IMG/VR virus record: IMGVR_UViG_3300008110_000034
Coordinates: 116,862 to 180,861 of that record
DNA: 64,000 nt
Strand: one strand, 5' to 3'
Origin: a virus
Shown here in pieces: positions 1 to 64,000 of this stretch (positions are counted from its first letter, which is position 1; every line of letters starts with the position of its first letter). The notes below the pieces were generated by a model, which was not told the DNA's origin, did no database searches, and saw only the letters and a program-made list of their open reading frames with translations. The position numbers and the translations under genes were made by a program.

Positions 1-1
1 A

Positions 2-469
2 TTAGCTGTTCAAATCAATCGTGTTGCTAACTTGATCGCTCAGCGTACACGTCGCGGTGCTGGTAACTGGGCAGTTGTTAGCCCAACAGCATTAACAATC
101 CTTCAAAGTGCTACAACTTCTGCGTTCGCAAGAACAACAGAAGGTACATTCGAAGCACCTACAAACACTAAGTTTGTTGGTACATTGAACAGTGCAATGA
201 AGATCTATGTAAACAGCTATGCAACTACTGATAACGTTCTAGTTGGTTACAAAGGTACAAGCGAAAGTGATGCTGCTGCATTCTACTGCCCATATATTCC
301 ATTAATGAGCAGTGGTGTTGTTCTAGATCCAGCAACATTCGAACCAGTCGTAAGCTTTATGACTCGTTATGGATATGTTGAATTAAGCAACACAGCAAGT
401 TCTTTAGGTAACGCAGCTGACTACCTAGGTCTTGTTAACATCACTACAGCTAACGTTAAGTTTAGCTAA
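2..469 (+). CDS. 23: Major capsid protein gp23, C-terminal part (partial)
   Basis: The gene enters from the left edge, and only its last 155 codons are present; an internal TTG at 32 is not the start. The visible residues match the C-terminal part of the T4 gp23 HK97-fold capsid protein: a 'GAGNWAVVSP' segment, then 'VYVNSY'-type and 'GYKG' motifs, a 'YCPYIPL' stretch equivalent to 'YYAPYVAL' in T4, and 'FMTRYGY' equivalent to 'FKTRYG'. In this family the protein builds the hexamers of the head shell after the prohead protease removes its N-terminus. A strong terminator follows directly, so this gene ends a transcription unit. The match in order and spacing of these motifs makes the call secure even though the fragment is short. 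Confidence 0.9.
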   Translation, partial: LAVQINRVANLIAQRTRRGAGNWAVVSPTALTILQSATTSAFARTTEGTFEAPTNTKFVGTLNSAMKIYVNSYATTDNVLVGYKGTSESDAAAFYCPYIPLMSSGVVLDPATFEPVVSFMTRYGYVELSNTASSLGNAADYLGLVNITTANVKFS

Positions 470-500
470 TCTAAAAACTTTACAAAAGTTTTTAATTTTA

Positions 501-528
501 AAAAGGGCTCTTCGGAGTCCTTTTTTTT
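501..528 (+). terminator. Rho-independent terminator after gp23
   Basis: A 10-pair stem (AAAAGGGCTC / GAGTCCTTTT, one G-T pair) is closed by a TTCG tetraloop and followed by a T run. It lies about 30 bases after the capsid gene stop and just before a late promoter element. Confidence 0.85.
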
Positions 529-531
529 AGG

Positions 532-537
532 TAAATA
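532..537 (+). promoter_or_regulatory. TAAATA late-promoter element, leaderless type
   Basis: TAAATA stands 5 bases before the ATG at 543, with no Shine-Dalgarno sequence between. It matches the core of the T4 late promoter TATAAATA. If it is a -10 element, transcription would begin at or next to the start codon. Confidence 0.55.
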
Positions 538-542
538 TTTTT

Positions 543-1055
543 ATGCTTACTGAAATTAGAAAAACCCCACAAACTATTTTTCAAATGCCAACCGGCGACG
601 ACAATGTAAATTGGACAAACTTAGATGCAATAAAAAGACCTGATGGGTTTGCACTTACTGATAAAGAATTATACTATATTTCTGGAGTCACTAATGTAAG
701 TTTTAGAAATTCTGCAGCACAAGTCTGGGCAACAGAATTTAATTTTGAAAATTTAGGTACTATTTTAGGAATAGAAGTTCAACTAGTTACACAACGTCTT
801 TCAAGAATACAAGATAAACTTATATCTTTATGTTATCAAGATCAAATCATAGAGGAAAACAAGTTTAATCTTAAAGCTGAAAATGATCAAACTTACGGAT
901 CAAATAACGATCTATGGGGCAGAGTTTGGACAGCCGAAGAAATCCAAGATCCATCGTTTGGTGTAGTAATAGAACTACAACCTCATTTATTTTACCCCCA
1001 CAGTGAGCTAGGTCTAATAGATTTTATAGCTATTAAAATATACCACGATTCGTAG
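543..1055 (+). CDS. Uncharacterised virion-type protein, 170 aa
   Basis: I do not recognise a named family. The protein is 170 residues, acidic to neutral, rich in beta-strand type segments, with no signal peptide, membrane segment or catalytic motif visible. It ends in a 'HLFYPHSELGLIDFIAIKIYHD' type strand pattern like that of small beta-sandwich phage structural proteins. It stands alone between the capsid terminator and the fibre block and is expressed from its own late promoter element, which suggests a late, virion-related role. Start choice: ATG at 543, 5 bases after TAAATA, is the first in-frame start and there is no ribosome site, so the mRNA is predicted to be leaderless. Function is unknown. 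Confidence 0.6.
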   Translation: MLTEIRKTPQTIFQMPTGDDNVNWTNLDAIKRPDGFALTDKELYYISGVTNVSFRNSAAQVWATEFNFENLGTILGIEVQLVTQRLSRIQDKLISLCYQDQIIEENKFNLKAENDQTYGSNNDLWGRVWTAEEIQDPSFGVVIELQPHLFYPHSELGLIDFIAIKIYHDS

Positions 1056-1070
1056 AAATCTCCGCACGGA

Positions 1071-1076
1071 TAAATA
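1071..1076 (+). promoter_or_regulatory. TAAATA late-promoter element before the 1162 gene
   Basis: TAAATA lies 85 bases before the ATG at 1162, which has its own AAAGGAGA ribosome site. An ATG only 2 bases after the element (1079) would fall before the expected transcript start and is judged not to be used. Confidence 0.45.
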
Positions 1077-1161
1077 CTATGTCTATTATAGAACTCAGCA
1101 ATGAGACTTATGCGGTAGCCCGCCGCGTAGACTTAGAACGTCAACATAAAGGAGAAAACAA

Positions 1162-1578
1162 ATGGGACGCCCTCTTAACAAAAGACACTTCGGGTCTTTA
1201 AGCAACGAAAATCCAGATCAATCAATCAAATGTAACTTCCACGATGGAACTGCTATTAGACAGGATAGAAATATTCTAAAGCAGACAAGTCGTAATAAAT
1301 TTGCTTGTAAAAACAATACCACAGGTTCTAACTCAGCCGTTACTACAATTGAAGCAGAAATAACTGCTGGTACAGCATTTGTCTGTACTAATGTTGACGT
1401 AGCAACTGGTTCATTAACTGCTGGACAAATGAATATTATTGGTGCCGTAGTTGGCGCAGGATCTGTTAGAGTTAAAAGACTAACAGCGCACTATGCATAC
1501 GACTGGAGTGACAATCGTTATACATGGACTGTTGACGACGATTCAACATCGACACAGTTAACATTAACCGCAGTATAA
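1162..1578 (+). CDS. Small virion-type protein, 138 aa
   Basis: A basic N-terminus ('MGRPLNKRHFG') leads into a Thr/Gly/Ala-rich body of beta-strand character that ends in alternating Thr strands. From memory, short proteins starting with this MGRPLNKR motif occur in the structural blocks of marine T4-like phages; I cannot name a function. A strong AAAGGAGA ribosome site stands 7 bases before the ATG. It begins the run of closely spaced genes that continues into the fibre block. No enzyme motif, signal peptide or membrane segment is visible. Confidence 0.65.
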   Translation: MGRPLNKRHFGSLSNENPDQSIKCNFHDGTAIRQDRNILKQTSRNKFACKNNTTGSNSAVTTIEAEITAGTAFVCTNVDVATGSLTAGQMNIIGAVVGAGSVRVKRLTAHYAYDWSDNRYTWTVDDDSTSTQLTLTAV

Positions 1579-1591
1579 TTAGGAAATAAAC

Positions 1592-2584
1592 ATGTCAAAG
1601 ATAGTTAGAGTAACTGGCGGCGACTACAAAATAGTCGTTGATAATGGTAGTAGTATATTTTTAGATACGTCGGACGGAAATGGGCTTATTACCGTAAACG
1701 GCGATCTATTAGTTACCGGATCAACGACTACAGTTCAGTCAACTAATCTAACTGTCACTGACAATGTTATTGAAATTAATGCCGGCGAACAAGGTAACGG
1801 AGTTTCTCAAAACGGGAACTCTGCCGGTGTTAATATTCAACGTGGTGCGTACAGCGATGCAAGATTATTGTTTAAAGAAACAGAATCTCATTACGATCCT
1901 TCAACTGCTCTAACTACTTTTGGTACATGGGTTTTTGAGGAAGCTGACGGATCTTTATTAGGTATTAAAACTAACAGCATTAAAACAGGAACCAATCAAG
2001 ATCTAAATCTTATAGGTAACGGTACTGGAGTTATAACAGTTAAAAATACAGTTAACTACGAACAACAAGTTATTAACTATAGTGCGATTCCGTATACAAG
2101 TAAAGGCGATGATATAGTTCCAAACATGAAAGCATTAGTAGATTATGTACAATCTTATGTAACTAATACTACTAGTGATAGAATAAAATCAGGAAGCAAT
2201 CCGTTAATTACATCAGTTCAAGTAACAGATACTGGCGCAGTATCTTTAGCAAATAAAGTTGATTTTCTAGTACACGGAGTACAGAAAGCCTTTATTAACT
2301 CAACTGGTCTTAATGTAAACAATTTAAATTTATCTAGCAGTACTGTTACAACTACTACAGGTAATTTAATTATTACAGCAACTACAAATAATATTGATTT
2401 TGATGCTTATATGAATTTAGAAAATCAAGCATCTGACCCTGCACTAAGAGCTGGCTACAAAAAGATTTACGCAAAAGCAGGAGAAGGCAACGGCGGCACA
2501 GGATTATATTTTATTAACGAAGGCGGAACAACAGATGAATTAATCAGTAAAACAAAATCTTTGTTGTACTCATTAATTTTATAA
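1592..2584 (+). CDS. Tail-fibre-like structural protein, 330 aa
   Basis: The N-terminal third carries the repeat style typical of aquatic myovirus fibre and baseplate proteins: 'ITVNGDLLVTGSTTTVQST' followed by 'LTVTDNVIEINAGE', then a region ending in 'GLYFINEGGTTDELI'. The whole chain is rich in Thr, Asn, Ser and Gly with few charged residues, as in beta-helical or triple-stranded fibres. It has an AGGA ribosome site and is followed after 9 bases by the next small structural gene. It probably forms a trimeric fibre or fibre-connecting protein on the virion surface; which attachment point it occupies cannot be read from the sequence. Confidence 0.65.
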   Translation: MSKIVRVTGGDYKIVVDNGSSIFLDTSDGNGLITVNGDLLVTGSTTTVQSTNLTVTDNVIEINAGEQGNGVSQNGNSAGVNIQRGAYSDARLLFKETESHYDPSTALTTFGTWVFEEADGSLLGIKTNSIKTGTNQDLNLIGNGTGVITVKNTVNYEQQVINYSAIPYTSKGDDIVPNMKALVDYVQSYVTNTTSDRIKSGSNPLITSVQVTDTGAVSLANKVDFLVHGVQKAFINSTGLNVNNLNLSSSTVTTTTGNLIITATTNNIDFDAYMNLENQASDPALRAGYKKIYAKAGEGNGGTGLYFINEGGTTDELISKTKSLLYSLIL

Positions 2585-2593
2585 GGAATTCAA

Positions 2594-2911
2594 ATGGCAA
2601 TTAAAAACACACTTTTAACTGGAAGTAATCAAAACATAATTCCTACAATTGCAGCAGGTACTAGTATTGCAGTGACTACAGTATTTTTATGTAATAATAG
2701 TGGTGCAGGTGTAACCGTAGACTTATATGTTTGCGAGCCATCAGCATCACCTAGTGCAACTAATATAGTATTGAGTGCTGTACCAATTGATCCAAACGAT
2801 ACATTTGTGTTTTCAGCAGAAAGAATGATTTTATCAACCAACAGTTCTATTCAAGCTAGTTGTTCAACACCTAGCGTAGTAGCAGCGACAGTGAGTTATG
2901 TGGATATTTAA
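2594..2911 (+). CDS. Small virion-type protein, 105 aa
   Basis: This 105-residue Thr/Ser/Ala-rich protein has alternating hydrophobic strands ('TTVFLCNNSGAGVTVDLYVCE') that suggest a small beta-sandwich. It has no charged clusters, membrane segment or enzyme motif. AAGGAATTC provides a ribosome site before ATG 2594. It sits between two fibre-type genes with gaps of 9 and 2 bases, so it is very likely co-translated with them and is a virion component or a fibre assembly factor. No family is recognised. Confidence 0.55.
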   Translation: MAIKNTLLTGSNQNIIPTIAAGTSIAVTTVFLCNNSGAGVTVDLYVCEPSASPSATNIVLSAVPIDPNDTFVFSAERMILSTNSSIQASCSTPSVVAATVSYVDI

Positions 2912-2913
2912 TT

Positions 2914-3408
2914 ATGGCAGGTACACTATTAAGACAAAGTTTAAGTGGTAATTTAATAACTGCTAACAGACTAGTAGTTACGTCTGACGGCAATATTGAG
3001 CTAAATCCAACTTCAACAGTAACAGTAAATGGCGGTTTACTAGTTGCAAACACTATTCAAGCATCATCATTAACTTTATCTGGGACAATATCTGCAACTG
3101 GCGGACTGATTGGAGACTTAATAGGTTCAGTATTTGCTGACGATTCAACTACAATTATTGACGGACTGACCGGTAATGTATATGCAACCGAATTAAGTTT
3201 AGGAACAGATTTAGCAGTGCAATATGGAGGCACTGGCGCTGGAACATTTACAGCGAACGGTATAATATTTGGAAACACTACTGGCGCATTACAAGTTACT
3301 GCCGCTAGTAATCCAGGATCAAATGCCACAACAAGTTATGGAATTTTAACCACTGACGGTTCAAACATACCAACATGGACAGACGTCATTGACGGAGGAA
3401 CAATTTAA
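2914..3408 (+). CDS. Fibre-type structural protein, 164 aa
   Basis: Residues 30-60 repeat the 'TVTVNGGLLVANTIQASSLTLSG' style seen in neighbouring fibre genes, and residues 110-160 contain 'YGGTGAGTFTANGIIFGN', a motif common near the C-terminal parts of phage fibre proteins. It could be a separated N-terminal segment of the giant protein that follows: its stop codon overlaps that start in TAATG, and the composition is the same. Its role is inferred as a fibre segment or adaptor. The start follows the previous stop by 2 bases. Confidence 0.6.
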   Translation: MAGTLLRQSLSGNLITANRLVVTSDGNIELNPTSTVTVNGGLLVANTIQASSLTLSGTISATGGLIGDLIGSVFADDSTTIIDGLTGNVYATELSLGTDLAVQYGGTGAGTFTANGIIFGNTTGALQVTAASNPGSNATTSYGILTTDGSNIPTWTDVIDGGTI

Positions 3409-6400
3409 TGTCAACTCGTATTAGACACAAACGGTCAACAACATCTGGTGTAGCTCCCACAGGCGTGCAACTTGACACTGGAGAATTTGTAATTAATACG
3501 GCTGACGGTAAAGTTTTCATTAAAAAAGAAGATACAACTGTTAGTGATATTACAAAACGATCATTCCAAGGCGACACAAAAATAGAAGCTTACGATGATG
3601 GTGTTACAACAAGCAATATTAAGGCTACAATTGACGGCGCTGATCAACTTATCATAACCCCAACAGAAGTCCAATCGCACGGCGACATTGTAGTCGAAAA
3701 TGCCAACAGTATAAAATTAAGTGAACTTACTGCCAATGGCTCCAATTATATAGGCATCAAAGCACCTGACACTCTTATTGCAGATTACACCTTAACATTA
3801 CCTACAGCAACAGGATCTATTGGACAAGTATTAGGAACTGATGGATCAGGTAATCTTAGTTTTAGAGATGTAGATACATTTGGCGGTAATAGAATTTATG
3901 TGTCAGATGCTAAAGGTAACGATTTAAATGACGGAGTTAGTGCTCCGGTTAAAACTGTTAAACGTGCGCTACAACTAGCTTCGGCACTTGTTTACACGTC
4001 GGGGGGAGCAGTTAACGGTACTAGAGTAATTGTTTCAGTAGCAGCCGGCGACTATTCTGAAGACAACCCAATTATTGTACCAGACAATGTTGTTGTTAAA
4101 GGTGACGGTCTAAGAAGTTGTATTATTAGACCACTGAATGCAAATAAAGATATGTTACGTGTGCGTAACGGTTGTTATTTTGCAGAAATGACATTTAGAG
4201 ATGCAGTTGATGCCAGCTTTGTTCCGCAATTTACATGGGACTATACAGTATCGTTTGACGATTACACCGATGCAGGTACTAGCAGAGTAGGTTACACATA
4301 TCTACCAAGCACAAAACCAGTTATTACAACTTCTCCATACATTCAGAACTGTTCTATTATCAGTTTCTTAGGCGGTAATGGTGTATTGATTGACGGTAGT
4401 AAAGTTATAGATCCTAACACTTCACCGACCCAGTTAGAAGTTGAAAATCCCGTAAGCGGTCCGGCACCAAGTCAAGGTAAATCCATGGTTGCTAATGCGT
4501 TTACCATGTTAAGTTTTGGCGGTACAGGTTGGCGAGTTATTAACGATGCATACTCTCAGATTGTTAGCTGTTTCCAAATTTTCTTACTTAACGGTGTTTA
4601 CTGTCAAAGCGGCGGCTATGTTTCGATCACTAACTCTGCTACTAACTTTGGTCTATATGCCTTAAGATCTAGCGGTTACAGTCCTAGTGCATTTGATTTT
4701 GATAAGTCGATAGCAGTTGCTACAGGTACAGTTGACGGTTTTCAGACTTTAGAAATAATCGGGTTAGGACGAGCAGGTCCTCCAATTGAACAATTTGTAA
4801 TCAGAGTCAGAGACGGCTCAAATGTTGACATTACCAGCAGTTTTGCACCAGCAACTACTACAGTGTCATTTAATTCTGCTACTGCTGTAGATACTGTAAC
4901 AAATATTTTTACAATTAACAGTCACGGATTTTTAAACACTGATGCAGTAGTATACGACGCCAATGGCGGAACTATAATTAGTGGGCTTGACGACGAACAA
5001 ACATATTATATAGGGTATTTGACTGCTAATACATTTAAATTATTTTATGATGAAAGTTTAGCATTTGAAGTTAATGTTCTAGCAGTAGGATCAGGAACCC
5101 AATACTTTATTACAGGTGTTGAAGAGTTCTTCGTAAATGATATCATTGAAGATCATACCACTTATCAAACACTTACACTAGCAGCTGGAGTGTATAATTT
5201 TGTTCCAGGAAGAGCAATTACCGGAGTAACCGGAGCCGATCCAAACAGTGCATATGTTTATAGTTATGATCCTTTGACCTATGAACTGGTAGTTTCTATT
5301 AATAATGTTATCATCGGCTCTAGTACTGTAAGAAAATTATTCACAGGATCTAGTACAATTGACGCTGATCATACTAACCCTACTCCAGTGACTTCTATTG
5401 GGGTATCGTCAGTTGTGTCAAAAACTGATTTAGGTAGTGCAAGATTTTCAATTAATTGTACACAAGTTGGCGGAGTATTAACTAATCTAAGCAATTTACC
5501 AGAAAATCAAATCTGGTTCCATAGACCAAGTATTGTTAATAGTTCAGGACACACCTGGGAATACGCTGGTTCAGGAACAGACTATAATGCGTTACCACAA
5601 AACGGCGGTGAAGGCAGAGCAGAATATGAACAAGTTCGAGAATTACCTGGACGAGTTTATACTTCAGGTACTAACGAACTAGGCGACTTTAAAGTTGGTG
5701 ATTTTATTACAGCGTTTAACAGAACAGGTAATATTACATTTAATAATAAAGTTACTGTAGGTACTTTAGATACTTTAAGATTAAGTTTATCAAATGTTAT
5801 TATTACAGCGATTTCAACAGATCCTGATTTAGGCGACAATGATCCAGGCGGTGCTAGCGACAGTAGACTTAATACTCAGTTAGCTGCTAGATCGTTCATG
5901 AACAATAGACTAGGTCCGTTTATTGACCAAAGCGTAAGCACAAATGCAATTCCGGGAGCATTAATTCAATTAAATGCTAACGGATTGATCAACAGCGATT
6001 TATTACCAGCTACACGAACATTTGTAAGTACAACCGTGCTTGGTTACGGAGAAAGAGTAAATCAGTGGGAAGATGTTCCTCCGTCAGATTTGTTAAACGG
6101 TGATATTACTAGCGAAGAATACGAACAAAGAAATTTAACTCTAAGTTCTGCAATAACAGCATCTGATGGTGCAGTAATTACACAGGCAGTTACTGGAGCA
6201 ACAGGATATTTAAAAGGGTCAGTAACTAGTTCGACTAGCATTGTAGTTGCAAGTACAAGAGATACTTTTAATGCAACATTTAATGCTGTAAACAATTTAA
6301 CTATTAACGGGGATGCAACTCCGTCAGATACTAACACTGCGGTTAATCCTACCGTTGTGGGATCAACAAGTGCAACGGTTGACAATTATTTCTTAGCCTA

Positions 6401-9400
6401 TAGCTTAGAAAGTCAGTTCTTAAAACTTAATACATCGGGCACTTATAATTTTACTAACGTATCTATTAGCACCGTTGCTAGAAATGGTAGTAATGTAGCT
6501 ACCATTGTTACTGCTACAAATCATAATTTAGCTAACGATAGTTTTGTAAAGATTGTATGTAGTGATTCAACATTTGACAGTGTTGCGGAAATTACAGTCG
6601 TTGATCCAACAACATTTACCTACACTAATGCAGGAAGTGTAGTAACAACAACCGCAGCCACAGGAACTGTTCGAAGCGTTATTACTAGTGCATCAACTGG
6701 AGCACAGGGCGTACTAACTGAATATAGACCAGGCGCAGTTGCAACAGTTAACAATGCAGGCTTAACAGCAGGTTCAGGATATTTAACTGCCGGAATTTAT
6801 AGAAGTGTATCATTAACTACTAGCGGAGCAGGAACCGGAGCAAAAGCCGATATTACTGTATCTGCCGGTGGCGCAGTTACTAGTGTTGATATAGTCAGAA
6901 GCGGTAGCGGATATATTGTTGGTGATACACTGTCAGCGGCTGATGCAGATATTGGCGGAAGAAGCGGCGGAACAGCATTTAGTATTACAATATCTCAAAT
7001 TGAAAAAAGAGCATATGTTGACTTAATTGGCGGCCAAACGTTTATTGCAAGCTCAGGAAGTCCAGACTTTGTTGCAGATAACAATGCAACTGTAAACACT
7101 ATTACATTAACCGGCTCTTTAGCAATTTCTTTCAACGCAGCGGATATAGGTACAGGTGGCGATGTAACATATGCTACTAGCAAAATTACAAAAACTGGAC
7201 ACGGATTCAATAATGGGGATCCATTAAGATATATAAGTGCTCCTAATGTCGCTATTGGCGGATTAACAAACAATACCGTTGTATACGCAAAAAGATTAGA
7301 TGCAGATAATTTAGAATTATACTCAGATTATAATTTATCAACACAGATTACGTTTACATCATCTAGTAGCGGTACACACAGTCTTACTCGATATGTGATT
7401 GATACAGTAAGCAACACAATTGTAATATCATCACACGGGTTAAGCACAGGCAATGCTATTCAAATTACTGGTGCTAGTCTTTTTAGTATTGATGGTGTTG
7501 CAATTAGTTCTGATACTTATTATTTTGTAGGTAGTATAACTACAAACAGCTTTACTATTCATACTTTAAGATCCGATGCTTTAATTAGTACCGGTGGATT
7601 AGTAACTAATCCTCTAAATATAACTGCGCAAGGCAGCAGCACTGCACACATAATCACACAAAATGTTCAAGTGGTTGCAATTGTTAATACTAGTTCTAGA
7701 ACAGCAGGAAACTGGAATAGTTTATCAGCAAGTACTATTGATGCAAGTAATATTGTAAGCGGAGTAGTAAGTACTTCTAGGCTAGCATCAGCAGGAACTG
7801 CTAATAGCTCAACATTCTTAAGAGGCGATAGTTCTTGGGCCCCAGTTGTACAAAGCGTAGATAAAGCATTAAACAGTCCTTTAACAGTCACTGGCACTGG
7901 ATCTGGTCCTTATACTGGAACAGTTACATTAGATGTAAACAGAGTTGACCTTGCCTTAGCCAGCGGAAACTATTCAAACGAAGGTGTGGCTAGTTTTAAT
8001 ACAGATCAATTTAATGTTGGTACCGTTGGAACTGTTGGTAAGGTATTCATCAAGGCAGGTGTTATTGACGCTGGCACATTAGACACCTACGACAGCAGTT
8101 ATTTCTTGGATCCGGGTAATTTAACCAGTGCAGTTCCTACATCTAAAGGTGGTACTGCTCTAACCAGTTATGCAACTGGCGATATAATTTATTCTAGCGC
8201 AACTAATGTTCTAAGTAAGTTAGCCATTGGTGCTACTGGAACAGTGCTTGATAGTTCTGGTACCGCACCCCAGTGGAGTCCAAACTTAACGCTAGCAAAA
8301 GGACTAACAGTAAATAGCAACTCTATAACAGTTGGCTCAGTATCAAAAGCATCAATATTTGATACCAATGCTCGGACTGTTAGTGTTGGATCGGCTGCAG
8401 GTTCGACCTTTATCGGCGAGTCAAGTACAAGTATTGATTTAGCATCAGATGTGGTCAGCTATACGGCAGCAACTAGTGTATATGTATCAGTTAACTTAGC
8501 AACATTTACAAAAGCCACTAGCGCAACTTCAGGCAACGGAACTGCAATTTTATTTTTTGCGGATACCACTAGCATACGAGTTGGACAGGTAGTAACAGTA
8601 GCAGCAGGTACTATACCAGCAAGTACAACTGTTACTGGATTTGGATCCGCCGGGGAAGTTTATCTAAGTGCAACCATTACCAGTTCAATACTGTCAGCGG
8701 TAACAGTTACATTCCAAGAAACTCCTGTTAGTGTTGGTATAAGCGAGGGCGATTATGTTACGATTGCAGGTTCTACTCTTACTAATTTAGACGGAACATG
8801 GCCAGTATACGGTGCATCTGCAGCAGCAAACAGTTTTGTAATTAATACAAGTAATGTTGTTACTGCATCGGCAGTAACACAACTTGGAACTATTGTTAGA
8901 ATAAATTCAATTGTATTAAGGACTAGTAGATTAGTAGTAGGAGCATCGGGAGCAGCAGCGCCTGCATTTGGTGCAACAATCAGAGGTTGCGACGCCATGG
9001 GTGTTAACGTCACAGCATCTGATCTAGTAATACAACCAGGACTAGCAACCGGCTCGGGCACTAGCGGAAATTTTGTTGTTAAAGTTGGTACTGGCGGAGT
9101 CACAGGGTTTACACAACATCCTACTGGTACTGCTCGACTAACAATCAGCAGTACAACAGCAACCTTTGCAACCGATGTTGCAATCAACGGCGGCGATCTT
9201 ACAACATCAGCATCAACATTTAATATTGGTAATACCGCTACTACCACACATACTACAAATTTAGATACTGCTGCCACTGTTAGCGGTGCAACAAAAACTA
9301 TAAACATTGGAACAGGCGGCGTTAGCGGTTCTACAACAGAAATTAATATTGGAACATCTGTTAGCGGTGCTACCTCTAATGTTAATATTAACGGTAATTT

Positions 9401-9752
9401 AACAATCAGTGGAGCAAGCATTGGTACAAGCCCCGAGGTTACAGGTATAACCAATGCAAGCACAACTGTAGTAGATACATGGGCCGTGGCAACTTATCGT
9501 GTGGTAAAATATATTGTATCAATAACTTGTACTGCAGGAACCGATAACGGCACTTATCAAACTAGCGAGTTATTAGTCATACACGACGGAACAACTGCTA
9601 CTCTAACAGAATATGCAGTGGTAAAAACAGGATCAAACGAATTAATTACATTTACCTGCGACATCAGTGGCGGTAATGTAAGATTACTAGGACAAGCAAC
9701 TACAGGTAATACAGTTAAAGTGAGACCAAATAGAACACTAGTAAACTTATAA
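3408..9752 (+). CDS. Giant tail fibre or spike protein with beta-helix region, 2114 aa
   Basis: The longest gene of the window. About residues 160-330 read as a pectate-lyase-like right-handed beta-helix: 'NRIYVSDAKGNDLNDG' at the entry, 'IIVPDNVVVKGDG' and later 'CSIISFLGGNGVLIDGS'-type rungs, an arrangement used by phage tailspikes. The rest is a chain of Thr/Ser/Gly-rich modules, several with a conserved His ('NSHGFLNTDAVVY', 'TNHNLANDSFVKI', 'TGHGFNNGDPLRY', 'SSHGLSTGNAIQI'), and a 'STFLRGDSSW' fibre motif near nt 7810. The C-terminal 200 residues resemble the 'INIGTGGVSG' repeats of fibre stems. It is likely a host-receptor or glycan-binding organ. ATG overlaps the previous stop (TAATG), implying coupled translation. 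Enzymatic lyase activity cannot be inferred. Confidence 0.7.
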   Translation: MSTRIRHKRSTTSGVAPTGVQLDTGEFVINTADGKVFIKKEDTTVSDITKRSFQGDTKIEAYDDGVTTSNIKATIDGADQLIITPTEVQSHGDIVVENANSIKLSELTANGSNYIGIKAPDTLIADYTLTLPTATGSIGQVLGTDGSGNLSFRDVDTFGGNRIYVSDAKGNDLNDGVSAPVKTVKRALQLASALVYTSGGAVNGTRVIVSVAAGDYSEDNPIIVPDNVVVKGDGLRSCIIRPLNANKDMLRVRNGCYFAEMTFRDAVDASFVPQFTWDYTVSFDDYTDAGTSRVGYTYLPSTKPVITTSPYIQNCSIISFLGGNGVLIDGSKVIDPNTSPTQLEVENPVSGPAPSQGKSMVANAFTMLSFGGTGWRVINDAYSQIVSCFQIFLLNGVYCQSGGYVSITNSATNFGLYALRSSGYSPSAFDFDKSIAVATGTVDGFQTLEIIGLGRAGPPIEQFVIRVRDGSNVDITSSFAPATTTVSFNSATAVDTVTNIFTINSHGFLNTDAVVYDANGGTIISGLDDEQTYYIGYLTANTFKLFYDESLAFEVNVLAVGSGTQYFITGVEEFFVNDIIEDHTTYQTLTLAAGVYNFVPGRAITGVTGADPNSAYVYSYDPLTYELVVSINNVIIGSSTVRKLFTGSSTIDADHTNPTPVTSIGVSSVVSKTDLGSARFSINCTQVGGVLTNLSNLPENQIWFHRPSIVNSSGHTWEYAGSGTDYNALPQNGGEGRAEYEQVRELPGRVYTSGTNELGDFKVGDFITAFNRTGNITFNNKVTVGTLDTLRLSLSNVIITAISTDPDLGDNDPGGASDSRLNTQLAARSFMNNRLGPFIDQSVSTNAIPGALIQLNANGLINSDLLPATRTFVSTTVLGYGERVNQWEDVPPSDLLNGDITSEEYEQRNLTLSSAITASDGAVITQAVTGATGYLKGSVTSSTSIVVASTRDTFNATFNAVNNLTINGDATPSDTNTAVNPTVVGSTSATVDNYFLAYSLESQFLKLNTSGTYNFTNVSISTVARNGSNVATIVTATNHNLANDSFVKIVCSDSTFDSVAEITVVDPTTFTYTNAGSVVTTTAATGTVRSVITSASTGAQGVLTEYRPGAVATVNNAGLTAGSGYLTAGIYRSVSLTTSGAGTGAKADITVSAGGAVTSVDIVRSGSGYIVGDTLSAADADIGGRSGGTAFSITISQIEKRAYVDLIGGQTFIASSGSPDFVADNNATVNTITLTGSLAISFNAADIGTGGDVTYATSKITKTGHGFNNGDPLRYISAPNVAIGGLTNNTVVYAKRLDADNLELYSDYNLSTQITFTSSSSGTHSLTRYVIDTVSNTIVISSHGLSTGNAIQITGASLFSIDGVAISSDTYYFVGSITTNSFTIHTLRSDALISTGGLVTNPLNITAQGSSTAHIITQNVQVVAIVNTSSRTAGNWNSLSASTIDASNIVSGVVSTSRLASAGTANSSTFLRGDSSWAPVVQSVDKALNSPLTVTGTGSGPYTGTVTLDVNRVDLALASGNYSNEGVASFNTDQFNVGTVGTVGKVFIKAGVIDAGTLDTYDSSYFLDPGNLTSAVPTSKGGTALTSYATGDIIYSSATNVLSKLAIGATGTVLDSSGTAPQWSPNLTLAKGLTVNSNSITVGSVSKASIFDTNARTVSVGSAAGSTFIGESSTSIDLASDVVSYTAATSVYVSVNLATFTKATSATSGNGTAILFFADTTSIRVGQVVTVAAGTIPASTTVTGFGSAGEVYLSATITSSILSAVTVTFQETPVSVGISEGDYVTIAGSTLTNLDGTWPVYGASAAANSFVINTSNVVTASAVTQLGTIVRINSIVLRTSRLVVGASGAAAPAFGATIRGCDAMGVNVTASDLVIQPGLATGSGTSGNFVVKVGTGGVTGFTQHPTGTARLTISSTTATFATDVAINGGDLTTSASTFNIGNTATTTHTTNLDTAATVSGATKTINIGTGGVSGSTTEINIGTSVSGATSNVNINGNLTISGASIGTSPEVTGITNASTTVVDTWAVATYRVVKYIVSITCTAGTDNGTYQTSELLVIHDGTTATLTEYAVVKTGSNELITFTCDISGGNVRLLGQATTGNTVKVRPNRTLVNL

Positions 9753-9758
9753 TAAATA
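9753..9758 (+). promoter_or_regulatory. TAAATA late-promoter element with leader
   Basis: TAAATA directly follows the giant fibre stop and precedes a 24-base leader with a GGAAAGGG ribosome site for the gene at 9783. Confidence 0.5.
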
Positions 9759-9782
9759 GAATAACGGTGGAAAGGGAAACCG

Positions 9783-11363
9783 ATGGCAACAGCAGATTTT
9801 AGAGTCAAAAATGGCCTTGTGGTCAACGAAAAACTTCAGGTTCTGTCTTCAACAGATTCTACAAGTGCGTCAGATACAGCAGCCGCGGTATATTCCCCAG
9901 GTGGCGCCGCAATAACAAAAAAATTATTTGTAGGTACAGATTTTCAAACTAACGGCACTACTATTAATTTAGGAACCAGCACAGGCAGTGCTACTACGAC
10001 TACAGTAGGCGGCGCAATTACTGGCAACATTTTAAAAATTGCCAGTACAACATCAGGCACTGCAAATCTTACCACAGATGTAACTACTGGTACAATTAAT
10101 CTTTTTGCATCTTCTACTAATCAAATTGTTTTAGGATCAACCGGTGCAGTAAAACTACCGGTTGGTACTAACGCCAATCAACCAACAGGCGCTAACGGTC
10201 TAATAAGATACAACACTGATAAAACTTCTTATGAAGTGTATAACAGCACTGCCTGGTTTAAACAATTTGACGGCAAAAATTTTGTAACTACATCAACAAG
10301 CACGCCTACTACACCAGATGTTGGACAAATATGGTTTGATAGTTCTGATGAAAAAATATATCAAAGATTTAATGACGGCACAAGTAGTTTTTGGGTAGAA
10401 ACTGGGGGAGCTGCCGGAGCTAGCAGCAGTAACATAGCAAGTGCATTAGTGTTAAGAGATGCTTCGGGTAACTTTGCAGCAGGAACCATTAGTGCAGCAT
10501 TAAGTGGTAATGCTACTTCTGCTACCAATGTACAAGGTGGCGCTGCAGGCAGCCTACCTTATAATACTGCATCAAGTACCAGCACATTTTTAGGCATTGG
10601 CGGCGCAAATACAGTTTTGCAAAGCACAGGCACAGCACCGCAGTGGACTAATACACTTACTTTGTCCGGCGGAGTTACAGCAGCTTCTGTAACGGCTACA
10701 ACTAATTTTCAAGTTGGCACCGGAGTTGCTACAAGAACACTGACTGCTGATAGCATAGGAAGATTAACTTTAAGATTTGATGATAACAGTTTAAATTATC
10801 CAATTACTATTCAAAATAGAGGTATTAGCGCAGTTGGTCACGGCACTGGAATATTATTTCAAATAGCAAATGGTGGAGGTACTGCTGTTAATGCTGCAAG
10901 TATTGAAATATTGACAGAACAAACATCTTTTACTGGATCAACAGCAGATGCAAGTTTTGTGATAAAAACTGCACAAGACGGTGTGTTAACTGAAAGATTC
11001 AGGATTGACTCTGCTGGTAATGTTACTTTTGCGGCCAGTATTACTACAGTTTCAGTTAGTTTAGGTGTAGCTGCGAACAGTACTACTCAAGGATCAGCAA
11101 CCGGTTTAACGTCTAATATTAACGTAGTTACTAGCGCAACCGCAGCAGTTAATGATGCTATTAGATTACCATCATCAGCAGCTGGTGCTAGATTTACTAT
11201 CGTTAATAATACCGCAGTTAATTTAAGTCTGTTTCCTGCTGTGGGCGCACAAATTGACGTACAAGGAACTAATATTGCGTTCCCACTTGAAGCAGGCGTT
11301 AAACTTGACTTTGTTTCAGTGTCTACCACACAATGGTACACTCTAAACTCTACATATGCGTAA
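9783..11363 (+). CDS. Tail fibre protein, 526 aa
   Basis: The N-terminus 'ATADFRVKNGLVVNEKLQVL' is a common opening of fibre proteins in aquatic T4-like phages, followed by 'INLGTSTGSATTTTVGG' repeats. Around residues 140-210 there is a 'GANGLIRYNTDKTSYEVYNSTAW' segment and 'IWFDSSDEKIYQRF', then 'ALVLRDASGNFAAGTISAALSGNATSATN', a very widespread phage fibre repeat. The C-terminal 100 residues look like a beta-sandwich cap ('FTIVNNTAVNLSLFPAVGAQID'). It is a secreted-free virion protein without enzyme motifs. The start has a good ribosome site and a late promoter element upstream. It probably acts with the two giant neighbours in host attachment. Confidence 0.75.
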   Translation: MATADFRVKNGLVVNEKLQVLSSTDSTSASDTAAAVYSPGGAAITKKLFVGTDFQTNGTTINLGTSTGSATTTTVGGAITGNILKIASTTSGTANLTTDVTTGTINLFASSTNQIVLGSTGAVKLPVGTNANQPTGANGLIRYNTDKTSYEVYNSTAWFKQFDGKNFVTTSTSTPTTPDVGQIWFDSSDEKIYQRFNDGTSSFWVETGGAAGASSSNIASALVLRDASGNFAAGTISAALSGNATSATNVQGGAAGSLPYNTASSTSTFLGIGGANTVLQSTGTAPQWTNTLTLSGGVTAASVTATTNFQVGTGVATRTLTADSIGRLTLRFDDNSLNYPITIQNRGISAVGHGTGILFQIANGGGTAVNAASIEILTEQTSFTGSTADASFVIKTAQDGVLTERFRIDSAGNVTFAASITTVSVSLGVAANSTTQGSATGLTSNINVVTSATAAVNDAIRLPSSAAGARFTIVNNTAVNLSLFPAVGAQIDVQGTNIAFPLEAGVKLDFVSVSTTQWYTLNSTYA

Positions 11364-11373
11364 CTTATATCAA

Positions 11374-11379
11374 TAAATA
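11374..11379 (+). promoter_or_regulatory. TAAATA late-promoter element with leader
   Basis: TAAATA lies 16 bases before the ATG at 11396, followed by a CGGAGA ribosome site at 11381-11386. Confidence 0.5.
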
Positions 11380-11395
11380 ACGGAGAATTAAAAAA

Positions 11396-11569
11396 ATGGC
11401 ATTCCCAACAACACCTACAAATGGACAACAATATACCAGTAACGGTATTATATATCAATATAACAGCACTAAAGGGGCGTGGCAGGCACTAAACACTGCT
11501 AGCACCACCCAATTTAATGAATATATTCAGACGCAGAGTTTAACTTATAGTGTAGTTTTTGGAGTATAA
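11396..11569 (+). CDS. 57-aa fibre-associated small protein
   Basis: A short gene between two large structural genes. It encodes 57 residues beginning 'MAFPTTPTNGQQYTSNG' and continuing 'YQYNSTKGAWQAL'. This 'FP..PTNGQ...G..Y.Y.....W' pattern is a frequent small module in phage fibre and baseplate proteins; here it stands alone as a gene. A late promoter element and a CGGAGA ribosome site 9 bases before the ATG support real expression, and the stop is 10 bases before the next gene. It may be a detached fibre tip or cap domain, or an assembly factor. Function is inferred only from the module and the context. Confidence 0.65.
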   Translation: MAFPTTPTNGQQYTSNGIIYQYNSTKGAWQALNTASTTQFNEYIQTQSLTYSVVFGV

Positions 11570-11579
11570 AGGATAAAAA

Positions 11580-14500
11580 ATGGCAAGAACAAGAATTTAT
11601 AATTATGTGTTTACTCCAGGCGGAGCCGGTTCAGGTACTGTTAAGCTTCCCGGTAGAGTGTACTTAGGTGATCTGTTATTAATTACCAATTCAGTAACCG
11701 GTACAATCCTATACAATTTTAGCGACCCAACTAAAGGCGGTGTAATAAGCTTTAGTGGTACAGATACCTCGTTAACTGATGAAGGTGCAACTACACTAAC
11801 ATTAGATGTCAGTACTACTGGTCAAAGTAGCAGCGATGCTCTACAAATTTTTGTAGAAGCTGCAACATTATCAACATCTCCATCTGAAACGTTTCAAGAT
11901 CCGGTACAAAAACTACGTGTCAGTACTCCACAGTCTATTATTGATACTGACTTTGAATATGGTATTCAGGCAATTAAATGGGAGTTCTTAGGTCTTAATA
12001 ACAACACTCCAGCTTATTATGTAAGAACATCAGATAGCCCATTAATTGTTTCAGATATGGGAGCCGGTGAATTAATTAACCCAACTGGACTTGTTGGCGC
12101 TGGTACAACCACAGTCACAGTATCAATTGCCAGTGCTAGAAATGTTCCAACAGGCTCTACAGTCTACATTTTTAATACGTCAGCAACAGCAGCTAACGGT
12201 GTATTTACTGTACTTTCAGGCGGCGCCAGCGTTACTAGTTTTACTTATACTGCTACTGCTACAGTTACAGCAGGATCAAAGTATCAAAGTACTACAAGGG
12301 TAGGTATTACCAGTGCAAATGGTACAAACGTACATTTCAAAACTACAGCCGATATCAGTCTTACAGGATTAAATGTCAATATTGGACAGCCAATTAACGT
12401 GCAAGAATCTGGAAACGAAACTCTAGCAGACGGTAGTTTTTTAGTTCAGTCAGTCGATCAAGATGCTAAGATTGTCAGTTATGAATCTAGAGGAACTTTA
12501 ACTGCATCGTCAAATTTCAGTAATGCATTTACTACTGTTTATATTGGTAGATTTTACGGAGAATTATTAGCAGGCTCAGCTATACCATTGATTCGTCAGT
12601 CTAGTGCAGCAGTTGGCGGAATTACTGCTAACGGTACAACCACCGTAACAGTTAACACTCTTGGCCCTCATAATTTATATGTATCAAGTCCAGTTTTTAT
12701 CACTGGATGCACTAATGAAGAAGCCAACGGTCCATTTACAGTTCAAACTATTCCTACTGCTACGTCATTTACTATTACAACGGCAAACACTATTACTTCA
12801 GGAGTTATCAGTCAGGGAGCTGTGCAGGCGTTTCCATTAGGAACACAGGTATATGCTAGACCAGATGCAAACATTAATCATAGATTCTCAGACGGCGGTG
12901 TTCAAATAAGAACATCAAACAACGTAATTGGGCAACAAGCAATTAGACAAACTCGTAGATATTTCCGTTATCAATCTGGTAAAGGTATACAATTTTCTAC
13001 AGCCTGTTTGTTCAAGCCAGCATTTGATGTTTCTAATATAACAGCCTCAGGAAACGTAGCCACAGTGACTACAGAAGTAGACCACGGTTTAAATATTGGT
13101 GCTACTATCAAAGTAGAAGGTATAACAGTAAGTTCAGGTGTAGATTATTACACAGGAGAATGGCCAGTTGCTTCAGTTACTGGTAGTAAAACTTTTACCT
13201 ATGTAATGACCGGCGGTACTCCAACCGATACACAACCTAGAGTAACTGAAAAAGTAACAGTGGTACAGGCAGCAGGATTAACCACAAGAACAGGTCTATT
13301 TGATGAACAAAACGGCTTCTTTTTTGAATATTCAGGATCAAATAACACTCTTTATGCTGTTAGAAGAAATTCAACTACACAACTTAGAGGTACATTAACA
13401 GTATTAACAGGTTCGGCTCGTGTTGATGGTACTGGAACTTTGTTTAATGAAGACTTGCGAGTAGGAGATTACATCGTAATCAAAGGAGCTAGTTATCAAG
13501 TCAGTAGAATCGTAAGTGCAACCGCTATGGATATTAGTCCAGCATACCGAGCACCAACTCCGGCAGCTGTTAGTGGCGCAACAGGACAATTATTATCCAG
13601 TGCTGGAATTACTGCTGTTTCCGGTTCAGCAACAACCACAGTTAATACTAGAGCAGCACATAAATTAAGCGCAAGTAATCGAGTGTTTATCTATAATTCT
13701 GCATTACCAACAATTAACGGTGAAGCTACAGTAGTTACTACACCAACCACAACTTCGTTTACTGTAAACGCAGCAGCCAACAGCCCAGTAACTGGACTAG
13801 TTTCTAACTATACTACATTAACAGGAACACTAAGTGCTGGTTCTAACCAAGTTACTAGTGTAACCCCTCTTGCTTCAGGAACATTAGGTAGTATTGTAGG
13901 ACAAATACTACAAAACGGTAATCTTGATGCAGGAACTTATGTTCAAGCAATCACCGGCGGCGGCATCACTACTGGTACTGCAGGCATTACTATATCTAAC
14001 GCTGGTTCAGGATATAGAAATAACCAGCGTTACAATAACGTATTGTTAAGAAATGTTACAGCTACAGGTAGCGGAGCTAGAGCAACTATTAGAACAAATA
14101 GCTCAGGAGCAGTTGACAGTGTTAATATAACCTTATCTGGATCTAGTTATGCAACTGGCACCACAGTAACAGCATTGTCAAGCGACATTGGCGGCACTGG
14201 TAGCGGACTAGTAATTACTATTAATAGTATTACGGCTGGTACGGTAGTTATGAATAAACCAGCCATAAGTAGCTCTGCCGGAGCAACTATTGGTATTGAA
14301 GGCGCTCGAGTATATAGTCAAGAAACTAACGTTAGGTATAGTAAAACAATTGATGCAAGAGTACCTACTAGCCTATGGAATATTGATAGAGTAGACGGTA
14401 CTGGACCAAGCGGATATGTGATAAATCTAAATAAAATACAGATGATCTACATTGACTATCAGTGGTACGGTGCTGGGTATATTAGATTTGGTATGAGAGC

Positions 14501-15686
14501 AAAGACTGGTGAGGTTTACTACTGTCATAAGTTTTTACACAATAACTTCTTAACAGAAGCTTATATGAGATCAGGTAACGTACCTGGAAGATTTGAAGTG
14601 AGCACACTTCCACCAAAAACTTATCTAACAGCAGATCTGTTATCTGGCGCATCTTCTATGACTGTAAACAGTACATCAGATTTTCCTTCAGCAGGGCGGG
14701 TGCTAGTAGATCAAGAATATATTGATTATACTGGTAAAACTAATACATCTCTTACTGGTTTAACAAGAGGAGTTGCCGGAGGCAGCGCAGCAGCACTGCA
14801 TACTGGTACACTGGCATCATCAACTGGACAGGCCACGGTACTGCTAACAACTCAACAGTGCGCTCCCGCACTAAGTCATTGGGGTGTTTCAGTTATTATG
14901 GATGGTAGATTTGATGATGATGCTTCTTATATTTTTACTACCCCTAAGCAAAGTGCAAGTACAGTTAGTCCCGGTGTTGCTACCCCAATCATGAGTATTA
15001 GAACAGCACCTAGTGTAGATAGTGGAACTCCAAGACCCTACGGTGTAAGAAATTTACTTAATAGAATGCAATTGAAATTAAATTCATTAGGTATCTACGC
15101 TAATGCTCCGCTGCTAGTTCAAGTTAAGTTGAATTGTTTTAGTCCGGTGTTTAGGAACGAGTCCTGGTTAGTTGACCCAGTTGGTTCAAACAGCCTTAGC
15201 CAAGTTATATATCATGGAACTAGCGATGTTGTAACAGGCGGCGATCTAGTGTTTGCGTATTACACTGAATCAACAAATCCTGATTCTTACGCAGCTTCAA
15301 CAGTAGATTTAACTAAAGTTAAAGACTTAGGTACTAGTATTATTTCAGGTGACGGTGTGTTTCCGGATGGTCCTGAGGTCTTAACTATATTCGTTACTAA
15401 TCTAGGAACCAGCGTTACTACATCAACATCTAGTAACCCGGTAAGCGGGTCGTTTGCTCTAGTTGTTGGTGACGGTACGGACTTGGAGCCAGGATTAGTA
15501 GTTAACTCTGGTGCAACAGCAGCTAGCGTGTCATCTAACGCAAAAATTGTAAACTTAAATATCAATGCCGCAAGCTTTACAGTTAATCTAAGTAAACCAA
15601 ATACAGGAACAACCGGGGGTAACGTAACTTTTGAACAGGTTGCTAACGTATTTGCTCGTTTATCATGGACAGAAGCGCAGGCTTAA
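11580..15686 (+). CDS. Large virion structural protein, 1368 aa
   Basis: The N-terminal 60 residues ('ARTRIYNYVFTPGGAGSG' then 'VKLPGRVYLGDLLLITN') read as an attachment domain. The middle is built from repeats with a conserved His, for example near nt 12640, 13050 and 13630 ('GPHNLYVSSPVFI', 'VDHGLNIGATIKV', 'AAHKLSASNRVFI'), plus a Gly/Tyr module at nt 13990-14230; both types also occur in the 2114-aa fibre. Around residues 1070-1130 is 'LSHWGVSVIMDGRFDDD' followed by 'YIFTTPKQSAS', which I associate with a large conserved structural protein of cyanophage-like T4 relatives. It is probably a baseplate-linked or long-fibre subunit. An AAAGGA ribosome site precedes the ATG. Confidence 0.7.
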   Translation: MARTRIYNYVFTPGGAGSGTVKLPGRVYLGDLLLITNSVTGTILYNFSDPTKGGVISFSGTDTSLTDEGATTLTLDVSTTGQSSSDALQIFVEAATLSTSPSETFQDPVQKLRVSTPQSIIDTDFEYGIQAIKWEFLGLNNNTPAYYVRTSDSPLIVSDMGAGELINPTGLVGAGTTTVTVSIASARNVPTGSTVYIFNTSATAANGVFTVLSGGASVTSFTYTATATVTAGSKYQSTTRVGITSANGTNVHFKTTADISLTGLNVNIGQPINVQESGNETLADGSFLVQSVDQDAKIVSYESRGTLTASSNFSNAFTTVYIGRFYGELLAGSAIPLIRQSSAAVGGITANGTTTVTVNTLGPHNLYVSSPVFITGCTNEEANGPFTVQTIPTATSFTITTANTITSGVISQGAVQAFPLGTQVYARPDANINHRFSDGGVQIRTSNNVIGQQAIRQTRRYFRYQSGKGIQFSTACLFKPAFDVSNITASGNVATVTTEVDHGLNIGATIKVEGITVSSGVDYYTGEWPVASVTGSKTFTYVMTGGTPTDTQPRVTEKVTVVQAAGLTTRTGLFDEQNGFFFEYSGSNNTLYAVRRNSTTQLRGTLTVLTGSARVDGTGTLFNEDLRVGDYIVIKGASYQVSRIVSATAMDISPAYRAPTPAAVSGATGQLLSSAGITAVSGSATTTVNTRAAHKLSASNRVFIYNSALPTINGEATVVTTPTTTSFTVNAAANSPVTGLVSNYTTLTGTLSAGSNQVTSVTPLASGTLGSIVGQILQNGNLDAGTYVQAITGGGITTGTAGITISNAGSGYRNNQRYNNVLLRNVTATGSGARATIRTNSSGAVDSVNITLSGSSYATGTTVTALSSDIGGTGSGLVITINSITAGTVVMNKPAISSSAGATIGIEGARVYSQETNVRYSKTIDARVPTSLWNIDRVDGTGPSGYVINLNKIQMIYIDYQWYGAGYIRFGMRAKTGEVYYCHKFLHNNFLTEAYMRSGNVPGRFEVSTLPPKTYLTADLLSGASSMTVNSTSDFPSAGRVLVDQEYIDYTGKTNTSLTGLTRGVAGGSAAALHTGTLASSTGQATVLLTTQQCAPALSHWGVSVIMDGRFDDDASYIFTTPKQSASTVSPGVATPIMSIRTAPSVDSGTPRPYGVRNLLNRMQLKLNSLGIYANAPLLVQVKLNCFSPVFRNESWLVDPVGSNSLSQVIYHGTSDVVTGGDLVFAYYTESTNPDSYAASTVDLTKVKDLGTSIISGDGVFPDGPEVLTIFVTNLGTSVTTSTSSNPVSGSFALVVGDGTDLEPGLVVNSGATAASVSSNAKIVNLNINAASFTVNLSKPNTGTTGGNVTFEQVANVFARLSWTEAQA

Positions 15687-15687
15687 T

Positions 15688-15984
15688 ATGTTTGATAATT
15701 TTAGTTTAGACAACGAATTAGAAGTGCTTAAATCTTTTATGCCAGCAGCATTAAAAGAAGGGGCACTTCTAGTAGAATTTAAAGAAAATTTAGATCAAGA
15801 TATTTCTAAAGCATCAGTATTGACGTTGAATGAAGAAGAAACTGTAGGTTCAATGCCAGAAGAAAATCAAGACGATTGTGGTACTTGGTGTTTTAATTTA
15901 AAAAGAAGATATTGGATGTGGCTTAGTTATAAAGATATTGAAGCTGTACAACCTTGGCCGTTGATAGATTCTGAATTACAATAA
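15688..15984 (+). CDS. Uncharacterised acidic protein, 98 aa
   Basis: ATG at 15688 follows the previous stop by one base, so it is likely translated by reinitiation; upstream in-frame codons belong to the end of the large structural gene. The 98-residue protein is acidic and has two cysteines in 'DDCGTWCFNLKRRYWMW' near residue 67, and an aromatic-rich C-terminus ending 'VQPWPLIDSELQ'. No family is recognised and no membrane segment is present. It is convergent with the NUDIX gene and overlaps its 3' end by 9 bases. Confidence 0.55.
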   Translation: MFDNFSLDNELEVLKSFMPAALKEGALLVEFKENLDQDISKASVLTLNEEETVGSMPEENQDDCGTWCFNLKRRYWMWLSYKDIEAVQPWPLIDSELQ

Positions 15985-16425
15985 ATCCATAATATCAAAC
16001 ACTGCCTCTAATTTAATTCTTAGAGTTTTATTAGCAAGACTATTCCTTAGTCCTTGATGTAAAGGCTTCGGAGTGTGGTCTAAGTTGGTCCACGCCCAGG
16101 CCATATGTTCACTGCTGAGATCAGGAATAAATTCGTCTTCAATTACACAAAGATATGTGTAAAAATTAAAAAGATTATCGTTACTTACAAATTTTTCCAA
16201 AGGAATAGTTTTAAGTATACTAGGCAAAAAACCAATTTCTTCTTGAATTTCTCTTTGAAGTCCCTGCCAAGCAGACTCGTCCTGAGTAGTTGTACCGCCT
16301 ACTAATCCCCATATTCCACGATGCTTTCCTGTGGCCTTTTGTATCAGTAAAAATCTTTTAGTAGATTTAGCATAAAATAGTGCTCCTGAGCAAACTATTT
16401 TTTCTGTCACAGCTCTAATCTCCAT
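15976..16425 (-). CDS. NUDIX hydrolase, 149 aa
   Basis: Residues 44-66 form a complete Nudix box: G44, E50, R58-E59, E62-E63 and G65, with the exact family spacing GX5EX7REUXEEXGU. Family members hydrolyse nucleoside diphosphates linked to another group, using Mg2+ held by the Glu residues; in T4 the relative NudE acts on ADP-ribose and related compounds. The preceding 'SGALFYAKSTKRFLLIQKA' and 'GIWGLVGGTT' fit the common MutT-type core. Substrate cannot be read from the sequence. The start lies inside the 3' end of the gp15 gene (19-base overlap), which makes it the promoter-distal gene of a gp14-gp15-NUDIX unit and suggests late expression. Confidence 0.88.
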   Translation of the reverse strand: MEIRAVTEKIVCSGALFYAKSTKRFLLIQKATGKHRGIWGLVGGTTTQDESAWQGLQREIQEEIGFLPSILKTIPLEKFVSNDNLFNFYTYLCVIEDEFIPDLSSEHMAWAWTNLDHTPKPLHQGLRNSLANKTLRIKLEAVFDIMDLL

Positions 16426-17867
16426 TTACCCGCAGTATACTCGCCTTCAAATGATTTGACCCAACTTATGCCATTCCATTTGTATTGAACGCCTGGGCCG
16501 TTGGCAAAAAGATTAGTTTGGTATACAATGTAATCTGAGCTTGCTGCCGCCGAAAAAACAATGTGCCAGTGTTCACCGTCCCATTCAATTATATCATTTT
16601 CTTCAGCTATAAAATCGGTATTGTCTAAATTTTTCCATGCATCAGGACCGTCTTCGTTGTCTATAGATCCTATGTTCTCTAGTATCAAGTATCTTGTACC
16701 AGATATAGGATTGTTTGGCCCTGATCTTGTAGGGTCAACAATTGCATCAAATGTTCCTCTTGATATACTCGAATTAAATTCAGTGTCTATACCTTCAATA
16801 AATCCGTTAGAATCAATTCTAGTGTTAGTATTAAACGTATCAGTATCCCAATTAATACTTAAAACACTTTCGTCAAGCGGATTAACTGCAATAGTTCCCC
16901 GTACTTCGTTACCATCATCTTGAACTAAAACAATAGTACTAACATCTGCTCGATATTTTCCTGGATATTGATCTAATAATTTTCTCCAGTTAATATCCTC
17001 GCCTAGTTTTAATGGAATTTCAACCTGAGTATTTGTAGCTGTAATAGCCTCAGACTGATCTAATATTTTAGCTTCACCATTAAACACTACTATACCAAAT
17101 TGACTAGGAGCATAAAATACTTTAAACAATATATCTCCAAATGCTGGAGCAGGCTGATTGAGGTCTGTACCTAGCCCATCAATATAATCGCCGCCAACAT
17201 CAGTGAATCCCCCAGTTACATTCATAACAATATTAGTAATAACACCAAGCCGCTTTACTTTAGATGGTGGGCTTATAAAGATTGGAGTAGATAATTCTAG
17301 TGTAGCAATATCTATATTAGATTCTGCACCAACCGGTATTGAACGATTTGAAAATGTAATATTATTCAAATCAACTACGCTTAAACTAGTCCAGTCAATA
17401 TAGTTGTCTGTGGTCTGTATTTCTAGACTAGGATTGAACAGCATTAAAATCTGTTCCATAATTTGCAGTTTTTGATCAGTGTTAGCACTCCATATGTCTG
17501 CTTTGAAACTAAGTTTATAAGGAGTAGGCATTAATCGCTCTACAGTGTAATTTCTTCCTTGAGTACTAGTGTAAACACCATCTTCTACATCTCTTTCTCT
17601 AATGTGCATTTTGCCTACATAAGTAGCATCTGCTAATCTATTTCTATCTAGTTCTAGTGCAGTGATATAAACAGCGATCCTTGGAGCAGAATTTACTACA
17701 TTTTCACTGTTTTGACGCATGATAGTAGCTACTTGTCTATCAGGATCTCCGTACATTACGGGAACTTGAACTAAAGTACCGTCGCTGTATTTTACAGTAA
17801 AATTAGAAAGTAATCTAATAACCTGTGTTAAGTATCGTCTTATTTGTCCGTCGTAAAAATGCAACAT
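16407..17867 (-). CDS. 15: Tail sheath stabiliser/completion protein gp15
   Basis: The N-terminal 210 residues follow T4 gp15: 'MLHFYDGQIRRYLTQVIRL' opening, a 'VPVMYGDPDR' strand, 'PRIAVYITALELDRNR', then 'PTPYKLSFKADIW' and 'QIMEQILMLFNPSLEIQT', and 'RLGVITNI'. In T4 gp15 forms the hexamer that caps the sheath and tube and joins the tail to the neck. This protein has 486 residues, against about 272 in T4, with an extra C-terminal 250 residues containing 'TRYLILENIGS' and 'NDIIEWDGEHWHIVF' modules like those found as decoration in other virion proteins. It follows gp14 after one base, so the two are cotranslated. Confidence 0.85.
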   Translation of the reverse strand: MLHFYDGQIRRYLTQVIRLLSNFTVKYSDGTLVQVPVMYGDPDRQVATIMRQNSENVVNSAPRIAVYITALELDRNRLADATYVGKMHIRERDVEDGVYTSTQGRNYTVERLMPTPYKLSFKADIWSANTDQKLQIMEQILMLFNPSLEIQTTDNYIDWTSLSVVDLNNITFSNRSIPVGAESNIDIATLELSTPIFISPPSKVKRLGVITNIVMNVTGGFTDVGGDYIDGLGTDLNQPAPAFGDILFKVFYAPSQFGIVVFNGEAKILDQSEAITATNTQVEIPLKLGEDINWRKLLDQYPGKYRADVSTIVLVQDDGNEVRGTIAVNPLDESVLSINWDTDTFNTNTRIDSNGFIEGIDTEFNSSISRGTFDAIVDPTRSGPNNPISGTRYLILENIGSIDNEDGPDAWKNLDNTDFIAEENDIIEWDGEHWHIVFSAAASSDYIVYQTNLFANGPGVQYKWNGISWVKSFEGEYTAGKWRLEL

Positions 17868-17868
17868 A

Positions 17869-19170
17869 TTAGAAGTCTGCCCTAGGTTTTAATGTCTTAC
17901 TTAATGCCTGTCTTTCAGGTATATCATCTCCGGCTATTTGGCTTACCTTAGTGTTATTAATAAATCCTGTTTTTTGTGTTGTTCGATTGTTAGTATTAGT
18001 CATAGTCATTCTAACATTATCTTCGAACTTCACCCATCTAGATCCATCATATCTAAACAACCGATTAGGCATAAAATCTGTTCTTAAGAAATAATCCTCT
18101 TTACTTGGAGCACTAGGAAATTTAATACCGTGGCCAAAAGCATGACCATTAGGAGGAATACCGTCGCCTAATAGATAACCAGTATATCCTTCTCTTTCTG
18201 GTCGTTTAGTTATTGAACTAGCATCGGGATTACTAATAGCATCGCTTACATCTAATTGCGTACTATCTACTGTCTCCAATGCTGGCTTACCTTGATCATC
18301 AACAGTGAGTGTATAGAATTGTTGAGTCTCATATCCGCTTAACGGAGCATCTGCTTCTGCTTGTTCAATAACCGCAGCGTTGATTTCTAATTCTTTAGCA
18401 CGAGTACTTAAGATATTTTGTAATGTTGTGCCAGAGTATAACGTAAAATAATTGGTATCAGGTGGTAAGTTGCCAGTTGTTTCTGCAACCACAGTATACA
18501 ACGACCCCTGATACCTTACGATTTGACCAGGCTTATAAGTAACTGTTGGATCTAAATCTCCTTCAAAGTTAGCATCAGTATCAGTAGGAGAATTTAAAAT
18601 ATCAGAAAACTGCTGAGAGTCAACTATCTTCTTTAACTTTAATCTGTATAAATGCGGATACCATGTCATTGAAAAGCCACTAGATTCTCTAGCTACATCT
18701 TCTACAACATAATATCGAGGTAGACTTACATCAAAGTCATTTAATGCAAATTCGTCTCTAAGATGAGGCAATTCAACGACATCCCCGCTAATAGGTTTTC
18801 TTCCTATGGTCTTTATAAAATCGTTAATGTGTATTGACATGAATAATGTATCATTATCAATGAATAATCCAAATTGACTTAAATTAAAATCTAAGTTTTG
18901 TACGTTATAAACGCCTCTTATTCTATAGATACTTGAATCGTATTTTCTATCACGATTTTCAAGTAACAGTAAATCTTGAATATTTGCAACCCCTACGTTT
19001 GCATAATGAGGCTGATCAGCAGTAGCATCCTCAACTGGGGTATTTTTTGGACCTAAGTATTTGTGCAAGTAAAGGTCAGTTCCGCCAATCTGAAACATCT
19101 CAGAAATTGAGCGATCAATAAATTTATAATCTTGTCCTTTTTCAGGACGATAAAGGCTTAGTCGAGGCAT
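17869..19170 (-). CDS. 14: Neck protein gp14
   Basis: T4 gp14 and gp13 complete the head neck for tail joining. Here the segment 'DLLLLENRDRKYDSSIYRIRGVYN' followed by 'FGLFIDNDTLFMSIHINDF' and 'GRKPISGDVVELPHL' parallels the central part of T4 gp14 ('FGMEVNDEVTISIHPNRF', 'GRELKEGDLIYYP'). At 433 residues it is longer than T4's 256; the second half contains 'VTYKPGQIVRYQGSLYTVV' and 'FLRTDFMPNRLFRYDGSRW', decoration-type modules. Start: ATG at 19170, 7 bases after a TAAATA element on the minus strand; a GTG/ATG start further upstream would lie before that promoter. It shares a promoter region back to back with gp13. Confidence 0.82.
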   Translation of the reverse strand: MPRLSLYRPEKGQDYKFIDRSISEMFQIGGTDLYLHKYLGPKNTPVEDATADQPHYANVGVANIQDLLLLENRDRKYDSSIYRIRGVYNVQNLDFNLSQFGLFIDNDTLFMSIHINDFIKTIGRKPISGDVVELPHLRDEFALNDFDVSLPRYYVVEDVARESSGFSMTWYPHLYRLKLKKIVDSQQFSDILNSPTDTDANFEGDLDPTVTYKPGQIVRYQGSLYTVVAETTGNLPPDTNYFTLYSGTTLQNILSTRAKELEINAAVIEQAEADAPLSGYETQQFYTLTVDDQGKPALETVDSTQLDVSDAISNPDASSITKRPEREGYTGYLLGDGIPPNGHAFGHGIKFPSAPSKEDYFLRTDFMPNRLFRYDGSRWVKFEDNVRMTMTNTNNRTTQKTGFINNTKVSQIAGDDIPERQALSKTLKPRADF

Positions 19171-19177
19171 AGTACAA

Positions 19178-19193
19178 TATTTAGCGATAAATA
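19178..19193. promoter_or_regulatory. Back-to-back late promoter pair between gp14 and gp13
   Basis: The 16 bases TATTTAGCGATAAATA hold two TAAATA elements facing outward with a 4-base spacer. The minus element is 7 bases before the gp14 ATG (19170); the plus element is 18 bases before the gp13 ATG, which has a CGGAGA ribosome site. Confidence 0.65.
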
Positions 19194-19211
19194 TATACGG
19201 AGATACCATTT

Positions 19212-19982
19212 ATGTTAACTGCTAGTTCATCCAAAGAAGAACGTCAAAACGTCTATAATTATTGCCGCGCTATGCTAGGCGACGGTATGATTGACGTTGA
19301 ACTTGATCCTATACACTACGATACTGCACTAAATCGTGCATTAACAAGATTTAGACAGCGTAGTCCAAACGCTGTAGAAGAAAGTTATTTTTTCTTAGAA
19401 CTAAAACAAGATCAAAATAGCTATAAATTGCCTGATGAAATTGTTGAAGTCCGACAGCTTTTTAGGAGATCCGTGGGATCACGTAGCGGCATGGGTAGCG
19501 GCGGTACCTTGTTTGAGCCGTTTAACTTAGCCTATACAAATACCTATCTTTTAAACGGAACTATGTTGGGTGGTATAGCAACATATGAATTATTTGCACA
19601 GTATCAAGAGCTTGTTGGTAGGATGTTTGGTAGCTATATTGAATACACTTGGAATCCTACTACTAAAATTCTAACTATTTTACAACGCCCTTTCATGGAG
19701 GGTGAAATGATTCTTTGCAGAACATATAATTATAAACCAGATTTTGTGATTATAAATGATTTGTATGCTAAACAATGGATACTTGATTATACTCTAGCAA
19801 ACTGTAAACTTATTCTTGGCGAAGCACGTAGTAAGTTTTCAAGCATTTCTGGACCAACAGGTGGCGGCAATCTTAATGGTGCTGATTTAAAATCAGCAGG
19901 TAAAGAAGAGTTAGAAAAACTAGATAAAGAATTAGAAACATTTATATCCGGCGGCACAGGTTATACATTTATTATTGGTTAA
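19212..19982 (+). CDS. 13: Neck protein gp13
   Basis: The 256-residue length is close to that of the T4 neck protein gp13 family. The N-terminus 'YNYCRAMLGDGMIDVELDP' with 'ALNRALTRFRQRSPNAVEESYFF' and 'YKLPDEIVEVRQLFRR' is characteristic of gp13 in marine T4-like phages, as is the central 'YELFAQYQELVGRMFG' and 'LTILQRPFMEGEMILCRTYN'. The family protein binds the portal and, with gp14, forms the collar to which the finished tail docks. ATG 19212 has GGAGA 8 bases upstream. The C-terminal tail is charged and low-complexity. Its partner gp14 is on the opposite strand from the shared promoter. Confidence 0.85.
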   Translation: MLTASSSKEERQNVYNYCRAMLGDGMIDVELDPIHYDTALNRALTRFRQRSPNAVEESYFFLELKQDQNSYKLPDEIVEVRQLFRRSVGSRSGMGSGGTLFEPFNLAYTNTYLLNGTMLGGIATYELFAQYQELVGRMFGSYIEYTWNPTTKILTILQRPFMEGEMILCRTYNYKPDFVIINDLYAKQWILDYTLANCKLILGEARSKFSSISGPTGGGNLNGADLKSAGKEELEKLDKELETFISGGTGYTFIIG

Positions 19983-19983
19983 C

Positions 19984-20367
19984 ATGAAAATTTACGAAAT
20001 TATCACTGAAGCAAAAGTAAAACAGGCTAAAATGACCAAGCGTCAAAATCAACCTACTCGAGGTGTTCATACTTTTGGGGATGCTGAACGGGCTAACAGT
20101 GACTATGTTCAATTTCGTGTGGGCATGGCATTGGCTAGTACTGACGGAAAAACTAAACCTAATATAGATGCTAAAAGTTGGATTGGTAAACGTAAAGCCG
20201 CATTTCCCTATACAAAAGAAGAAGCAGACATGCTCAAGATGGCCTACAAAGCCGCTGGCGCCGACTATCAAGATGTTAATGACGGCGATATGAATAGTAA
20301 AGAATTAAACACTACAAATAAAGTAAGCCCTGTCGCTAAACCAAAACGCAACAAATACGGAGTCTAA
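19984..20367 (+). CDS. Candidate internal head protein with capsid-targeting peptide, 127 aa
   Basis: ATG 19984 is 1 base after the gp13 stop. The N-terminus is 'MKIYEIITEA', very close in pattern to the T4 internal protein capsid-targeting sequence 'MKTYQEFIAEA', in which the prohead protease gp21 cuts after the I/L-x-E site. Here the equivalent cut would be after ITE at residue 9. The remainder is basic and lysine-rich ('KVKQAKMTKRQNQPTRG', 'WIGKRKAAFPYTKEEADMLKMAYKAAGADY'), as expected of a DNA-associated internal protein. It could instead be a scaffold component. The presence of the targeting motif is seen; packaging and ejection are inferred. Confidence 0.55.
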   Translation: MKIYEIITEAKVKQAKMTKRQNQPTRGVHTFGDAERANSDYVQFRVGMALASTDGKTKPNIDAKSWIGKRKAAFPYTKEEADMLKMAYKAAGADYQDVNDGDMNSKELNTTNKVSPVAKPKRNKYGV

Positions 20368-20371
20368 TTTG

Positions 20372-20400
20372 TTGACAAGTTAAACAAAATATAATAAATT
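20372..20400 (+). promoter_or_regulatory. Possible sigma70-type promoter before dNMP kinase
   Basis: TTGACA at 20372-20377 is a perfect -35. With a 17-base spacer the -10 is TAAATT (4 of 6); TATAAT itself occurs at 20390 but only 12 bases away. The assignment is weak. Confidence 0.3.
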
Positions 20401-20418
20401 ATAGTGCTAGGAGGCACT

Positions 20419-21066
20419 ATGATTGTTGGATTTGTTGGTTTCATTGGTTCAGGTAAAGACACTGCTGCGGACTATCTAGTTAATTTTCACGGATTTAGAA
20501 GAGACAGTTTTGCATCAACATTAAAAGATGCAGTAGCTTGTATTTTTGGCTGGGATAGGACTCTGCTAGAAGGGCGCACTAAAGAAAGCAGAGAATGGCG
20601 TGAGCAAGAAGATGCTTGGTGGTCAACTCGTTTAGATATGAAAATAACTCCTAGATGGATATTGCAAAACTGGGGTACAGAAGTTTGTCGTAACGGATTC
20701 CATTCAGATATTTGGATTGCAAGCTTAGAAAATAAGATCCGCAAAACTCAAGATAATATTGTTATTACAGATGTTCGCTTTCCTAACGAAATAACTGCAA
20801 TTAAAAATGCAGGCGGAAAAGTGTTTAGAATTAAAAGAGGTCCGGACCCTGATTGGTTTGAGGATGCTATAAACTATAATCAAGGACCTACAAACATGCG
20901 CTGGGCACTAAGTAAAATGCATTTATCTCAATTACAAGTGCATGCCAGCGAAAGTAGTTGGATTGGGAATAAAAATATAAGTGTAGAAATTGATAACAAC
21001 GGTACTATTGATGACCTATTCCAACAACTTAAAAATCAGGTACAAGATCACCCTGCCGCCACTTAA
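20419..21066 (+). CDS. 1: Deoxynucleoside monophosphate kinase (T4 gp1-like)
   Basis: A P-loop 'GFIGSGKDT' at residues 7-15 is followed by 'AADYLVNFHGFRRDSFASTLKDAV', the substrate-proximal pattern of phage dNMP kinases, and by 'NWGTEVCRNGFHSDIWIASL' and 'IVITDVRFPNE', both standard in this family. The enzyme phosphorylates dNMPs to dNDPs for phage DNA synthesis. ATG 20419 has an AGGAGG at 20409-20414; a GTG at 20404 lies before that site and is not chosen. 215 residues is a normal length. It lies in the tail gene region, away from the replication genes. Its last 38 bases overlap the HNH gene on the other strand. Confidence 0.85.
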   Translation: MIVGFVGFIGSGKDTAADYLVNFHGFRRDSFASTLKDAVACIFGWDRTLLEGRTKESREWREQEDAWWSTRLDMKITPRWILQNWGTEVCRNGFHSDIWIASLENKIRKTQDNIVITDVRFPNEITAIKNAGGKVFRIKRGPDPDWFEDAINYNQGPTNMRWALSKMHLSQLQVHASESSWIGNKNISVEIDNNGTIDDLFQQLKNQVQDHPAAT

Positions 21067-21370
21067 TGCCTTCTTTGTGTAAAATTCTTTGACAATTAGC
21101 ACATACTGTTTTTAAGTTTGAAAATTTAGTGTTGTTAGCATCGCCATCTACATGAAAAACATTAAACTGTTCTAAGTGTTTAGATTTAAAGCCGCATTTT
21201 TCACAGAAGTCTTTTTGCCTATAACCGTCTCTATACCACTTAGGAGATCCTTTGGCTACCCCATTATATCGAATACACACATCGCATTTTTTGCGATAGA
21301 ATATCCTATCATTTTTTTTATAATTTATTGCTGCGGGTCTTTGACCGCAAATACATAAAGGTCGATGCAT
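21029..21370 (-). CDS. HNH-type homing or free-standing endonuclease, 113 aa
   Basis: Four zinc-binding cysteine pairs are visible: CIC near residue 6, 'CDVC' near 29, 'CEKC' near 56 and 'CANC' near 90, and the core 'VFHVDGDANNTKFSNLKTVC' followed by 'CQRILH' is an HNH motif with the catalytic His, Asn and final His. Such small nucleases are often mobile elements in T4-like phages. It is on the minus strand between dNMP kinase and tail sheath, overlapping the kinase 3' end by 38 bases. A TAAATA element stands 5 bases before its ATG, so it looks like a leaderless late gene rather than a silent passenger. Confidence 0.8.
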   Translation of the reverse strand: MHRPLCICGQRPAAINYKKNDRIFYRKKCDVCIRYNGVAKGSPKWYRDGYRQKDFCEKCGFKSKHLEQFNVFHVDGDANNTKFSNLKTVCANCQRILHKEGIKWRQGDLVPDF

Positions 21371-21375
21371 ATTAT

Positions 21376-21381
21376 TATTTA
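21376..21381 (-). promoter_or_regulatory. TAAATA late-promoter element, leaderless type, minus strand
   Basis: On the minus strand TAAATA is followed by 5 bases and then the ATG of the HNH gene (21370), the same geometry as several plus-strand genes. Confidence 0.55.
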
Positions 21382-21439
21382 TTGCCCTTTTTGGTGCCTT
21401 TTCTCGTTGAATATCCTATATCTTTTTTACCAAATGCGG

Positions 21440-21445
21440 TAAATA
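21440..21445 (+). promoter_or_regulatory. TAAATA late-promoter element for tail sheath
   Basis: TAAATA lies 27 bases before the tail sheath ATG (21473), with a TTAGGAGA ribosome site between. Confidence 0.55.
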
Positions 21446-21472
21446 AATGTAGATTACCATTAGGAGAATACA

Positions 21473-24400
21473 ATGGCCTTAAGCTCACCCGGCGTACAAG
21501 TAACAGTTATCGATGAAAGTTTTTATACTCCTGCAGAACCAGGAACTACACCACTAGTTGTAGTTGCTAGTGCCGAAAATAAAAAGAACGGCGCAGGAAC
21601 AGGAACTGCACCTGGAACACTAAAAGCAAATGCAGGAAAAGTTTATACAATTACAAGCCAAAAAGATTTAGTTGACAACTTTGGAGATCCTGTATTTAAG
21701 ACAGACTCTAACAACAACCCAATTCATGCTGGCGAACAAAACGAATACGGATTACAAGCTGCATACAGCCTGTTAGGCGTAAGCAATCGTGCATTTGTAG
21801 TACGTGCAGATATTGATTTGAATCAATTAGATGCAAGTGCAGATGCACCAGCTGGTGAACCAGTTAATGGAACTTATTGGTTTGACACTGCTAGCAGTCT
21901 ATTCGGTATATTCCAATGGAATGGTGCAGCATCAACAACACCGGGCGGACAAAAATTTGAAAATAAAGTACCTCTTGTTATTACAGATCCTACAAAAGTA
22001 AGTTCTTTAGGCTATCCTGTCACTAGCATTGGTAAAATTGGTGATTATGCTATAGTAGCTACTACTAATGAAAACAAATTATATTACAGAGAAAGAACAG
22101 GAGCCTGGGTACAAGTAGGGGATGCGGAATGGTTCCAAGGCTGGCCAGTAGTAACAGGTAGTAAATCAATTGCAGTAGACGAAGAATTAACTTCAGGACA
22201 TAGTTTAATTATTAACGGTACTGAAGTTGTTGTTCCTAATATCCCTGATAATACTATTGGAGGATTAGCAGACGCAATTAATAATGAAGAAATTACAGGC
22301 ATTACCGCAGCCGTAATAGGCAATAAATTAGAAATTTATTGCAACGGACAAATTGGCGATGATATTGTCGAAGATGATGTATCAAACGCTGTAATTATAG
22401 AAATTGGAGAAGGTAATTTAATAGCATCTTCTGCAGCAGCTAGCGACATAGGAATTGCAGCTGACACATACTATGCTCCTAGATTCGTAATTGGACCACA
22501 TACATCAGTACCAACATTCAAGGCAACTGATTTAGCACCAAGACCAACAGGTTCTGTATGGTTAAAGACTACTGACCCTAATCTAGGTTCTAAGTGGAGA
22601 GTTAAAAAATACAACAGTACTTCAAAACTTTGGGAAACTATTGATTCCCCACTGTACACCTCTAATACTTCTGCACTAAAAGGTCTAGATCCAACTGGCG
22701 GCGGACAAAATCTAGCAGTAGGAACATTATATGTAAGACCAAACTGGACAGAAGCTGACGGTACTGATGCAACACCAAGACTTGGTAATTTTAAAATTTA
22801 TCGTCGTAGAGCTACAGGCGCAACAACTATTACTACAGACATTATTACAGGATCAACTTGGCCAGAAATTGAAGATGCTTACAGTTTTATATTAGCAGAA
22901 AGTCTTAAAGGCCAAGTTGCACTAGACACTGGCAAGATCCTTGAGTATGTTCCAACAGGAACAGCCGCAGAAGATGCAAATACCTTCGCCGGTATAATTA
23001 ATGATGCAGGATTTACAAATATTGTAGCAGAAGTTACTGCACAAAATAGAGTAGTAATTAAACATACACTTGGCGGCGAAATTAGATTTTTAGATGGCCT
23101 AGGAACTCCGTTAAATGCAGCCGGACTAACAGCTTATAATCCTTCAACAGGCACTGGAACTTTAAATTTATATACATTAACAGAAGATCCAGATTATGAA
23201 TTTGTAGCTTCTTTATGGGAACCTCTAGTATACACTGCTAGCGACTCTGAGCCAACAAGCTTAGCCGAAGACGGTCTGTTATGGTACAGTAGCGTCGTTG
23301 ACGAAGTTGATCTAATGGTACACGACGGCGATACTTGGGTAGGATATAGAAATTATCTTCCTGATACAGATGCTGACGGTCCTATTGTTGCTGCAACAGA
23401 GCCTACTTCACAATCTGATGGCGTAACTGCGTTAAAAGACGGTGATATTTGGATTGACACCAGTGATATTGAAAATTATCCAGTAATCTACAAGTACAAT
23501 GGAACCACTCTTGCATGGGACTTAGTAGATAAAACAGATCAAAGTACAGAGAATGGTATTTTATTTGCTGATGCACGTTACAATGTGTCAGGAGCATCAA
23601 GTGACGAACCAGGTACTATCACAGACATGCTGTTAAATGATTACTTAGATCCAGATGCACCTGATCCAGCACTATATCCTAAAGGAATGTTGCTATGGAA
23701 TCTACGTCGATCAGGGTTTAATGTAAAACGTTTTGTAAGAAATAGTGTTGATATTACTGACGAAAACATTCGCTTTGGTGACGAAAGTATGGCAGCATAT
23801 TATCCACACCGCTGGGTTACAGAATCCGGAAATCAAGAAAACGGTGCCGGTACATTTGGTCGCAAAGCACAGCGCAAAGTAATTGTACAGGCAATGCAGG
23901 CTTTAGTTAATTCTAATCAAGATATTCGCGATGAAGAAAGACTAGTGTTTAACTTACTAGCTGCACCTGGATATCCAGAACTAATTGGAGAACTAAACAG
24001 TCTTAACACAGATAGAGGCCTAACTGCATTTGTAGTTGGCGACAGTCCAGCAAGACTACCTGCTACTGGAACAGATTTATCTAATTGGGGACAGAATAAA
24101 GAACTAGCTGTTGAAGATAACGATCTTGGCCTAGTTAGTTTTGATGAATACCTAGGAGTATTTTATCCATGGGGATTCACAAGTGACAACTTTGGTAACA
24201 ATGTTGTAATTCCACCAAGTCACATGATTTTAAGAACTATTGCATTAAACGATCAAGTTGCTTATCCTTGGTTTGCTCCTGCTGGTACACGTAGAGGCGG
24301 AATTACTAATGCAACTGCTGTTGGGTACATTGACGGTGAAGGAGAATTCCGTTCTGTTGCACTCAATGAAGGCGTAAGAGATACTATGGCTAGCATCAAA

Positions 24401-24802
24401 GTTAATCCAATTACTTTCTTAACAGGTAGCGGACTAGTTAACTTTGGACAATATACTCGTGCAAGAAATGCTAGTGCATTGGATCGTATTAACGTAGCTC
24501 GTCTAGTAGTTTACCTACGCAGACAGTTAAATGCTCTTGCTAAACCTTATATCTTTGAACCAAATGATAAGATTACAAGAGATGAAATTAAAGCAGCAGT
24601 AGAAAGTTTACTGTTAGAGCTAGTAGGTCAGCGAGCACTTTACGATTATCTAGTAGTTTGTGATGAGTCAAACAATACACCAAGTAGAATTGATCGTAAC
24701 GAACTTTACGTTGATATTGCTATTGAACCAGTTAAAGCAGTGGAATTTATCTATATCCCACTACGCTTAAAGAACACTGGTGAAATTGCGAGTTTAGGCT
24801 AA
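21473..24802 (+). CDS. 18: Tail sheath protein gp18, enlarged
   Basis: The N-terminus 'ALSSPGVQVTVIDESFYT' and residues 50-115 ('YTITSQKDLVDNFGDP', 'YGLQAAYSLLGVSNRAFVVRAD') match the start of T4-type sheath proteins; from about residue 736 ('PKGMLLWNLRRSGFN') to the end ('FIYIPLRLKNTGEI') the conserved C-terminal sheath domains follow, including 'AYPWFAPAGTRRG' and 'NVARLVVYLRRQLN'. Sheath subunits form the contractile helix around the tail tube. At 1109 residues it exceeds T4 gp18 (659) because about 600 inserted residues (130-735) carry repeated decoration modules ('WFDTASSLFGIFQWNG', 'VWLKTTDPNLGSKW', 'DIWIDTSDIENYPVIYKYNG'). TTAGGAGA gives a good ribosome site. Confidence 0.92.
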   Translation: MALSSPGVQVTVIDESFYTPAEPGTTPLVVVASAENKKNGAGTGTAPGTLKANAGKVYTITSQKDLVDNFGDPVFKTDSNNNPIHAGEQNEYGLQAAYSLLGVSNRAFVVRADIDLNQLDASADAPAGEPVNGTYWFDTASSLFGIFQWNGAASTTPGGQKFENKVPLVITDPTKVSSLGYPVTSIGKIGDYAIVATTNENKLYYRERTGAWVQVGDAEWFQGWPVVTGSKSIAVDEELTSGHSLIINGTEVVVPNIPDNTIGGLADAINNEEITGITAAVIGNKLEIYCNGQIGDDIVEDDVSNAVIIEIGEGNLIASSAAASDIGIAADTYYAPRFVIGPHTSVPTFKATDLAPRPTGSVWLKTTDPNLGSKWRVKKYNSTSKLWETIDSPLYTSNTSALKGLDPTGGGQNLAVGTLYVRPNWTEADGTDATPRLGNFKIYRRRATGATTITTDIITGSTWPEIEDAYSFILAESLKGQVALDTGKILEYVPTGTAAEDANTFAGIINDAGFTNIVAEVTAQNRVVIKHTLGGEIRFLDGLGTPLNAAGLTAYNPSTGTGTLNLYTLTEDPDYEFVASLWEPLVYTASDSEPTSLAEDGLLWYSSVVDEVDLMVHDGDTWVGYRNYLPDTDADGPIVAATEPTSQSDGVTALKDGDIWIDTSDIENYPVIYKYNGTTLAWDLVDKTDQSTENGILFADARYNVSGASSDEPGTITDMLLNDYLDPDAPDPALYPKGMLLWNLRRSGFNVKRFVRNSVDITDENIRFGDESMAAYYPHRWVTESGNQENGAGTFGRKAQRKVIVQAMQALVNSNQDIRDEERLVFNLLAAPGYPELIGELNSLNTDRGLTAFVVGDSPARLPATGTDLSNWGQNKELAVEDNDLGLVSFDEYLGVFYPWGFTSDNFGNNVVIPPSHMILRTIALNDQVAYPWFAPAGTRRGGITNATAVGYIDGEGEFRSVALNEGVRDTMASIKVNPITFLTGSGLVNFGQYTRARNASALDRINVARLVVYLRRQLNALAKPYIFEPNDKITRDEIKAAVESLLLELVGQRALYDYLVVCDESNNTPSRIDRNELYVDIAIEPVKAVEFIYIPLRLKNTGEIASLG

Positions 24803-24804
24803 GC

Positions 24805-24810
24805 TAAATA
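24805..24810 (+). promoter_or_regulatory. TAAATA late-promoter element for tail tube
   Basis: CTAAATATATAAG follows the sheath stop; TAAATA is 19 bases before the tail tube ATG, with TAGGAG between as ribosome site. Confidence 0.55.
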
Positions 24811-24829
24811 TATAAGATAGGAGCAACGA

Positions 24830-25456
24830 ATGGCTATTTCAACCTTAAACAAATTTACAGTTCCATTAGCTAGCAATCAGAGCAGCAGCTCACAAGGCAT
24901 GCTGATGCCTAAACTAAAATATCGCTTTAGAGTTAGTTTAGAAAATTTTGGAATTTCAACTCCAACTACTGATTTAACTAAGCAAGTTAAAGATGTTACA
25001 AGACCAACTGTAGCATTTGAAAAAATTACACTAGATATGTACAACTCAAGAGCATATCTAGCTGGTAAACATTCATGGACAGCAATAACAATTAACCTAC
25101 GAGATGATGTTACTGGATCAGTAGCAAAATTAGTAGGAGAGCAGTTACAGAAACAGTTTGATTTTTATGAGCAAAGTTCAGCAGCTAGTGGCGTTGATTA
25201 TAAATTTACAACTAGAATTGAAGTATTAGACGGTGGTAACGGAGCAAATGTTCCAACAGTGCTTGAGACCTGGGAATGTTACGGCTGCTACATTGAGAAC
25301 GCTAACTACGGTAACTTAGCATACTCAGAAAATGCAGAAGCAACAATTCAATTATCAATCGTCTATGATAATGCACAGCAAACACCACAAGGAACTGGTA
25401 TTGGTTCTGTAGTAGGAAGAACTGTAAGCACTTTAGTTACAGGCGCTGGAAAGTAA
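24830..25456 (+). CDS. 19: Tail tube protein gp19
   Basis: The 208-residue protein has the T4-type tail tube pattern: 'KLKYRFRVSLENFGI' as first strand, 'KQVKDVTRPTVAFEKITLDMYNSRAYLAGKHSWTAITINLRDD' as the conserved centre, and 'ETWECYGCYIENANYG' with 'NAEATIQLSIVYDNAQ' as the last strands. Hexamers of this protein stack to form the DNA channel inside the sheath. T4 gp19 has 163 residues; the extra length is at both ends. It follows the sheath gene after 27 bases and is itself followed by a terminator, closing a sheath-tube unit. Confidence 0.9.
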   Translation: MAISTLNKFTVPLASNQSSSSQGMLMPKLKYRFRVSLENFGISTPTTDLTKQVKDVTRPTVAFEKITLDMYNSRAYLAGKHSWTAITINLRDDVTGSVAKLVGEQLQKQFDFYEQSSAASGVDYKFTTRIEVLDGGNGANVPTVLETWECYGCYIENANYGNLAYSENAEATIQLSIVYDNAQQTPQGTGIGSVVGRTVSTLVTGAGK

Positions 25457-25461
25457 TAAGG

Positions 25462-25487
25462 AAAGGTCGCAAAAGCGGCCTTTTTTT
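25462..25487 (+). terminator. Rho-independent terminator after tail tube
   Basis: Stem AAAGGTCGC / GCGGCCTTT with an AAAA loop and a T run, six bases after the tail tube stop. Confidence 0.85.
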
Positions 25488-25521
25488 ACGACCATTTATT
25501 ATATACGCAGTTAATGTTCAA

Positions 25522-25527
25522 TAAATA
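25522..25527 (+). promoter_or_regulatory. TAAATA late-promoter element, leaderless type
   Basis: TAAATA is followed by exactly 5 bases and then the ATG at 25533, without any ribosome site; it lies 35 bases after a terminator. Confidence 0.6.
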
Positions 25528-25532
25528 ATATT

Positions 25533-26624
25533 ATGGCAAACAAAGCACTGCGACAATTTATATCCGGAGTAACTAACCCAAAGGGGTATGTTGCTGATTT
25601 TAGACATGCAGCTAGAACCTTCACGGATGATACCTTTAGGCTCGCTCCTAAATTAAAGTTTAATTTTCACGTGGCGTTTTTTATTAACCCCTACGCTTTA
25701 AAAACTTTAAATTTAAGAGAACGACATAGATACGAAATTAATGTATTAGTTAAAAAAGCAGATCTTCCTAAATTTAGCATTCCGCTTGAAACAGCGAATC
25801 AATATAATAGAAAAAAATTAATACAAACTAAAATTGATTACCTGCCGCTGAATATTTCATTTCACGATGATAACTTGAATATAGTATCAACCATGTGGAA
25901 AAATTATTATAGCTACTATTATGCAGATCATAACACTGCACAATTAGATGACGGTGTTAGTACCTACATGAGAAGCGCAACACTAAATTCAAACTATAGT
26001 TCAAGATATAGATACGGGTTAGATAATAATTCTTCTATACCTTTCTTTGATAAAATTATATTATATCAAATGGGCAGAAAAACTTATCAAAGTTATACAT
26101 TAATGCGTCCGATGATTTCTGCATGGAATCATGATACTGTAGATTTTGGACAAAGCGGTGCAGTCGAAAATTCAATGACTATTAATTATGAAGGCGTACA
26201 CTACAAAGAAGGTGTAGTCTATAGAGGAGATCCAGTAGGATTTGCAGTTGATCATTATGATACCACACCTAGTCCTATTACACTAGCCGGTGGAGGTACA
26301 AGAACCTTATTTGGTCCTGCAGGTGTGCTAGCAGGAGCATCTAGTGTATTTGGTGATCTTTACGCTGCAAGTCAAGGTCAAAGTGTAAATCTATTTGCTA
26401 CAGCGATCAATGCTGTAAATACCTACAACAACACTTCACAACTAAGTGGTAGGGGTGTTAATGAGGAATTGACTAGAACTCTAATAACAGGCGTAACAGC
26501 CCTTGGAACGAACAGAGGCGCAGTAGGAACACAGGGTGTAAGCGGAACTAGAAATATTCAATTTCCTGTAAACGATGCAACTAATAACACTCCAGGTATA
26601 CTTAGAAATATAACGGGTAGATAA
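25533..26624 (+). CDS. Tail-tube-fold virion protein (tube initiator-like), 363 aa
   Basis: Residues 40-230 carry a tube-like strand order: 'KLKFNFHVAFFINPYA', 'INVLVKKADLPKFSIPLET', 'YNRKKLIQTKIDYLPLNISFHDD', a helix 'MWKNYYSYYYAD', then 'KIILYQM' and 'YTLMRPMISAWNHDTVDFGQSGAVENSMTINYEGVHY'. This is the layout of gp19/gp54-type proteins, where a copy forms the initiator ring on the baseplate. The Gly/Ala-rich C-terminal 130 residues are not recognised. It stands directly after the tube gene terminator with its own leaderless promoter. Either the tube initiator (gp54) or a tail terminator role is possible; the fold is inferred. Confidence 0.5.
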   Translation: MANKALRQFISGVTNPKGYVADFRHAARTFTDDTFRLAPKLKFNFHVAFFINPYALKTLNLRERHRYEINVLVKKADLPKFSIPLETANQYNRKKLIQTKIDYLPLNISFHDDNLNIVSTMWKNYYSYYYADHNTAQLDDGVSTYMRSATLNSNYSSRYRYGLDNNSSIPFFDKIILYQMGRKTYQSYTLMRPMISAWNHDTVDFGQSGAVENSMTINYEGVHYKEGVVYRGDPVGFAVDHYDTTPSPITLAGGGTRTLFGPAGVLAGASSVFGDLYAASQGQSVNLFATAINAVNTYNNTSQLSGRGVNEELTRTLITGVTALGTNRGAVGTQGVSGTRNIQFPVNDATNNTPGILRNITGR

Positions 26625-26625
26625 C

Positions 26626-26988
26626 ATGGCTAACTTTCCTACAAGTAATACTGATTCTTCAACTGAAGTCAAACAATTTTTTGACAAATATTTTAGACAT
26701 CAAATCACCTTTCCAACAAACCAAGTAGATGCAGTTATCGGATTCTTTATGAAACGAGGATTCGAAGAAGAATCTGCAAAGAGTACTGCAATTATTTTAT
26801 TAAATCAAGCAAAATTAGATAGCGTTAATGTTTTTGAACTATTAGACACTCTAAAGGGTTACACTGAAGTGCAATTAAGTCAGATTGTAACTGAAGTTGT
26901 AAATGCTTACAGAGAAAAAACTAGTTTATTAGGTTATAAAATATTCGAAGAAACAGAAACGCTTGATTCTAGAAACATAAGACAATGA
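26626..26988 (+). CDS. Conserved T4-like protein of unknown function, 120 aa
   Basis: A mostly alpha-helical 120-residue protein: 'VKQFFDKYFRHQITFPTNQVDAVIGFFMKRGF' then 'AIILLNQAKLDSVNVFELLDTLKGYTEVQLSQIVTEVVNAYREKTS'. From memory, similar proteins with the phrase 'FPSNQVDAVVGFF' are found next to head-completion genes in cyanophages, where they are listed as structural or unknown. It follows the previous gene after 1 base and overlaps the gp4 start by ATGA, so the three genes are translated together. Function is not known; association with head or tail completion is a guess from position. Confidence 0.6.
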   Translation: MANFPTSNTDSSTEVKQFFDKYFRHQITFPTNQVDAVIGFFMKRGFEEESAKSTAIILLNQAKLDSVNVFELLDTLKGYTEVQLSQIVTEVVNAYREKTSLLGYKIFEETETLDSRNIRQ

Positions 26989-27413
26989 GATTTGCAAGAG
27001 GCAAGTTCATACCTTCTAACCCAGAAAAGTATATAGGACATAAACAACCAACCTATAGATCAAGTTGGGAATGGACTTTTATGAGATTTTGCGACAACAA
27101 CGAAGCCATTCAAAAATGGGCATGTGAAGCAATTAGTATCCCTTACAGAGATCCCTTAACCGGTAGACAAACTATATACGTTCCGGATTTTTTTATACAA
27201 TATGTAGATAAAAACGGAAAAATGAATGTAGACCTCTTAGAAATTAAACCAGAAAATCAAACGATACTTGAAAAAGTAGGAAAGAATAAAGTAAATCAAG
27301 CTCAGTTTATAAAGAACAAAGCCAAATGGGAAGCAGCATACGCATGGTGCAAAAAACAAGGGATACGCTTTCGAGTTATCACAGAAAGAGAACTGTTTTA
27401 TAACGGAAGATAA
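26985..27413 (+). CDS. 4: Head completion protein gp4
   Basis: The sequence follows T4 gp4 (also called gp50/65) throughout: basic start 'RGKFIPSNPEKYIGHKQPTYRSSWE', 'IQKWACEAISIPYRDPLTGRQ', then 'VPDFFIQY' and 'LLEIKPE', and the C-terminal 'KWEAAYAWCKKQGIRFRVITERELF'. The 'YRSSWE...WxxE...IPY...YxPDFxI...xEIKP' arrangement is that of a PD-(D/E)xK nuclease-like fold (conserved E, D and E-x-K). The T4 protein completes DNA-filled heads so that tails can attach. Length of 142 residues fits the 150 of T4. Its ATG overlaps the upstream stop. Confidence 0.9.
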   Translation: MRFARGKFIPSNPEKYIGHKQPTYRSSWEWTFMRFCDNNEAIQKWACEAISIPYRDPLTGRQTIYVPDFFIQYVDKNGKMNVDLLEIKPENQTILEKVGKNKVNQAQFIKNKAKWEAAYAWCKKQGIRFRVITERELFYNGR

Positions 27414-27421
27414 GTATTGAT

Positions 27422-27904
27422 ATGACAAAAAAGTTAGAAGAAATATTAAACTTGCCCGAAAGCAAAAAAATCATTAAAAAAGACGAGGATGCTGCTGTAC
27501 AGCCCGACGTGGTTCCTGCTCTATTAAGAGACATTGAAGACTTCGATAAAATTAGTGCAGCATTACCTCAGGTTAAAGGATTAGGTGATTTATCTGATAC
27601 AGAGTTTGATGATTTGGCTAAACGAGCAACTGATGCATATGACGATCTAATGGACTTAGGTATGAATGTTGAAGCTAGATATAGTGGAAGAATTTTTGAA
27701 GTTGCGGGCACTATGCTTAAAAATGCAATTGATGCTAAATCTGCAAAGATTGATAAAAAGCTAAAAATGATCGAATTGCAAATTAAAAAGCAAAAAGTTG
27801 ATCAAGATAACAGCGGTGATCGCGAAGGGATTAATCTTCCCACTAATACTTACATTGTGTCAGACCGTAACAGCCTATTAGAAAAATTGAAGAATATGAA
27901 ATAA
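27422..27904 (+). CDS. 16: Terminase small subunit gp16
   Basis: The central coiled-coil segment, 'DAYDDLMDLGMNVEARYSGRIFEVAGTMLKNAIDAKSAKIDKKLKMIELQIKKQK', has the shape and wording of the gp16 oligomerisation helices ('[25 protein letters not shown]' in T4). It is acidic at the N-terminus and has a short Asn/Thr C-terminal tail, as in T4. In the family it forms an 11- or 12-fold ring that recognises DNA and stimulates the large subunit ATPase. The gene is 8 bases after gp4; the large subunit comes after two intervening genes, unlike T4, where gp16 and gp17 are adjacent. Confidence 0.85.
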   Translation: MTKKLEEILNLPESKKIIKKDEDAAVQPDVVPALLRDIEDFDKISAALPQVKGLGDLSDTEFDDLAKRATDAYDDLMDLGMNVEARYSGRIFEVAGTMLKNAIDAKSAKIDKKLKMIELQIKKQKVDQDNSGDREGINLPTNTYIVSDRNSLLEKLKNMK

Positions 27905-27907
27905 ATA
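27902..27907 (+). promoter_or_regulatory. TAAATA late-promoter element
   Basis: The element overlaps the gp16 stop codon and stands 16 bases before the ATG at 27924, with TAGGA as a modest ribosome site. Confidence 0.5.
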
Positions 27908-27923
27908 CACTATAGGATTTGTT

Positions 27924-28562
27924 ATGAAAAATTTTAAAGAATATATCACTGAAAGCACAAAGGTTTACCCTTTTAAAGTTAAGATTGCAGGAGACATTCC
28001 TGAAAACTTTGAAAAAAACATGAAGTCTGCGCTATCAAAATTCAGCGTAGAAAGCATGAGTAAAGGTAAACGTACACCAATACAATCTACACCTTTAGAT
28101 TTTCCTAATTTAAAGGATACTGAAGTTACAATTTATGAAATCAATCTAAAATATCCAGTTACTAGCTACGGTTTAGCTGAATATATTTCTCATAACTTAG
28201 GCATTGTATCTGAAAAAGTAAGAGTTAGAAATCCTGCCGAACAAGCAGAAATAGATAAACAACAGGAACATTTATTAGATTCATTCAGCACAGATCCAAA
28301 AGGCTCATTATTAATGCAAGACTATGACACTGAGGATAATCAAAAAACTGTAGGCGATAAACGAATCAGTGAATTTATGAAAGAATTATCGGCAGTTAGA
28401 GGCAAACATTCTGGTATTAACTATACCGGAGTAAATGATCAAATACTTGCTGACGGTGCACCAAAAGAAAAAGAGCCACCAACAACTGAAGATACCGGTA
28501 AGACTAGCCCTGTTGGGTCTCGTCAAAATAAAATACCAGACCCACGTAAAGGAAAAAAATAA
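27924..28562 (+). CDS. Candidate internal head protein with capsid-targeting peptide, 212 aa
   Basis: The N-terminus 'MKNFKEYITES' has the T4 internal-protein targeting pattern 'MKTYQEFIAEA': Met-Lys, aromatic at position 4, Glu at 6, aromatic at 7, and an I-x-E prohead-protease cut site at 8-10. The body is unrecognised: a basic first part with a 'VTIYEINLKYPVTSYGLAEYISHNLGI' strand-helix region, and a flexible polar C-terminus ending 'IPDPRKGKK'. It lies between the small and large terminase genes, under a late promoter. It may be packaged with DNA and ejected into the host. An alternative role as scaffold core protein is possible. Confidence 0.55.
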   Translation: MKNFKEYITESTKVYPFKVKIAGDIPENFEKNMKSALSKFSVESMSKGKRTPIQSTPLDFPNLKDTEVTIYEINLKYPVTSYGLAEYISHNLGIVSEKVRVRNPAEQAEIDKQQEHLLDSFSTDPKGSLLMQDYDTEDNQKTVGDKRISEFMKELSAVRGKHSGINYTGVNDQILADGAPKEKEPPTTEDTGKTSPVGSRQNKIPDPRKGKK

Positions 28563-28563
28563 A

Positions 28564-29127
28564 ATGAATTGGCAAGATTTATATAAAAGAATTGCATTCT
28601 TAGATCAAGAAATCACCGAGGCAAAAGACAAAGGTGATATGGACAAAGACGGCGAAAATGAGCCTGATGACAAAGAATATCGTGACAACAAAGATGCAGC
28701 AATTAAAAAGGCGACCGGTGATAAAGAAGTAGACGAATCACTAGACGAATGTGGCCCAATGGGCAGTACTGGTTCACAACCAGACAACGTTAGTATGAAT
28801 GTTAGTTTAAACGGATCAGGCGCTGGCGGAATCCGAGATCTTATGGATGTTCTCCGAAGCATTGAAAAAGGAAATCACGATCACGATCACGATCAAGATT
28901 CCGACATGGACAAAATTGCATTAAAATTAAACAGTGAAAATGAAGAATTTGACAATGAGCCTAAACCAGAATATAAAGACATAAAATACATGACTAAAGA
29001 TATTTCCGGCGGACTGAACAAAGAACACGGACAATACAAAAAAGAGTATCCTGGCGATAATCCAATGGCAGTCAAACAATTAGAAAATAAACTAGGCGCA
29101 ATGTACGAAGCATATAAAAGTAGATAA
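28564..29127 (+). CDS. Acidic, low-complexity late protein with possible protease site, 187 aa
   Basis: ATG 28564, 1 base after the previous stop, begins 'MNWQDLYKRIAFLDQEITEA', where 'ITE' followed by Ala repeats the I-x-E cut pattern of the prohead protease, although the peptide is longer than a usual targeting sequence. What follows is very acidic and repeat-like ('KDKGDMDKDGENEPDDKEY', a His-Asp run 'HDHDHDQDSD' around residue 105) and ends 'NKLGAMYEAYKSR'. No catalytic motif or membrane segment is seen. It closes the unit before a strong terminator. It may be a core or internal protein; the low complexity makes homology hard to read. Confidence 0.55.
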   Translation: MNWQDLYKRIAFLDQEITEAKDKGDMDKDGENEPDDKEYRDNKDAAIKKATGDKEVDESLDECGPMGSTGSQPDNVSMNVSLNGSGAGGIRDLMDVLRSIEKGNHDHDHDQDSDMDKIALKLNSENEEFDNEPKPEYKDIKYMTKDISGGLNKEHGQYKKEYPGDNPMAVKQLENKLGAMYEAYKSR

Positions 29128-29150
29128 TAATATTTGACACAAAGTCATTC

Positions 29151-29177
29151 AAAAGCGGGTTATGCCCGCTTTTTTTA
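29151..29177 (+). terminator. Rho-independent terminator before large terminase
   Basis: Stem AAAAGCGGG / CCCGCTTTT with a 5-base loop and a seven-T run; a late promoter begins 4 bases later. Confidence 0.9.
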
Positions 29178-29180
29178 TCT

Positions 29181-29186
29181 TAAATA
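29181..29186 (+). promoter_or_regulatory. TAAATA late-promoter element, leaderless type
   Basis: TAAATA lies 5 bases before the ATG at 29192 with no ribosome site, and 4 bases after the preceding T run. Confidence 0.6.
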
Positions 29187-29191
29187 CAGTT

Positions 29192-30790
29192 ATGGCAAGC
29201 AAAAGTTTAGATGGTGTTTTAACCAAAAAAGCACACACAAAAGAATCATTCACAGAACAACAACTTGAAGATTTGTTGATGTGTGCCAATGCTGATTCTG
29301 GTTACCACTATTTTTGTAAAAACTTTTTTTATATTCAGCATCCTGTAAGAGGAAAGATGCTGTTTGAACCTTTTGAATTTCAAAATAGATTATTAGATGC
29401 ATACCACGGACATAGATTCAATATCAATATGTTACCTAGACAGATGGGCAAAACTACCTGTGCTGCTGGATACTTATTGTGGTATGCAATGTTTCACCCG
29501 GACCAGACTATACTAATCTCTGCACACAAATATACAGGCTCGCAGGAAATTATGCAACGTGTGCGTTATGCTTATGAACTGTGTCCGGACCATATTCGCT
29601 GCGGTGTTATTAACTACAACAAAGGTAGTATAGAATTTGACAACGGTAGTCGTATAGTTAGTACTACAACTACTGGCAACACTGGCCGTGGTATGAGTAT
29701 ATCATTACTCTACTGTGACGAGTTTGCATTTGTGCCTCCTAACATTGCCGACGAATTCTGGACTTCAATATCTCCGACACTAGCAACTGGCGGTAAGGCA
29801 ATTATTACTAGTACACCTAACAGCGACGAAGATACTTTTGCCAATATCTGGAAAGAAGCGAACAAAAAATTTGACGAATACGGTAACGAGCAACTGATTG
29901 GCATTAATGGGTTTTTTCCTTTTACTTGTCATTGGAACGAACATCCAGATAGAGATGATGCATGGGCAACACAAGAACGTAATCGTATTGGAGAAGAACG
30001 ATTCCGACGAGAGTATAACTGCGAATTCTTAGTATACGACGAAACTTTAATTAACAGTATTTGTCTTGCTGGTCTTGAAGGGAAAGATCCGAGTCTAAGG
30101 ATGGGACAAACAAGGTGGTATAAAACACCTACAAAAGATGGTATCTATGCAATCGCACTCGACCCAGCATTAGGCACCGGCGGCAACTATGCTGCTATAC
30201 AAGTATTTGAACTCCCAAAATTTGAACAAATTGCCGAATGGCAGCACAACATAACTCCAGTCCAGGGGCAAATTAGAATTTTAAGAGACATCTTAAAGTA
30301 TATTCTAGATTGCATAGGGGAAGAAAATTCAGGAAATATCTATTGGAGTGTTGAAAATAATACAGTAGGTGAAGCAGCGTTAGTGTGTATTAAAGACGTA
30401 GGTGAAGAAAATATACCTGGGTTATTTATAGCAGAGCCTATACGTAAAGGACATGTACGTAAGTTTCGCAAGGGATTTAATACAACACATAAGAGTAAAA
30501 TATCTGCTAGTGCTAGACTAAAATACCTAATAGAATCAGGTAAAATGAAGATATACAGCAAACCTTTAATATCTGAATTAAAAGCATTTATTGCACAGGG
30601 TATAAGTTTTAAAGCAAAAGTTGGTGAAACAGATGACTTAGTTAGTGCCCTATTACTTATAGTACGTATGAGCCAAGTACTGTCTGATTGGGATTCAAGA
30701 GTATTTGAAAATTTCAGTAGCAACGACCTCAACGATGATGAGCAATTTGAGCCGCCAATGCCGATCTACATTTCATCATTTCTAGGATAA
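29192..30790 (+). CDS. 17: Terminase large subunit gp17
   Basis: The N-terminal ATPase has Walker A 'PRQMGKTT' (residues 82-89), adenine contact region 'PFEFQ' near 60, and Walker B 'LLYCDEFAF' with D176-E177. The C-terminal nuclease starts with 'IALDPALGTGGNYAAI' near residue 325 and contains 'WSVENNTVGEAALV' and 'GETDDLVSALLL' near the end, giving the RNase H-like acidic residues. This motor packages DNA into the head and cuts it. The ATG at 29192 is chosen over one at 29162, which lies inside the terminator hairpin; the chosen start sits 5 bases after a TAAATA element. 532 residues is slightly below T4's 610. Confidence 0.95.
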   Translation: MASKSLDGVLTKKAHTKESFTEQQLEDLLMCANADSGYHYFCKNFFYIQHPVRGKMLFEPFEFQNRLLDAYHGHRFNINMLPRQMGKTTCAAGYLLWYAMFHPDQTILISAHKYTGSQEIMQRVRYAYELCPDHIRCGVINYNKGSIEFDNGSRIVSTTTTGNTGRGMSISLLYCDEFAFVPPNIADEFWTSISPTLATGGKAIITSTPNSDEDTFANIWKEANKKFDEYGNEQLIGINGFFPFTCHWNEHPDRDDAWATQERNRIGEERFRREYNCEFLVYDETLINSICLAGLEGKDPSLRMGQTRWYKTPTKDGIYAIALDPALGTGGNYAAIQVFELPKFEQIAEWQHNITPVQGQIRILRDILKYILDCIGEENSGNIYWSVENNTVGEAALVCIKDVGEENIPGLFIAEPIRKGHVRKFRKGFNTTHKSKISASARLKYLIESGKMKIYSKPLISELKAFIAQGISFKAKVGETDDLVSALLLIVRMSQVLSDWDSRVFENFSSNDLNDDEQFEPPMPIYISSFLG

Positions 30791-30793
30791 ATA
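30788..30793 (+). promoter_or_regulatory. TAAATA late-promoter element, leaderless type
   Basis: TAAATA overlaps the gp17 stop codon and is 5 bases before the ATG at 30799, with no ribosome site. Confidence 0.6.
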
Positions 30794-30798
30794 TCATT

Positions 30799-33087
30799 AT
30801 GGAACGAAATCTTGACGAAATTGCTAAGAGTCTGTTTGATCAAATTAGATCACAGATTCCTAAAATAAAAATGGAAGATGCTCAGGGAAATGCTACAATT
30901 AAACCTGAGCAAGCCCGTTTTTTTGAGTTTAACTATGTAGTAAATGGTGCTGTTTTTGGACTAGTAAACATTGATGTTTCTTCTGAGGATGGAGTTGTTG
31001 TAATTTACCCTAATGATATTACACAAGGACAAAAAAACTTCAATAAGAAAAAATGGTTTAACTTTCTAAAAGAAATACGAGAATGTGCAAGACAGCATTT
31101 GTTAGACTTTAATGTTAGAGATATTAGCAAACAATCATTAGATAAAAGAGATAAAGAATATATGTCCAGTCAAAAGGAAACAAACATGAGTGAAAGTAAA
31201 TTGTTCGGCACCAGCAAAACTAGTTACCAAGATTTAGGTAACAGCACAATTATTGTTAGGCACAGTGCTCCAGTAAACTATAATCATCCTGCGGGAAGAA
31301 CACAAAGAATTGAAAGCATTTATATTGAAAATGTACAAGGTGAAAGATTTAAGTATCCCTTAAGACACCTTAACGGCGCACGAGCACTAGCACAACATAT
31401 TGGCGAAGGCGGCACCCCTTATGATTCAATTGGCCGCTATGTGATTGGACTATCTGAAGAATTATCAAAGTTACGATTCTTTAAAAATTACGTTGATCGT
31501 AGCCCAACAATTTCTGAGTCTATGAGCACCGTACATACAAAAGTAATTGAAAGAATTGATCAAATTAAAAAAGAAATTCATCATTTGCAGAACAATAGTT
31601 ACTATCAAACATTCTCTGAATCATTTACTGAAAATAACGATTCAGACGTTCCTGAAGAAATTATGAATGATTGGATTGATAGATTAACTATTAAAACATT
31701 TAACGAAGAATTAAAAACTGTATTTCCTTACATCTATAAACTTGTTGACGAATCAGAAATACCAGTTAAAGAACTTGATATCAGTGAGATTATCGACAAT
31801 GACGATGAATTAGAGTACGAAGGAATTGACCACAGCGAAGCACCAGAATTAGAAAGTTATATTAGCTACATTAATTCTATACAAACAGAAGAAGAAGAAA
31901 AAGATACACAAGAAGCTCCTCCTGAGATTCCTGCAGGAATAACCCCAGACGCTGCTCAAATAATAGTTGATCAGTTGAATCAAGGTGTTGGCATTACTGA
32001 TATTCTTAAAGGAGAATCTTCAGGGATTCCTGAAGAGGCATTAGAAGGTTTAAGAAGTATGGTAGCAGACATGGCTATTGATATGGAACTACTAGATGAA
32101 AAAGAAGTAAACGATATTAGCGAAAAAGTAGCAGATATATTATATCAAAGTGCTCAAGAACCAGCACCAGCACCTGAACCTGCAGCAGCGCCTGCACCTG
32201 ATCCAGCAGCAGCACCAGCAGCACCAGCAGCACCAGCAGCACCGGCACCTGATCCAGCAGCAGCAGTACCACCTAGTCTACCAATGACACCAGGAGTAGC
32301 AATGGCAGAAAATTTAAAACGCTTGATCGAAAAGGCTAGACTGGCTGGCGCAACACCTAGCACAATAATTAATTTTGGCGGAACTGATTTATCTTTAGGT
32401 GAAGCAATTACCAAAGCCGGATTTCAAATTGAAAGTTTCTTTGATCAAGATGACCAACACAATAATGAGTCAGAGTTAATTGAATTTATTAAAAGTATGT
32501 TTGATGCAGAAACAGGTAAATTTCCTAAAGGTGAAACAGGTGTGTTAATAGCCTGTGAGAAAAAATTTGGTGAAGGTGCTGTTTCAAAAGCAAAGAATGT
32601 TGTTAACGAACTAGAGTCTAGAGCAGATCTTAGAAGAATTCGTGAATTATCCGGACTTTCAAATCAAGAAGAAGGATTCGGAGATGAACTAGCTTACAAA
32701 GCAGGCAACGTAGTTGGAAAAGTTCAAAAAGGAGTAAAAGACACAGTCGGTAATATTCGTCAAGGTGTATCAGATTTAGCCTCCAATTTTAAATCAGGGC
32801 AGCAGGCAGGACAAGGAGTAAGTGGTCAGTCTGGTCAACCAGATAACAGTAGGCTTGGACAGACTCCACCTGGTCAAGACAGTAGCAAAATGACGCAACC
32901 GCCAGGCCCTGGGGATATTACAGGCCCTAGGGATATGAAACCTAAAATGGGACAAGGCGGTCTCCCCCAACCTAAACCACAAAGTGGAAATTTTGCACAA
33001 TCTGTTCAGCCTAAAATGGGACAAGGTGCTCAAACTCAAAAAGAAGACCTACTTGATAAACTTCGAAAAATGGCAGGAATAAATTAA
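30799..33087 (+). CDS. Large uncharacterised late protein with Ala-Pro linker, 762 aa
   Basis: Three parts can be seen. Residues 1-135 form a mixed alpha/beta region ('FFEFNYVVNGAVFGLVNIDVSSEDGVVVIYPND'). Residues 140-440 are helical and acidic. Residues 450-495 are an almost pure Ala/Pro/Asp linker. The rest contains a short 'AENLKRLIEKARLAGATP' helix and a Gln/Gly/Pro-rich tail from 670, where 'PKMGQG' occurs twice, ending in the helix 'KEDLLDKLRKMAGIN'. No catalytic motif or membrane segment. It follows gp17 immediately with a leaderless promoter, so it is likely a virion or assembly protein. The linker and disordered tail would suit a flexible tether. Family not recognised. Confidence 0.6.
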   Translation: MERNLDEIAKSLFDQIRSQIPKIKMEDAQGNATIKPEQARFFEFNYVVNGAVFGLVNIDVSSEDGVVVIYPNDITQGQKNFNKKKWFNFLKEIRECARQHLLDFNVRDISKQSLDKRDKEYMSSQKETNMSESKLFGTSKTSYQDLGNSTIIVRHSAPVNYNHPAGRTQRIESIYIENVQGERFKYPLRHLNGARALAQHIGEGGTPYDSIGRYVIGLSEELSKLRFFKNYVDRSPTISESMSTVHTKVIERIDQIKKEIHHLQNNSYYQTFSESFTENNDSDVPEEIMNDWIDRLTIKTFNEELKTVFPYIYKLVDESEIPVKELDISEIIDNDDELEYEGIDHSEAPELESYISYINSIQTEEEEKDTQEAPPEIPAGITPDAAQIIVDQLNQGVGITDILKGESSGIPEEALEGLRSMVADMAIDMELLDEKEVNDISEKVADILYQSAQEPAPAPEPAAAPAPDPAAAPAAPAAPAAPAPDPAAAVPPSLPMTPGVAMAENLKRLIEKARLAGATPSTIINFGGTDLSLGEAITKAGFQIESFFDQDDQHNNESELIEFIKSMFDAETGKFPKGETGVLIACEKKFGEGAVSKAKNVVNELESRADLRRIRELSGLSNQEEGFGDELAYKAGNVVGKVQKGVKDTVGNIRQGVSDLASNFKSGQQAGQGVSGQSGQPDNSRLGQTPPGQDSSKMTQPPGPGDITGPRDMKPKMGQGGLPQPKPQSGNFAQSVQPKMGQGAQTQKEDLLDKLRKMAGIN

Positions 33088-33130
33088 AAACGGCGAAAAA
33101 AGTCTGTTATTTCTCTTGCAAGACTAAATA

Positions 33131-33163
33131 AAAACGCATACAATAACATGTATGCGTTTTTTG
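33131..33163 (+). terminator. Rho-independent terminator before gp32
   Basis: A 12-pair perfect stem (AAAACGCATACA / TGTATGCGTTTT) with a 6-base loop, then further T residues; it lies about 45 bases after the preceding stop. Confidence 0.9.
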
Positions 33164-33219
33164 TTTGATAGGTGTCAAACAAACTAAAGGCAAATATAGG
33201 CTAACAATAGGAGATAACC

Positions 33220-34194
33220 ATGGCAACTTTAGCTGAAATCAGAGCAAAATTAAAAGAACAAGAATCCCGCGGTAGCGGCGACAACAAAACCGGAGGCGAT
33301 AATTCAATTTATCCATTCTGGAATCTCAAAGAAGGTCAAGAAGCAACAGTACGCTTTTTACCCGATGGCAACACAGATAACACATTCTTCTGGGTAGAAC
33401 GTGCAATGATCAAACTTCCCTTTGCTGGAATCAAGGGAGATGCAGAAAGCAAAAATGTCATTGTACAAGTTCCATGCATGGAAATGTACGGACCAGGAAA
33501 TGTATGTCCTATTCTTTCAGAAGTGCGTCCTTGGTTTAAGGATCCTAATCTTGAGGATATGGGGCGTAAGTATTGGAAGAAAAAATCTTATATTTTCCAG
33601 GGCTTTGTAGTTGACGATCCAATGAAAGAAGAAAAGCCAGAAAATCTAATTCGTAGATTTATCATTGGTCCACAGATCTTCCAACTTATTCGTGCGGCAT
33701 TGATGGATCCAGACATGGACGACTTGCCAACTGACTACGTAAACGGAGTAGACTTCCGTATTGCTAAAACCAGTAAAGGTGGCTATGCTGACTACTCAAC
33801 TAGTAAGTGGGCTCGTCGTGAACGACCACTAGAAGAAGCAGAATCAGCTGCTGTTCAAGCACACGGGCTATTTAATCTTAATGATTACTTGCCTAAGAAG
33901 CCAACCGATGTTGAGCTAAAAGTAATCAAAGAAATGTTTGAAGCAAGTGTTGATGGCGAAGCATTTGACATGGAACGTTGGGGACAATATTACCGTCCAG
34001 CGGGTGTGAGCTCTAATACCGGCGATCCTAACACAGCTAAATCAGCAGCACCTAGTACTCCTCAAACTAGTCCGGACTTAGAAGATGATTTTGAAGCACC
34101 AGCAGCAAAATCTCCTAAGAAAGAAGAATCTACAACTACTTCTAGTACTAAAGCAGAAGACATTCTTGCAATGATTCGCAGCCGTCAAAAGTAA
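33220..34194 (+). CDS. 32: Single-stranded DNA-binding protein gp32
   Basis: The basic N-terminus (residues 1-20, for self-interaction), the OB-fold core ('YPFWNLKEGQEATVRFLPDG', 'FFWVERAMIKLPFAGI', 'SYIFQGFVVDDP', 'RRFIIGPQIFQLI', 'GVDFRIAKT'), and an acidic, Ser/Thr-rich C-terminus ending 'AEDILAMIRSRQK' reproduce T4 gp32. It coats single-stranded DNA and coordinates replication and recombination proteins. Compared with T4, the zinc site is incomplete: C86 and C96 are present but the next ligand is Leu99 ('CPIL' for 'CPVC'), and no His precedes C86 at the T4 spacing. GGAGA is a good ribosome site; terminators on both sides make it a single-gene unit. Confidence 0.92.
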   Translation: MATLAEIRAKLKEQESRGSGDNKTGGDNSIYPFWNLKEGQEATVRFLPDGNTDNTFFWVERAMIKLPFAGIKGDAESKNVIVQVPCMEMYGPGNVCPILSEVRPWFKDPNLEDMGRKYWKKKSYIFQGFVVDDPMKEEKPENLIRRFIIGPQIFQLIRAALMDPDMDDLPTDYVNGVDFRIAKTSKGGYADYSTSKWARRERPLEEAESAAVQAHGLFNLNDYLPKKPTDVELKVIKEMFEASVDGEAFDMERWGQYYRPAGVSSNTGDPNTAKSAAPSTPQTSPDLEDDFEAPAAKSPKKEESTTTSSTKAEDILAMIRSRQK

Positions 34195-34201
34195 TACGCA
34201 T

Positions 34202-34236
34202 AAATAGGATACGGATTTATTCGTATCCTATTTTTT
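34202..34236 (+). terminator. Rho-independent terminator after gp32
   Basis: A perfect 12-pair stem (AAATAGGATACG / CGTATCCTATTT), 8-base loop and T run. A TAAATA sequence at 34201-34206 is part of the stem, so a late promoter role there is uncertain. Confidence 0.92.
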
Positions 34237-34239
34237 ATT

Positions 34240-35004
34240 ATGACTATGGACTGGAAACTAATTGAAAAAGCGCAATGGAAATTGCGACAACACCCTTTAA
34301 CAGCAAGACAAAGTATAGGTTGTCTAGACGATCTAAAAGTCTTTATGGAAAATCATGTCTACGCTGTTTGGGATTTTATGTGTCTTACTAAACAACTACA
34401 GCATCATCTTGCGCCTAGCGGTAGCCCGTGGGTTCCAAAATACTCTGCAGAATCTCGTCGATGGGTAAATGAAATTATCCTTGGAGAAGAAAGCGATATA
34501 ACAGTTGACGGTGTAAAACACCTAAGCCATTTTGAAAGCTATATTGTAGCCATGGAAGAAATTGGCATGGACACTACTTGGATTAAACAATGGCCGAATC
34601 TGGTTGCCGAAGTTGGTTGGGAGGAAGCACTTAATCATCCAAGCGTACCTGAGCCTGCAAAATTCTTTATGTCAGAGACTAAAAGTTTTGTAGACAGTGA
34701 TAAACCTTGGATTATTTGCTCTGCATTAGCATTAGGTAGAGAAGATCTTTTACCTGAACAATTCCAATCTGTGTTAAATCAATTAGAAGTTATGGAAATA
34801 CCTAGTCCAACTTTCCGTTGGTATCTAGCAAGACATGTCGAAATTGATGGCAATGAGCACGGTCCAGCAGCTAGAAGATTACTAGTAGAACTTTGTGCCG
34901 GAGACCCTGAGCGCGAAGTTGAAGCAACAGAAGCAGCGTTACGGGCAATTAAAGCTCGAATGAAATATTGGGATATGATTATTCAACGGAATTATCTAAC
35001 GTAA
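34240..35004 (+). CDS. DUF3050 family protein, haem-oxygenase-like fold, 254 aa
   Basis: The whole sequence follows DUF3050: 'LDDLKVFMENHVYAVWDFM' (residues 29-47), 'SPWVPKYSAESRRWVNEIILGEESD' (62-86), 'LSHFESYIVAMEEIGMD' (95-111), 'ALALGREDLLPEQF' (162-175) and 'FRWYLARHVEIDGNEHGPAA' (192-211). These give candidate metal ligands H39, E83, H97, E168, H199, D203 and H207. Such all-helical proteins are placed near haem-oxygenase-like diiron oxidases, which oxidise small molecules; a reaction for DUF3050 itself is not established to my knowledge. The start has no clear ribosome site, follows the gp32 terminator, and the stop overlaps the radical SAM start (TAATG). Function in phage is unknown. 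Confidence 0.8.
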   Translation: MTMDWKLIEKAQWKLRQHPLTARQSIGCLDDLKVFMENHVYAVWDFMCLTKQLQHHLAPSGSPWVPKYSAESRRWVNEIILGEESDITVDGVKHLSHFESYIVAMEEIGMDTTWIKQWPNLVAEVGWEEALNHPSVPEPAKFFMSETKSFVDSDKPWIICSALALGREDLLPEQFQSVLNQLEVMEIPSPTFRWYLARHVEIDGNEHGPAARRLLVELCAGDPEREVEATEAALRAIKARMKYWDMIIQRNYLT

Positions 35005-36431
35005 TGGCAAATGTAATTTTTTATAGTCAACTTGGCTATCGTCCTTTTATTTGGCGACCAGTAGCTTGTTATATTCTTGCCAGATGGTTAGAAGAACATG
35101 GTTATACTTGTCAAGTAATTGAGTTCACTCACTTGTTCTCGCCTGACGAACTAATAGAACATACAAAAATGTTCATTGACAAAGATACAATGTTAATTGG
35201 CGTGAGTAGTACAATGTGGGCGACATGGAATGCCGATCTTGGACAACAAAGTCGAGTTGAAAGTATACCAGAAAATATCAAAATTGCAATTACAGAATTA
35301 AAAAAAGAATTTCCGAATATAAAAACACAGTTAGGTGGTCCTAGAGCTCATGATCATATTGTAGGCGTAGATTTATTTGACTTTGCTACTACTGATGCGT
35401 ACGGCGAAGACGGTCTACTAAAGTTGATGGATGAACTTAGCAAACAAACTGGTATAACAAAAATTAATCGCAAAAAGTTTGATATCAGTAGTCACAGATT
35501 TGTTTATAAAGATCATGACTGTATTCTACCTGGGGAAACTTTGCCAATTGAGTGGGGAAGAGGTTGTATATTTCAATGTCCCTTTTGTCGCAGTCCTAAT
35601 TTAGGTAAACGTCCCGGAGCAGACGAAAAAGATATTAGTCTTATGGTCGATGAATTCACAGAAATGTATGAACGATTCGGAACGACGAACTATTATTTTA
35701 TTGATGAAACATTTAATGCAAATAATGATAGAATTGAACGATTAGGCGAAGTATATCAAAAGTTACCTTTTAAATTAGAATTTTTAGCATACAACAGAGC
35801 AGACTTACTAGATGCACACCCGTGGACGCAAGATGTTTTACACGAGTGTGGTCAACGAGGTGCATTATTTGGAATAGAAACTTTTCATCCGGACGGTGCA
35901 AAATTAGTTAAAAAGCCGTGGAGTTCTAAAAGAGGTAAAGACTTTCTGTTACACTTACAAGATAAATGGCCGAACACACACATAGACGTAAGCTTGATTG
36001 CCGGATTACCAAATGTTCCAAAAGAATATTTGTATGAAACTGCCGACTGGTTATTAACTACAAAGTTAGGATTCTTTTGGTTCATGACATTACAGATGGT
36101 AGAAAATGAAAAACAAGGAGTATGGGAATTAAGCGCAGAAAAACAAGGAATAACCTGGCCAAGCAAGAAATACCCACTGTATTGGGAATGGGGAGATATG
36201 AGTTTTATTAAAGCTTATAACTTAGCCAGCGAATTAAACCGTTATGTAAAAACACAATCACGATGGGCTATGTGGGGACTAGGTCCTTTAAAAACTATTG
36301 GCTTAGATTTAATGAATTGTGTAAACAAAAGCAGTGCTGAAATTTTTGCACAAACAGGCGATATGTACGATCATGAAGATAGACTTTTTGAGATGTACAA
36401 AGAAAAACTTAAAAAAATTGCAGGCAGATAA
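35004..36431 (+). CDS. Radical SAM protein with N-terminal B12-binding-like domain, 475 aa
   Basis: The radical SAM cluster motif CxxxCxxC is at C188, C192 and C195 ('GRGCIFQCPFCRSPNLG'), followed by 'YYFIDETFNANNDRIERLG' and 'ALFGIETFHPDGAKLVKK', typical beta-strands of a radical SAM barrel. Residues 1-150 look like the Rossmann-type cobalamin-binding domain found in the B12-dependent subfamily ('YSQLGYRPFIWRPVACYILARWLEEHGY', 'IKTQLGGPRAHD'), but the DxHxxG cobalamin ligand motif is not seen. Start ATG 35004 overlaps the DUF3050 stop, so the two are coupled; an earlier in-frame ATG (34968) lies within the upstream gene. The enzyme's substrate is unknown. Confidence 0.85.
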   Translation: MANVIFYSQLGYRPFIWRPVACYILARWLEEHGYTCQVIEFTHLFSPDELIEHTKMFIDKDTMLIGVSSTMWATWNADLGQQSRVESIPENIKIAITELKKEFPNIKTQLGGPRAHDHIVGVDLFDFATTDAYGEDGLLKLMDELSKQTGITKINRKKFDISSHRFVYKDHDCILPGETLPIEWGRGCIFQCPFCRSPNLGKRPGADEKDISLMVDEFTEMYERFGTTNYYFIDETFNANNDRIERLGEVYQKLPFKLEFLAYNRADLLDAHPWTQDVLHECGQRGALFGIETFHPDGAKLVKKPWSSKRGKDFLLHLQDKWPNTHIDVSLIAGLPNVPKEYLYETADWLLTTKLGFFWFMTLQMVENEKQGVWELSAEKQGITWPSKKYPLYWEWGDMSFIKAYNLASELNRYVKTQSRWAMWGLGPLKTIGLDLMNCVNKSSAEIFAQTGDMYDHEDRLFEMYKEKLKKIAGR

Positions 36432-36440
36432 TCAATTATT

Positions 36441-36469
36441 TTGACATTAGTTGATTATTAATATATTAT
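36441..36469 (+). promoter_or_regulatory. Sigma70-type promoter for uvsX
   Basis: TTGACA (36441-36446), a 17-base spacer and TATTAT (36464-36469) stand ahead of the uvsX start at 36494. A TAAATA at 36476-36481 overlaps the expected transcript start and could also serve as a late element. Confidence 0.65.
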
Positions 36470-36493
36470 TACTTTTAAATAGGGACAAACATT

Positions 36494-37552
36494 ATGACAA
36501 AGGCATTCGATTTATCAAAATTTCGTAAAAGCATTACTAAATCTATTGACGGTATATCCGTTGGATTTCAAGATCCTACAGATTGGATCAGCACTAACAA
36601 CTATGCACTCAACTATCTTATCAGCGGAGACTTTAGCAAAGGTATTCCGATGGGGAAAGTTACAGTGTTTGCTGGAGAATCAGGCGCAGGTAAAAGTTTT
36701 ATCTGTTCAGGGAATCTCGTAAAAAATGCACAAGAACAAGGTATCTATGTCATTCTAATTGACACAGAAAATGCATTAGATGAAGCATGGCTACATGCAC
36801 TAGGCGTTGATACTAGCGAAGACAAATTACTTAAATTAAACATGGCAATGATCGACGATGTTGCTAAGATGATTTCTGAATTTGTTAAAGAATACAAAAA
36901 TTTACCAGAAGAAAACAGACCCAAAGTCCTATTTGTATTAGACAGCCTTGGTATGTTACTCACACCTACAGATGTTAATCAATTTGACGCTGGCGACCTT
37001 AAAGGTGATATGGGTCGTAAACCTAAAGCACTTACAGCACTGGTTCGTAATTGTGTAAACATGTTTGGAAGTTTAAACATTGGATTGGTTTGTACAAATC
37101 ACACATATGCAAGTCAGGACATGTTTGATCCTGATGACAAGATCTCAGGCGGACAAGGATTCATTTATGCAAGTAGTATCGTAGTTGCCATGAAGAAATT
37201 AAAATTAAAAGAAGACGAAGATGGCAACAAGATTAGCGAAGTGAAAGGTATTCGTGCTGCATGTAAGATCATGAAGACACGCTACGCTAAACCTTTTGAA
37301 AGTGTACAAGTTAAAATTCCTTATGAAACTGGTATGAATCCTTATAGTGGATTAGTTGATTTGTTTGAAGGAAAATCATTGTTACTAAAAGACGGTAATC
37401 GACTAGCGTTTACTACAAATGACGGTGAAATTGTTAAATATTATCGCAAAGAATGGGAACGTAACGAAGACGGGTGTCTTGATACAGTTATGAAAGAATA
37501 TAAAATTAACCCACATAGAATAAAAAATAGTGAGATCGTTGAGGAGACTTAA
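36494..37552 (+). CDS. uvsX: RecA-like recombinase UvsX
   Basis: Walker A 'GESGAGKS' at residues 61-68, Walker B 'VLFVLDSLGML' at about 143-153, and the loop region 'GDLKGDMGRKPKALTALVRNCVN', 'LVCTNHTYASQDMFDPDDKISGGQGFIYASSIVV' are the signature of T4-type UvsX. It forms filaments on single-stranded DNA and drives strand exchange and recombination-dependent replication. Length 352 residues versus 391 in T4. It is preceded by a sigma70-type promoter and followed after 3 bases by a small acidic gene and then uvsY, its mediator, so the recombination genes form one unit. Confidence 0.95.
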   Translation: MTKAFDLSKFRKSITKSIDGISVGFQDPTDWISTNNYALNYLISGDFSKGIPMGKVTVFAGESGAGKSFICSGNLVKNAQEQGIYVILIDTENALDEAWLHALGVDTSEDKLLKLNMAMIDDVAKMISEFVKEYKNLPEENRPKVLFVLDSLGMLLTPTDVNQFDAGDLKGDMGRKPKALTALVRNCVNMFGSLNIGLVCTNHTYASQDMFDPDDKISGGQGFIYASSIVVAMKKLKLKEDEDGNKISEVKGIRAACKIMKTRYAKPFESVQVKIPYETGMNPYSGLVDLFEGKSLLLKDGNRLAFTTNDGEIVKYYRKEWERNEDGCLDTVMKEYKINPHRIKNSEIVEET

Positions 37553-37555
37553 TAA

Positions 37556-37792
37556 ATGAATGAAAATCAATTAGCCGACATCTGGATGTTGTTTAAAGAA
37601 CACATCGATAAAAAACAACAAGAATCAGTAGCAGAGCGTTATATTGATTTGTTAGCTGATTACGGAGTTAGCGACAAAACATTTGAAGCAGCTACGGGAG
37701 TCGATGACATTCTTGATCAGGCGATTGAATATTATCTTGATATTAAGGATGAAGATCAAGATGAGGACTGGGAAGACGAAGACAACTATTAA
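37556..37792 (+). CDS. Small acidic protein between uvsX and uvsY, 78 aa
   Basis: A 78-residue helical protein with a strongly acidic C-terminus ('DIKDEDQDEDWEDEDNY'). The central 'ERYIDLLADYGVSD' helix and length recall small proteins placed next to uvsX/uvsY in cyanophages, for which I know no function. It has no enzyme motif or membrane segment. Spacing of 3 bases from uvsX and 2 bases to uvsY implies co-translation. A role as a recombination or SSB-like acidic partner would be a guess. No start alternatives exist nearby. Confidence 0.6.
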   Translation: MNENQLADIWMLFKEHIDKKQQESVAERYIDLLADYGVSDKTFEAATGVDDILDQAIEYYLDIKDEDQDEDWEDEDNY

Positions 37793-37794
37793 TT

Positions 37795-38250
37795 ATGACT
37801 TGGTACTCAAAAATATCTAAAGATATATCCTACATACCCGATGCTGTCGAGTATTATAACAACGAGCTTAACGATGCCAGGATAGAAGTAAAAATTTCTG
37901 GTAATATTGAAAGAGCTAGTGCAAACATGCCTGGAATTGTAGAACATAGATTTGGTCAGCTTCAAGAAATTGAAGCAATTCTTGAGTATTTAAATATCGA
38001 GTTGCGTAGATTAAGAAGTCAACATTTTCGAAAATATCTTGAAAACTATCAACGTGCTCTTACTAGCAGAGATGTTGAAAAATATGTAGAAGGTGAGGCA
38101 GATGTAGTTGATTTTGAAAAAATTATCAATGAGTTTGCCTTACTTCGAAATAAATGGCTAGCAATAACTAAAGCTCTTGATCAGAAACAATGGCAGCTTA
38201 CTAACATAGTAAAACTAAGGGTTGCCGGCATGGAAGATGCTACCTTGTGA
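37795..38250 (+). CDS. uvsY: Recombination mediator UvsY
   Basis: The pattern 'YYNNELNDARIEVKISGNIERASANMPGIVEHRFGQLQEIEAILEYLNIELRRLRSQHFRKYLENYQRALTSRDVEKYV' matches UvsY in marine T4-like phages: a coiled-coil body, a charged 'LRSQHFRKYLE' region and the C-terminal 'LLRNKWLAITKALDQKQWQLTNIVKLR' helix. UvsY loads UvsX onto gp32-covered DNA. At 151 residues it is close to T4's 137. It follows uvsX and the small acidic gene directly. The 3' end overlaps the convergent glycan gene by 36 bases. Confidence 0.88.
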   Translation: MTWYSKISKDISYIPDAVEYYNNELNDARIEVKISGNIERASANMPGIVEHRFGQLQEIEAILEYLNIELRRLRSQHFRKYLENYQRALTSRDVEKYVEGEADVVDFEKIINEFALLRNKWLAITKALDQKQWQLTNIVKLRVAGMEDATL

Positions 38251-39093
38251 ATTATTAAACAATTCATCATGCGGAACTTCGTATGGATGGCCCTGGTAAA
38301 ACAGGGCTTTTTCTTGAGCACTACCGTCGTACCATTCATCTACATTATATTGACACCATGCAACATGTTCGTGCCATACATCTCTATTAACTGGTTCTAA
38401 CGGATCTCTCCAATTGGCTAATGTACTTTCACATGCTATCCAAGTTGGACACGGGCCTAGACTAATAACTTTTTTACCGTACCAGAATGCTTCTGATGTG
38501 ATGGCAGAACTATGACTAACAACTAAATCTGCCCATTCAAAATCGCCGTCAAACCCAAACACGCCTTTAAATCCAACACTAGGATTTCCGTAATGTTGTA
38601 CTCCTTTTTTACCAACCTTGTATCTAATTTTTACATTTACACCCTGTGATTCAAAAAATATTTTTAATTTTTCAGACCATTCTGTGATATCAACTCCTGT
38701 AAAAATTCCTTGACTTTTTCTACTTGGAGCGATCAATACGTTTTTAATTTCTTTAACTTTCCAGGGCTGTTTTTCTAATCTAGTAGTATTCCATCGAGAA
38801 TAGGGAATTGATTTTAATTTAGTCGGGGCAAAAGAATTTATACTCACCCTGACTGCTACTCTACGTTTTGAAACCCAAGATCCAAGATAGGGACGATTGA
38901 CTGCAATAAATGGATACTTTGCTTTCATCCATTCTCCAATTGATCCTAACGGATTTGCAGGCACTATTAATGGTATACCCGGATCTGCTTTCAATACATC
39001 AAAGATATGAATTAGTCGTCCTGTAAAACGCTCCCAACCTTTGATAAAAGGTTCATCAAACTCGTTGACTAATATTTGATATTTTAGTGCCAT
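38215..39093 (-). CDS. GT-B-like glycan protein, paralogue A, 292 aa
   Basis: Start at ATG 39093 (MALKYQ), with AAAGAGAG and a TAAATA element upstream; two earlier in-frame ATGs at 39117 and 39153 are less likely. The C-terminal half has 'NVLIAPSRKSQGIF', a helix beginning 'WSEKLKIFFE', 'VKIRYKVGKKG', 'DLVVSHSSAITSEAFWYGKKVISLG', and a final 'WHEHVAWCQYNVDEWYDG'. The same order of motifs occurs in three other genes of this region, resembling the nucleotide-sugar half of capsule-type GT-B transferases. Substrate is unknown. It is convergent with uvsY. Confidence 0.6.
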   Translation of the reverse strand: MALKYQILVNEFDEPFIKGWERFTGRLIHIFDVLKADPGIPLIVPANPLGSIGEWMKAKYPFIAVNRPYLGSWVSKRRVAVRVSINSFAPTKLKSIPYSRWNTTRLEKQPWKVKEIKNVLIAPSRKSQGIFTGVDITEWSEKLKIFFESQGVNVKIRYKVGKKGVQHYGNPSVGFKGVFGFDGDFEWADLVVSHSSAITSEAFWYGKKVISLGPCPTWIACESTLANWRDPLEPVNRDVWHEHVAWCQYNVDEWYDGSAQEKALFYQGHPYEVPHDELFNNSQGSIFHAGNP

Positions 39094-39107
39094 TTTTCTC
39101 TCTTTAA

Positions 39108-39113
39108 TATTTA
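39108..39113 (-). promoter_or_regulatory. TAAATA late-promoter element, minus strand
   Basis: TAAATA lies 14 bases before the ATG at 39093 on the minus strand, with GAGAG between. Confidence 0.45.
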
Positions 39114-39180
39114 CCATTAAATAGTCTAATAAAATCTGAACGATTCTTTTCATATCAGCATTTATAGTTAACTGCGTAGA

Positions 39181-39203
39181 TAAATATTACCGTATTTTAT
39201 AAT
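39181..39203 (+). promoter_or_regulatory. Promoter elements for the plus-strand glycan genes
   Basis: TAAATA at 39181-39186 and TATAAT at 39198-39203 precede the ATG at 39213 by 26 and 9 bases. No clear -35 matches the TATAAT. Either could serve as -10. Confidence 0.4.
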
Positions 39204-39212
39204 TTTAAACAT

Positions 39213-39977
39213 ATGAAAAGAATTACATTAGCTACAGGAGGGTTTGATCCTCTACATTCCGGCCACATAAAATATCTTGAAGCTGCCTGTGAGTTTGGCG
39301 ACATGTTAGTAGTTGGCTTAAATTCTGATGCTTGGCTTACTAGAAAAAAAGGTACACCTTTTATGCCTTTTGAAGAAAGACAAGCAGTTGTATCAGGGCT
39401 TTTTGCCGTAGATTACACTATAGAGTTTGACGACACTGACGGTAGTGCAAAAGATGCCATCTTAAAACTTAGACAACAATTTCCAGAAGATAAAATTATT
39501 TTTGTCAATGGCGGAGATCGAACATTGTCTAATATTCCAGAAATGGATATTATTGACGATAATCTAGAATTTCAATTTGGTGTTGGCGGAGATAATAAAA
39601 AAAATTCAAGCAGTTGGATATTACAAGAGTGGAAGTCCCCAAAAACAAAACGTCCATGGGGGTACTATCGAGTTCTTCATGAAAGCGGCCAAGAAGTTAA
39701 GGTTAAAGAATTAACAGTTGAGCCTGGACAATCATTAAGTATGCAACGTCATGAAAATAGAGCAGAACATTGGTTTATTATAGAGGGCACTGCTGAAGTA
39801 TACACTGTAAATAGAAGTTCAGATTATGAATTTTTAGGAGTGTATCATAAGCATCAAAGTTTGCACATAAACACATCTCAATGGCATCAATTATGTAATC
39901 CATCAAATGAGCCTTTGAAAATTGTTGAAATACAGTACGGTAGTATCTGTACTGAGGAAGATATAGAAAGAAAATGA
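39213..39977 (+). CDS. Nucleotidyltransferase-cupin fusion (phosphomannose isomerase type II domain), 254 aa
   Basis: Residues 1-130 are a cytidylyltransferase-fold domain: 'GGFDPLHSGHIKYLEAA' with the HxGH-type H15-S-G-H18, and later 'FVNGGDR', similar to the nucleotidyl half of HldE/RfaE and related activators of sugar phosphates. Residues 143-250 are a cupin of the ManC/phosphomannose isomerase type II kind: 'RPWGYYRVL', 'VKELTVEPGQSLSMQRHENRAEHWFIIEGTAEV', with ligands H180, H186 and H225. The two parts activate or isomerise phosphorylated sugars; this combination suggests one protein performing two steps. It opens the glycan run, overlapping the next gene by ATGA. Confidence 0.75.
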   Translation: MKRITLATGGFDPLHSGHIKYLEAACEFGDMLVVGLNSDAWLTRKKGTPFMPFEERQAVVSGLFAVDYTIEFDDTDGSAKDAILKLRQQFPEDKIIFVNGGDRTLSNIPEMDIIDDNLEFQFGVGGDNKKNSSSWILQEWKSPKTKRPWGYYRVLHESGQEVKVKELTVEPGQSLSMQRHENRAEHWFIIEGTAEVYTVNRSSDYEFLGVYHKHQSLHINTSQWHQLCNPSNEPLKIVEIQYGSICTEEDIERK

Positions 39978-40663
39978 GAGATATTATTCCAGTTTTCATA
40001 GGGTATGATCCTAGAGAGGCAATTGCATATCATACATGCGCTAATAGTATAATTAGAAATTCTTCTAGACCCGTAGCATTGATTCCAGTAGCTCTTAATA
40101 TGTTTAAAGACTATACAGAAACGCATAACGACGGAAGTAATCATTTTATCTATACAAGATTTTTAGTTCCATATTTAATGCAATGGCAAGGCTGGGCAAT
40201 ATTCATAGATGGAGACATGATTGTTCGAGGCGACATTGCAGAACTATGGGATGCACAGTCTATAGGATGTGATGTAATGGTTGTAAAACACGATTATAAA
40301 ACTAAGATGAAGGAAAAGTATCTTGGCTCTAAGAACGAAGATTATCCTAGAAAAAATTGGTCAAGTGTAATTTTGTGGAATTGCAATAGTTTTCCTAACA
40401 GAAAATTAACTCCTGAGTTTGTTATGCAAGCTACAGGTGCAGAACTCCATCGATTTACTTGGCTAGATGATTCAAGAATAGGAGAGTTGCCAAAAGAATG
40501 GAATTGGTTACCAGATGAATACGGTACAAATCCTGATGCAAAATTACTTCATTATACACTAGGTACTCCTTGTTTTCACGAATTTGCAGATACTCCAATG
40601 TCAGAAGAGTGGCATCGAGAAAGAATTTTTACAGAATACTGCCAACAAATTAATATCAAATGA
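39974..40663 (+). CDS. GT8-type glycosyltransferase, 229 aa
   Basis: The N-terminus 'IPVFIGYDPREAIAYHTCANSII' and the DxD-type metal site 'AIFIDGDMIVRGDIAELWD' (near residues 74-92) are characteristic of GT8-like enzymes, and 'LLHYTLGTPCFHEFADT' near the C-terminus fits the acceptor side. It transfers a sugar from a nucleotide donor with Mn2+ or Mg2+ bound by the DxD. It has no membrane segment and would be cytosolic in the host. It overlaps both neighbours by 4 bases (ATGA), so it is translated as part of the plus-strand glycan run. Donor and acceptor are not known. Confidence 0.75.
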   Translation: MRDIIPVFIGYDPREAIAYHTCANSIIRNSSRPVALIPVALNMFKDYTETHNDGSNHFIYTRFLVPYLMQWQGWAIFIDGDMIVRGDIAELWDAQSIGCDVMVVKHDYKTKMKEKYLGSKNEDYPRKNWSSVILWNCNSFPNRKLTPEFVMQATGAELHRFTWLDDSRIGELPKEWNWLPDEYGTNPDAKLLHYTLGTPCFHEFADTPMSEEWHRERIFTEYCQQINIK

Positions 40664-41427
40664 ATTTAGTTTTAGACCATTTTATAAAATCAACTAAAGG
40701 TTCTGTAACTAAAGACTTTGATAAAAAAGATATTCCTTTGGCGTTTAGGGGTATATTAAAGAAAAAATATATAGAAGAATGTTTTAACATCGGCAGACCT
40801 TTCTATTATATAGATACTGGTTATTTTGGAAATTATCCTAGTCCAGGAAATCCCCTAGGAATTAAAAAATGGCATAGGATAATTAAAAATAATCTTCAAA
40901 ATTGTAATGTGTCGTTTTCCTATTCACGAGACAGACTTAATATCTTAGAAAAATCTGATCCCCAATTAATTTGGAAAGGATGGAAAACAACCGGTAAAAA
41001 TATTTTATTAGTAGCGCCTTCTGAAAAACCTTGTAAATATTACGAAATTGATAAAACTCAATGGCTGAATGACACTATTAATGAAATTAAAAAATATACA
41101 GATAAGCAAATCATAATTAGAGAAAAATCTTCTCGATCAGAAAGAGTAAGAAAAAATACTATATACGATGCATTTAATCAAGATGTATTTGCAGTAGTAA
41201 CATATAATAGTATAGCAGCAGTAGAAGCAGTAGCATACGGGATACCATCTTTTGTCTTGGCGCCAAGTGCAGCAGGTATTGTATCTCTATCAGACATTTC
41301 TAAAATAGAAACCCCATATTATCCAGATGATCATTTAGTTGAGCACTGGAAGCGAACATTGACGTACAATCAATTTACTGATAATGAAATAATTACTGGA
41401 AAAGCCTGGAGCATAATTAATGTCTAA
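40660..41427 (+). CDS. GT-B-like glycan protein, paralogue B, 255 aa
   Basis: Motifs in order: 'KNILLVAPSEKPCKYYEIDKTQW', 'TDKQIIIREKSS', 'FAVVTYNSIAAVEAVAYGIPSFVLAPSAA' and, at the end, 'EHWKRTLTYNQFTDNEIITGKAW'. This matches the layout of the three other related genes in the region and the C-terminal half of capsular polysaccharide transferases, in which the last segment binds the nucleotide sugar. N-terminal residues 1-100 lack recognisable features, so the full two-domain fold may be reduced. It is joined by ATGA overlap to the GT8 gene and overlaps the pyruvyltransferase gene by 8 bases. Function inferred from cluster and motif. Confidence 0.55.
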   Translation: MNLVLDHFIKSTKGSVTKDFDKKDIPLAFRGILKKKYIEECFNIGRPFYYIDTGYFGNYPSPGNPLGIKKWHRIIKNNLQNCNVSFSYSRDRLNILEKSDPQLIWKGWKTTGKNILLVAPSEKPCKYYEIDKTQWLNDTINEIKKYTDKQIIIREKSSRSERVRKNTIYDAFNQDVFAVVTYNSIAAVEAVAYGIPSFVLAPSAAGIVSLSDISKIETPYYPDDHLVEHWKRTLTYNQFTDNEIITGKAWSIINV

Positions 41428-42343
41428 AATAAAATTTACAGTGGCCCATCGCGTTGATAACAATAATGTAGGAGACATGGCAAGTAATCCTCTACAATAT
41501 TTTTTAAAAGATGATGAATATAATGTAGTCGATGTAACAAAAATATCAGAGTCGTATATAGATCCTAATATTCCATTAATTGTTGGCGGCGGAGGTCTTC
41601 TTAATAACGAGTTCATAGGAAATATTTTTAAAGAAATATTATATCCTGCAGATAGATTAGAATTAGAAAGAATGTGGCTTGATTCGTGGAATTTAAAAAA
41701 TTCTAATTATGCTCAAGACCATAGTGAATTTATGGAAAAATATAGAAATCTGTTACACGAATATCTTCAAAAAATTGAATATCCAGAGATGAGTAAATTT
41801 GTATGGGGTGCTGGATTCAATAGCCCAATTACAGAAGATTCTCAAAGCCCTGAATATCCAACTGGACTACTAAATTTTAAACTTGTTGGGCTTCGAGATG
41901 TATTTACAAATATGAAACACCAATGGGTGCCTTGTGCAAGTTGTATGCATCCAACTTTGAGAAAAAAACATACCATTAAAAATAAAGTTATTTGGTTCGA
42001 ACATAAAAAACAATTAATAAAAGACTTCGGAGACGATTCTATACCTCGCTTTGTAAATAGTGGATCAAATATTGAACAGACAATTGAATTATTAGGTAGT
42101 GCCGAAACTATTCTTACAAACAGTTATCACGGTGCATACTGGGGAACATTATTAGGTAAAAAAGTAATTGTTATTGGACAATGGAGTAACAAATTTCTTT
42201 TAATGAAACATCCGCCTAGATTTTTAGGAAAAAAGGAAAATTGGAAGGATGTTGTGGAAAGTATAGAACCTAATGTTAATGCACTAAATGAATGTATTTC
42301 TGCAACTGAAAACTACTGGAAGCAAATTAATTTGTTATTATGA
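41420..42343 (+). CDS. Polysaccharide pyruvyltransferase-like protein, 307 aa
   Basis: 'NNVGDMASNPLQYFL' at the start, 'PLIVGGGGLLN' (near residue 53) and 'TILTNSYHGAYWGTLLGKKVIVIG' (near residue 230) are the three conserved features of the polysaccharide pyruvyl transferase family, which adds ketal-linked pyruvate from phosphoenolpyruvate onto sugars, or a related GT-B-like function. No signal peptide or membrane segment is present, so it would act in the cytosol. Length is typical. It overlaps the neighbouring glycan genes by a few bases on each side, indicating one transcript. The acceptor sugar cannot be inferred. Confidence 0.75.
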   Translation: MSKIKFTVAHRVDNNNVGDMASNPLQYFLKDDEYNVVDVTKISESYIDPNIPLIVGGGGLLNNEFIGNIFKEILYPADRLELERMWLDSWNLKNSNYAQDHSEFMEKYRNLLHEYLQKIEYPEMSKFVWGAGFNSPITEDSQSPEYPTGLLNFKLVGLRDVFTNMKHQWVPCASCMHPTLRKKHTIKNKVIWFEHKKQLIKDFGDDSIPRFVNSGSNIEQTIELLGSAETILTNSYHGAYWGTLLGKKVIVIGQWSNKFLLMKHPPRFLGKKENWKDVVESIEPNVNALNECISATENYWKQINLLL

Positions 42344-43272
42344 ATGTAGCAATATATCATAGTTCTGTACCTAATTTAAAAAATCAAGAAAAAGTTGATT
42401 TGTTAAATTTTTACGGACAAGGAGTTAGAGCAGTAGGCGATACAGTTGTAGATGTAAGATCTCTTAACTGTGTTAATGCTGACGTGTCTGTAATTCAAGG
42501 CTGGGTTGATCAAAAACCTAATACTAATAATCATTTACTACTAAGATATAATGTTATTAATAATTCTCAGAGATTTGGAAAATATGTTGTAGCAGTAGAC
42601 AGCAATTTGTTTTTATATGCAAATACTACCAATCCTTTGCATTATTTGAGATATAGCTTCAATGGTGTGTTTCCAAATACTGGAATTTACTGTGACAATG
42701 TTATTGATCCAACTCGCTGGAAAAAAATTAGTAAAAATTTAGATTTAAATCTTAAAGATTATAGATCTAATGGCGATCATATTCTATTGATGTTGCAAAG
42801 AAATGGCGGCTGGAGCATGGGAACCTATGATGTTCAAGAATGGGTTAACAGTGTTATCCATGATTTAAGAAAAGTCACAGACCGGCCAATCGTTGTTAGA
42901 TCTCACCCAGGCGACAAGGCTGCAAAGCATTACCTAGATCCAAATAGTCCACAGTGTAAGATCAAATGGTCAAAACGTGTTCGACTAAGCCACAATAAAA
43001 ATTTAGTAGATGATTTAAAAAATTGTTGGGCAGCAGTTAATCATAATTCTAGCCCTTCGGTAGGAGCAGCTATAGAGGGTGTTCCTATTTTTATCACTGA
43101 TATTGAAAAAAGCCAATGTAAAGAGATAGCTAATATAAAAATATCTAGTATTGAAAATCCAATCTTATACGATCGTCAATCTTGGGTTGAAAGATTATCT
43201 ATGTTCCACTGGAATTTTGATGAATTAAAATCTGGTGAATGTTGGTCACATATGAAAAAATTTATTTCTTAA
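42340..43272 (+). CDS. GT-B-like glycan protein, paralogue C, 310 aa
   Basis: Contains the same blocks as its relatives: 'HILLMLQRNGGWSMGTYDVQEW', 'RPIVVRSHPGDK', 'CWAAVNHNSSPSVGAAIEGVPIFITD', and the C-terminal 'SWVERLSMFHWNFDELKSGECW'. The 'RxHPxD' segment and the following serine-rich loop resemble the donor-binding half of capsular polysaccharide-type and CDP-glycerol-type transferases. The N-terminal 110 residues contain 'FYGQGVRAVGD'. It is the last plus-strand gene of the island before the strand switch and overlaps the convergent GT gene by 11 bases. Exact reaction unknown. Confidence 0.6.
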   Translation: MNVAIYHSSVPNLKNQEKVDLLNFYGQGVRAVGDTVVDVRSLNCVNADVSVIQGWVDQKPNTNNHLLLRYNVINNSQRFGKYVVAVDSNLFLYANTTNPLHYLRYSFNGVFPNTGIYCDNVIDPTRWKKISKNLDLNLKDYRSNGDHILLMLQRNGGWSMGTYDVQEWVNSVIHDLRKVTDRPIVVRSHPGDKAAKHYLDPNSPQCKIKWSKRVRLSHNKNLVDDLKNCWAAVNHNSSPSVGAAIEGVPIFITDIEKSQCKEIANIKISSIENPILYDRQSWVERLSMFHWNFDELKSGECWSHMKKFIS

Positions 43273-43924
43273 AAGATTGAATGTAACTAGTCAATGCTTC
43301 AATGTCAGAAGCACGGTGCCTAGAAGTTACTTCCCACATCCAGTCGTCGCGTTCCCTCATCCAAGAATTGTGATATGATTTAGAAACATTATCTTTAATT
43401 GCTTCTATTGGCATTTCAAAATCAAAAAGACAATGAAATCTACCTACAGCCTGTGCTAGTGCTCTAATCCAGGTATCTACATACCAATGATAAAAATGCG
43501 GAGGCAAATAATAACCCAATACACGAATCCAGTCTTTATGTAGACAAAAATGCGGGCATTTATTTTTTCCTAACGTAGGAACTTTAGGATAGATACATGC
43601 TATTTTGTCAGGATAAAGATTAAATGCATCAAGTATTTTTTTATCCCACGACAATGTTTCAAACTGGGCATCGTCACCTACTAAAAACAAAATATCATGT
43701 TTAGCTTGTTTTGCCATAAGATTCCAACTATAACAGGTGCTTTGATTTGGACCTATTAAATATTCGCCATCCTTTAGAAAAGAAATATAATCTTGTAATA
43801 AAGGATCGTCTTCATTAAGAAAAAACAAAATTTCTATTTCTTGACTTGCAAATTTCTTAGCAGAATCATACATCCTCTTAGCTAACTGAGGTCTGCTTCT
43901 ACTCGGCGTTAAAATACTAATCAT
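43262..43924 (-). CDS. GT2-like glycosyltransferase, 220 aa
   Basis: Chosen start ATG 43924 overlaps the preceding stop (ATGA); earlier in-frame codons belong inside the methyltransferase gene. 'ISILTPSRSRPQLAKRMYDSA' is the GT-A donor-binding opening, and 'DILFLVGDDAQFETLSWDKKI' carries a D-D site like the DxD. 'CLHKDWIRVLGYYLPPHFYHWYVDTW' is a long acceptor loop. Likely transfers a sugar in the host cytosol. It is the 3' most gene of a minus-strand run of five overlapping genes, convergent with the paralogue C gene. Substrates unknown. Confidence 0.65.
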   Translation of the reverse strand: MISILTPSRSRPQLAKRMYDSAKKFASQEIEILFFLNEDDPLLQDYISFLKDGEYLIGPNQSTCYSWNLMAKQAKHDILFLVGDDAQFETLSWDKKILDAFNLYPDKIACIYPKVPTLGKNKCPHFCLHKDWIRVLGYYLPPHFYHWYVDTWIRALAQAVGRFHCLFDFEMPIEAIKDNVSKSYHNSWMRERDDWMWEVTSRHRASDIEALTSYIQSFKK

Positions 43925-44454
43925 AAAGGTTTTCTTAGTAGGCCTACTTGGTCGCACCATTTACCGGATAAGTCATGCCACGAATCAACAAGTTCTAATT
44001 TGGCCCATTTAGCAAGAGCAGAATATGAATCAGGATAAAACCGCCAACAATCAACAGGATATCTATGTACAGGTCCAGCGGATGGAGTAATAGCACACAC
44101 ATAACCTCCTGGCCTTAATAATCTTGCCATATCTTGAATAGTTAACCAGAAAAATTCACAATGTTCAAACATTTGTCCTGTAATAATAATGTCAACTGTT
44201 TGATCATCAAGTTGACATCTATATGGATCTGACATAACTAGATCTACACCCTCACCTGCTTCTATATCAACACTAACATATGTTAAGTTGGGTATGTCTT
44301 TTAATAAAGAAAAATAAGAATCATGCCCGTCTATTCGTCGACCGCCATAATCTAAAATTTTTCTAGGTTGGTTAGTAAATTCTTTTGTTAGAATCGTATC
44401 TAACATTTTTTTCATATTATTAAGACTAGATTGATGCATGATTAAAATATTCAT
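43921..44454 (-). CDS. Class I SAM methyltransferase, 177 aa
   Basis: A Rossmann-type methyltransferase: 'RKILDYGGRRIDGHDSY' corresponds to motif I, 'LTYVSVDIEAGEGVDLVMSD' to motif II, 'VDIIITGQMFEHCEFFWLTIQDMARLLRPGGYVCAITP' to the motif IV/post-IV region of small-molecule methyltransferases. The 'HRYPVDCWRFYPD' segment is typical of methyltransferases in glycan clusters, where they act on sugars. It overlaps the upstream methyltransferase gene by 29 bases and the downstream glycosyltransferase by ATGA. An alternative start (MKKML, 44415) would remove the larger overlap. The role is inferred to be sugar or glycan methylation. Confidence 0.75.
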   Translation of the reverse strand: MNILIMHQSSLNNMKKMLDTILTKEFTNQPRKILDYGGRRIDGHDSYFSLLKDIPNLTYVSVDIEAGEGVDLVMSDPYRCQLDDQTVDIIITGQMFEHCEFFWLTIQDMARLLRPGGYVCAITPSAGPVHRYPVDCWRFYPDSYSALAKWAKLELVDSWHDLSGKWCDQVGLLRKPL

Positions 44455-45019
44455 TAAAAGTAATTAAAGGAAGTTTTAGATAATTCTGTTCGTAAAACTC
44501 CCAAGTTTCGTTTTTCCCAACAACTAAAGAAGAATTTTGCGGAGATTTAGTTATGATTCCGCAACCAAAGTCAAATTTAAAAATATTAAATTTAATATCA
44601 GACCTTTCCATTAAATCAAATCCTAATCGCCAAACATCACCTAACCAATATCGTTCAGTTGGTCTATGTGTTGCTTGAGAAGGTGTTGTAGGCAACATAT
44701 CATGGATGACAATGGTTCCATTGTCATTTAATCTATCTAGAGCATTTAAAACATCTTTTGAAACTTGCTGATATTCGTGAAGACCATCAATAAAAATTAA
44801 ATCCCACTTTCTAAAATCGTTATTAAAAAACTCATCGCTAGTCATCCTAAGAGTTCCTCCTCTATTAGGATCAACCCCCTCTTTATTTTCAAGATGAATT
44901 TTATTAAAAACTTGATTTTTATCACATCCTATTTCTAAATAACTTGAATAAGAATTTTTTTGAATTAAATGTAACAGCAATTCTACTCTAGTTTTAGATT
45001 CCCAATCTATATTAATCAT
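44426..45019 (-). CDS. Class I SAM methyltransferase, 197 aa
   Basis: 'SSYLEIGCDKNQVFNKI' gives the SAM-binding motif I and 'WDLIFIDGLHEYQQVSKDVLNALDRLNDNGTIVIHDMLP' the characteristic 'FIDG.H' and 'IxxHD' of the Methyltransf_24 type family, which includes macrocin O-methyltransferase-like enzymes and sugar methyltransferases. It has no membrane segment. It sits in the middle of a minus-strand operon: overlaps the GT25 gene by 8 bases and the other methyltransferase by 29. The likely substrate is a glycan intermediate, inferred from neighbours. Confidence 0.75.
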   Translation of the reverse strand: MINIDWESKTRVELLLHLIQKNSYSSYLEIGCDKNQVFNKIHLENKEGVDPNRGGTLRMTSDEFFNNDFRKWDLIFIDGLHEYQQVSKDVLNALDRLNDNGTIVIHDMLPTTPSQATHRPTERYWLGDVWRLGFDLMERSDIKFNIFKFDFGCGIITKSPQNSSLVVGKNETWEFYEQNYLKLPLITFNEYFNHASI

Positions 45020-45707
45020 TATTATAAGTTTCCCAAAATTTTGTTCTAGTAAGACTTTGCTTACCGTCTTTTTTAATTAGTGCTATTCCCATGATGTGGT
45101 TATGAATTTGTATTGTTACATGATGTTGATTGATAGCATTATCTGCCGGCAAATATGTATTCGTATATGTATGCACAAGCTTTCTAGCAGCAGCTGGTTT
45201 AATAGCATATCCGCAACATCCTGGCATAGATGCTAAACTATATTCACATGCCTGGGGAACACCGGTTGGGTCATGTAAGTAAGGTAAAAATCTTTCACTT
45301 TTTGTAGGATGACCTAATGCCACTACAAGAACATCTTTAAAATCAACAGGAATATACGGTCTTGTTAATACTATATCATCTTCAAATATCAATATAGGTT
45401 CATTTAATTTTATACATTCCCACCAAAGTCTAAAATGACTGTAAAAACATCCCATCACGCCCGGAACTGCTATTTTTCTATCTTCTTTTTCTGAATCTTC
45501 CACTACTGTGGGTCTAGGGTTAGGACCTTTAATTCCAAATGGGTGTACCTTCCTATTTTCTTTACTCATCATTTCTACTGCATCAGTGCCGTAGGTACCT
45601 TCAAACAGTTCTGCCGGCATTTTAAATTCATCTAATTGTTTTTTGAGATTATTTGCAGTAGTAAGAGAAGATTCAATCTTACTAAGACAAATTATAAAAC
45701 TTTTCAT
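45012..45707 (-). CDS. GT25 family glycosyltransferase, 231 aa
   Basis: ATG 45707 overlaps the upstream stop (ATGA); the TTG two codons earlier is not needed. 'KSFIICLSKIESSLTTANNLKKQL' opening, 'GVMGCFYSHFRLWWECIKLNEPILIFEDDIVLTRPYI' with the E-D-D metal site (residues near 109-120), and 'GCCGYAIKPAAARKLV' are diagnostic of the GT25 (LPS biosynthesis LgtB-like) family. It is a soluble enzyme that adds a hexose to a lipopolysaccharide-type acceptor. A second, shorter GT25 relative lies at 51523. It is in the middle of the minus-strand glycan operon. Confidence 0.8.
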   Translation of the reverse strand: MKSFIICLSKIESSLTTANNLKKQLDEFKMPAELFEGTYGTDAVEMMSKENRKVHPFGIKGPNPRPTVVEDSEKEDRKIAVPGVMGCFYSHFRLWWECIKLNEPILIFEDDIVLTRPYIPVDFKDVLVVALGHPTKSERFLPYLHDPTGVPQACEYSLASMPGCCGYAIKPAAARKLVHTYTNTYLPADNAINQHHVTIQIHNHIMGIALIKKDGKQSLTRTKFWETYNND

Positions 45708-46510
45708 CGCCAATATACCTCATTTCTACTTACTACTAGGTCATCTTTTAAACTTTTACCGTATTCTTTACGTTTTCCTTTAAGATGATCAAGATATGCT
45801 CCCCATGCACTATTAATTAACGGATGACCTTCTCCTTTTATAATACCTTTTGCCCAATTTATTTCAACAAGAGGTTGTAAATTTCTCACAGCATCAAAAA
45901 CAAAACTATCATGCCACTCGTCCAAGGTAAAAATTCCATTTTCTGCATCATCGTAGTACTTTTGAAAATTTCTTAAGAACTTTTTAGTACGTTCGCTGGT
46001 CAAGTTCATGGAGTATAATCCGCACTCACTAAATTTTCCTTCTCTACCAAGGAAGCCTAGGTCAATTGAATGTGGAATCAAGGAATTAATCATAGTTTCT
46101 GCAATGGGAGTATGACATACCATATCTGCATCCATCCAGATTAAAATTTCAGCATCACAATTTTCGGCACAATGAAAAATACTATATACTTTATGAGCAA
46201 ATCTTACTGCGTCCCACTTAAATCCCTTACCGGCGTCTCGTCTTCGGCTTCGTATTGGATCTTTTGAAACATCACCGTTTGCTTTTGGCACATTTTTCCA
46301 TTTATTTTTAAAATTCACCAATGGCAGACTGGATAGGTGTAGGTCTCTAATTACTAAATTTGGTGCAGTTTCAACAATTTCACAATCCTCAGTATACACA
46401 TAAAGAGTTACAGATTGTGGCCAGGATTGAAGATACGTTTTTATAAATTTTTGAGCATATTGCTCGTATCCTTTGGCGTGAAAAGTTGTTACAACCGCAT
46501 ATTTTGGCAT
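45704..46510 (-). CDS. GT-A glycosyltransferase, 268 aa
   Basis: 'ILIWMDADMVCHTPIAETMIN' carries a DxD ('DAD') site near residue 125, and the opening 'YAVVTTFHAKGYEQYAQKFI' with 'VTLYVYTEDCEIV' reads as a GT-A Rossmann start. 'LGFLGREGKFSECGLYSMNL' is a probable acceptor or sugar loop and 'HPLINSAWGAYLDHLKG' ends the fold. It is the promoter-proximal gene of the minus-strand run, with a GGGGA ribosome site and a late element upstream. Family is not named with certainty; donor and acceptor are unknown. Confidence 0.65.
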   Translation of the reverse strand: MPKYAVVTTFHAKGYEQYAQKFIKTYLQSWPQSVTLYVYTEDCEIVETAPNLVIRDLHLSSLPLVNFKNKWKNVPKANGDVSKDPIRSRRRDAGKGFKWDAVRFAHKVYSIFHCAENCDAEILIWMDADMVCHTPIAETMINSLIPHSIDLGFLGREGKFSECGLYSMNLTSERTKKFLRNFQKYYDDAENGIFTLDEWHDSFVFDAVRNLQPLVEINWAKGIIKGEGHPLINSAWGAYLDHLKGKRKEYGKSLKDDLVVSRNEVYWR

Positions 46511-46521
46511 GGAATCCCCAT

Positions 46522-46542
46522 TAAATACTATTATAATATTTA
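46522..46542. promoter_or_regulatory. Overlapping opposed promoters between glycan genes
   Basis: A plus-strand TAAATA (46522-46527) and a minus-strand TAAATA (46542-46537) face each other across a central TATAAT (46532-46537). They read toward each other's genes: plus towards 46547, minus towards 46510. Confidence 0.5.
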
Positions 46543-46546
46543 GTTT

Positions 46547-47398
46547 ATGGCGACTATCTCAATTTTTAATCAATACGGTGCATTGAACTCAAAGTCAGTG
46601 TTTGAAGCCTTTGCTATTGGTGCAAAAAAACTAGGTCATACTGTGACATACCACGATTTTTCAGCAGATTACTATGTGATATGGTCAGTGTTATGGCACG
46701 GTAGGATGCGTTCTAATTTAGAAGTTTGGAATCAGGCAAAAAAAATAGGAAAAAAAATTATTGTTTTAGAAGTGGGATGTATTGATCGAGGCCGAACATG
46801 GAGAGTAGGCCTCGATCATGTGAATAATTTAGGATTTTTTGGTGACTCTCAGGATCTTATACCTAATAGATCAAAACAACTAGGGATAAAATTATTGGCA
46901 TGGACCATGAATGGAAAATATATTTTAATTTGTGGTCAACATACTAAAAGTGAACAATGGAAAAAATTTCCCAACCCTGAAATTTGGTTAAGAAACACTA
47001 TTTCAGAGGTCAAACAATATACAGATATGCCTATTGTAGTGAGACCTCATCCCCGTGACTGGCATTGGGCTGCAAATTTTTCTTACAAAGATGTAAAAAT
47101 AAATTTGCCTAAGAAAATATCAGGTACCTATGATGACTTTAATTTTGATCAGGATCTAAAAAACGCATGGGCAGTGATAAACCCCTCATCGAACACTGGA
47201 ATTTTAAGTATTATCAATGGAGTTCCGGCATTTGTTGATAGTACTAGTCTAGCTGCTCCAGTAGGGAACTTAGATCTTTCAACTGTAGTAAATCCAATAA
47301 GACCAAGAAGAGATGAATGGTTAGAAAAGTTTTGTCATACCGAATGGACTACGGAAGAAATAGCTCAAGGCTTACCAATTTTAAGATTAAAGATTTGA
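46547..47398 (+). CDS. GT-B-like glycan protein, paralogue D, 283 aa
   Basis: The most complete of the four related proteins: 'YILICGQHTKSEQWKKFPNPEIW', 'MPIVVRPHPRDWHW', 'AWAVINPSSNTGILSIINGVPAFVDSTSLAAPVG' and 'DEWLEKFCHTEWTTEEIAQG'. The 'RPHPRD' and 'PSSNTGI..I..G.P.F' segments strongly recall the nucleotide-sugar half of capsule polysaccharide or CDP-glycerol transferases. The N-terminal region 'SDYYVIWSVLWHGRMRSN'-like segment is unassigned. It is transcribed alone on the plus strand, with its 3' end touching the uvsW promoter. Substrate unknown. Confidence 0.6.
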   Translation: MATISIFNQYGALNSKSVFEAFAIGAKKLGHTVTYHDFSADYYVIWSVLWHGRMRSNLEVWNQAKKIGKKIIVLEVGCIDRGRTWRVGLDHVNNLGFFGDSQDLIPNRSKQLGIKLLAWTMNGKYILICGQHTKSEQWKKFPNPEIWLRNTISEVKQYTDMPIVVRPHPRDWHWAANFSYKDVKINLPKKISGTYDDFNFDQDLKNAWAVINPSSNTGILSIINGVPAFVDSTSLAAPVGNLDLSTVVNPIRPRRDEWLEKFCHTEWTTEEIAQGLPILRLKI

Positions 47399-47423
47399 CT
47401 TATTACAAAAAAAGTAATATAAT
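47395..47423 (+). promoter_or_regulatory. Sigma70-type promoter for uvsW, leaderless or nearly so
   Basis: TTGACT (47395-47400), a 17-base spacer and a perfect TATAAT (47418-47423) overlap the end of the upstream gene. The uvsW ATG at 47432 falls where transcription would start, and no Shine-Dalgarno is present. Confidence 0.7.
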
Positions 47424-47431
47424 GTTTTTAT

Positions 47432-48898
47432 ATGACATCATGCAAATTAATTATCAAAGATGAGGTGAATATCAAGTTAGAAGGGTTGCCAATTGAAGCA
47501 AGACGTAAACTGGCAAATACATTTAAGTATGAAGACCCTACTGCAAGATATCGACCTTCATACCGCTTAGGACGTTGGGACGGATCTGTAAGTTTATTTG
47601 GTATTGGCGGATCAGGCTATCTTAATCAATTAGAAAAAATAGTCGAAGTATTATCAAACTTTAATATAGATATTAGCGAGGTTGAGGACGAACGACAGCC
47701 AGCTAATCTAGCATTCACTAAGGTAACAGAAACATACTGGGCCGATCAAGGAAAAGTCTGGCCAAAGGGACACCCAGATGCAGGTAAACCTATTTTATTA
47801 CGTGACTATCAAGTTGATGCTATTAACACATTTTTAGAAAATCCACAAAGTTTACAAGAGATTGCAACTGGTGCTGGCAAAACTATTACTACAGCGACTC
47901 TTAGTCAATTGTGTGAATCACTTGGTCGAACAATTACTATTGTACCTAATAAAAGTCTTGTAGAACAAACAGAAGAAGACTTTGTTAACGTAGGATTAGA
48001 CGTAGGTGTATATTACGGAGATCGAAAAGACTTAGGTAAGACTCATACAATATGCACATGGCAAAGTTTAAACATTTTAGATAAAAAAAGTAAAAATCAA
48101 GAACACGATTTATTAACATTGGCAGAATTTTTAGACGAAGTCAAGACAGTCATTGTAGACGAAGTACACATGGCAAAAGCTGATGTACTTAAAAAATTAT
48201 TAACACAGAACCTAAATAATGCGTGTATACGTTGGGGATTAACGGGGACAGTTCCAAAGGAACAATTTGAAAGTGAACAAATTTTTGCCAGCATAGGTCC
48301 TGTAGTTGGCGGTATCAAAGCACATGAATTACAAGAAAAGGGAGTGTTAAGCAACTGTCAAGTAAACGTTATTCAACTAATTGATCTTCCAGAATTTGGT
48401 AGTTATGCAGACGAAACAAAATACCTAGTTACTGACGAAGATAGAATGCTATACATTAGTAAATTAATCAAGACAATTAGTCTAACTGGTAACACACTAG
48501 TTTTAGTTAATCGTATTGATTCTGGAAAATTTTTAGTAAACGAATTAGAAGATTCTGTTTTTATTTCTGGTGAAGTAAAAACAAAAGATAGAAAAGAAGA
48601 ATATGATGAAATTAAAACAAGTGATAACAAGATTATTGTGGCGACTTACGGTGTGGCCGCTGTGGGTATTAATATCCCTAGGATTTTTAATCTGGTTCTT
48701 TTGGAGCCCGGAAAAAGCTTTGTTAGGGTTATACAAAGTATTGGACGAGGAATTCGGAAAGCAGCAGACAAGGACTTCGTCGAAATATGGGATATCACAA
48801 GCACCTGCAAATACGCAAAGAAACACCTTACAGAGAGAAAAAAGTTTTATAAAGAAGCTAAGTATCCGTTCAAGGTTGAGAAAATAGATTGGAAATAA
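47432..48898 (+). CDS. uvsW: Helicase UvsW (SF2)
   Basis: SF2 helicase motifs: Walker A 'ATGAGKT' at residues 145-151, DEVH box 'VDEVH' at 242-246, 'WGLTGTVP' motif III, and 'IIVATYGVAAVGINIPRIFNLVLLEP' with 'RVIQSIGRGIRK' as motifs V and VI. The N-terminal 'EARRKLANTFKYEDPTARYRPSYRLGRWDGSVSLF' is the DNA-binding region conserved in UvsW. The T4 enzyme unwinds R-loops and stalled fork structures, switching replication from origin to recombination mode. 488 residues versus 503 in T4. It begins right at the predicted transcript start of a sigma70-type promoter. Confidence 0.93.
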   Translation: MTSCKLIIKDEVNIKLEGLPIEARRKLANTFKYEDPTARYRPSYRLGRWDGSVSLFGIGGSGYLNQLEKIVEVLSNFNIDISEVEDERQPANLAFTKVTETYWADQGKVWPKGHPDAGKPILLRDYQVDAINTFLENPQSLQEIATGAGKTITTATLSQLCESLGRTITIVPNKSLVEQTEEDFVNVGLDVGVYYGDRKDLGKTHTICTWQSLNILDKKSKNQEHDLLTLAEFLDEVKTVIVDEVHMAKADVLKKLLTQNLNNACIRWGLTGTVPKEQFESEQIFASIGPVVGGIKAHELQEKGVLSNCQVNVIQLIDLPEFGSYADETKYLVTDEDRMLYISKLIKTISLTGNTLVLVNRIDSGKFLVNELEDSVFISGEVKTKDRKEEYDEIKTSDNKIIVATYGVAAVGINIPRIFNLVLLEPGKSFVRVIQSIGRGIRKAADKDFVEIWDITSTCKYAKKHLTERKKFYKEAKYPFKVEKIDWK

Positions 48899-48899
48899 A

Positions 48900-49406
48900 A
48901 TGCAAATACTAACAATTAATGATGAAGCTTACGACCTTAACAATCTTCCGGATGAAGTAGATGACAATATGAGATTCGCTGTTTTAGATAACAGTAATCC
49001 CTCAGATCCAGATTTCTTTTTTATACCTTTAATTTTTTTAGAAAGTTTTAATAGTCCAGCAATGGTATTAAAAATTAACAATAAAGAAATTGCTATGCCT
49101 ATAGATTGGTCAATAGTAGTAGGAGATAGTCAAAGCGGATGTGACTTAGAAGTATTACCACTTACTAGTCTTAATGATCGAGGATTTGAGGCATTCTGCT
49201 TCAATCCGTTAAGTAGTTTTAAAATGGATTTTTATAAAATAGAAATTGTAAATTTTTATAATGATGTAAAATGGTATTTTCCTAAGATGAAATCTGGACA
49301 ACTACTAGCTACGCCAATAGATGGTGGTAAGGGACCACAATGTGTCTACTTTGTGAAAGAAATTAGTAGACAAAGTGAATTAATTCAACTTGATAAAATA
49401 TTATGA
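48900..49406 (+). CDS. Conserved T4-like protein of unknown function, 168 aa
   Basis: A 168-residue protein of mainly beta-strand character with a central 'IDWSIVVGDSQSGCDLEVLPLTSLNDRGFEAFCFNPLSSF' and C-terminal 'WYFPKMKSGQLLATPIDGGKGPQCVYFVKE'. Acidic. No catalytic motif or membrane segment is recognised. Its position immediately after uvsW (1-base gap) and ATGA overlap with the next gene place it in a replication/recombination operon. From memory, a similar phrase occurs in cyanophage proteins near clamp-loader genes, but I cannot assign a function. A replisome accessory role is inferred only from position. Confidence 0.55.
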   Translation: MQILTINDEAYDLNNLPDEVDDNMRFAVLDNSNPSDPDFFFIPLIFLESFNSPAMVLKINNKEIAMPIDWSIVVGDSQSGCDLEVLPLTSLNDRGFEAFCFNPLSSFKMDFYKIEIVNFYNDVKWYFPKMKSGQLLATPIDGGKGPQCVYFVKEISRQSELIQLDKIL

Positions 49407-49624
49407 CTAAAATTTATGAAAGTCCAGATGGCGGTAAAACTGTCTATCAAAGAAATTTTGGAAACTTAAAAAGAGATCAAATTAAAAGTGACGGCGAAAT
49501 TGATTTGCAGGACCATATATTATGGAATGAAATTAGATACGCTGCGAAGACCAATCCTACTTTACAAAGAGCCTGTGATCGTGTTAAACTTATGTACAGA
49601 CTTACAGTGGATGATCCAAAATGA
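49403..49624 (+). CDS. Conserved small protein, 73 aa
   Basis: A 73-residue mixed-charge protein beginning 'TKIYESPDGGKTVYQRNFG' with a C-terminal helix 'LWNEIRYAAKTNPTLQRACDRVKLMYRL'. Similar small proteins occur next to gp62 in marine T4-like phages, without known function to me. It overlaps its upstream and downstream neighbours by 4 bases each, which supports a real, cotranslated gene. No DNA-binding or catalytic motif is visible. Confidence is for it being a gene; the role is unknown. Confidence 0.6.
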   Translation: MTKIYESPDGGKTVYQRNFGNLKRDQIKSDGEIDLQDHILWNEIRYAAKTNPTLQRACDRVKLMYRLTVDDPK

Positions 49625-50097
49625 GTGAAAAAATTGAGTTGAAAGAAAAATTAGCAGCAGTTGATCTTTATGCTACAGATCTTTGGGATAGCTTAACTGA
49701 CGAACAGAAAAAATCTCTTAAGGGCGAGTTTTTTCTTTTGAATAGATATGTTAGTAATGTAAAATCAAATAATCGAAATCATCAAGAACATTTCGTACTA
49801 ACTGTTAATGAATATTTTAATAAGCATTGGAATACCTTACAAAAACATCCTAAACTCTTATGGAGACTGTTATGTATGTGCAGTCTAAAAGACAGTAAAG
49901 TTCATTATCATGAATGGATCGGAAATAAAAAGAAAACTGGAAGTAATAAGAAAATTAAATTTTTAGAAAAACTATATCCTAGTAAAAAACAAGATGAACT
50001 TGAATTATTATCGCAATTAATGTCCGATTCAGATTGCAAAAAACTTGCAGAACAACACGGATACGAAGATTCTGTAATTAAGCAACTGTTTAAATAA
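49621..50097 (+). CDS. 62: Clamp loader small subunit gp62
   Basis: The alpha-helical layout 'ATDLWDSLTDEQKKSLKGEFFLLNRYVSNVKSNNRNHQEHFVLTVNEYFNKHWNTLQKHPKLLWRLLCMCSL' and the C-terminal 'FLEKLYPSKKQDELELLSQLMSDSDCKKLAEQHGYE' fit the gp62 clamp loader subunit of cyanophage-like T4 relatives: short, without a P-loop, paired with the ATPase gp44. The gp44-gp62 complex loads the sliding clamp gp45; neither is in this window. 158 residues is a little shorter than T4's 187. It sits with the small conserved gene upstream and a zinc-finger protein downstream. Confidence 0.75.
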   Translation: MSEKIELKEKLAAVDLYATDLWDSLTDEQKKSLKGEFFLLNRYVSNVKSNNRNHQEHFVLTVNEYFNKHWNTLQKHPKLLWRLLCMCSLKDSKVHYHEWIGNKKKTGSNKKIKFLEKLYPSKKQDELELLSQLMSDSDCKKLAEQHGYEDSVIKQLFK

Positions 50098-50098
50098 T

Positions 50099-50791
50099 AT
50101 GTTCGAAGAATTAATCAACATGTATACTTGCCAGTATTGTAATCATAAATTTACTAAAGAAAAGACCCTGGCCGTACATGTATGTGAACAAAAGAGACGT
50201 CATCTTGCAGTAGCCGAAAAACATGTACAGATGGGATATTTGACCTTTGTAAGGTTTTATCAAATAACACAAAAAAAATCAGGAAATAAAACATACGACG
50301 AGTTTGCACGTAGTCCCTACTATAATGCGTTTATAAAATTTGGTAGTTTTGTAAGTAATGTAAATCCACTGTACCCTGAAAAATTCATAGACTATGTAAT
50401 AACTAGCGGCGTTAAACTAGATCACTGGTGCAGAGACGAATTATACGAACAATATGTAGTAAATCTTATAAAAACAGAGTCTGTTGAGACTGCTTTGGAA
50501 AGATCTATTAAATACATGACAGCCTGGGCTAACGAAAACAGCTCAGTTTGGAATCATTATTTTAACTACGTGAATATCAATAAGGCTATGTTTGATTTGA
50601 AAGACGGAAAGATTAGCCCCTGGCTAATATTACAATCTAAAAGCGGTAGAGATATGCTGGCAAAATTTAATGATGAGCAACTAACTTATGTCAACGCAAT
50701 TATTAACCCGGAGTTTTGGGTTAATAAATTCAAAAGAAATTCAAGCGATGTTCAATTCGTAAAAACACTTATCGAGGAGTCCCAACTATGA
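50099..50791 (+). CDS. C2H2 zinc-finger protein of unknown function, 230 aa
   Basis: An N-terminal single zinc finger, 'YTCQYCNHKFTKEKTLAVHVC' then 'H' after six residues (C11, C14, H27 and C29/H36), is followed by a long helical domain with 'SVWNHYFNYVNINKAMFDLKDGKISPWLILQSKSGRDMLAKF'. The finger suggests nucleic acid binding; the rest is not recognised. It could be a replication or late-transcription accessory protein. It lies directly downstream of gp62 and overlaps the following small gene by 4 bases. An alternate in-frame Met at residue 8 starts at 50120 and is less likely as a start because it leaves no overlap with an upstream ribosome site. Confidence 0.65.
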   Translation: MFEELINMYTCQYCNHKFTKEKTLAVHVCEQKRRHLAVAEKHVQMGYLTFVRFYQITQKKSGNKTYDEFARSPYYNAFIKFGSFVSNVNPLYPEKFIDYVITSGVKLDHWCRDELYEQYVVNLIKTESVETALERSIKYMTAWANENSSVWNHYFNYVNINKAMFDLKDGKISPWLILQSKSGRDMLAKFNDEQLTYVNAIINPEFWVNKFKRNSSDVQFVKTLIEESQL

Positions 50792-50970
50792 GCGAAATAG
50801 CAGTTACTAAAACAGTACCATTGAAAGTTGAAGTGTTGTTGTCTGAAGAGGATAACTCGGTCTATGTAAGATTTGAAGGGTTTGAAGATGGAGAAGATGC
50901 TGAAGATTATGCAGCATTTTTAACAGATACTCTCCCATTAATGTTATTTGAGTCTGAAATAATTCACTAA
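50788..50970 (+). CDS. Small acidic protein, 60 aa
   Basis: A 60-residue acidic protein with a strand-helix pattern: 'VTKTVPLKVEVLLSEEDNSVYVRFEGFEDGEDAEDYAAFLTDTLPLMLFESE'. From memory, a very similar small protein is found before the DnaE-like gene in cyanophages. The ATG overlaps the previous stop, and the last codon overlaps the next start by 1 base, so it is cotranslated. It may assist the following DnaE-like protein, but there is no direct evidence. No motif for catalysis or membrane insertion is visible. Confidence 0.6.
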   Translation: MSEIAVTKTVPLKVEVLLSEEDNSVYVRFEGFEDGEDAEDYAAFLTDTLPLMLFESEIIH

Positions 50971-51554
50971 TGCCAGATATTGACATTGACTTTGCAGATA
51001 GAGATCTTGCTCTTTCTTATTTTGAACATATTGCATCTTCAATAAAAGAAAAAGATCATACTTTAAAAAAGCATAACACCGGTATATATTGTACTTCTAT
51101 TCCGTACAATCCTGTAACGAGAATATCTACGATTGAGTATAAAGAAGCTGAAGATCGAGGATATTTTAAAATTGATTTTTTAAATGTTGGTATCTATAAA
51201 GATATTAAAAATGAAGAGCATCTTAATAAATTGATGGAAACTGAGCCTGTATGGGAACTCCTAGAACAGGACGATTTTACAGATTTATTGTTTCATGTAA
51301 ACGGTCACGGAGATATTCTAAGAGCAATGAAACCTAGCTCAATAGAACAATTGGCCGCAGTGTTAGCAATCATTAGACCGGCTAAGAGATATCTTATTGG
51401 AAAAGATTGGAATACTGTTATGAGTGAAGTTTGGATAAAACCGTCAACTAACGATTATTATTTTAAAAAGAGTCATGCAATATCTTATGCAATGGCAGTT
51501 GTAGTACATATGAATTTAATCTGTGAAAGCATTTATAATAACCCTCAAGAATAA
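50970..51554 (+). CDS. Miniature DnaE/C-family polymerase-like protein, 194 aa
   Basis: The N-terminus 'MPDIDIDFADRD' matches the catalytic 'PDFDVDF' of the bacterial DNA polymerase III alpha palm (E. coli D401 and D403); 'GYFKIDFLNVGIYKDI' around D69 matches 'VKFDFLGLRTLTII' with D555; 'PVWELLEQDDFTDLLFHV' (residues 93-110) then 'AMKPSSIEQLAAVLAIIRPAKRY' (119-141) and 'KKSHAISYAMAVVVH' (166-180) match in the same order. All three catalytic Asp are kept, but the protein has only 194 residues, against about 1160 in DnaE, with the PHP, thumb, fingers-insert, and clamp-binding parts missing. It lies among replication genes. Catalysis, structural reuse, or inhibition are all possible. Confidence 0.7.
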   Translation: MPDIDIDFADRDLALSYFEHIASSIKEKDHTLKKHNTGIYCTSIPYNPVTRISTIEYKEAEDRGYFKIDFLNVGIYKDIKNEEHLNKLMETEPVWELLEQDDFTDLLFHVNGHGDILRAMKPSSIEQLAAVLAIIRPAKRYLIGKDWNTVMSEVWIKPSTNDYYFKKSHAISYAMAVVVHMNLICESIYNNPQE

Positions 51555-52095
51555 TTCTAATGCCTTAAGACAATTAGATAATTGTCAACGTACTGCAAAG
51601 CAGTGGGCATGGGATGTTGAAGTATTTTGGGCAATCGACGGCAAATTCTTATCGCCTAGTGATTTCCAAAAAGAAAATTTATCATTAAATCCAAATACAA
51701 AAATTTATCGCCGACCAGGTGCCCAAGGATGTTTTATGAGTCATTGGGAATTATGGAAACATTGTGTTAAAATAAATCAACCTATAATAATTTTAGAATC
51801 TGATGCACACATTATAGGAAAACTACCTAGTATTGATTTTTCTGAGGGGTTAGTAAAACTTCACGAAGATAAAGATACAAAATACAGCGATGTAACTGGA
51901 AAATGGAGTAAAGGAGCTCATGCTTACGCACTTACTCCGGATCATGCAAACTTATTAATTTCTGGTACACGGGCTACAGAAGTTAAGCCTGCAGACAAGG
52001 CTATTGGTTCTAACTTTGTTAGCTGGAGATACTTAAATACCCCTATTGTGACACTAAAAAAACTTGGCGCAAGTACGACTTCTAAAGTAAAATAA
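51523..52095 (+). CDS. GT25-like glycosyltransferase, 190 aa
   Basis: The protein starts 'MKAFIITLKNNSNALRQLDNC' with a GTG codon at 51523, a common opening for GT25; it overlaps the DnaE-like gene by 32 bases. 'GAQGCFMSHWELWKHCVKINQPIIILESDAHIIG' matches the GT25 core, except that the E-D-D of the paralogue at 45012 is replaced by 'E-S-D-A' (residues near 94-97), so the metal site is altered. 'GKWSKGAHAYALTPDHANLLI' follows the family. It is shorter than the paralogue (190 versus 231). Whether it is still active is uncertain. It lies in a replication gene region away from the glycan island. Confidence 0.7.
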   Translation: MKAFIITLKNNSNALRQLDNCQRTAKQWAWDVEVFWAIDGKFLSPSDFQKENLSLNPNTKIYRRPGAQGCFMSHWELWKHCVKINQPIIILESDAHIIGKLPSIDFSEGLVKLHEDKDTKYSDVTGKWSKGAHAYALTPDHANLLISGTRATEVKPADKAIGSNFVSWRYLNTPIVTLKKLGASTTSKVK

Positions 52096-52467
52096 TTACT
52101 TTTTTCGAACAAGCTGAACACTTTTTCTTTTTATTCTTTTAAATGATAAGTTTAAAAGATTAACTACTGGGCCTAACACCACACGTACATCTTTGCTGTT
52201 AAACGTTTTAATGGCATGTTTAAACGGATCCATTTCTTCTTTTAAAAAGATGTTTATAGGAATCTGTCTATTACTTTCCCACCACCAAATTTCGCCCATT
52301 TCTAAAAAACTAGTTCGCTCCGCAGGGGCGACGATCATCCCCAGATCGTAAAAGCTTGTTACGTACTGATCTTGGTTAATAATGATACCAATATACTCGT
52401 TTTCCCCGTAGTTTAGGACACTAATAAAAGGTAAATTTTTCTCTATGTTTTCTCTTAATTTTACCAT
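52096..52467 (-). CDS. Conserved T4-like protein of unknown function, 123 aa
   Basis: On the minus strand: 'LRENIEKNLPFISVLNYGENEYIGIIINQDQYVTSFYDLG' followed by 'EMGEIWWWESNRQIPINIFLKEEMDPFKHAIKTF' and a basic C-terminus ('NLSFKRIKRKSVQLVRKK'). Similar proteins with the 'YGENEYIGIIINQD' theme are known to me from cyanophages without assigned function. The start codon is 9 bases from the start of the divergent gene at 52477, so the upstream control region of each gene lies within the other. It is convergent and adjacent to the GT25-like gene. No enzyme motif is visible. Confidence 0.6.
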   Translation of the reverse strand: MVKLRENIEKNLPFISVLNYGENEYIGIIINQDQYVTSFYDLGMIVAPAERTSFLEMGEIWWWESNRQIPINIFLKEEMDPFKHAIKTFNSKDVRVVLGPVVNLLNLSFKRIKRKSVQLVRKK

Positions 52468-52472
52468 AAATA
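52467..52472 (+). promoter_or_regulatory. TAAATA late-promoter element, leaderless type
   Basis: TAAATA overlaps the start codon of the minus-strand gene at 52467 and stands 4 bases before the ATG at 52477, with no ribosome site. Confidence 0.5.
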
Positions 52473-52476
52473 CATC

Positions 52477-53283
52477 ATGCAGAAAATTTCAACATATTTA
52501 TATCCAAATAGGATCGATATAATTTCTTCTAACGAAGAACCTTTACCTGTGGAGTGGCGCATCGTGTATCAAAGAAATATCAAAATTTATAAAGGCGTAC
52601 ATAATAAGTTAACATTAGACGTTAAAAACGCTGATCAAAAGCGCATAGATATTGCGGATAGAGATATCAAATTTGTACTATTAGATCTACTAGGACAGGA
52701 GATTTACAGTACTAATATTGTACCTTCGCCTTCAAAAGGACTAGCAACAGTAACTATACCAGATACAGAGCTAGAACACATAACTCCACAATTTTTAAAA
52801 TTTTCAATTTACGAATTAATAGACAACGAAAAGTACTTGCTATACGGGGATACTCAATTTGATGCATCTGGGCACGTAGAATTGTATGATACTGTGCTAA
52901 TCAAAACCATAGCTCCAAAAATTATAGATAAGTTTTTAGATATCCAAGATGCTGATTATACTGTACAACGAAAAACTTTTACTAGCGAAGCTGTAGAAGC
53001 TAGTTCTGGCAACAATGTTGTTACAGAGATTGAAATACGATTAGATTTTGATTTTTTAAGTCTCAGCGCCGATGTTACAGTACAGTTTACTGAGGACGCA
53101 ATAGTTAATCACTCCACCATCTGGAGAGATGTAGAAACCTTTCCCGTTGATGTAAGTACAGTTGGTTTATCAAAAATCTACAGCGGTTCTGATTATTCAA
53201 ACAATGTTAATTGGGTAAGAGTTAAGTATCTTCGAGACACAAATAACACCGGATCAATTGACAAGGTAGTTGTAAGAGTGTAA
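52477..53283 (+). CDS. Uncharacterised virion-type protein, 268 aa
   Basis: The protein is strand-rich: 'VEWRIVYQRNIKIYKGVHNKLTLDVKNADQKRIDIADRDIKFVLLDLLGQEIYSTNI' at the front, 'TVQRKTFTSEAVEASSGNNVVTEIEIRLDFDFLSLSADVTVQF' and 'WVRVKYLRDTNNTGSIDKVVVRV' at the end, giving the appearance of two beta-sandwich domains, a fold frequent in T4-like structural proteins. No catalytic motif or membrane segment. It is expressed from its own late element with no ribosome site, inside an otherwise replication-oriented region, which suggests a late virion role. No name can be assigned. Confidence 0.55.
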   Translation: MQKISTYLYPNRIDIISSNEEPLPVEWRIVYQRNIKIYKGVHNKLTLDVKNADQKRIDIADRDIKFVLLDLLGQEIYSTNIVPSPSKGLATVTIPDTELEHITPQFLKFSIYELIDNEKYLLYGDTQFDASGHVELYDTVLIKTIAPKIIDKFLDIQDADYTVQRKTFTSEAVEASSGNNVVTEIEIRLDFDFLSLSADVTVQFTEDAIVNHSTIWRDVETFPVDVSTVGLSKIYSGSDYSNNVNWVRVKYLRDTNNTGSIDKVVVRV

Positions 53284-53293
53284 ACTCTACACT

Positions 53294-54286
53294 ATGAGTC
53301 TAATTATTGAGACCGTAAAAACACATTTACCGGTAAAGAAAAAATCTACACCTAGTGGTTGGACTAGTTTCAACGCAGTCTGTTGTCACCATAATGGCAA
53401 CAGCGCAGACACACGGCAACGCGGCGGAATCAATGTTGGTGAAGGAGTTAGCTACCATTGTTTTAATTGCGGATTTAAAGCTAGCTGGGTTCCGGGAAGA
53501 ACCCTATCAGTAAAGTTCAAAAAATTTCTTAAATGGTTAAATGCCCCAGACGATCTCATTACCAAATGTGTATTCGAAGCTTTAAGATTAAAAGAACAAG
53601 GTCCAGAGGCAGAAACTAGATCTTTAATTCCTACGTTTTATGATGTAGCACTACCTAAAAATGCTAGACCAATTTCTTCTTATTTAGAAGAAAGCCAAAT
53701 ACCAGATAAGTTAGTAGCTGTAATAGAGTACTTACAGTCAAGACATCTATATCTAGAAGATTACAATTTTCATTGGTGTGATGAATCGGGATTTGACGAA
53801 CGTCTAATAATTCCATATTACCTTCAAGGAAGAATAGTAGGGTGGACTGGCCGCAAAATAAAAGAAGGTAAACCTAAATATCTATCAGAACAACAACCTG
53901 GATTTGTTTTTAATTTAGATCAACAAACAGCCAATAGAAAGTGTGTAATAGTTTTAGAAGGACCAATGGATGCTATTAGTATTGGAGGAGTTGCTATTAC
54001 TGGTAGTGAGGTTAATAAGACACAGAGACTGTTGATTAATCAATTACAAAAACAAGTTATTGTAGTTCCAGATAGAGATACGTCCGGAAAAAAATTAATT
54101 GAACAAGCTGTAGATTTTGGTTGGTCAGTGAGTATGCCAGAGTGGGCCGAAGGTATCAAAGACGTTAACGATGCGATTCGGCATTACGGAAGGATATATA
54201 CACTTTGGAGCATTATTAAATCTACAGAATCAATGCCTCTGAAAATACAATTAAAGTTAAAATCTTGGTTAAGGACTGAACAATGA
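53294..54286 (+). CDS. 61: DNA primase gp61
   Basis: An N-terminal zinc-binding region with C30, C31, H32 (or H33) and C56, C59 ('VCCHH', 'CFNCG') is followed by 'SSYLEESQIPDKLVAVIEYLQSRHLYLEDYNFHWCDE', 'RLIIPYYLQGRIVGWTGRKIKEGKPKYL' and a TOPRIM domain 'VIVLEGPMDAISIGGVAITG' with 'VIVVPDRDTSGKKLI' (E223, D226, D258-type acidic residues, approximate). This is the DnaG-like primase that works with the gp41 helicase. 330 residues is close to T4's 342. It starts 10 bases after the previous stop and overlaps the following micro-gene by ATGA. Confidence 0.88.
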   Translation: MSLIIETVKTHLPVKKKSTPSGWTSFNAVCCHHNGNSADTRQRGGINVGEGVSYHCFNCGFKASWVPGRTLSVKFKKFLKWLNAPDDLITKCVFEALRLKEQGPEAETRSLIPTFYDVALPKNARPISSYLEESQIPDKLVAVIEYLQSRHLYLEDYNFHWCDESGFDERLIIPYYLQGRIVGWTGRKIKEGKPKYLSEQQPGFVFNLDQQTANRKCVIVLEGPMDAISIGGVAITGSEVNKTQRLLINQLQKQVIVVPDRDTSGKKLIEQAVDFGWSVSMPEWAEGIKDVNDAIRHYGRIYTLWSIIKSTESMPLKIQLKLKSWLRTEQ

Positions 54287-54396
54287 AAAAAATATTATAT
54301 CTATTATTAACTCCATATCATATGTGGAAAGAACACAGACGAATAAAAAATCGTATGAAAGAGATTAAAGCAAGGGATCCGTTCATTTACAAATGA
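54283..54396 (+). CDS. 37-aa basic micro-protein between primase and DUF1289
   Basis: ATG 54283 overlaps the primase stop, and the stop overlaps the next ATG, so it belongs to a tight reading-frame chain. The 37 residues read 'MKKILYLLLTPYHMWKEHRR' then 'IKNRMKEIKARDPFIYK'. A short hydrophobic start (LYLLLTPY) followed by a basic helix suggests membrane surface binding. I recall similar short proteins with an 'RDPFIYK' ending in cyanophages. Function unknown; being a gene is supported by the overlaps on both sides and the absence of a gap. Confidence 0.6.
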   Translation: MKKILYLLLTPYHMWKEHRRIKNRMKEIKARDPFIYK

Positions 54397-54545
54397 TTAA
54401 AAGTCCTTGTACTAGAGTTTGTCGTATTGACTCAAAAACTCAATACTGTGAAGGTTGTAAAAGAACTTTGAAAGAAATCTCGTCGTGGACTCAATATAGC
54501 GATGACAAAAAAAAGTTAATTTTGAAGGAAATAGAAAAAAGATGA
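54393..54545 (+). CDS. DUF1289 family protein, 50 aa
   Basis: The short sequence 'SPCTRVCRIDSKTQYCEGC' with 'KRTLKEISSWTQYSDDKK' carries the DUF1289 pattern: Cys residues at 6, 10, 19 and 22, the 'GCxRTxxEIxxW' stretch and the Ser-Asp-Asp-Lys end. The four cysteines probably bind a metal, perhaps Zn or an iron-sulfur cluster. Its function is not established. It overlaps the flanking genes by ATGA on both sides, linking the primase to the carbamoyltransferase. In bacteria, DUF1289 proteins are found with various metabolic genes. Confidence 0.75.
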   Translation: MIKSPCTRVCRIDSKTQYCEGCKRTLKEISSWTQYSDDKKKLILKEIEKR

Positions 54546-55999
54546 TTACTTGGGGTATCTCTGCAAATAGCCACGACGCTGCATTAGCAGTATTTGATAA
54601 TAATGAATTAAAATTTGCTAGTCATAGCGAAAGATTTAGTCGTGTAAAAAATGATCCGCATCTATGCGATAGACTAGTAATCCATGCTGAAGCAACTTAC
54701 GGCGAGCCTGATCGTATAGTTTGGTATGAAAAACCCCTATCAAAAACAATCAGACAGTTGTATGCAGGGCAAGGATTTAAAAATAATAATATTAAAAAAT
54801 ACTTAAAAAACTATAAAATTGATGCTCCTATAAGATATAAAAAACATCATGAAAGTCATGCTGCTGCTGGGTATTACACTAGTAATTTTGATTCCGCCAC
54901 TGTGTTAGTGATTGATGCAATAGGCGAATGGGAATGTTTGACTGTATGGAAGGGGCAAGGTAAAAATCTTTCAAAAGTTTATAGTCAACAATATCCTCAT
55001 AGTATCGGACTTTGGTATTCAGCTATGACGCAACGATTGGGACTAAAGCCAAACGAAGACGAATATATTTTAATGGGCATGGCTGCATGGGGTAATCCTA
55101 ACAGGTACTTTGATCGAATTAATAATGATTTTTTCTATGTCGATAACTCCGGATGGCCAAGGTTAAAAAGAAATCTTCATCGAGGATGTCTTGATTGGCT
55201 ACCGGACACAAGTATAGATCATTATTTTGATATAGCAGCCGGAGTTCAATCAGTATACGAATATCATCTAAAAAGAATTCTAAAACAAGTTCGGAATATA
55301 GCACCAAATGAAAATATAGTATTCATGGGAGGTTGTGCATTAAATTGTTCAGCCAATCATCTGCTTAAAGACTTTTACAAAAATGTTTGGATTATGCCGA
55401 ATCCGGGCGATGCAGGTAGTGCAATTGGTGCAGTTTTAGCTGATAAGAAAATACATATTGACTGGCCAGGGGCATTCCTTGGGTTTAATATTGAACCAAG
55501 GGCAACTAACGATCAAATAGTAGATTATTTGATTAAAAACAAACTCTGCGGCGTTGCTAGAGGTCGGGCTGAATTTGGTCCTAGAGCGTTAGGTAACAGA
55601 AGTTTAATAGCAGATCCAAGAGACAAACAAACAAAGGAATTAGTCAACGACATTAAACAACGACAGCACTTTAGACCGTTTGCCCCAATGGTGTTGGAAG
55701 AACATGCTGCCGAATATTTTGACATGCCAGTTCAATCTAGTCCATACATGCAATTTACTGCTAAATGTAAATTTCCAGATAAGTTTCCAGCTATTATACA
55801 CAAAGATGGCACTAGTAGAGTTCAAACAGTAGGTTCTGAAGCTCCGTTAGCTAGAGCTTTATTAGAAACTTGGTATAAAAAAACTGGATGTCCTATTTTG
55901 TTAAACACTAGTCTTAATATTAAAGGCGAACCAATAGTAAACGATATAGTAGACGGAATGGATTTTGAAAAGAAATATAAAGTAAAAGTGTTTAATTAA
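54542..55999 (+). CDS. Carbamoyltransferase of the NodU/CmcH family, 485 aa
   Basis: N-terminal ASKHA-like kinase part: 'WGISANSHDAALAVFDN', 'KKHHESHAAAGYYTSNFDSATVLVIDAIGEWE' (the conserved His-rich loop with H102/H106-type residues), 'EYILMGMAAWG'. The C-terminal YrdC-like part carries 'FMGGCALNCSANH', 'NPGDAGSAIGA' and 'GRAEFGPRALGNRSLIADPR', all standard in this family, then 'LLNTSLNIKGEPIV'. The family makes carbamoyladenylate from carbamoyl phosphate and ATP and transfers the carbamoyl group to an alcohol of a sugar, antibiotic or nucleoside. Length is a little under the usual 550-600. The phage acceptor is unknown. It is translationally coupled to DUF1289. Confidence 0.88.
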   Translation: MITWGISANSHDAALAVFDNNELKFASHSERFSRVKNDPHLCDRLVIHAEATYGEPDRIVWYEKPLSKTIRQLYAGQGFKNNNIKKYLKNYKIDAPIRYKKHHESHAAAGYYTSNFDSATVLVIDAIGEWECLTVWKGQGKNLSKVYSQQYPHSIGLWYSAMTQRLGLKPNEDEYILMGMAAWGNPNRYFDRINNDFFYVDNSGWPRLKRNLHRGCLDWLPDTSIDHYFDIAAGVQSVYEYHLKRILKQVRNIAPNENIVFMGGCALNCSANHLLKDFYKNVWIMPNPGDAGSAIGAVLADKKIHIDWPGAFLGFNIEPRATNDQIVDYLIKNKLCGVARGRAEFGPRALGNRSLIADPRDKQTKELVNDIKQRQHFRPFAPMVLEEHAAEYFDMPVQSSPYMQFTAKCKFPDKFPAIIHKDGTSRVQTVGSEAPLARALLETWYKKTGCPILLNTSLNIKGEPIVNDIVDGMDFEKKYKVKVFN

Positions 56000-56011
56000 A
56001 ATATATAAAAT

Positions 56012-57421
56012 ATGACAAGACAAAATTCAGATTACGGTTTTGATGTACAAAGATTGTACATTGAAATGATGTTACAAGATGCAGAAACTTTTGTAAGATG
56101 CCAGGGTATATGGAATCCAGATCTTTTTGATAAGAAACTTCAAACATCTGCAAAGTTTATCAACGACTATGTTGAAGAACATAGAGTCATGCCAACTGTG
56201 AGCATTGTAAATGCTGCTACGTCACAGGTGTTCGGGGAACACGCTAACCTAAAAGCTGAACATTATGATTGGCTAATGAATGATTTTGAAACTTTTGTAA
56301 GACACAAGAGTTTAGAAAAAGCCATACTTGAATCTGCAGACATGTTAGAAAAAGGCGAGTACGGGCCAGTTGAGGACATGATTAAAAAAGCTGTACAGAT
56401 TGGTCTTACTAAAGACATGGGTACTAATTATTTTGCAGACCCTAGGTCTAGATTAATGAAAATTAAAGACAAAAACGGTCAGGTCAGTACAGGATGGAAA
56501 AGTGTTGATGATAAACTGTTTGGAGGTATGAACAGAGGGGAACTAAACATTTTTGCAGCAGCCAGCGGAGGCGGAAAGAGTTTGTTCTTAGCAAACTTAG
56601 GATGCAACTGGGCGTTAGCCGGATTAAATGTGCTATATCTTACATTAGAACTTAGCGAAGAACTAGTTTCTATGCGTATTGATTCTATGTTGACTGATGT
56701 TCCAACGAGAGAAATTTTTAAACAAATTGACGATGTTGAAATGAAAGTCAAAGTCATAGGTAAAAAGTCCGGTGCGTTACAAGTCAAATATATTCCTTCA
56801 GGAAAAAATGTCAACGACATACGGTCTTATGTTAAAGAATTTGAAATTAAAACTGACAAGAAACTAGATGTAGTTTTAGTAGATTATCTCGATTTGTTAA
56901 TGCCAATCAGTAAAAGAATTAGTGCAGAAAATCTTTTTATCAAAGACAAATATGTTTCTGAGGAACTAAGGAACTTTGCTGTAGAAAGAAATATAGTATT
57001 AGTAACTGCCGCACAGTTGAATCGTGGCGCAGTTGAAGAAGTAGAGTTTGATCACAGTCATATTTCAGGCGGACTGAGTAAGATTCAAACAGCGGATAAT
57101 GTATTCGGTATTTTTACTAGTCGTGCTATGCGTGAGCGTGGTCGATACCAAATACAACTAATGAAGACTCGTAGCAGTAGTGGTGTAGGACAAAAAATAG
57201 ACTTAGAGTTTGATGTTAATTGTCTAAGAATTAGAGATTTAGATGATGTCGAAGAATCTCAATCAACGTCTACTGGTCGCAGTATTATTGATCAAATTAA
57301 AAATAGAACCAGTACATTAACTGATGATCCTCAGTCCGGTGCGCCTATTCCTAGACCTAAAGCAACAACTGACAGCACCAAGGTTAGGCAATTATTGAAT
57401 AATCTAAATACTGAATTATGA
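56012..57421 (+). CDS. 41: Replicative DNA helicase gp41 (DnaB-like)
   Basis: A DnaB/RecA-type P-loop 'AAASGGGKS' at residues 182-190, 'VLYLTLELSEELVSMRID' with the arginine-glutamate helix, 'VLVDYLDLLMP' as the B-type strand, and 'LVTAAQLNRGAVEE' and 'IQLMKTRSSSGVGQKIDLEFD' as further motifs. The N-terminal half 'YIEMMLQDAETFVRCQGIWNPDLFD' forms the hexamer collar. The helicase unwinds the fork ahead of the polymerase and is stimulated by gp59. 469 residues is close to T4's 475. It follows the carbamoyltransferase after 12 bases and overlaps the dehydrogenase gene by ATGA. Confidence 0.93.
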   Translation: MTRQNSDYGFDVQRLYIEMMLQDAETFVRCQGIWNPDLFDKKLQTSAKFINDYVEEHRVMPTVSIVNAATSQVFGEHANLKAEHYDWLMNDFETFVRHKSLEKAILESADMLEKGEYGPVEDMIKKAVQIGLTKDMGTNYFADPRSRLMKIKDKNGQVSTGWKSVDDKLFGGMNRGELNIFAAASGGGKSLFLANLGCNWALAGLNVLYLTLELSEELVSMRIDSMLTDVPTREIFKQIDDVEMKVKVIGKKSGALQVKYIPSGKNVNDIRSYVKEFEIKTDKKLDVVLVDYLDLLMPISKRISAENLFIKDKYVSEELRNFAVERNIVLVTAAQLNRGAVEEVEFDHSHISGGLSKIQTADNVFGIFTSRAMRERGRYQIQLMKTRSSSGVGQKIDLEFDVNCLRIRDLDDVEESQSTSTGRSIIDQIKNRTSTLTDDPQSGAPIPRPKATTDSTKVRQLLNNLNTEL

Positions 57422-58203
57422 TTGTTCAAAATCTTTTTAATCTGCAAGGAAAGACTGCAATAGTCACTGGAGGCAGTAGAGGACTAGGAATGCAAATTGT
57501 TGAAGCACTTGCAGAACAAGGTGCATTGGTTATAGTTATTGCTAAAACTCAAAATACTCTAGACACTGCTAAAGAATATTTTTTAAATAAAAATCTTAAT
57601 GTAGTTACTGTCTGCCAAGATCTGTTTGAAGAAGGGTTCGCTAATAAATTATTAGAAAAATTTAACAGTATAGGTATCGAAAAAATTGATATACTAGTTA
57701 ATAATGCAGCAGTTAGTTATCAAGCACCTATAGAAGAAACACCAATTGATTATTTAGATTATGTAATGTCGATAAATCTAAGATCTGTATTTTTATTAAC
57801 ACAATTAATTGGTGTGAAATATATGATTCCTCAAAACTACGGAAAAATAATTAATATTAGCAGTATTACTGGATTAAGAGGAACTGATTATAAATTACCA
57901 ATTTTAGGATATAATACTAGTAAAGGTGCATTGAATTCTTTTACTAAATCGTTAGCATGTGAGTGGGGCAGATTTAATATTACTGTAAATGCAATCGCTC
58001 CAGGTTTCTTCCTTACTGATATGTCTAAGAACGGAATTGATGAAATGTCAATAGAGAAAGTAATAGACGTCATACCTTTAAATAAGATTGGTGATGATTA
58101 CGATTTAAAAGGTTCTGTAGTCCTGTTTGCCAGCGAAGCAAGTAAACACATTACCGGTCAAATTTTACCAATAGACGGCGGTGTAAGTGCAAAGTTACCT
58201 TAA
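57418..58203 (+). CDS. Short-chain dehydrogenase/reductase (SDR), 261 aa
   Basis: Classical SDR motifs: cofactor loop 'TGGSRGLG' (residues 17-24), 'NNAAV' (near 94), catalytic Ser and Tyr-x-x-x-Lys ('SSITG', 'YNTSKGALNSF'), 'NAIAPGF' (after 185) and 'ITGQILPIDGG' at the end. Such enzymes oxidise or reduce an alcohol or ketone with NAD(P). The substrate is unknown. The family includes ribitol and sugar dehydrogenases and fatty acid-type reductases. The ATG overlaps the gp41 stop, so expression follows the helicase. It is the first of several accessory enzyme-like genes in this part. Confidence 0.88.
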   Translation: MIVQNLFNLQGKTAIVTGGSRGLGMQIVEALAEQGALVIVIAKTQNTLDTAKEYFLNKNLNVVTVCQDLFEEGFANKLLEKFNSIGIEKIDILVNNAAVSYQAPIEETPIDYLDYVMSINLRSVFLLTQLIGVKYMIPQNYGKIINISSITGLRGTDYKLPILGYNTSKGALNSFTKSLACEWGRFNITVNAIAPGFFLTDMSKNGIDEMSIEKVIDVIPLNKIGDDYDLKGSVVLFASEASKHITGQILPIDGGVSAKLP

Positions 58204-58209
58204 AAAAAT

Positions 58210-58722
58210 ATGAAATACGAATTTTTTGATATAGATAATTTAGAAGCGATTCAGACAGAGACACTGTCACTAATTAATAATATGTTTAGTAACAGCAGAT
58301 TAACCTCTGAAGAATCTGTGTTAAGTTATTCCATGCTAGAAGAAAATATTCCAAGTCTTTTAGAAATGTTAGAAACACACAGATATAGACTGCACAGATG
58401 TTACCTTGTTACACATACGCAAGTAGGTATTAAACATCTTAGAGAGTTTGTCAATCCTGTACAATCTACAAGACTTTTAATACCAATTAAAAACTTCAAA
58501 GACTGCGATTTAAAATATTATAATGTTACACAAAAGCAAAAATTATACGGATACGAAAATAAAATGGAAATTTGGAATTTGTGCTCGTATACTGATTCTG
58601 AAATAATAGACACAACTCAATTGTCTAAACCAATAAAATATAGAGTAGATATTCCTCATACAATATATATAAACGGATATAGCAAGATACCTGTTAGATT
58701 CTTAAACATACTTCATGAATAA
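58210..58722 (+). CDS. Unrecognised protein, possibly a double-stranded beta-helix fold, 170 aa
   Basis: A strand-rich 170-residue protein: 'CYLVTHTQVGIKHLREFVNPVQSTRLLIPIKNFKDCDLKYYNV' and 'KYRVDIPHTIYINGYSKIPVRFLNILHE'. The pattern of a His-containing strand, an 'RLLIPI' strand, and a final 'PHTIYINGYSKIPVRFL' strand resembles small phage proteins with the double-stranded beta-helix of 2-oxoglutarate oxygenases, but the H-x-D metal pair is not intact (H-L-R instead). It may be a non-catalytic relative. It lies between the SDR and the aspartyl hydroxylase-like gene, with 6- and 3-base gaps. Fold suggestion is tentative. Confidence 0.45.
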   Translation: MKYEFFDIDNLEAIQTETLSLINNMFSNSRLTSEESVLSYSMLEENIPSLLEMLETHRYRLHRCYLVTHTQVGIKHLREFVNPVQSTRLLIPIKNFKDCDLKYYNVTQKQKLYGYENKMEIWNLCSYTDSEIIDTTQLSKPIKYRVDIPHTIYINGYSKIPVRFLNILHE

Positions 58723-58725
58723 ACT

Positions 58726-59427
58726 ATGGACCAAAAAATTTTAAACAAAATAGGAAAACTACTAGAACAAACACCAGATCCTCAGGGAATTTTTCGAAGA
58801 CATGAAATTCCTATTGCAGACTATCTAATGAGTTTTAAAGAGAATCTAACTAAGGAGTTTTTAGCCTATCATACAGATTTTATCGAAGGTGAATTCTCTA
58901 AAGGAAGACCTTATTGGAGTCCTGCGGTAGATGTTGATAAAATTAAAACTACCCATGAAAGTTGGAAAGTAACTAGTGTAAAGTATAATTTTGCTCAAGG
59001 AAACTTGAAGTACGATATGGAGGAAGAAGTTGCTAAAAATTTTCCTACAGCCGTAAAACTTACACAAGAGTTTGGAGATGATTGCCCTATTAGCACCTAC
59101 AGTATTCTAGAAGCAAATTCTGTAATTAAACGACATACAGGTATTGAAAATAGGACTGGGGAATTTATTCGCATACATATTCCCTTAATTGTTCCTCCTG
59201 GTGAAATATTTTTTGAAGTTAACGGAGAGGAAGTTGATTGGTCAGATATTTTTGCATTTGATAATCAACAAGTACATAGTGCATATAATCAAACTCCTTA
59301 CAGAAGACTAGTATATCTTATTGACATTCGACGCAGCCAAATTGGGATGCCAGCTGGACAACCTCACAATCCGTTCAAAGAACAATCAGCAAAACCTTTC
59401 ATACGTAACGGAGTACAATTAACATGA
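58726..59427 (+). CDS. Aspartyl/asparaginyl beta-hydroxylase-like protein, 233 aa
   Basis: Residues 120-205 show the characteristic sequence of aspartyl/asparaginyl hydroxylases: 'STYSILEANSVIKRHTGIENRTGEFIRIHIPLIVPPGEIFFEVNGEEVDW' and 'DIFAFDNQQVHSAYNQTPYRRLVYLIDIRR'. The His of 'RHTG' and of 'QQVHSAYN' are candidate Fe ligands and Arg of 'YRRLVYL' a candidate 2-oxoglutarate contact. These enzymes hydroxylate Asp or Asn in proteins, or small molecules; similar phage proteins are common and mostly unassigned. N-terminal residues 1-115 are unassigned. The stop overlaps the next ATG. Confidence 0.7.
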   Translation: MDQKILNKIGKLLEQTPDPQGIFRRHEIPIADYLMSFKENLTKEFLAYHTDFIEGEFSKGRPYWSPAVDVDKIKTTHESWKVTSVKYNFAQGNLKYDMEEEVAKNFPTAVKLTQEFGDDCPISTYSILEANSVIKRHTGIENRTGEFIRIHIPLIVPPGEIFFEVNGEEVDWSDIFAFDNQQVHSAYNQTPYRRLVYLIDIRRSQIGMPAGQPHNPFKEQSAKPFIRNGVQLT

Positions 59428-59786
59428 TGATAAAAAGTATTAATAGTGGTTCAAAATACATAGCTGTGTCTGGGGGTAATCCGTCGATACCCTACATTAG
59501 TGGCGGCCAACTATCTGCAGGGCAGATGCGATACAATCCTAACATGCAAGGCATAGAAGTGTATGATGGCTCAATTTGGCATATGATGAGCAATAATTAT
59601 GCCTCTGTTGATTTAACATCCGATGCAACCGCTATACTTGACTGGGCAAAAAGAAAGATGCTTGAGGAACAACGAATAGACGAGCTTTGCAAGAAATATC
59701 CCGGATTAGAAAAAGCCCGAGTAAATTTTGAACTGTTTAAAAAATTTGTAGAAGTAGAAGAGCAGCAAAAACTGATAAATAACTGA
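59424..59786 (+). CDS. Conserved small protein with C-terminal coiled coil, 120 aa
   Basis: 'KSINSGSKYIAVSGGNPSIPYISGGQLSAGQMRYNPNMQGIEVYDGSIWHMM' is a beta-rich half followed from residue 65 by a long helix 'LTSDATAILDWAKRKMLEEQRIDELCKKYPGLEKARVNFELFKKFVEVEE'. Short proteins of this kind ('PSIPYI...GMVR...VFDG..W') are found in cyanophage structural regions. The beta half resembles fibre-surface modules and the helix could give oligomerisation. It overlaps the hydroxylase stop by ATGA; an adjacent second ATG is also possible. Function inferred as virion-associated but unproven. Confidence 0.6.
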   Translation: MMIKSINSGSKYIAVSGGNPSIPYISGGQLSAGQMRYNPNMQGIEVYDGSIWHMMSNNYASVDLTSDATAILDWAKRKMLEEQRIDELCKKYPGLEKARVNFELFKKFVEVEEQQKLINN

Positions 59787-59802
59787 ACAGGAGAATGGGA
59801 AA

Positions 59803-60435
59803 ATGCCTTCAGGATTTCAACAAGATACTAATCAACTAAGCCCAAACATGTACAGAGTAGTTTGGGTCGCTAATACAGGTACTTACGCTACCGCAGATGG
59901 TAACGATAATGGTGCTATTACACCAAAAAGTTACGACGCAATCGAAGATGCCGGCGGAGCATTGCCTACTACGTTAGTAGCAGGTAAACGTCGTGCTAGA
60001 GGAAATATGCGTTGGCGCAATGTAATTAATCGTCTAACTGGACTAGCAGATTGCCAAATTTTAGACATTGAGACTGGCGGAGAAACTAACGGTAACGATC
60101 AAGCAACCAGTGTAGCATTTACTGTAAGATTTGATCGAGATGCAGGTGTAGTTGCTGCTTGTACTACATTAAACGGATCTGCTACAGGTGCCGATGGTGT
60201 TACTACAATTAACACTGTGGCGTTGGCAGTTAAAGATCAATTTGTTAGAGGATTCAGAGATGCAACTTCAGTTAACAGTACCCGAGTGTTCGACGGTGGT
60301 CCTGTAACAGAAACTCAAATTGCACTAACAGTAGCAGCACCAGATACAGCAGCAGACATTTGGGCAGATACTACTGTTACTCAAATTGAAGGCACTATGC
60401 TAGTAACTATAGACGAAGCTGGCGCTGCTGAATAA
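59803..60435 (+). CDS. Virion structural protein, 210 aa
   Basis: The opening 'MPSGFQQDTNQLSPNMYRVVW' and 'ARGNMRWRNVINRLTGLADCQILDIETGGE' and 'TSVAFTVRFDRDAG' together are characteristic of a family of structural proteins in marine T4-like phages. The rest is Thr/Ala-rich, with acidic ends. An 'AGGAGA' ribosome site lies upstream and a strong terminator follows, indicating high late expression. The role within the virion is unknown; it may be a neck, baseplate or decoration protein. No enzyme motif or membrane segment. Confidence 0.65.
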   Translation: MPSGFQQDTNQLSPNMYRVVWVANTGTYATADGNDNGAITPKSYDAIEDAGGALPTTLVAGKRRARGNMRWRNVINRLTGLADCQILDIETGGETNGNDQATSVAFTVRFDRDAGVVAACTTLNGSATGADGVTTINTVALAVKDQFVRGFRDATSVNSTRVFDGGPVTETQIALTVAAPDTAADIWADTTVTQIEGTMLVTIDEAGAAE

Positions 60436-60456
60436 TAATCTTAACGATAAAAACAC

Positions 60457-60484
60457 AAGCCCGGAGTTTTTCCGGGCTTTTTTA
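60457..60484 (+). terminator. Rho-independent terminator
   Basis: Stem AAGCCCGGA / TCCGGGCTT with a GTTTT loop and a T run; a late promoter and a leaderless start follow within 20 bases. Confidence 0.92.
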
Positions 60485-60491
60485 TTCTTAT

Positions 60492-60497
60492 TAAATA
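60492..60497 (+). promoter_or_regulatory. TAAATA late-promoter element, leaderless type
   Basis: TAAATA is 5 bases before the ATG at 60503, with no ribosome site, and 8 bases after the terminator T run. Confidence 0.6.
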
Positions 60498-60502
60498 CGA
60501 CT

Positions 60503-61078
60503 ATGAAAATATCAATAACTGGTCATTGTGCAGGATTAGGTCAAGCACTTTATAAAAAATTAAAAGAGAAGCATCAGATAACAGGATGGGATATTCTTGA
60601 TGGTTGGGATATAAATCAAGAGTCAACTAGAGATACAATAATTAACGATCTCGATAATCAAGATATGTTTATAAATTGTGCTCACTCTTTTAGAAGTCAG
60701 ACACAGTTACTTCAACGAGCTATTGAAAAGTGGGACGGGCAAAACAAAGTCATTGTAAATATCAGCAGCACAATGAGTATAATAGATGTTAGTCTAGTTT
60801 ATAATAATATGCCAGATGATAGCTTGTATTACTTTATAGACAAACAGATGCAAAATAGAATTCACAGTATGAGGTTTGGATTAAGCAAGCCAAGAATACA
60901 GAATGTGCTTATAGATTGGTTTGATTCTAGCTACGCACGAAGTAAGGGTGTAACTAGTACTTCTCTTACGCCTGATGATGTTGCAGAACAAATTATTTCT
61001 GCTATGCCACAACTTAATCAATCGGCCTATTTAGGAATTATTTTAATTGCAGATGCAGGCGGTACAAATCATGACTGA
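60503..61078 (+). CDS. Rossmann-fold SDR-like protein, 191 aa
   Basis: 'ITGHCAGLGQALYKKLKE' is an SDR-type dinucleotide loop with Gly-x-Gly replaced by 'GHCAGLG'. 'DMFINCAHSF' replaces the 'NNAG' segment and 'NISSTMS' gives the Ser region; 'YNNMPDDSLYYFIDKQM' is near the expected Tyr-x-x-x-Lys, but spaced irregularly. Probably a shortened, divergent relative of short-chain dehydrogenases; whether it still binds a cofactor or works catalytically is unclear. It lies directly upstream of a fatty acid desaturase and overlaps it by 8 bases, suggesting shared metabolism. It has its own leaderless late promoter. Confidence 0.6.
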   Translation: MKISITGHCAGLGQALYKKLKEKHQITGWDILDGWDINQESTRDTIINDLDNQDMFINCAHSFRSQTQLLQRAIEKWDGQNKVIVNISSTMSIIDVSLVYNNMPDDSLYYFIDKQMQNRIHSMRFGLSKPRIQNVLIDWFDSSYARSKGVTSTSLTPDDVAEQIISAMPQLNQSAYLGIILIADAGGTNHD

Positions 61079-61802
61079 GTATTTTTACGCTTTTCTATTT
61101 GTTTTAGTAATAGGACAAATATCTATGATCACTGTTAGTGTTTTTTTACATAGAACACTGGCACATAAAATGGTAAAGTTGAATCCGGTCGTACAACATT
61201 TTTTTAGATTCTGGCTTTGGTTTACTACAGGACTTGATCCCCATGTTTGGGTAGTAATTCATCGAAGACATCATGTAACTTCTGATCAACCAGAAGATCC
61301 GCATAGTCCTCATAATGAAGGAGCATGGAATATGATTTTGAATGGACCGTGGCCTTTACTTTTCAAATACATGGATCACAACCCTAGCATCTTTTTTAAA
61401 CACGGCGGCGGTGTCCCTTTAAACTGGATGGAAGTTCATGTTTATAAAAAATTTCCTAAATTAGGACTGTTGTCATTGCTAGCAATCGATGTAGCATTGT
61501 TTGGATCACTAGGTCCTTGGGTTTGGGTAGGACATATAATTTACGGGCATATCAGCGAAGTTGGATTCTTATTTCTAGCACATTGGTGGGGATATCGACA
61601 CTATAACACCGGAGATAAGAGTCATAACATAGTGCCCTGGGGAATCATTTTAGCAGGCGAAGAGCTGCATAATAACCATCATTTAAAAGCAACTAGCCCT
61701 AAATTTAGCCACAAATGGTATGAATTTGACTTAGGCTGGACTATAATTAAAACATTATGCTTTTTAAAATTAGCTGAGTTACGTTATCAGCCGGATACGT
61801 AA
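61071..61802 (+). CDS. Membrane-bound fatty acid desaturase, 243 aa
   Basis: Three His boxes in order: 'HRTLAH' (H27, H32), 'HRRHH' (H64, H67, H68) and 'HNNHH' (H200, H203, H204), which bind the diiron centre of acyl-CoA or acyl-lipid Delta-9 desaturases. The N-terminus 'FYAFLFVLVIGQISMITVSVFL' is a membrane segment and the middle has another pair of hydrophobic stretches. 'EDPHSP' and 'GHxxxH' contexts are as in the bacterial enzymes. It introduces a double bond in lipid acyl chains. ATG 61071 overlaps the preceding stop; a start at 61047 lies inside the previous gene. Target lipids in the host are inferred. Confidence 0.9.
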   Translation: MTEYFYAFLFVLVIGQISMITVSVFLHRTLAHKMVKLNPVVQHFFRFWLWFTTGLDPHVWVVIHRRHHVTSDQPEDPHSPHNEGAWNMILNGPWPLLFKYMDHNPSIFFKHGGGVPLNWMEVHVYKKFPKLGLLSLLAIDVALFGSLGPWVWVGHIIYGHISEVGFLFLAHWWGYRHYNTGDKSHNIVPWGIILAGEELHNNHHLKATSPKFSHKWYEFDLGWTIIKTLCFLKLAELRYQPDT

Positions 61803-61811
61803 AAATAAGCT

Positions 61812-61817
61812 TAAATA
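61812..61817 (+). promoter_or_regulatory. TAAATA late-promoter element
   Basis: TAAATA is 17 bases before the ATG at 61835, with AAAGGAGA between as ribosome site. Confidence 0.5.
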
Positions 61818-61834
61818 CAAGTAAAGGAGATACT

Positions 61835-61954
61835 ATGACTCACGAACAAGTTGCTATTCAGGAAATGTATAAACTAAATTTTACAGCAGAGCAAATTGCA
61901 GCAACATTGCAGTTACCTGTTGAAAAAATTCAAGAAGAACTAGACAAGCAGTAA
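61835..61954 (+). CDS. 39-aa helix-turn-helix-like micro-protein
   Basis: The 39 residues begin 'MTHEQVAIQEMYKLNFTAEQ' and end 'IAATLQLPVEKIQEELDKQ'. The 'FTAEQIAATLQLPVEKIQEEL' part resembles a helix-turn-helix: first helix, turn at 'LQLP', recognition helix. An AAAGGAGA ribosome site 5 bases before the ATG and a late element support that it is a gene. A single helix-turn-helix of this size could bind DNA as a multimer or bind RNA polymerase; function is inferred from the pattern only. Confidence 0.55.
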   Translation: MTHEQVAIQEMYKLNFTAEQIAATLQLPVEKIQEELDKQ

Positions 61955-61964
61955 TAATCTAACT

Positions 61965-61988
61965 CTAGGAGCGAAAACTAGGAGCGAA
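61965..61988 (+). repeat. Duplicated ribosome-binding repeat
   Basis: Two copies of CTAGGAGCGAA with a 13-base period (61965 and 61978) stand ahead of a small ORF and the first tandem paralogue. Confidence 0.7.
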
Positions 61989-61990
61989 CA

Positions 61991-62026
61991 ATGACATTAT
62001 CCTTTCCTGCTGACCATGTAACATAA
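61991..62026 (+). CDS. Possible 11-aa leader ORF upstream of the tandem paralogues
   Basis: ATG 61991 begins 11 codons (MTLSFPADHVT) ending in TAA, with a good TAGGAG ribosome site six bases ahead. The stop is in the same reading frame as the next gene, and AAGGA around the stop (62025-62029) can serve as its ribosome site. This is either an upstream leader that couples translation or a nonsense codon in the original gene. Not supported by homology. Confidence 0.35.
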   Translation: MTLSFPADHVT

Positions 62027-62038
62027 GGATCCAAGTCG

Positions 62039-62809
62039 GTGGATCCATTAACTCTCTTTGCTCTAGCCAACGGAGCAGTATCTGCTGTTAAAGCTGGCTG
62101 CGAGTTATACAAAGAAATTAAAAGTGTTTCTGGGGATGTTAAAGACATCCTCAAAGATCTTGACGACCAATTCCATAATGCATTTGCCGCTAAAGGTAAA
62201 ACTCCATCAGCTGAAACTAAAAAACAGTTCCTTGAGAAAAAAGCAAGGATTAAAGAATTAAACAAAAAAGATCACGAAGACATATATTTTGAAATAGGCA
62301 AACAGCTTGGTGCATTCTTTGACAATCAAGCAAAATGCATAGCAGTCTTTGAAGAAGAAGAAAGAAGATCTTATCAAGTATACACTGGAACCGAATCAGT
62401 AGGGCATCGTGCTTTACAAAGAGTTCTAATGAAAAAGAAACTTGAACGGATGGAAGTTGAGCTGCGTGAACTTATGGTTTATCAAAGTCCGCCTGAACTT
62501 GGCGATCTGTACACAGAGGTACTTAAAACTTCTAAACTATTAAATGCAAGACAGGCAGAAGCATTAAAAATACAAATTAAACAAAACTACATAGACGAAC
62601 AAAAACACAAACAGTTTATGAACAAAGTCATAATATGGTTATGGTGTTTAGGATTTATATTTCTTAGTTGCATTGTGACTTTTATAATATTAGCGTGGGT
62701 AGTTGAGGATCGAATAGAAAAATATCCACACTTGGGACGAGAATGGTTCCCTAAAGGAGAACAGACTCGTAGAGATGAAGCTGCACCTAAACATTATGTA
62801 GGTAGGTAA
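62039..62809 (+). CDS. Tandem membrane-anchored paralogue 1, 256 aa
   Basis: Starts with GTG 62039, reading 'MDPLTLFALANGAVSAVKAGC'; the same start in the second copy is ATG. A conserved N-terminus and helix 'ELYKEIKSVSGDVKDILKDLDDQFH', a helical middle with 'CIAVFEEEERRS', 'GHRALQRVLMKKKLERMEVELRELMVYQSPPELG', then one transmembrane segment near residues 200-225 ('IIWLWCLGFIFLSCIVTFIIL') and a short C-terminal tail with 'WFPKGEQ'. Such 'MDP..' proteins occur in aquatic T4-like phages, unassigned. It could be a membrane-associated ejection or lysis-related protein; no such activity is seen. The stop overlaps the second copy by one base. Confidence 0.6.
   Translation: MDPLTLFALANGAVSAVKAGCELYKEIKSVSGDVKDILKDLDDQFHNAFAAKGKTPSAETKKQFLEKKARIKELNKKDHEDIYFEIGKQLGAFFDNQAKCIAVFEEEERRSYQVYTGTESVGHRALQRVLMKKKLERMEVELRELMVYQSPPELGDLYTEVLKTSKLLNARQAEALKIQIKQNYIDEQKHKQFMNKVIIWLWCLGFIFLSCIVTFIILAWVVEDRIEKYPHLGREWFPKGEQTRRDEAAPKHYVGR
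62041..62077 (+). repeat. Direct repeat at the 5' ends of the paralogues (copy 1)
   Basis: The 37 bases starting GGATCCATTAACTCTCTTTG match copy 2 at 62811-62847 with about five substitutions, all but one of them third-codon-position changes. Confidence 0.75.
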
Positions 62810-63588
62810 TGGATCCACTAACCCTCTTTGCCCTGGCCAACGGAGCGGTCAAACTTGTAAAGGAAGGCTGCAAGCTTTACAAGGACATTCAAGGCGCGGC
62901 GGGAGACATTAAAGATGTTCTCAAAGATCTTGACGATCAATTTCATACCAAGTTTCAAGATCGTGCTCCAACACTTGCTGAAAAAAATCAGTACGTCACT
63001 GAGCGTAACCGTGTTATTGAACTTAATAAAAAGTCTGGTGACACTACTAATATCTACACAGAAATAGGACAACAGTTAGGTGCTTATTTTGACAATTACT
63101 ATAAATGCCTAGCAGTATTTGAAGAAGAAGAACGTCGCAGCCGCACCGAAGTCTATCACGGTGAAGACAGTCTAGGCAAACGTGCCCTACAGCGTGTGTT
63201 ACTGAAAAAACAGCTTCAGCACATGAGCGAAGAATTACGTGAGATCATGGTATACCAAAGTCCACCAGAACTAGGCGCACTATGGGGCGACGTAGAAGAC
63301 ATGATGAAGACTGTAGGTAAAGAACAGTCAGCGGTAATTGCTATAGAAATGCAGCAGACTAGAGAACGTGCAATAAGAAAAGCACGTCGTAGGAAAATAA
63401 TAAAACACAGGGCATTGTGTTGGGGGCTAAGTAGTTTGGCCGTGCTGTATATTGTTTGGATGGTATGGGCTATTGTACAGATACGTATCACAGAACGTCC
63501 CGATTTGGGGGTTTGTCTTATACCTAAAGGACAATGGCCGTATCAATATTACAATAATTTAAAGTGGGTAGATTGTGATCCTAAGTAA
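62809..63588 (+). CDS. Tandem membrane-anchored paralogue 2, 259 aa
   Basis: 'MDPLTLFALANGAVKLVKEGC' and 'KDVLKDLDDQFH', 'CLAVFEEEERRS', 'GKRALQRVLLKKQLQHMSEELREIMVYQSPPELG' line up closely with copy 1, with a single hydrophobic segment near residues 202-227 ('CWGLSSLAVLYIVWMVWAIVQI'). Between the two the tail differs, here ending 'DLGVCLIPKGQWPYQYYNN'. Both have the helix-rich, coiled-coil-like middle. The genes are separated by an overlap of one base. The pair suggests a recent-to-intermediate duplication with divergence. Function unknown; both could form a heteromer at the membrane. Confidence 0.6.
   Translation: MDPLTLFALANGAVKLVKEGCKLYKDIQGAAGDIKDVLKDLDDQFHTKFQDRAPTLAEKNQYVTERNRVIELNKKSGDTTNIYTEIGQQLGAYFDNYYKCLAVFEEEERRSRTEVYHGEDSLGKRALQRVLLKKQLQHMSEELREIMVYQSPPELGALWGDVEDMMKTVGKEQSAVIAIEMQQTRERAIRKARRRKIIKHRALCWGLSSLAVLYIVWMVWAIVQIRITERPDLGVCLIPKGQWPYQYYNNLKWVDCDPK
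62811..62847 (+). repeat. Direct repeat at the 5' ends of the paralogues (copy 2)
   Basis: Partner of the repeat at 62041-62077, offset by 770 bases. Confidence 0.75.
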
Positions 63589-63591
63589 ATA
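63586..63591 (+). promoter_or_regulatory. TAAATA late-promoter element
   Basis: TAAATA overlaps the preceding stop codon and is 15 bases before the ATG at 63607, with GAGAG between as weak ribosome site. Confidence 0.45.
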
Positions 63592-63606
63592 TCTAGAGAG
63601 TGTATT

Positions 63607-63690
63607 ATGACACACGTACTAATAATAATGTTAGCCATGGCAGTAGTAGGATTATTAGTTTGGTTATTGGAAGAAAATTATGACGACTGA
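63607..63690 (+). CDS. 27-aa single-transmembrane micro-protein
   Basis: ATG 63607 encodes 27 residues: a polar start 'MTHV', a hydrophobic segment 'LIIMLAMAVVGLLVWLLE' long enough to cross a membrane, and an acidic end 'ENYDD'. It follows the pair of membrane-anchored paralogues and overlaps the next gene by 11 bases, and a late element lies upstream. A small helper of membrane proteins or of lysis is possible; nothing in the sequence proves it. Too short for a homology call. Confidence 0.5.
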   Translation: MTHVLIIMLAMAVVGLLVWLLEENYDD

Positions 63691-63922
63691 AGACGACGAC
63701 GCTAAGAAAAAATTAGCGGAGATGAAAAAAGAAATGGCTGCTAAAAAGAAGGCTAGATTAACTGTTCCTGCAGAATTTTTAGAAGGTGCTAAGAGCTATG
63801 ATGACAAGTTAACCTTGGTCAAAATACTCAGCGAGAAAGAAAAAAGTCGCGTGGTACTTTTGTTTAAAAAGATGATACAATCAGGTATGGAAGAAGCAAA
63901 TCGTAAAAAAGGTTTAAAATAA
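63680..63922 (+). CDS. Charged small protein, 80 aa
   Basis: An 80-residue, highly charged, helical protein: 'DDDAKKKLAEMKKEMAAKKKARLTVPAEFLEGAKSYDDKLTLVKILSEKEKSRVVLLFKKMIQSGMEEANRKKG'. The start overlaps the preceding micro-gene. No family recognised, no cysteines or membrane segment. The helical part suggests a coiled coil or a nucleic-acid-binding basic surface. It has no clear Shine-Dalgarno site and is probably coupled to the gene before it. Function unknown. Confidence 0.55.
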   Translation: MTTEDDDAKKKLAEMKKEMAAKKKARLTVPAEFLEGAKSYDDKLTLVKILSEKEKSRVVLLFKKMIQSGMEEANRKKGLK

Positions 63923-63956
63923 ATACACAATGTTAAAACCTCAACAGCCAAAGCAG

Positions 63957-63962
63957 TAAATA
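63957..63962 (+). promoter_or_regulatory. TAAATA late-promoter element, leaderless type
   Basis: TAAATA is 4 bases before the ATG at 63967. A second one (63920-63925) lies 4 bases before an ATG at 63930 that opens only a 9-codon frame. Confidence 0.5.
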
Positions 63963-63966
63963 CCAT

Positions 63967-64000
63967 ATGATACCCTTTGAAATAAACCCGTGGATATGGC
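63967..64000 (+). CDS. Start of a gene cut by the window edge
   Basis: ATG 63967 opens a frame that reads 'MIPFEINPWIW' and runs out of the window. The TAAATA 4 bases upstream, without a ribosome site, matches the leaderless pattern of other genes here. Nothing more can be said about the product. Confidence 0.45.
   Translation, partial: MIPFEINPWIW

Follow-up and report, generated by a model that had tools for sequence, protein, structure and literature searches.

Paired genes for a DUF3050 protein and a B12-type radical SAM enzyme in uncultivated phages suggest a two-metalloenzyme pathway

Gene organization of the locus

The window, meaning the whole stretch of 64 000 nucleotides that was analysed, belongs to a virus record of 180,861 bases from a T4-like phage. 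Two plus-strand genes lie here between the genes for the single-strand DNA-binding protein gp32 (33220–34194, plus strand; phrog_1192, E = 3e-65), the left border of the insertion site, and the recombinase uvsX (36494–37552, plus strand; phrog_97, E = 8e-69), the right border; uvsY (37795–38250, assigned by its PHROGs profile) follows uvsX. The first gene (34240–35004) encodes a 254-residue DUF3050 protein, which its match to PF11251, its predicted structure and its putative ligands mark as a probable HamA-like member of the haem-oxygenase-like dimetal oxidases or oxygenases (HDO). The second (35004–36431) encodes a 475-residue radical SAM enzyme of the B12 type, assigned from PF04055, its fold and the motif C188xxxC192xxC195. 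The mechanically assigned start of the latter reading frame is TTG 34968, and the conserved start is ATG 35004, relatives beginning with MAN[VI]I and the window protein with MANVI. Since this ATG is kept as the start in relatives, the DUF3050 stop codon and the radical SAM start codon share a single base (TAATG) at 35004. The pair has flanks of 45 nt on its 5′ side and 62 nt on its 3′ side, and no gene for a precursor peptide in cis fits into either.

A sequence-only reading of this DNA had described two genes joined by TAATG between gp32 and uvsX, and the reading frames, the conserved start and the PHROGs profiles bear out both points. It had also described the pair as standing alone, which holds locally but not for the phage as a whole: about 90 kb away lies a loose cluster of at least four other radical SAM genes, of which one encodes a SPASM-type domain (L139:11273–19999 and L140:1–1263, corresponding to G000:C1:55.3–65.3 kb, where G000 is the record of the window). 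Related contigs (L141–L146) carry rows of about four to seven radical SAM genes.

A hairpin with a 14-bp stem (34202–34233, plus strand), recognized by scanning, folding and covariation, ends 6 nt 5′ of the DUF3050 start. Its folding energy is −16.3 kcal/mol (z = −5.97, 14 pairs), and compensatory changes preserve the stem in 11 relatives. It is likely to be a gp32 terminator or a leader hairpin. The sequence-only reading had called it a terminator; the hairpin itself is conserved, but that role is only likely, since the T-run is absent from some relatives. The motif ATAAATA at 34200–34206 (plus strand) resembles a T4-type late promoter and may serve as one here; in several relatives the corresponding position reads TATAAGTA or ATAAGTA. 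Plus-strand copies also stand close 5′ of gene starts at 9752, 11373, 25521, 27901, 30787, 39180, 52466, 59775 and 63919, and the motif is rarer in the window overall than expected by chance (15 versus 35); judged from its placement, it may be the late promoter, of the T4 type, that this phage uses. Predicted sigma-70 promoters around the pair show no excess over chance (11 versus 14.6 expected).

The DUF3050 protein

The DUF3050 protein matches PF11251 over the full domain (positions 2–233 of 233; E = 5e-71, 239 bits against a cut-off of 22.2). It also matches PHROG 34539 (E = 1e-35), in which phage DUF3050 proteins have already been clustered, annotated as of unknown function and with no link to radical SAM enzymes. 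Its AlphaFold model (pLDDT 86) has the haem-oxygenase-like helical fold typical of HDO enzymes, and its best Foldseek match in the PDB is HamA (9VWB; TM 0.84, 36% identity), also its strongest sequence relative there; CADD and HrmI come next, and UndA and PqqC are further matches. Seven residues, H39, E83, H97, E168, H199, D203 and H207, are invariant in all 44 viral and plasmid DUF3050 representatives, and all seven positions are also present in HamA. Six of them (E83, H97, E168, H199, D203 and H207), aligned with HamA, make up the three-histidine, three-carboxylate set of HDO enzymes, the third core helix bearing the HxxxDxxxH motif. Together with H39 this invariant set fits the di-iron site predicted earlier for DUF3050, in which the ligands were equated with those of CADD (PMC4520260), and with the general HDO ligand motif (PMC13108848).

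The helical fold and the E, H, E and HxxxDxxxH ligands are thus shared with the wider superfamily (CADD, UndA, SznF, HrmI and PolF; PMC13108848), whereas sequence similarity to it is near or below detection and the window protein has H39, E84 and D86 as extra invariant residues. Closer are HamA and MgoB (PvfA), members of the same Pfam family from the fragin–valdiazen and mgo/pvf operons. Those bacterial operons combine the gene with a nonribosomal peptide synthetase (NRPS) and an AurF-like N-oxygenase (PMC5878181; PMC3298696), whereas the phages have radical SAM enzymes instead. The family, the modelled fold and the ligand pattern argue that DUF3050 is probably a di-iron oxidase of the HDO type and the HamA family. 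The seven putative ligands are those proposed in the sequence-only reading, whose view of the protein as a possible di-metal oxygenase gains support from the predicted fold and from the invariance of these residues.

The radical SAM partner

The partner matches PF04055 (E = 3e-8, 34.6 bits against a cut-off of 29.5), and the cysteines (C188, C192 and C195) of the CxxxCxxC [4Fe-4S] motif noted previously, in a TIM-barrel-like core, are invariant in 19/19 partner enzymes. Foldseek matches of its AlphaFold model (pLDDT 86.6) are TsrM, CysS, MgmA, AprD4 and OxsB, and profile searches find AprD4 (E = 2e-13) and TsrM (E = 4e-7). With these enzymes it has in common a Rossmann-like front and the CxxxCxxC core, at 12–17% identity. 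The front of the protein had been read as cobalamin-binding-like. This stands as far as the fold is concerned: the domain is of the Rossmann type, as in TsrM and other B12-type radical SAM enzymes, and the fold and profile matches span the B12 domain of TsrM. The Pfam B12-binding model, however, stays below its cut-off of 32.1 (15.1 bits in the window enzyme and 25.4 bits in a homologue, L072). AprD4, which gives the best profile match, is a dehydratase rather than a methylase and is not known to use cobalamin. The modelled fold is that of a B12-type radical SAM enzyme, with cobalamin as a putative cofactor.

The survey of cellular genomes was thin, consisting of one pattern scan and plasmids. 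A scan of 84,980 cellular genomes with two short peptide patterns of the partner turned up a single weak match, in an archaeon (23%), and no close relative from which a cellular origin could be traced; distant cellular relatives could escape such a two-pattern scan.

Recurrence, types and movement of the pair

The order gp32–DUF3050–radical SAM–uvsX is present in most contigs of close relatives in IMG/VR, and DUF3050 occurs alone in a few. A wider scan gave 101 viral DUF3050 loci, 80 of which were kept; clustering at 85% identity gave 44 clusters, four of them from plasmids. Radical SAM and DUF3050 positions were taken across whole records, and the contigs are uncultivated assemblies. In 35/41 virus records DUF3050 has a radical SAM gene no more than 1.5 kb away. 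Among records that reach 30 kb or more this proximity is seen in 29/35, against 4.67 (s.d. 1.92) expected when DUF3050 is placed randomly within each record, an expectation that already allows for the number of radical SAM genes per record; since the records are not fully independent, the comparison measures an effect and is not an exact probability. The sequence-only reading had named recurrent adjacency as the check on a joint function, and the outcome is strongly positive. The coupling is far broader than one phage, and many uncultivated, largely aquatic phages carry it. Pairing is not obligatory: the sub-clade of L013 and near copies hold DUF3050 at the gp32/uvsX site with no radical SAM gene, and DUF3050 has no radical SAM neighbour in L035, L083, L113 and L118. 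No isolate phage in INPHARED matched either protein, and the BFVD viral structure library held no convincing counterpart, so no cultured system is to hand.

Two types of module were found. Type B (18 clusters) combines DUF3050 with a homologue of the window radical SAM enzyme, which lies downstream, upstream or convergent, with ends that mostly overlap (−1/−4 nt); L031 has two window-type radical SAM genes in tandem. Across 18 type B pairs the identities of the two proteins correlate (Mantel r = 0.906, reached by 0/2000 permutations). In type S (16 clusters, some ended by a contig edge), genes for four proteins of 585, 372, 352 and 443 residues with CxxxCxxC precede DUF3050. Pfam recognizes a radical SAM domain in the 372- and 443-residue members and in the L133 homologue of the 585-residue protein, but not in the 352-residue one; one member has a SPASM domain. 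The row is inverted in L089, and in L133 it is rearranged but intact, with DUF3050 inside it.

In the DUF3050 tree a single well-supported group, separate from the plasmid proteins, unites all viral proteins except that of L035, and type B arrangements imply at least two changes on well-supported branches. The L035 protein groups with a Mesorhizobium plasmid protein, outside the paired viral clade; its gene lies between genes for GTP cyclohydrolase and a queuine tRNA-ribosyltransferase (TGT/DpdA)-like protein (L035:4751–7539). On a Mesorhizobium plasmid, too, DUF3050 shares an operon with two radical SAM genes. A Mesorhizobium huakuii plasmid operon (L062:3561–9976) comprises two radical SAM, an alanine-racemase-like, DUF3050 and TldD-related genes, near aminotransferase, transketolase and P450 genes, an arrangement resembling an unstudied natural-product cluster.

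The pair has also relocated as a unit. Four relatives (L072, L073, L074 and L079) are largely collinear with the window at 48900–57421. In L072, L074 and L079 the pair sits between relatives of window genes up to 52477 and the primase gene at 53294, and in L073 the primase side only is seen. The corresponding place in the window, directly before the primase gene, is an empty site of 10 bases (53284–53293, plus strand). Conversely, gp32 directly adjoins uvsX in G024, with no pair, and two unrelated small genes lie between them in G023. Related phages thus have the pair at different places, each of which also occurs empty, so the pair moves as one piece.

Discussion

The pair suggests that viruses run an undescribed pathway of two metalloenzymes. 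We propose that the two genes form a mobile cassette of phage cargo. In this pathway DUF3050 would be an HDO-type oxidase or oxygenase of the HamA family, dependent on O2 and with a di-iron (or Fe/Mn) centre, and its partner a B12-type radical SAM enzyme that would functionalize an unactivated carbon; should the partner bind cobalamin, methylation is the likeliest reaction. During infection both would act in sequence on one substrate, for which a peptide or a small molecule derived from an amino acid is the likeliest candidate. We regard this proposal as moderately probable. A broader reading, in which a virus-specific mobile biosynthetic system of uncultivated phages combines one O2-using HDO with interchangeable radical SAM sets, either one or two B12-type enzymes or an array of four genes, to yield a new amino-acid- or peptide-derived product during infection, is offered tentatively. 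Family, fold, invariant catalytic residues, gene overlap, recurrent adjacency, co-divergence and movement as a unit come from computation; the order of reactions, the class of substrate, the use of cobalamin and a benefit to the phage are what we infer.

The sequence-only reading had taken the two genes for a functional pair, which adjacency in many lineages, three arrangements, co-divergence and relocation as a unit strongly support. Its suggestion of a small biosynthetic or cofactor-altering pathway is plausible, because the closest studied relatives of DUF3050 lie in operons for amino-acid-derived natural products, ham and mgo (PMC5878181; PMC3298696). Against a joint pathway stand the loci where DUF3050 has no radical SAM neighbour, the small number of enzymes, two, with no carrier protein, ligase or transporter nearby, and the fact that co-divergence is also expected from plain co-inheritance. 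A cluster figure for Nit1C of an Antarctic cyanobacterium has DUF3050 together with the radical SAM gene nitD (PMC9716671). We found no account of the DUF3050–radical SAM combination in the literature, nor a description of the pair in a phage; the sequence-only reading had likewise pointed to no known role there.

The enzymes could instead modify a phage or host protein, such as a tail-fibre part, or a peptide encoded in trans, in the manner of RiPPs, rather than a free metabolite. Type S modules stand immediately 5′ of genes for tail-fibre assembly and for the virion (L086), and among their products are radical SAM enzymes of the peptide-modifying kind, including the SPASM protein, and the structural relatives of the window partner include the protein methylase MgmA. 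The short flanks of the window pair, however, leave no space for a precursor gene in cis, and in the window clade the pair sits among replication genes; neighbouring genes also differ from site to site, and we consider this explanation somewhat unlikely. Formation of an N–N bond of the HamA type (nitroso-hydroxylamine or diazeniumdiolate), by which a phage would make or alter a metallophore or a signal, is suggested by the closeness to HamA, as HamA and/or HamE have been proposed as the N–N bond enzymes for fragin and valdiazen (PMC11705231). The HamA reaction is itself unproven (PMC11705231; PMC11659414), HamA being dispensable for the hydroxylamine intermediates (PMC11659414), and HDO enzymes with much the same ligands catalyse widely differing reactions (PMC13108848). 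Neither an NRPS gene nor one for an AurF-like N-oxygenase or a HamE-like protein was found next to the pair, which is not part of a ham, mgo or pvf operon, the DUF3050 gene having gp32, the radical SAM gene and uvsX as neighbours in the window clade. We judge this chemistry improbable.

That the genes are neutral cargo, travelling together with no joint function because junctions such as gp32/uvsX act as hot spots for insertion, would fit the other genes at this junction in G023 and the many radical SAM genes of these phages. Radical SAM cassettes are likewise known as variable cargo in hypervariable regions of T4-like aquatic phages, the pelagimyophages, in an excerpt of PMC7029224 that mentions no DUF3050 partner. 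Yet the adjacency outlasts changes of order, orientation and site, involves two unlike types of radical SAM partner and exceeds an expectation already corrected for radical SAM gene number (29 versus 4.7), and we think neutral carriage decidedly improbable. A part in DNA base modification, with 7-deazaguanine or another hypermodified base as the product, might be read from the DNA-replication genes around the window pair and from the GTP cyclohydrolase and TGT/DpdA-like neighbours in L035. The L035 protein, however, belongs with the plasmid protein and not with the paired clade, Pfam TGT is found in 0/34 records, and neither DpdA/TGT nor QueC was found in the record of the window, which is possibly incomplete. 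These results give 7-deazaguanine modification no support, and we regard base modification in general as very improbable.

What appears to be new here is the combination; the HDO family, radical SAM enzymes and metabolic cargo of phages were already known. For DUF3050 a structure (HamA) and biosynthetic contexts are known, without a proven reaction, and the phages strip this context down to a single radical SAM partner or a few, a minimal system in which to find the reaction. The pathway would show viruses moving metalloenzyme chemistry of the natural-product type as a unit, beyond the auxiliary genes of photosynthesis and nucleotide metabolism. The phages that harbour the module are ones that isolate collections do not represent.

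Other gene content

The window carries further metabolic cargo, namely a cytidylyltransferase–cupin fusion (39213–39977), a Nol-like carbamoyltransferase (54542–55999) and a fatty-acid-desaturase-like gene (61047–61802). A freshwater-2 RNA (Rfam; 1093–1164) lies immediately 5′ of a structural gene. Elsewhere (L044:6001–9598, L047:6001–9595, L046 and L048) the window-type radical SAM gene occurs in a second copy, followed by a second radical SAM gene of the B12 type and a BPL_N/glutamine-amidotransferase-like gene. A ferredoxin-dependent bilin reductase gene lies near this locus, together with a haem oxygenase gene in L047, and one 364-kb phage (G004) has both a locus of the L044 type and the DUF3050 pair.
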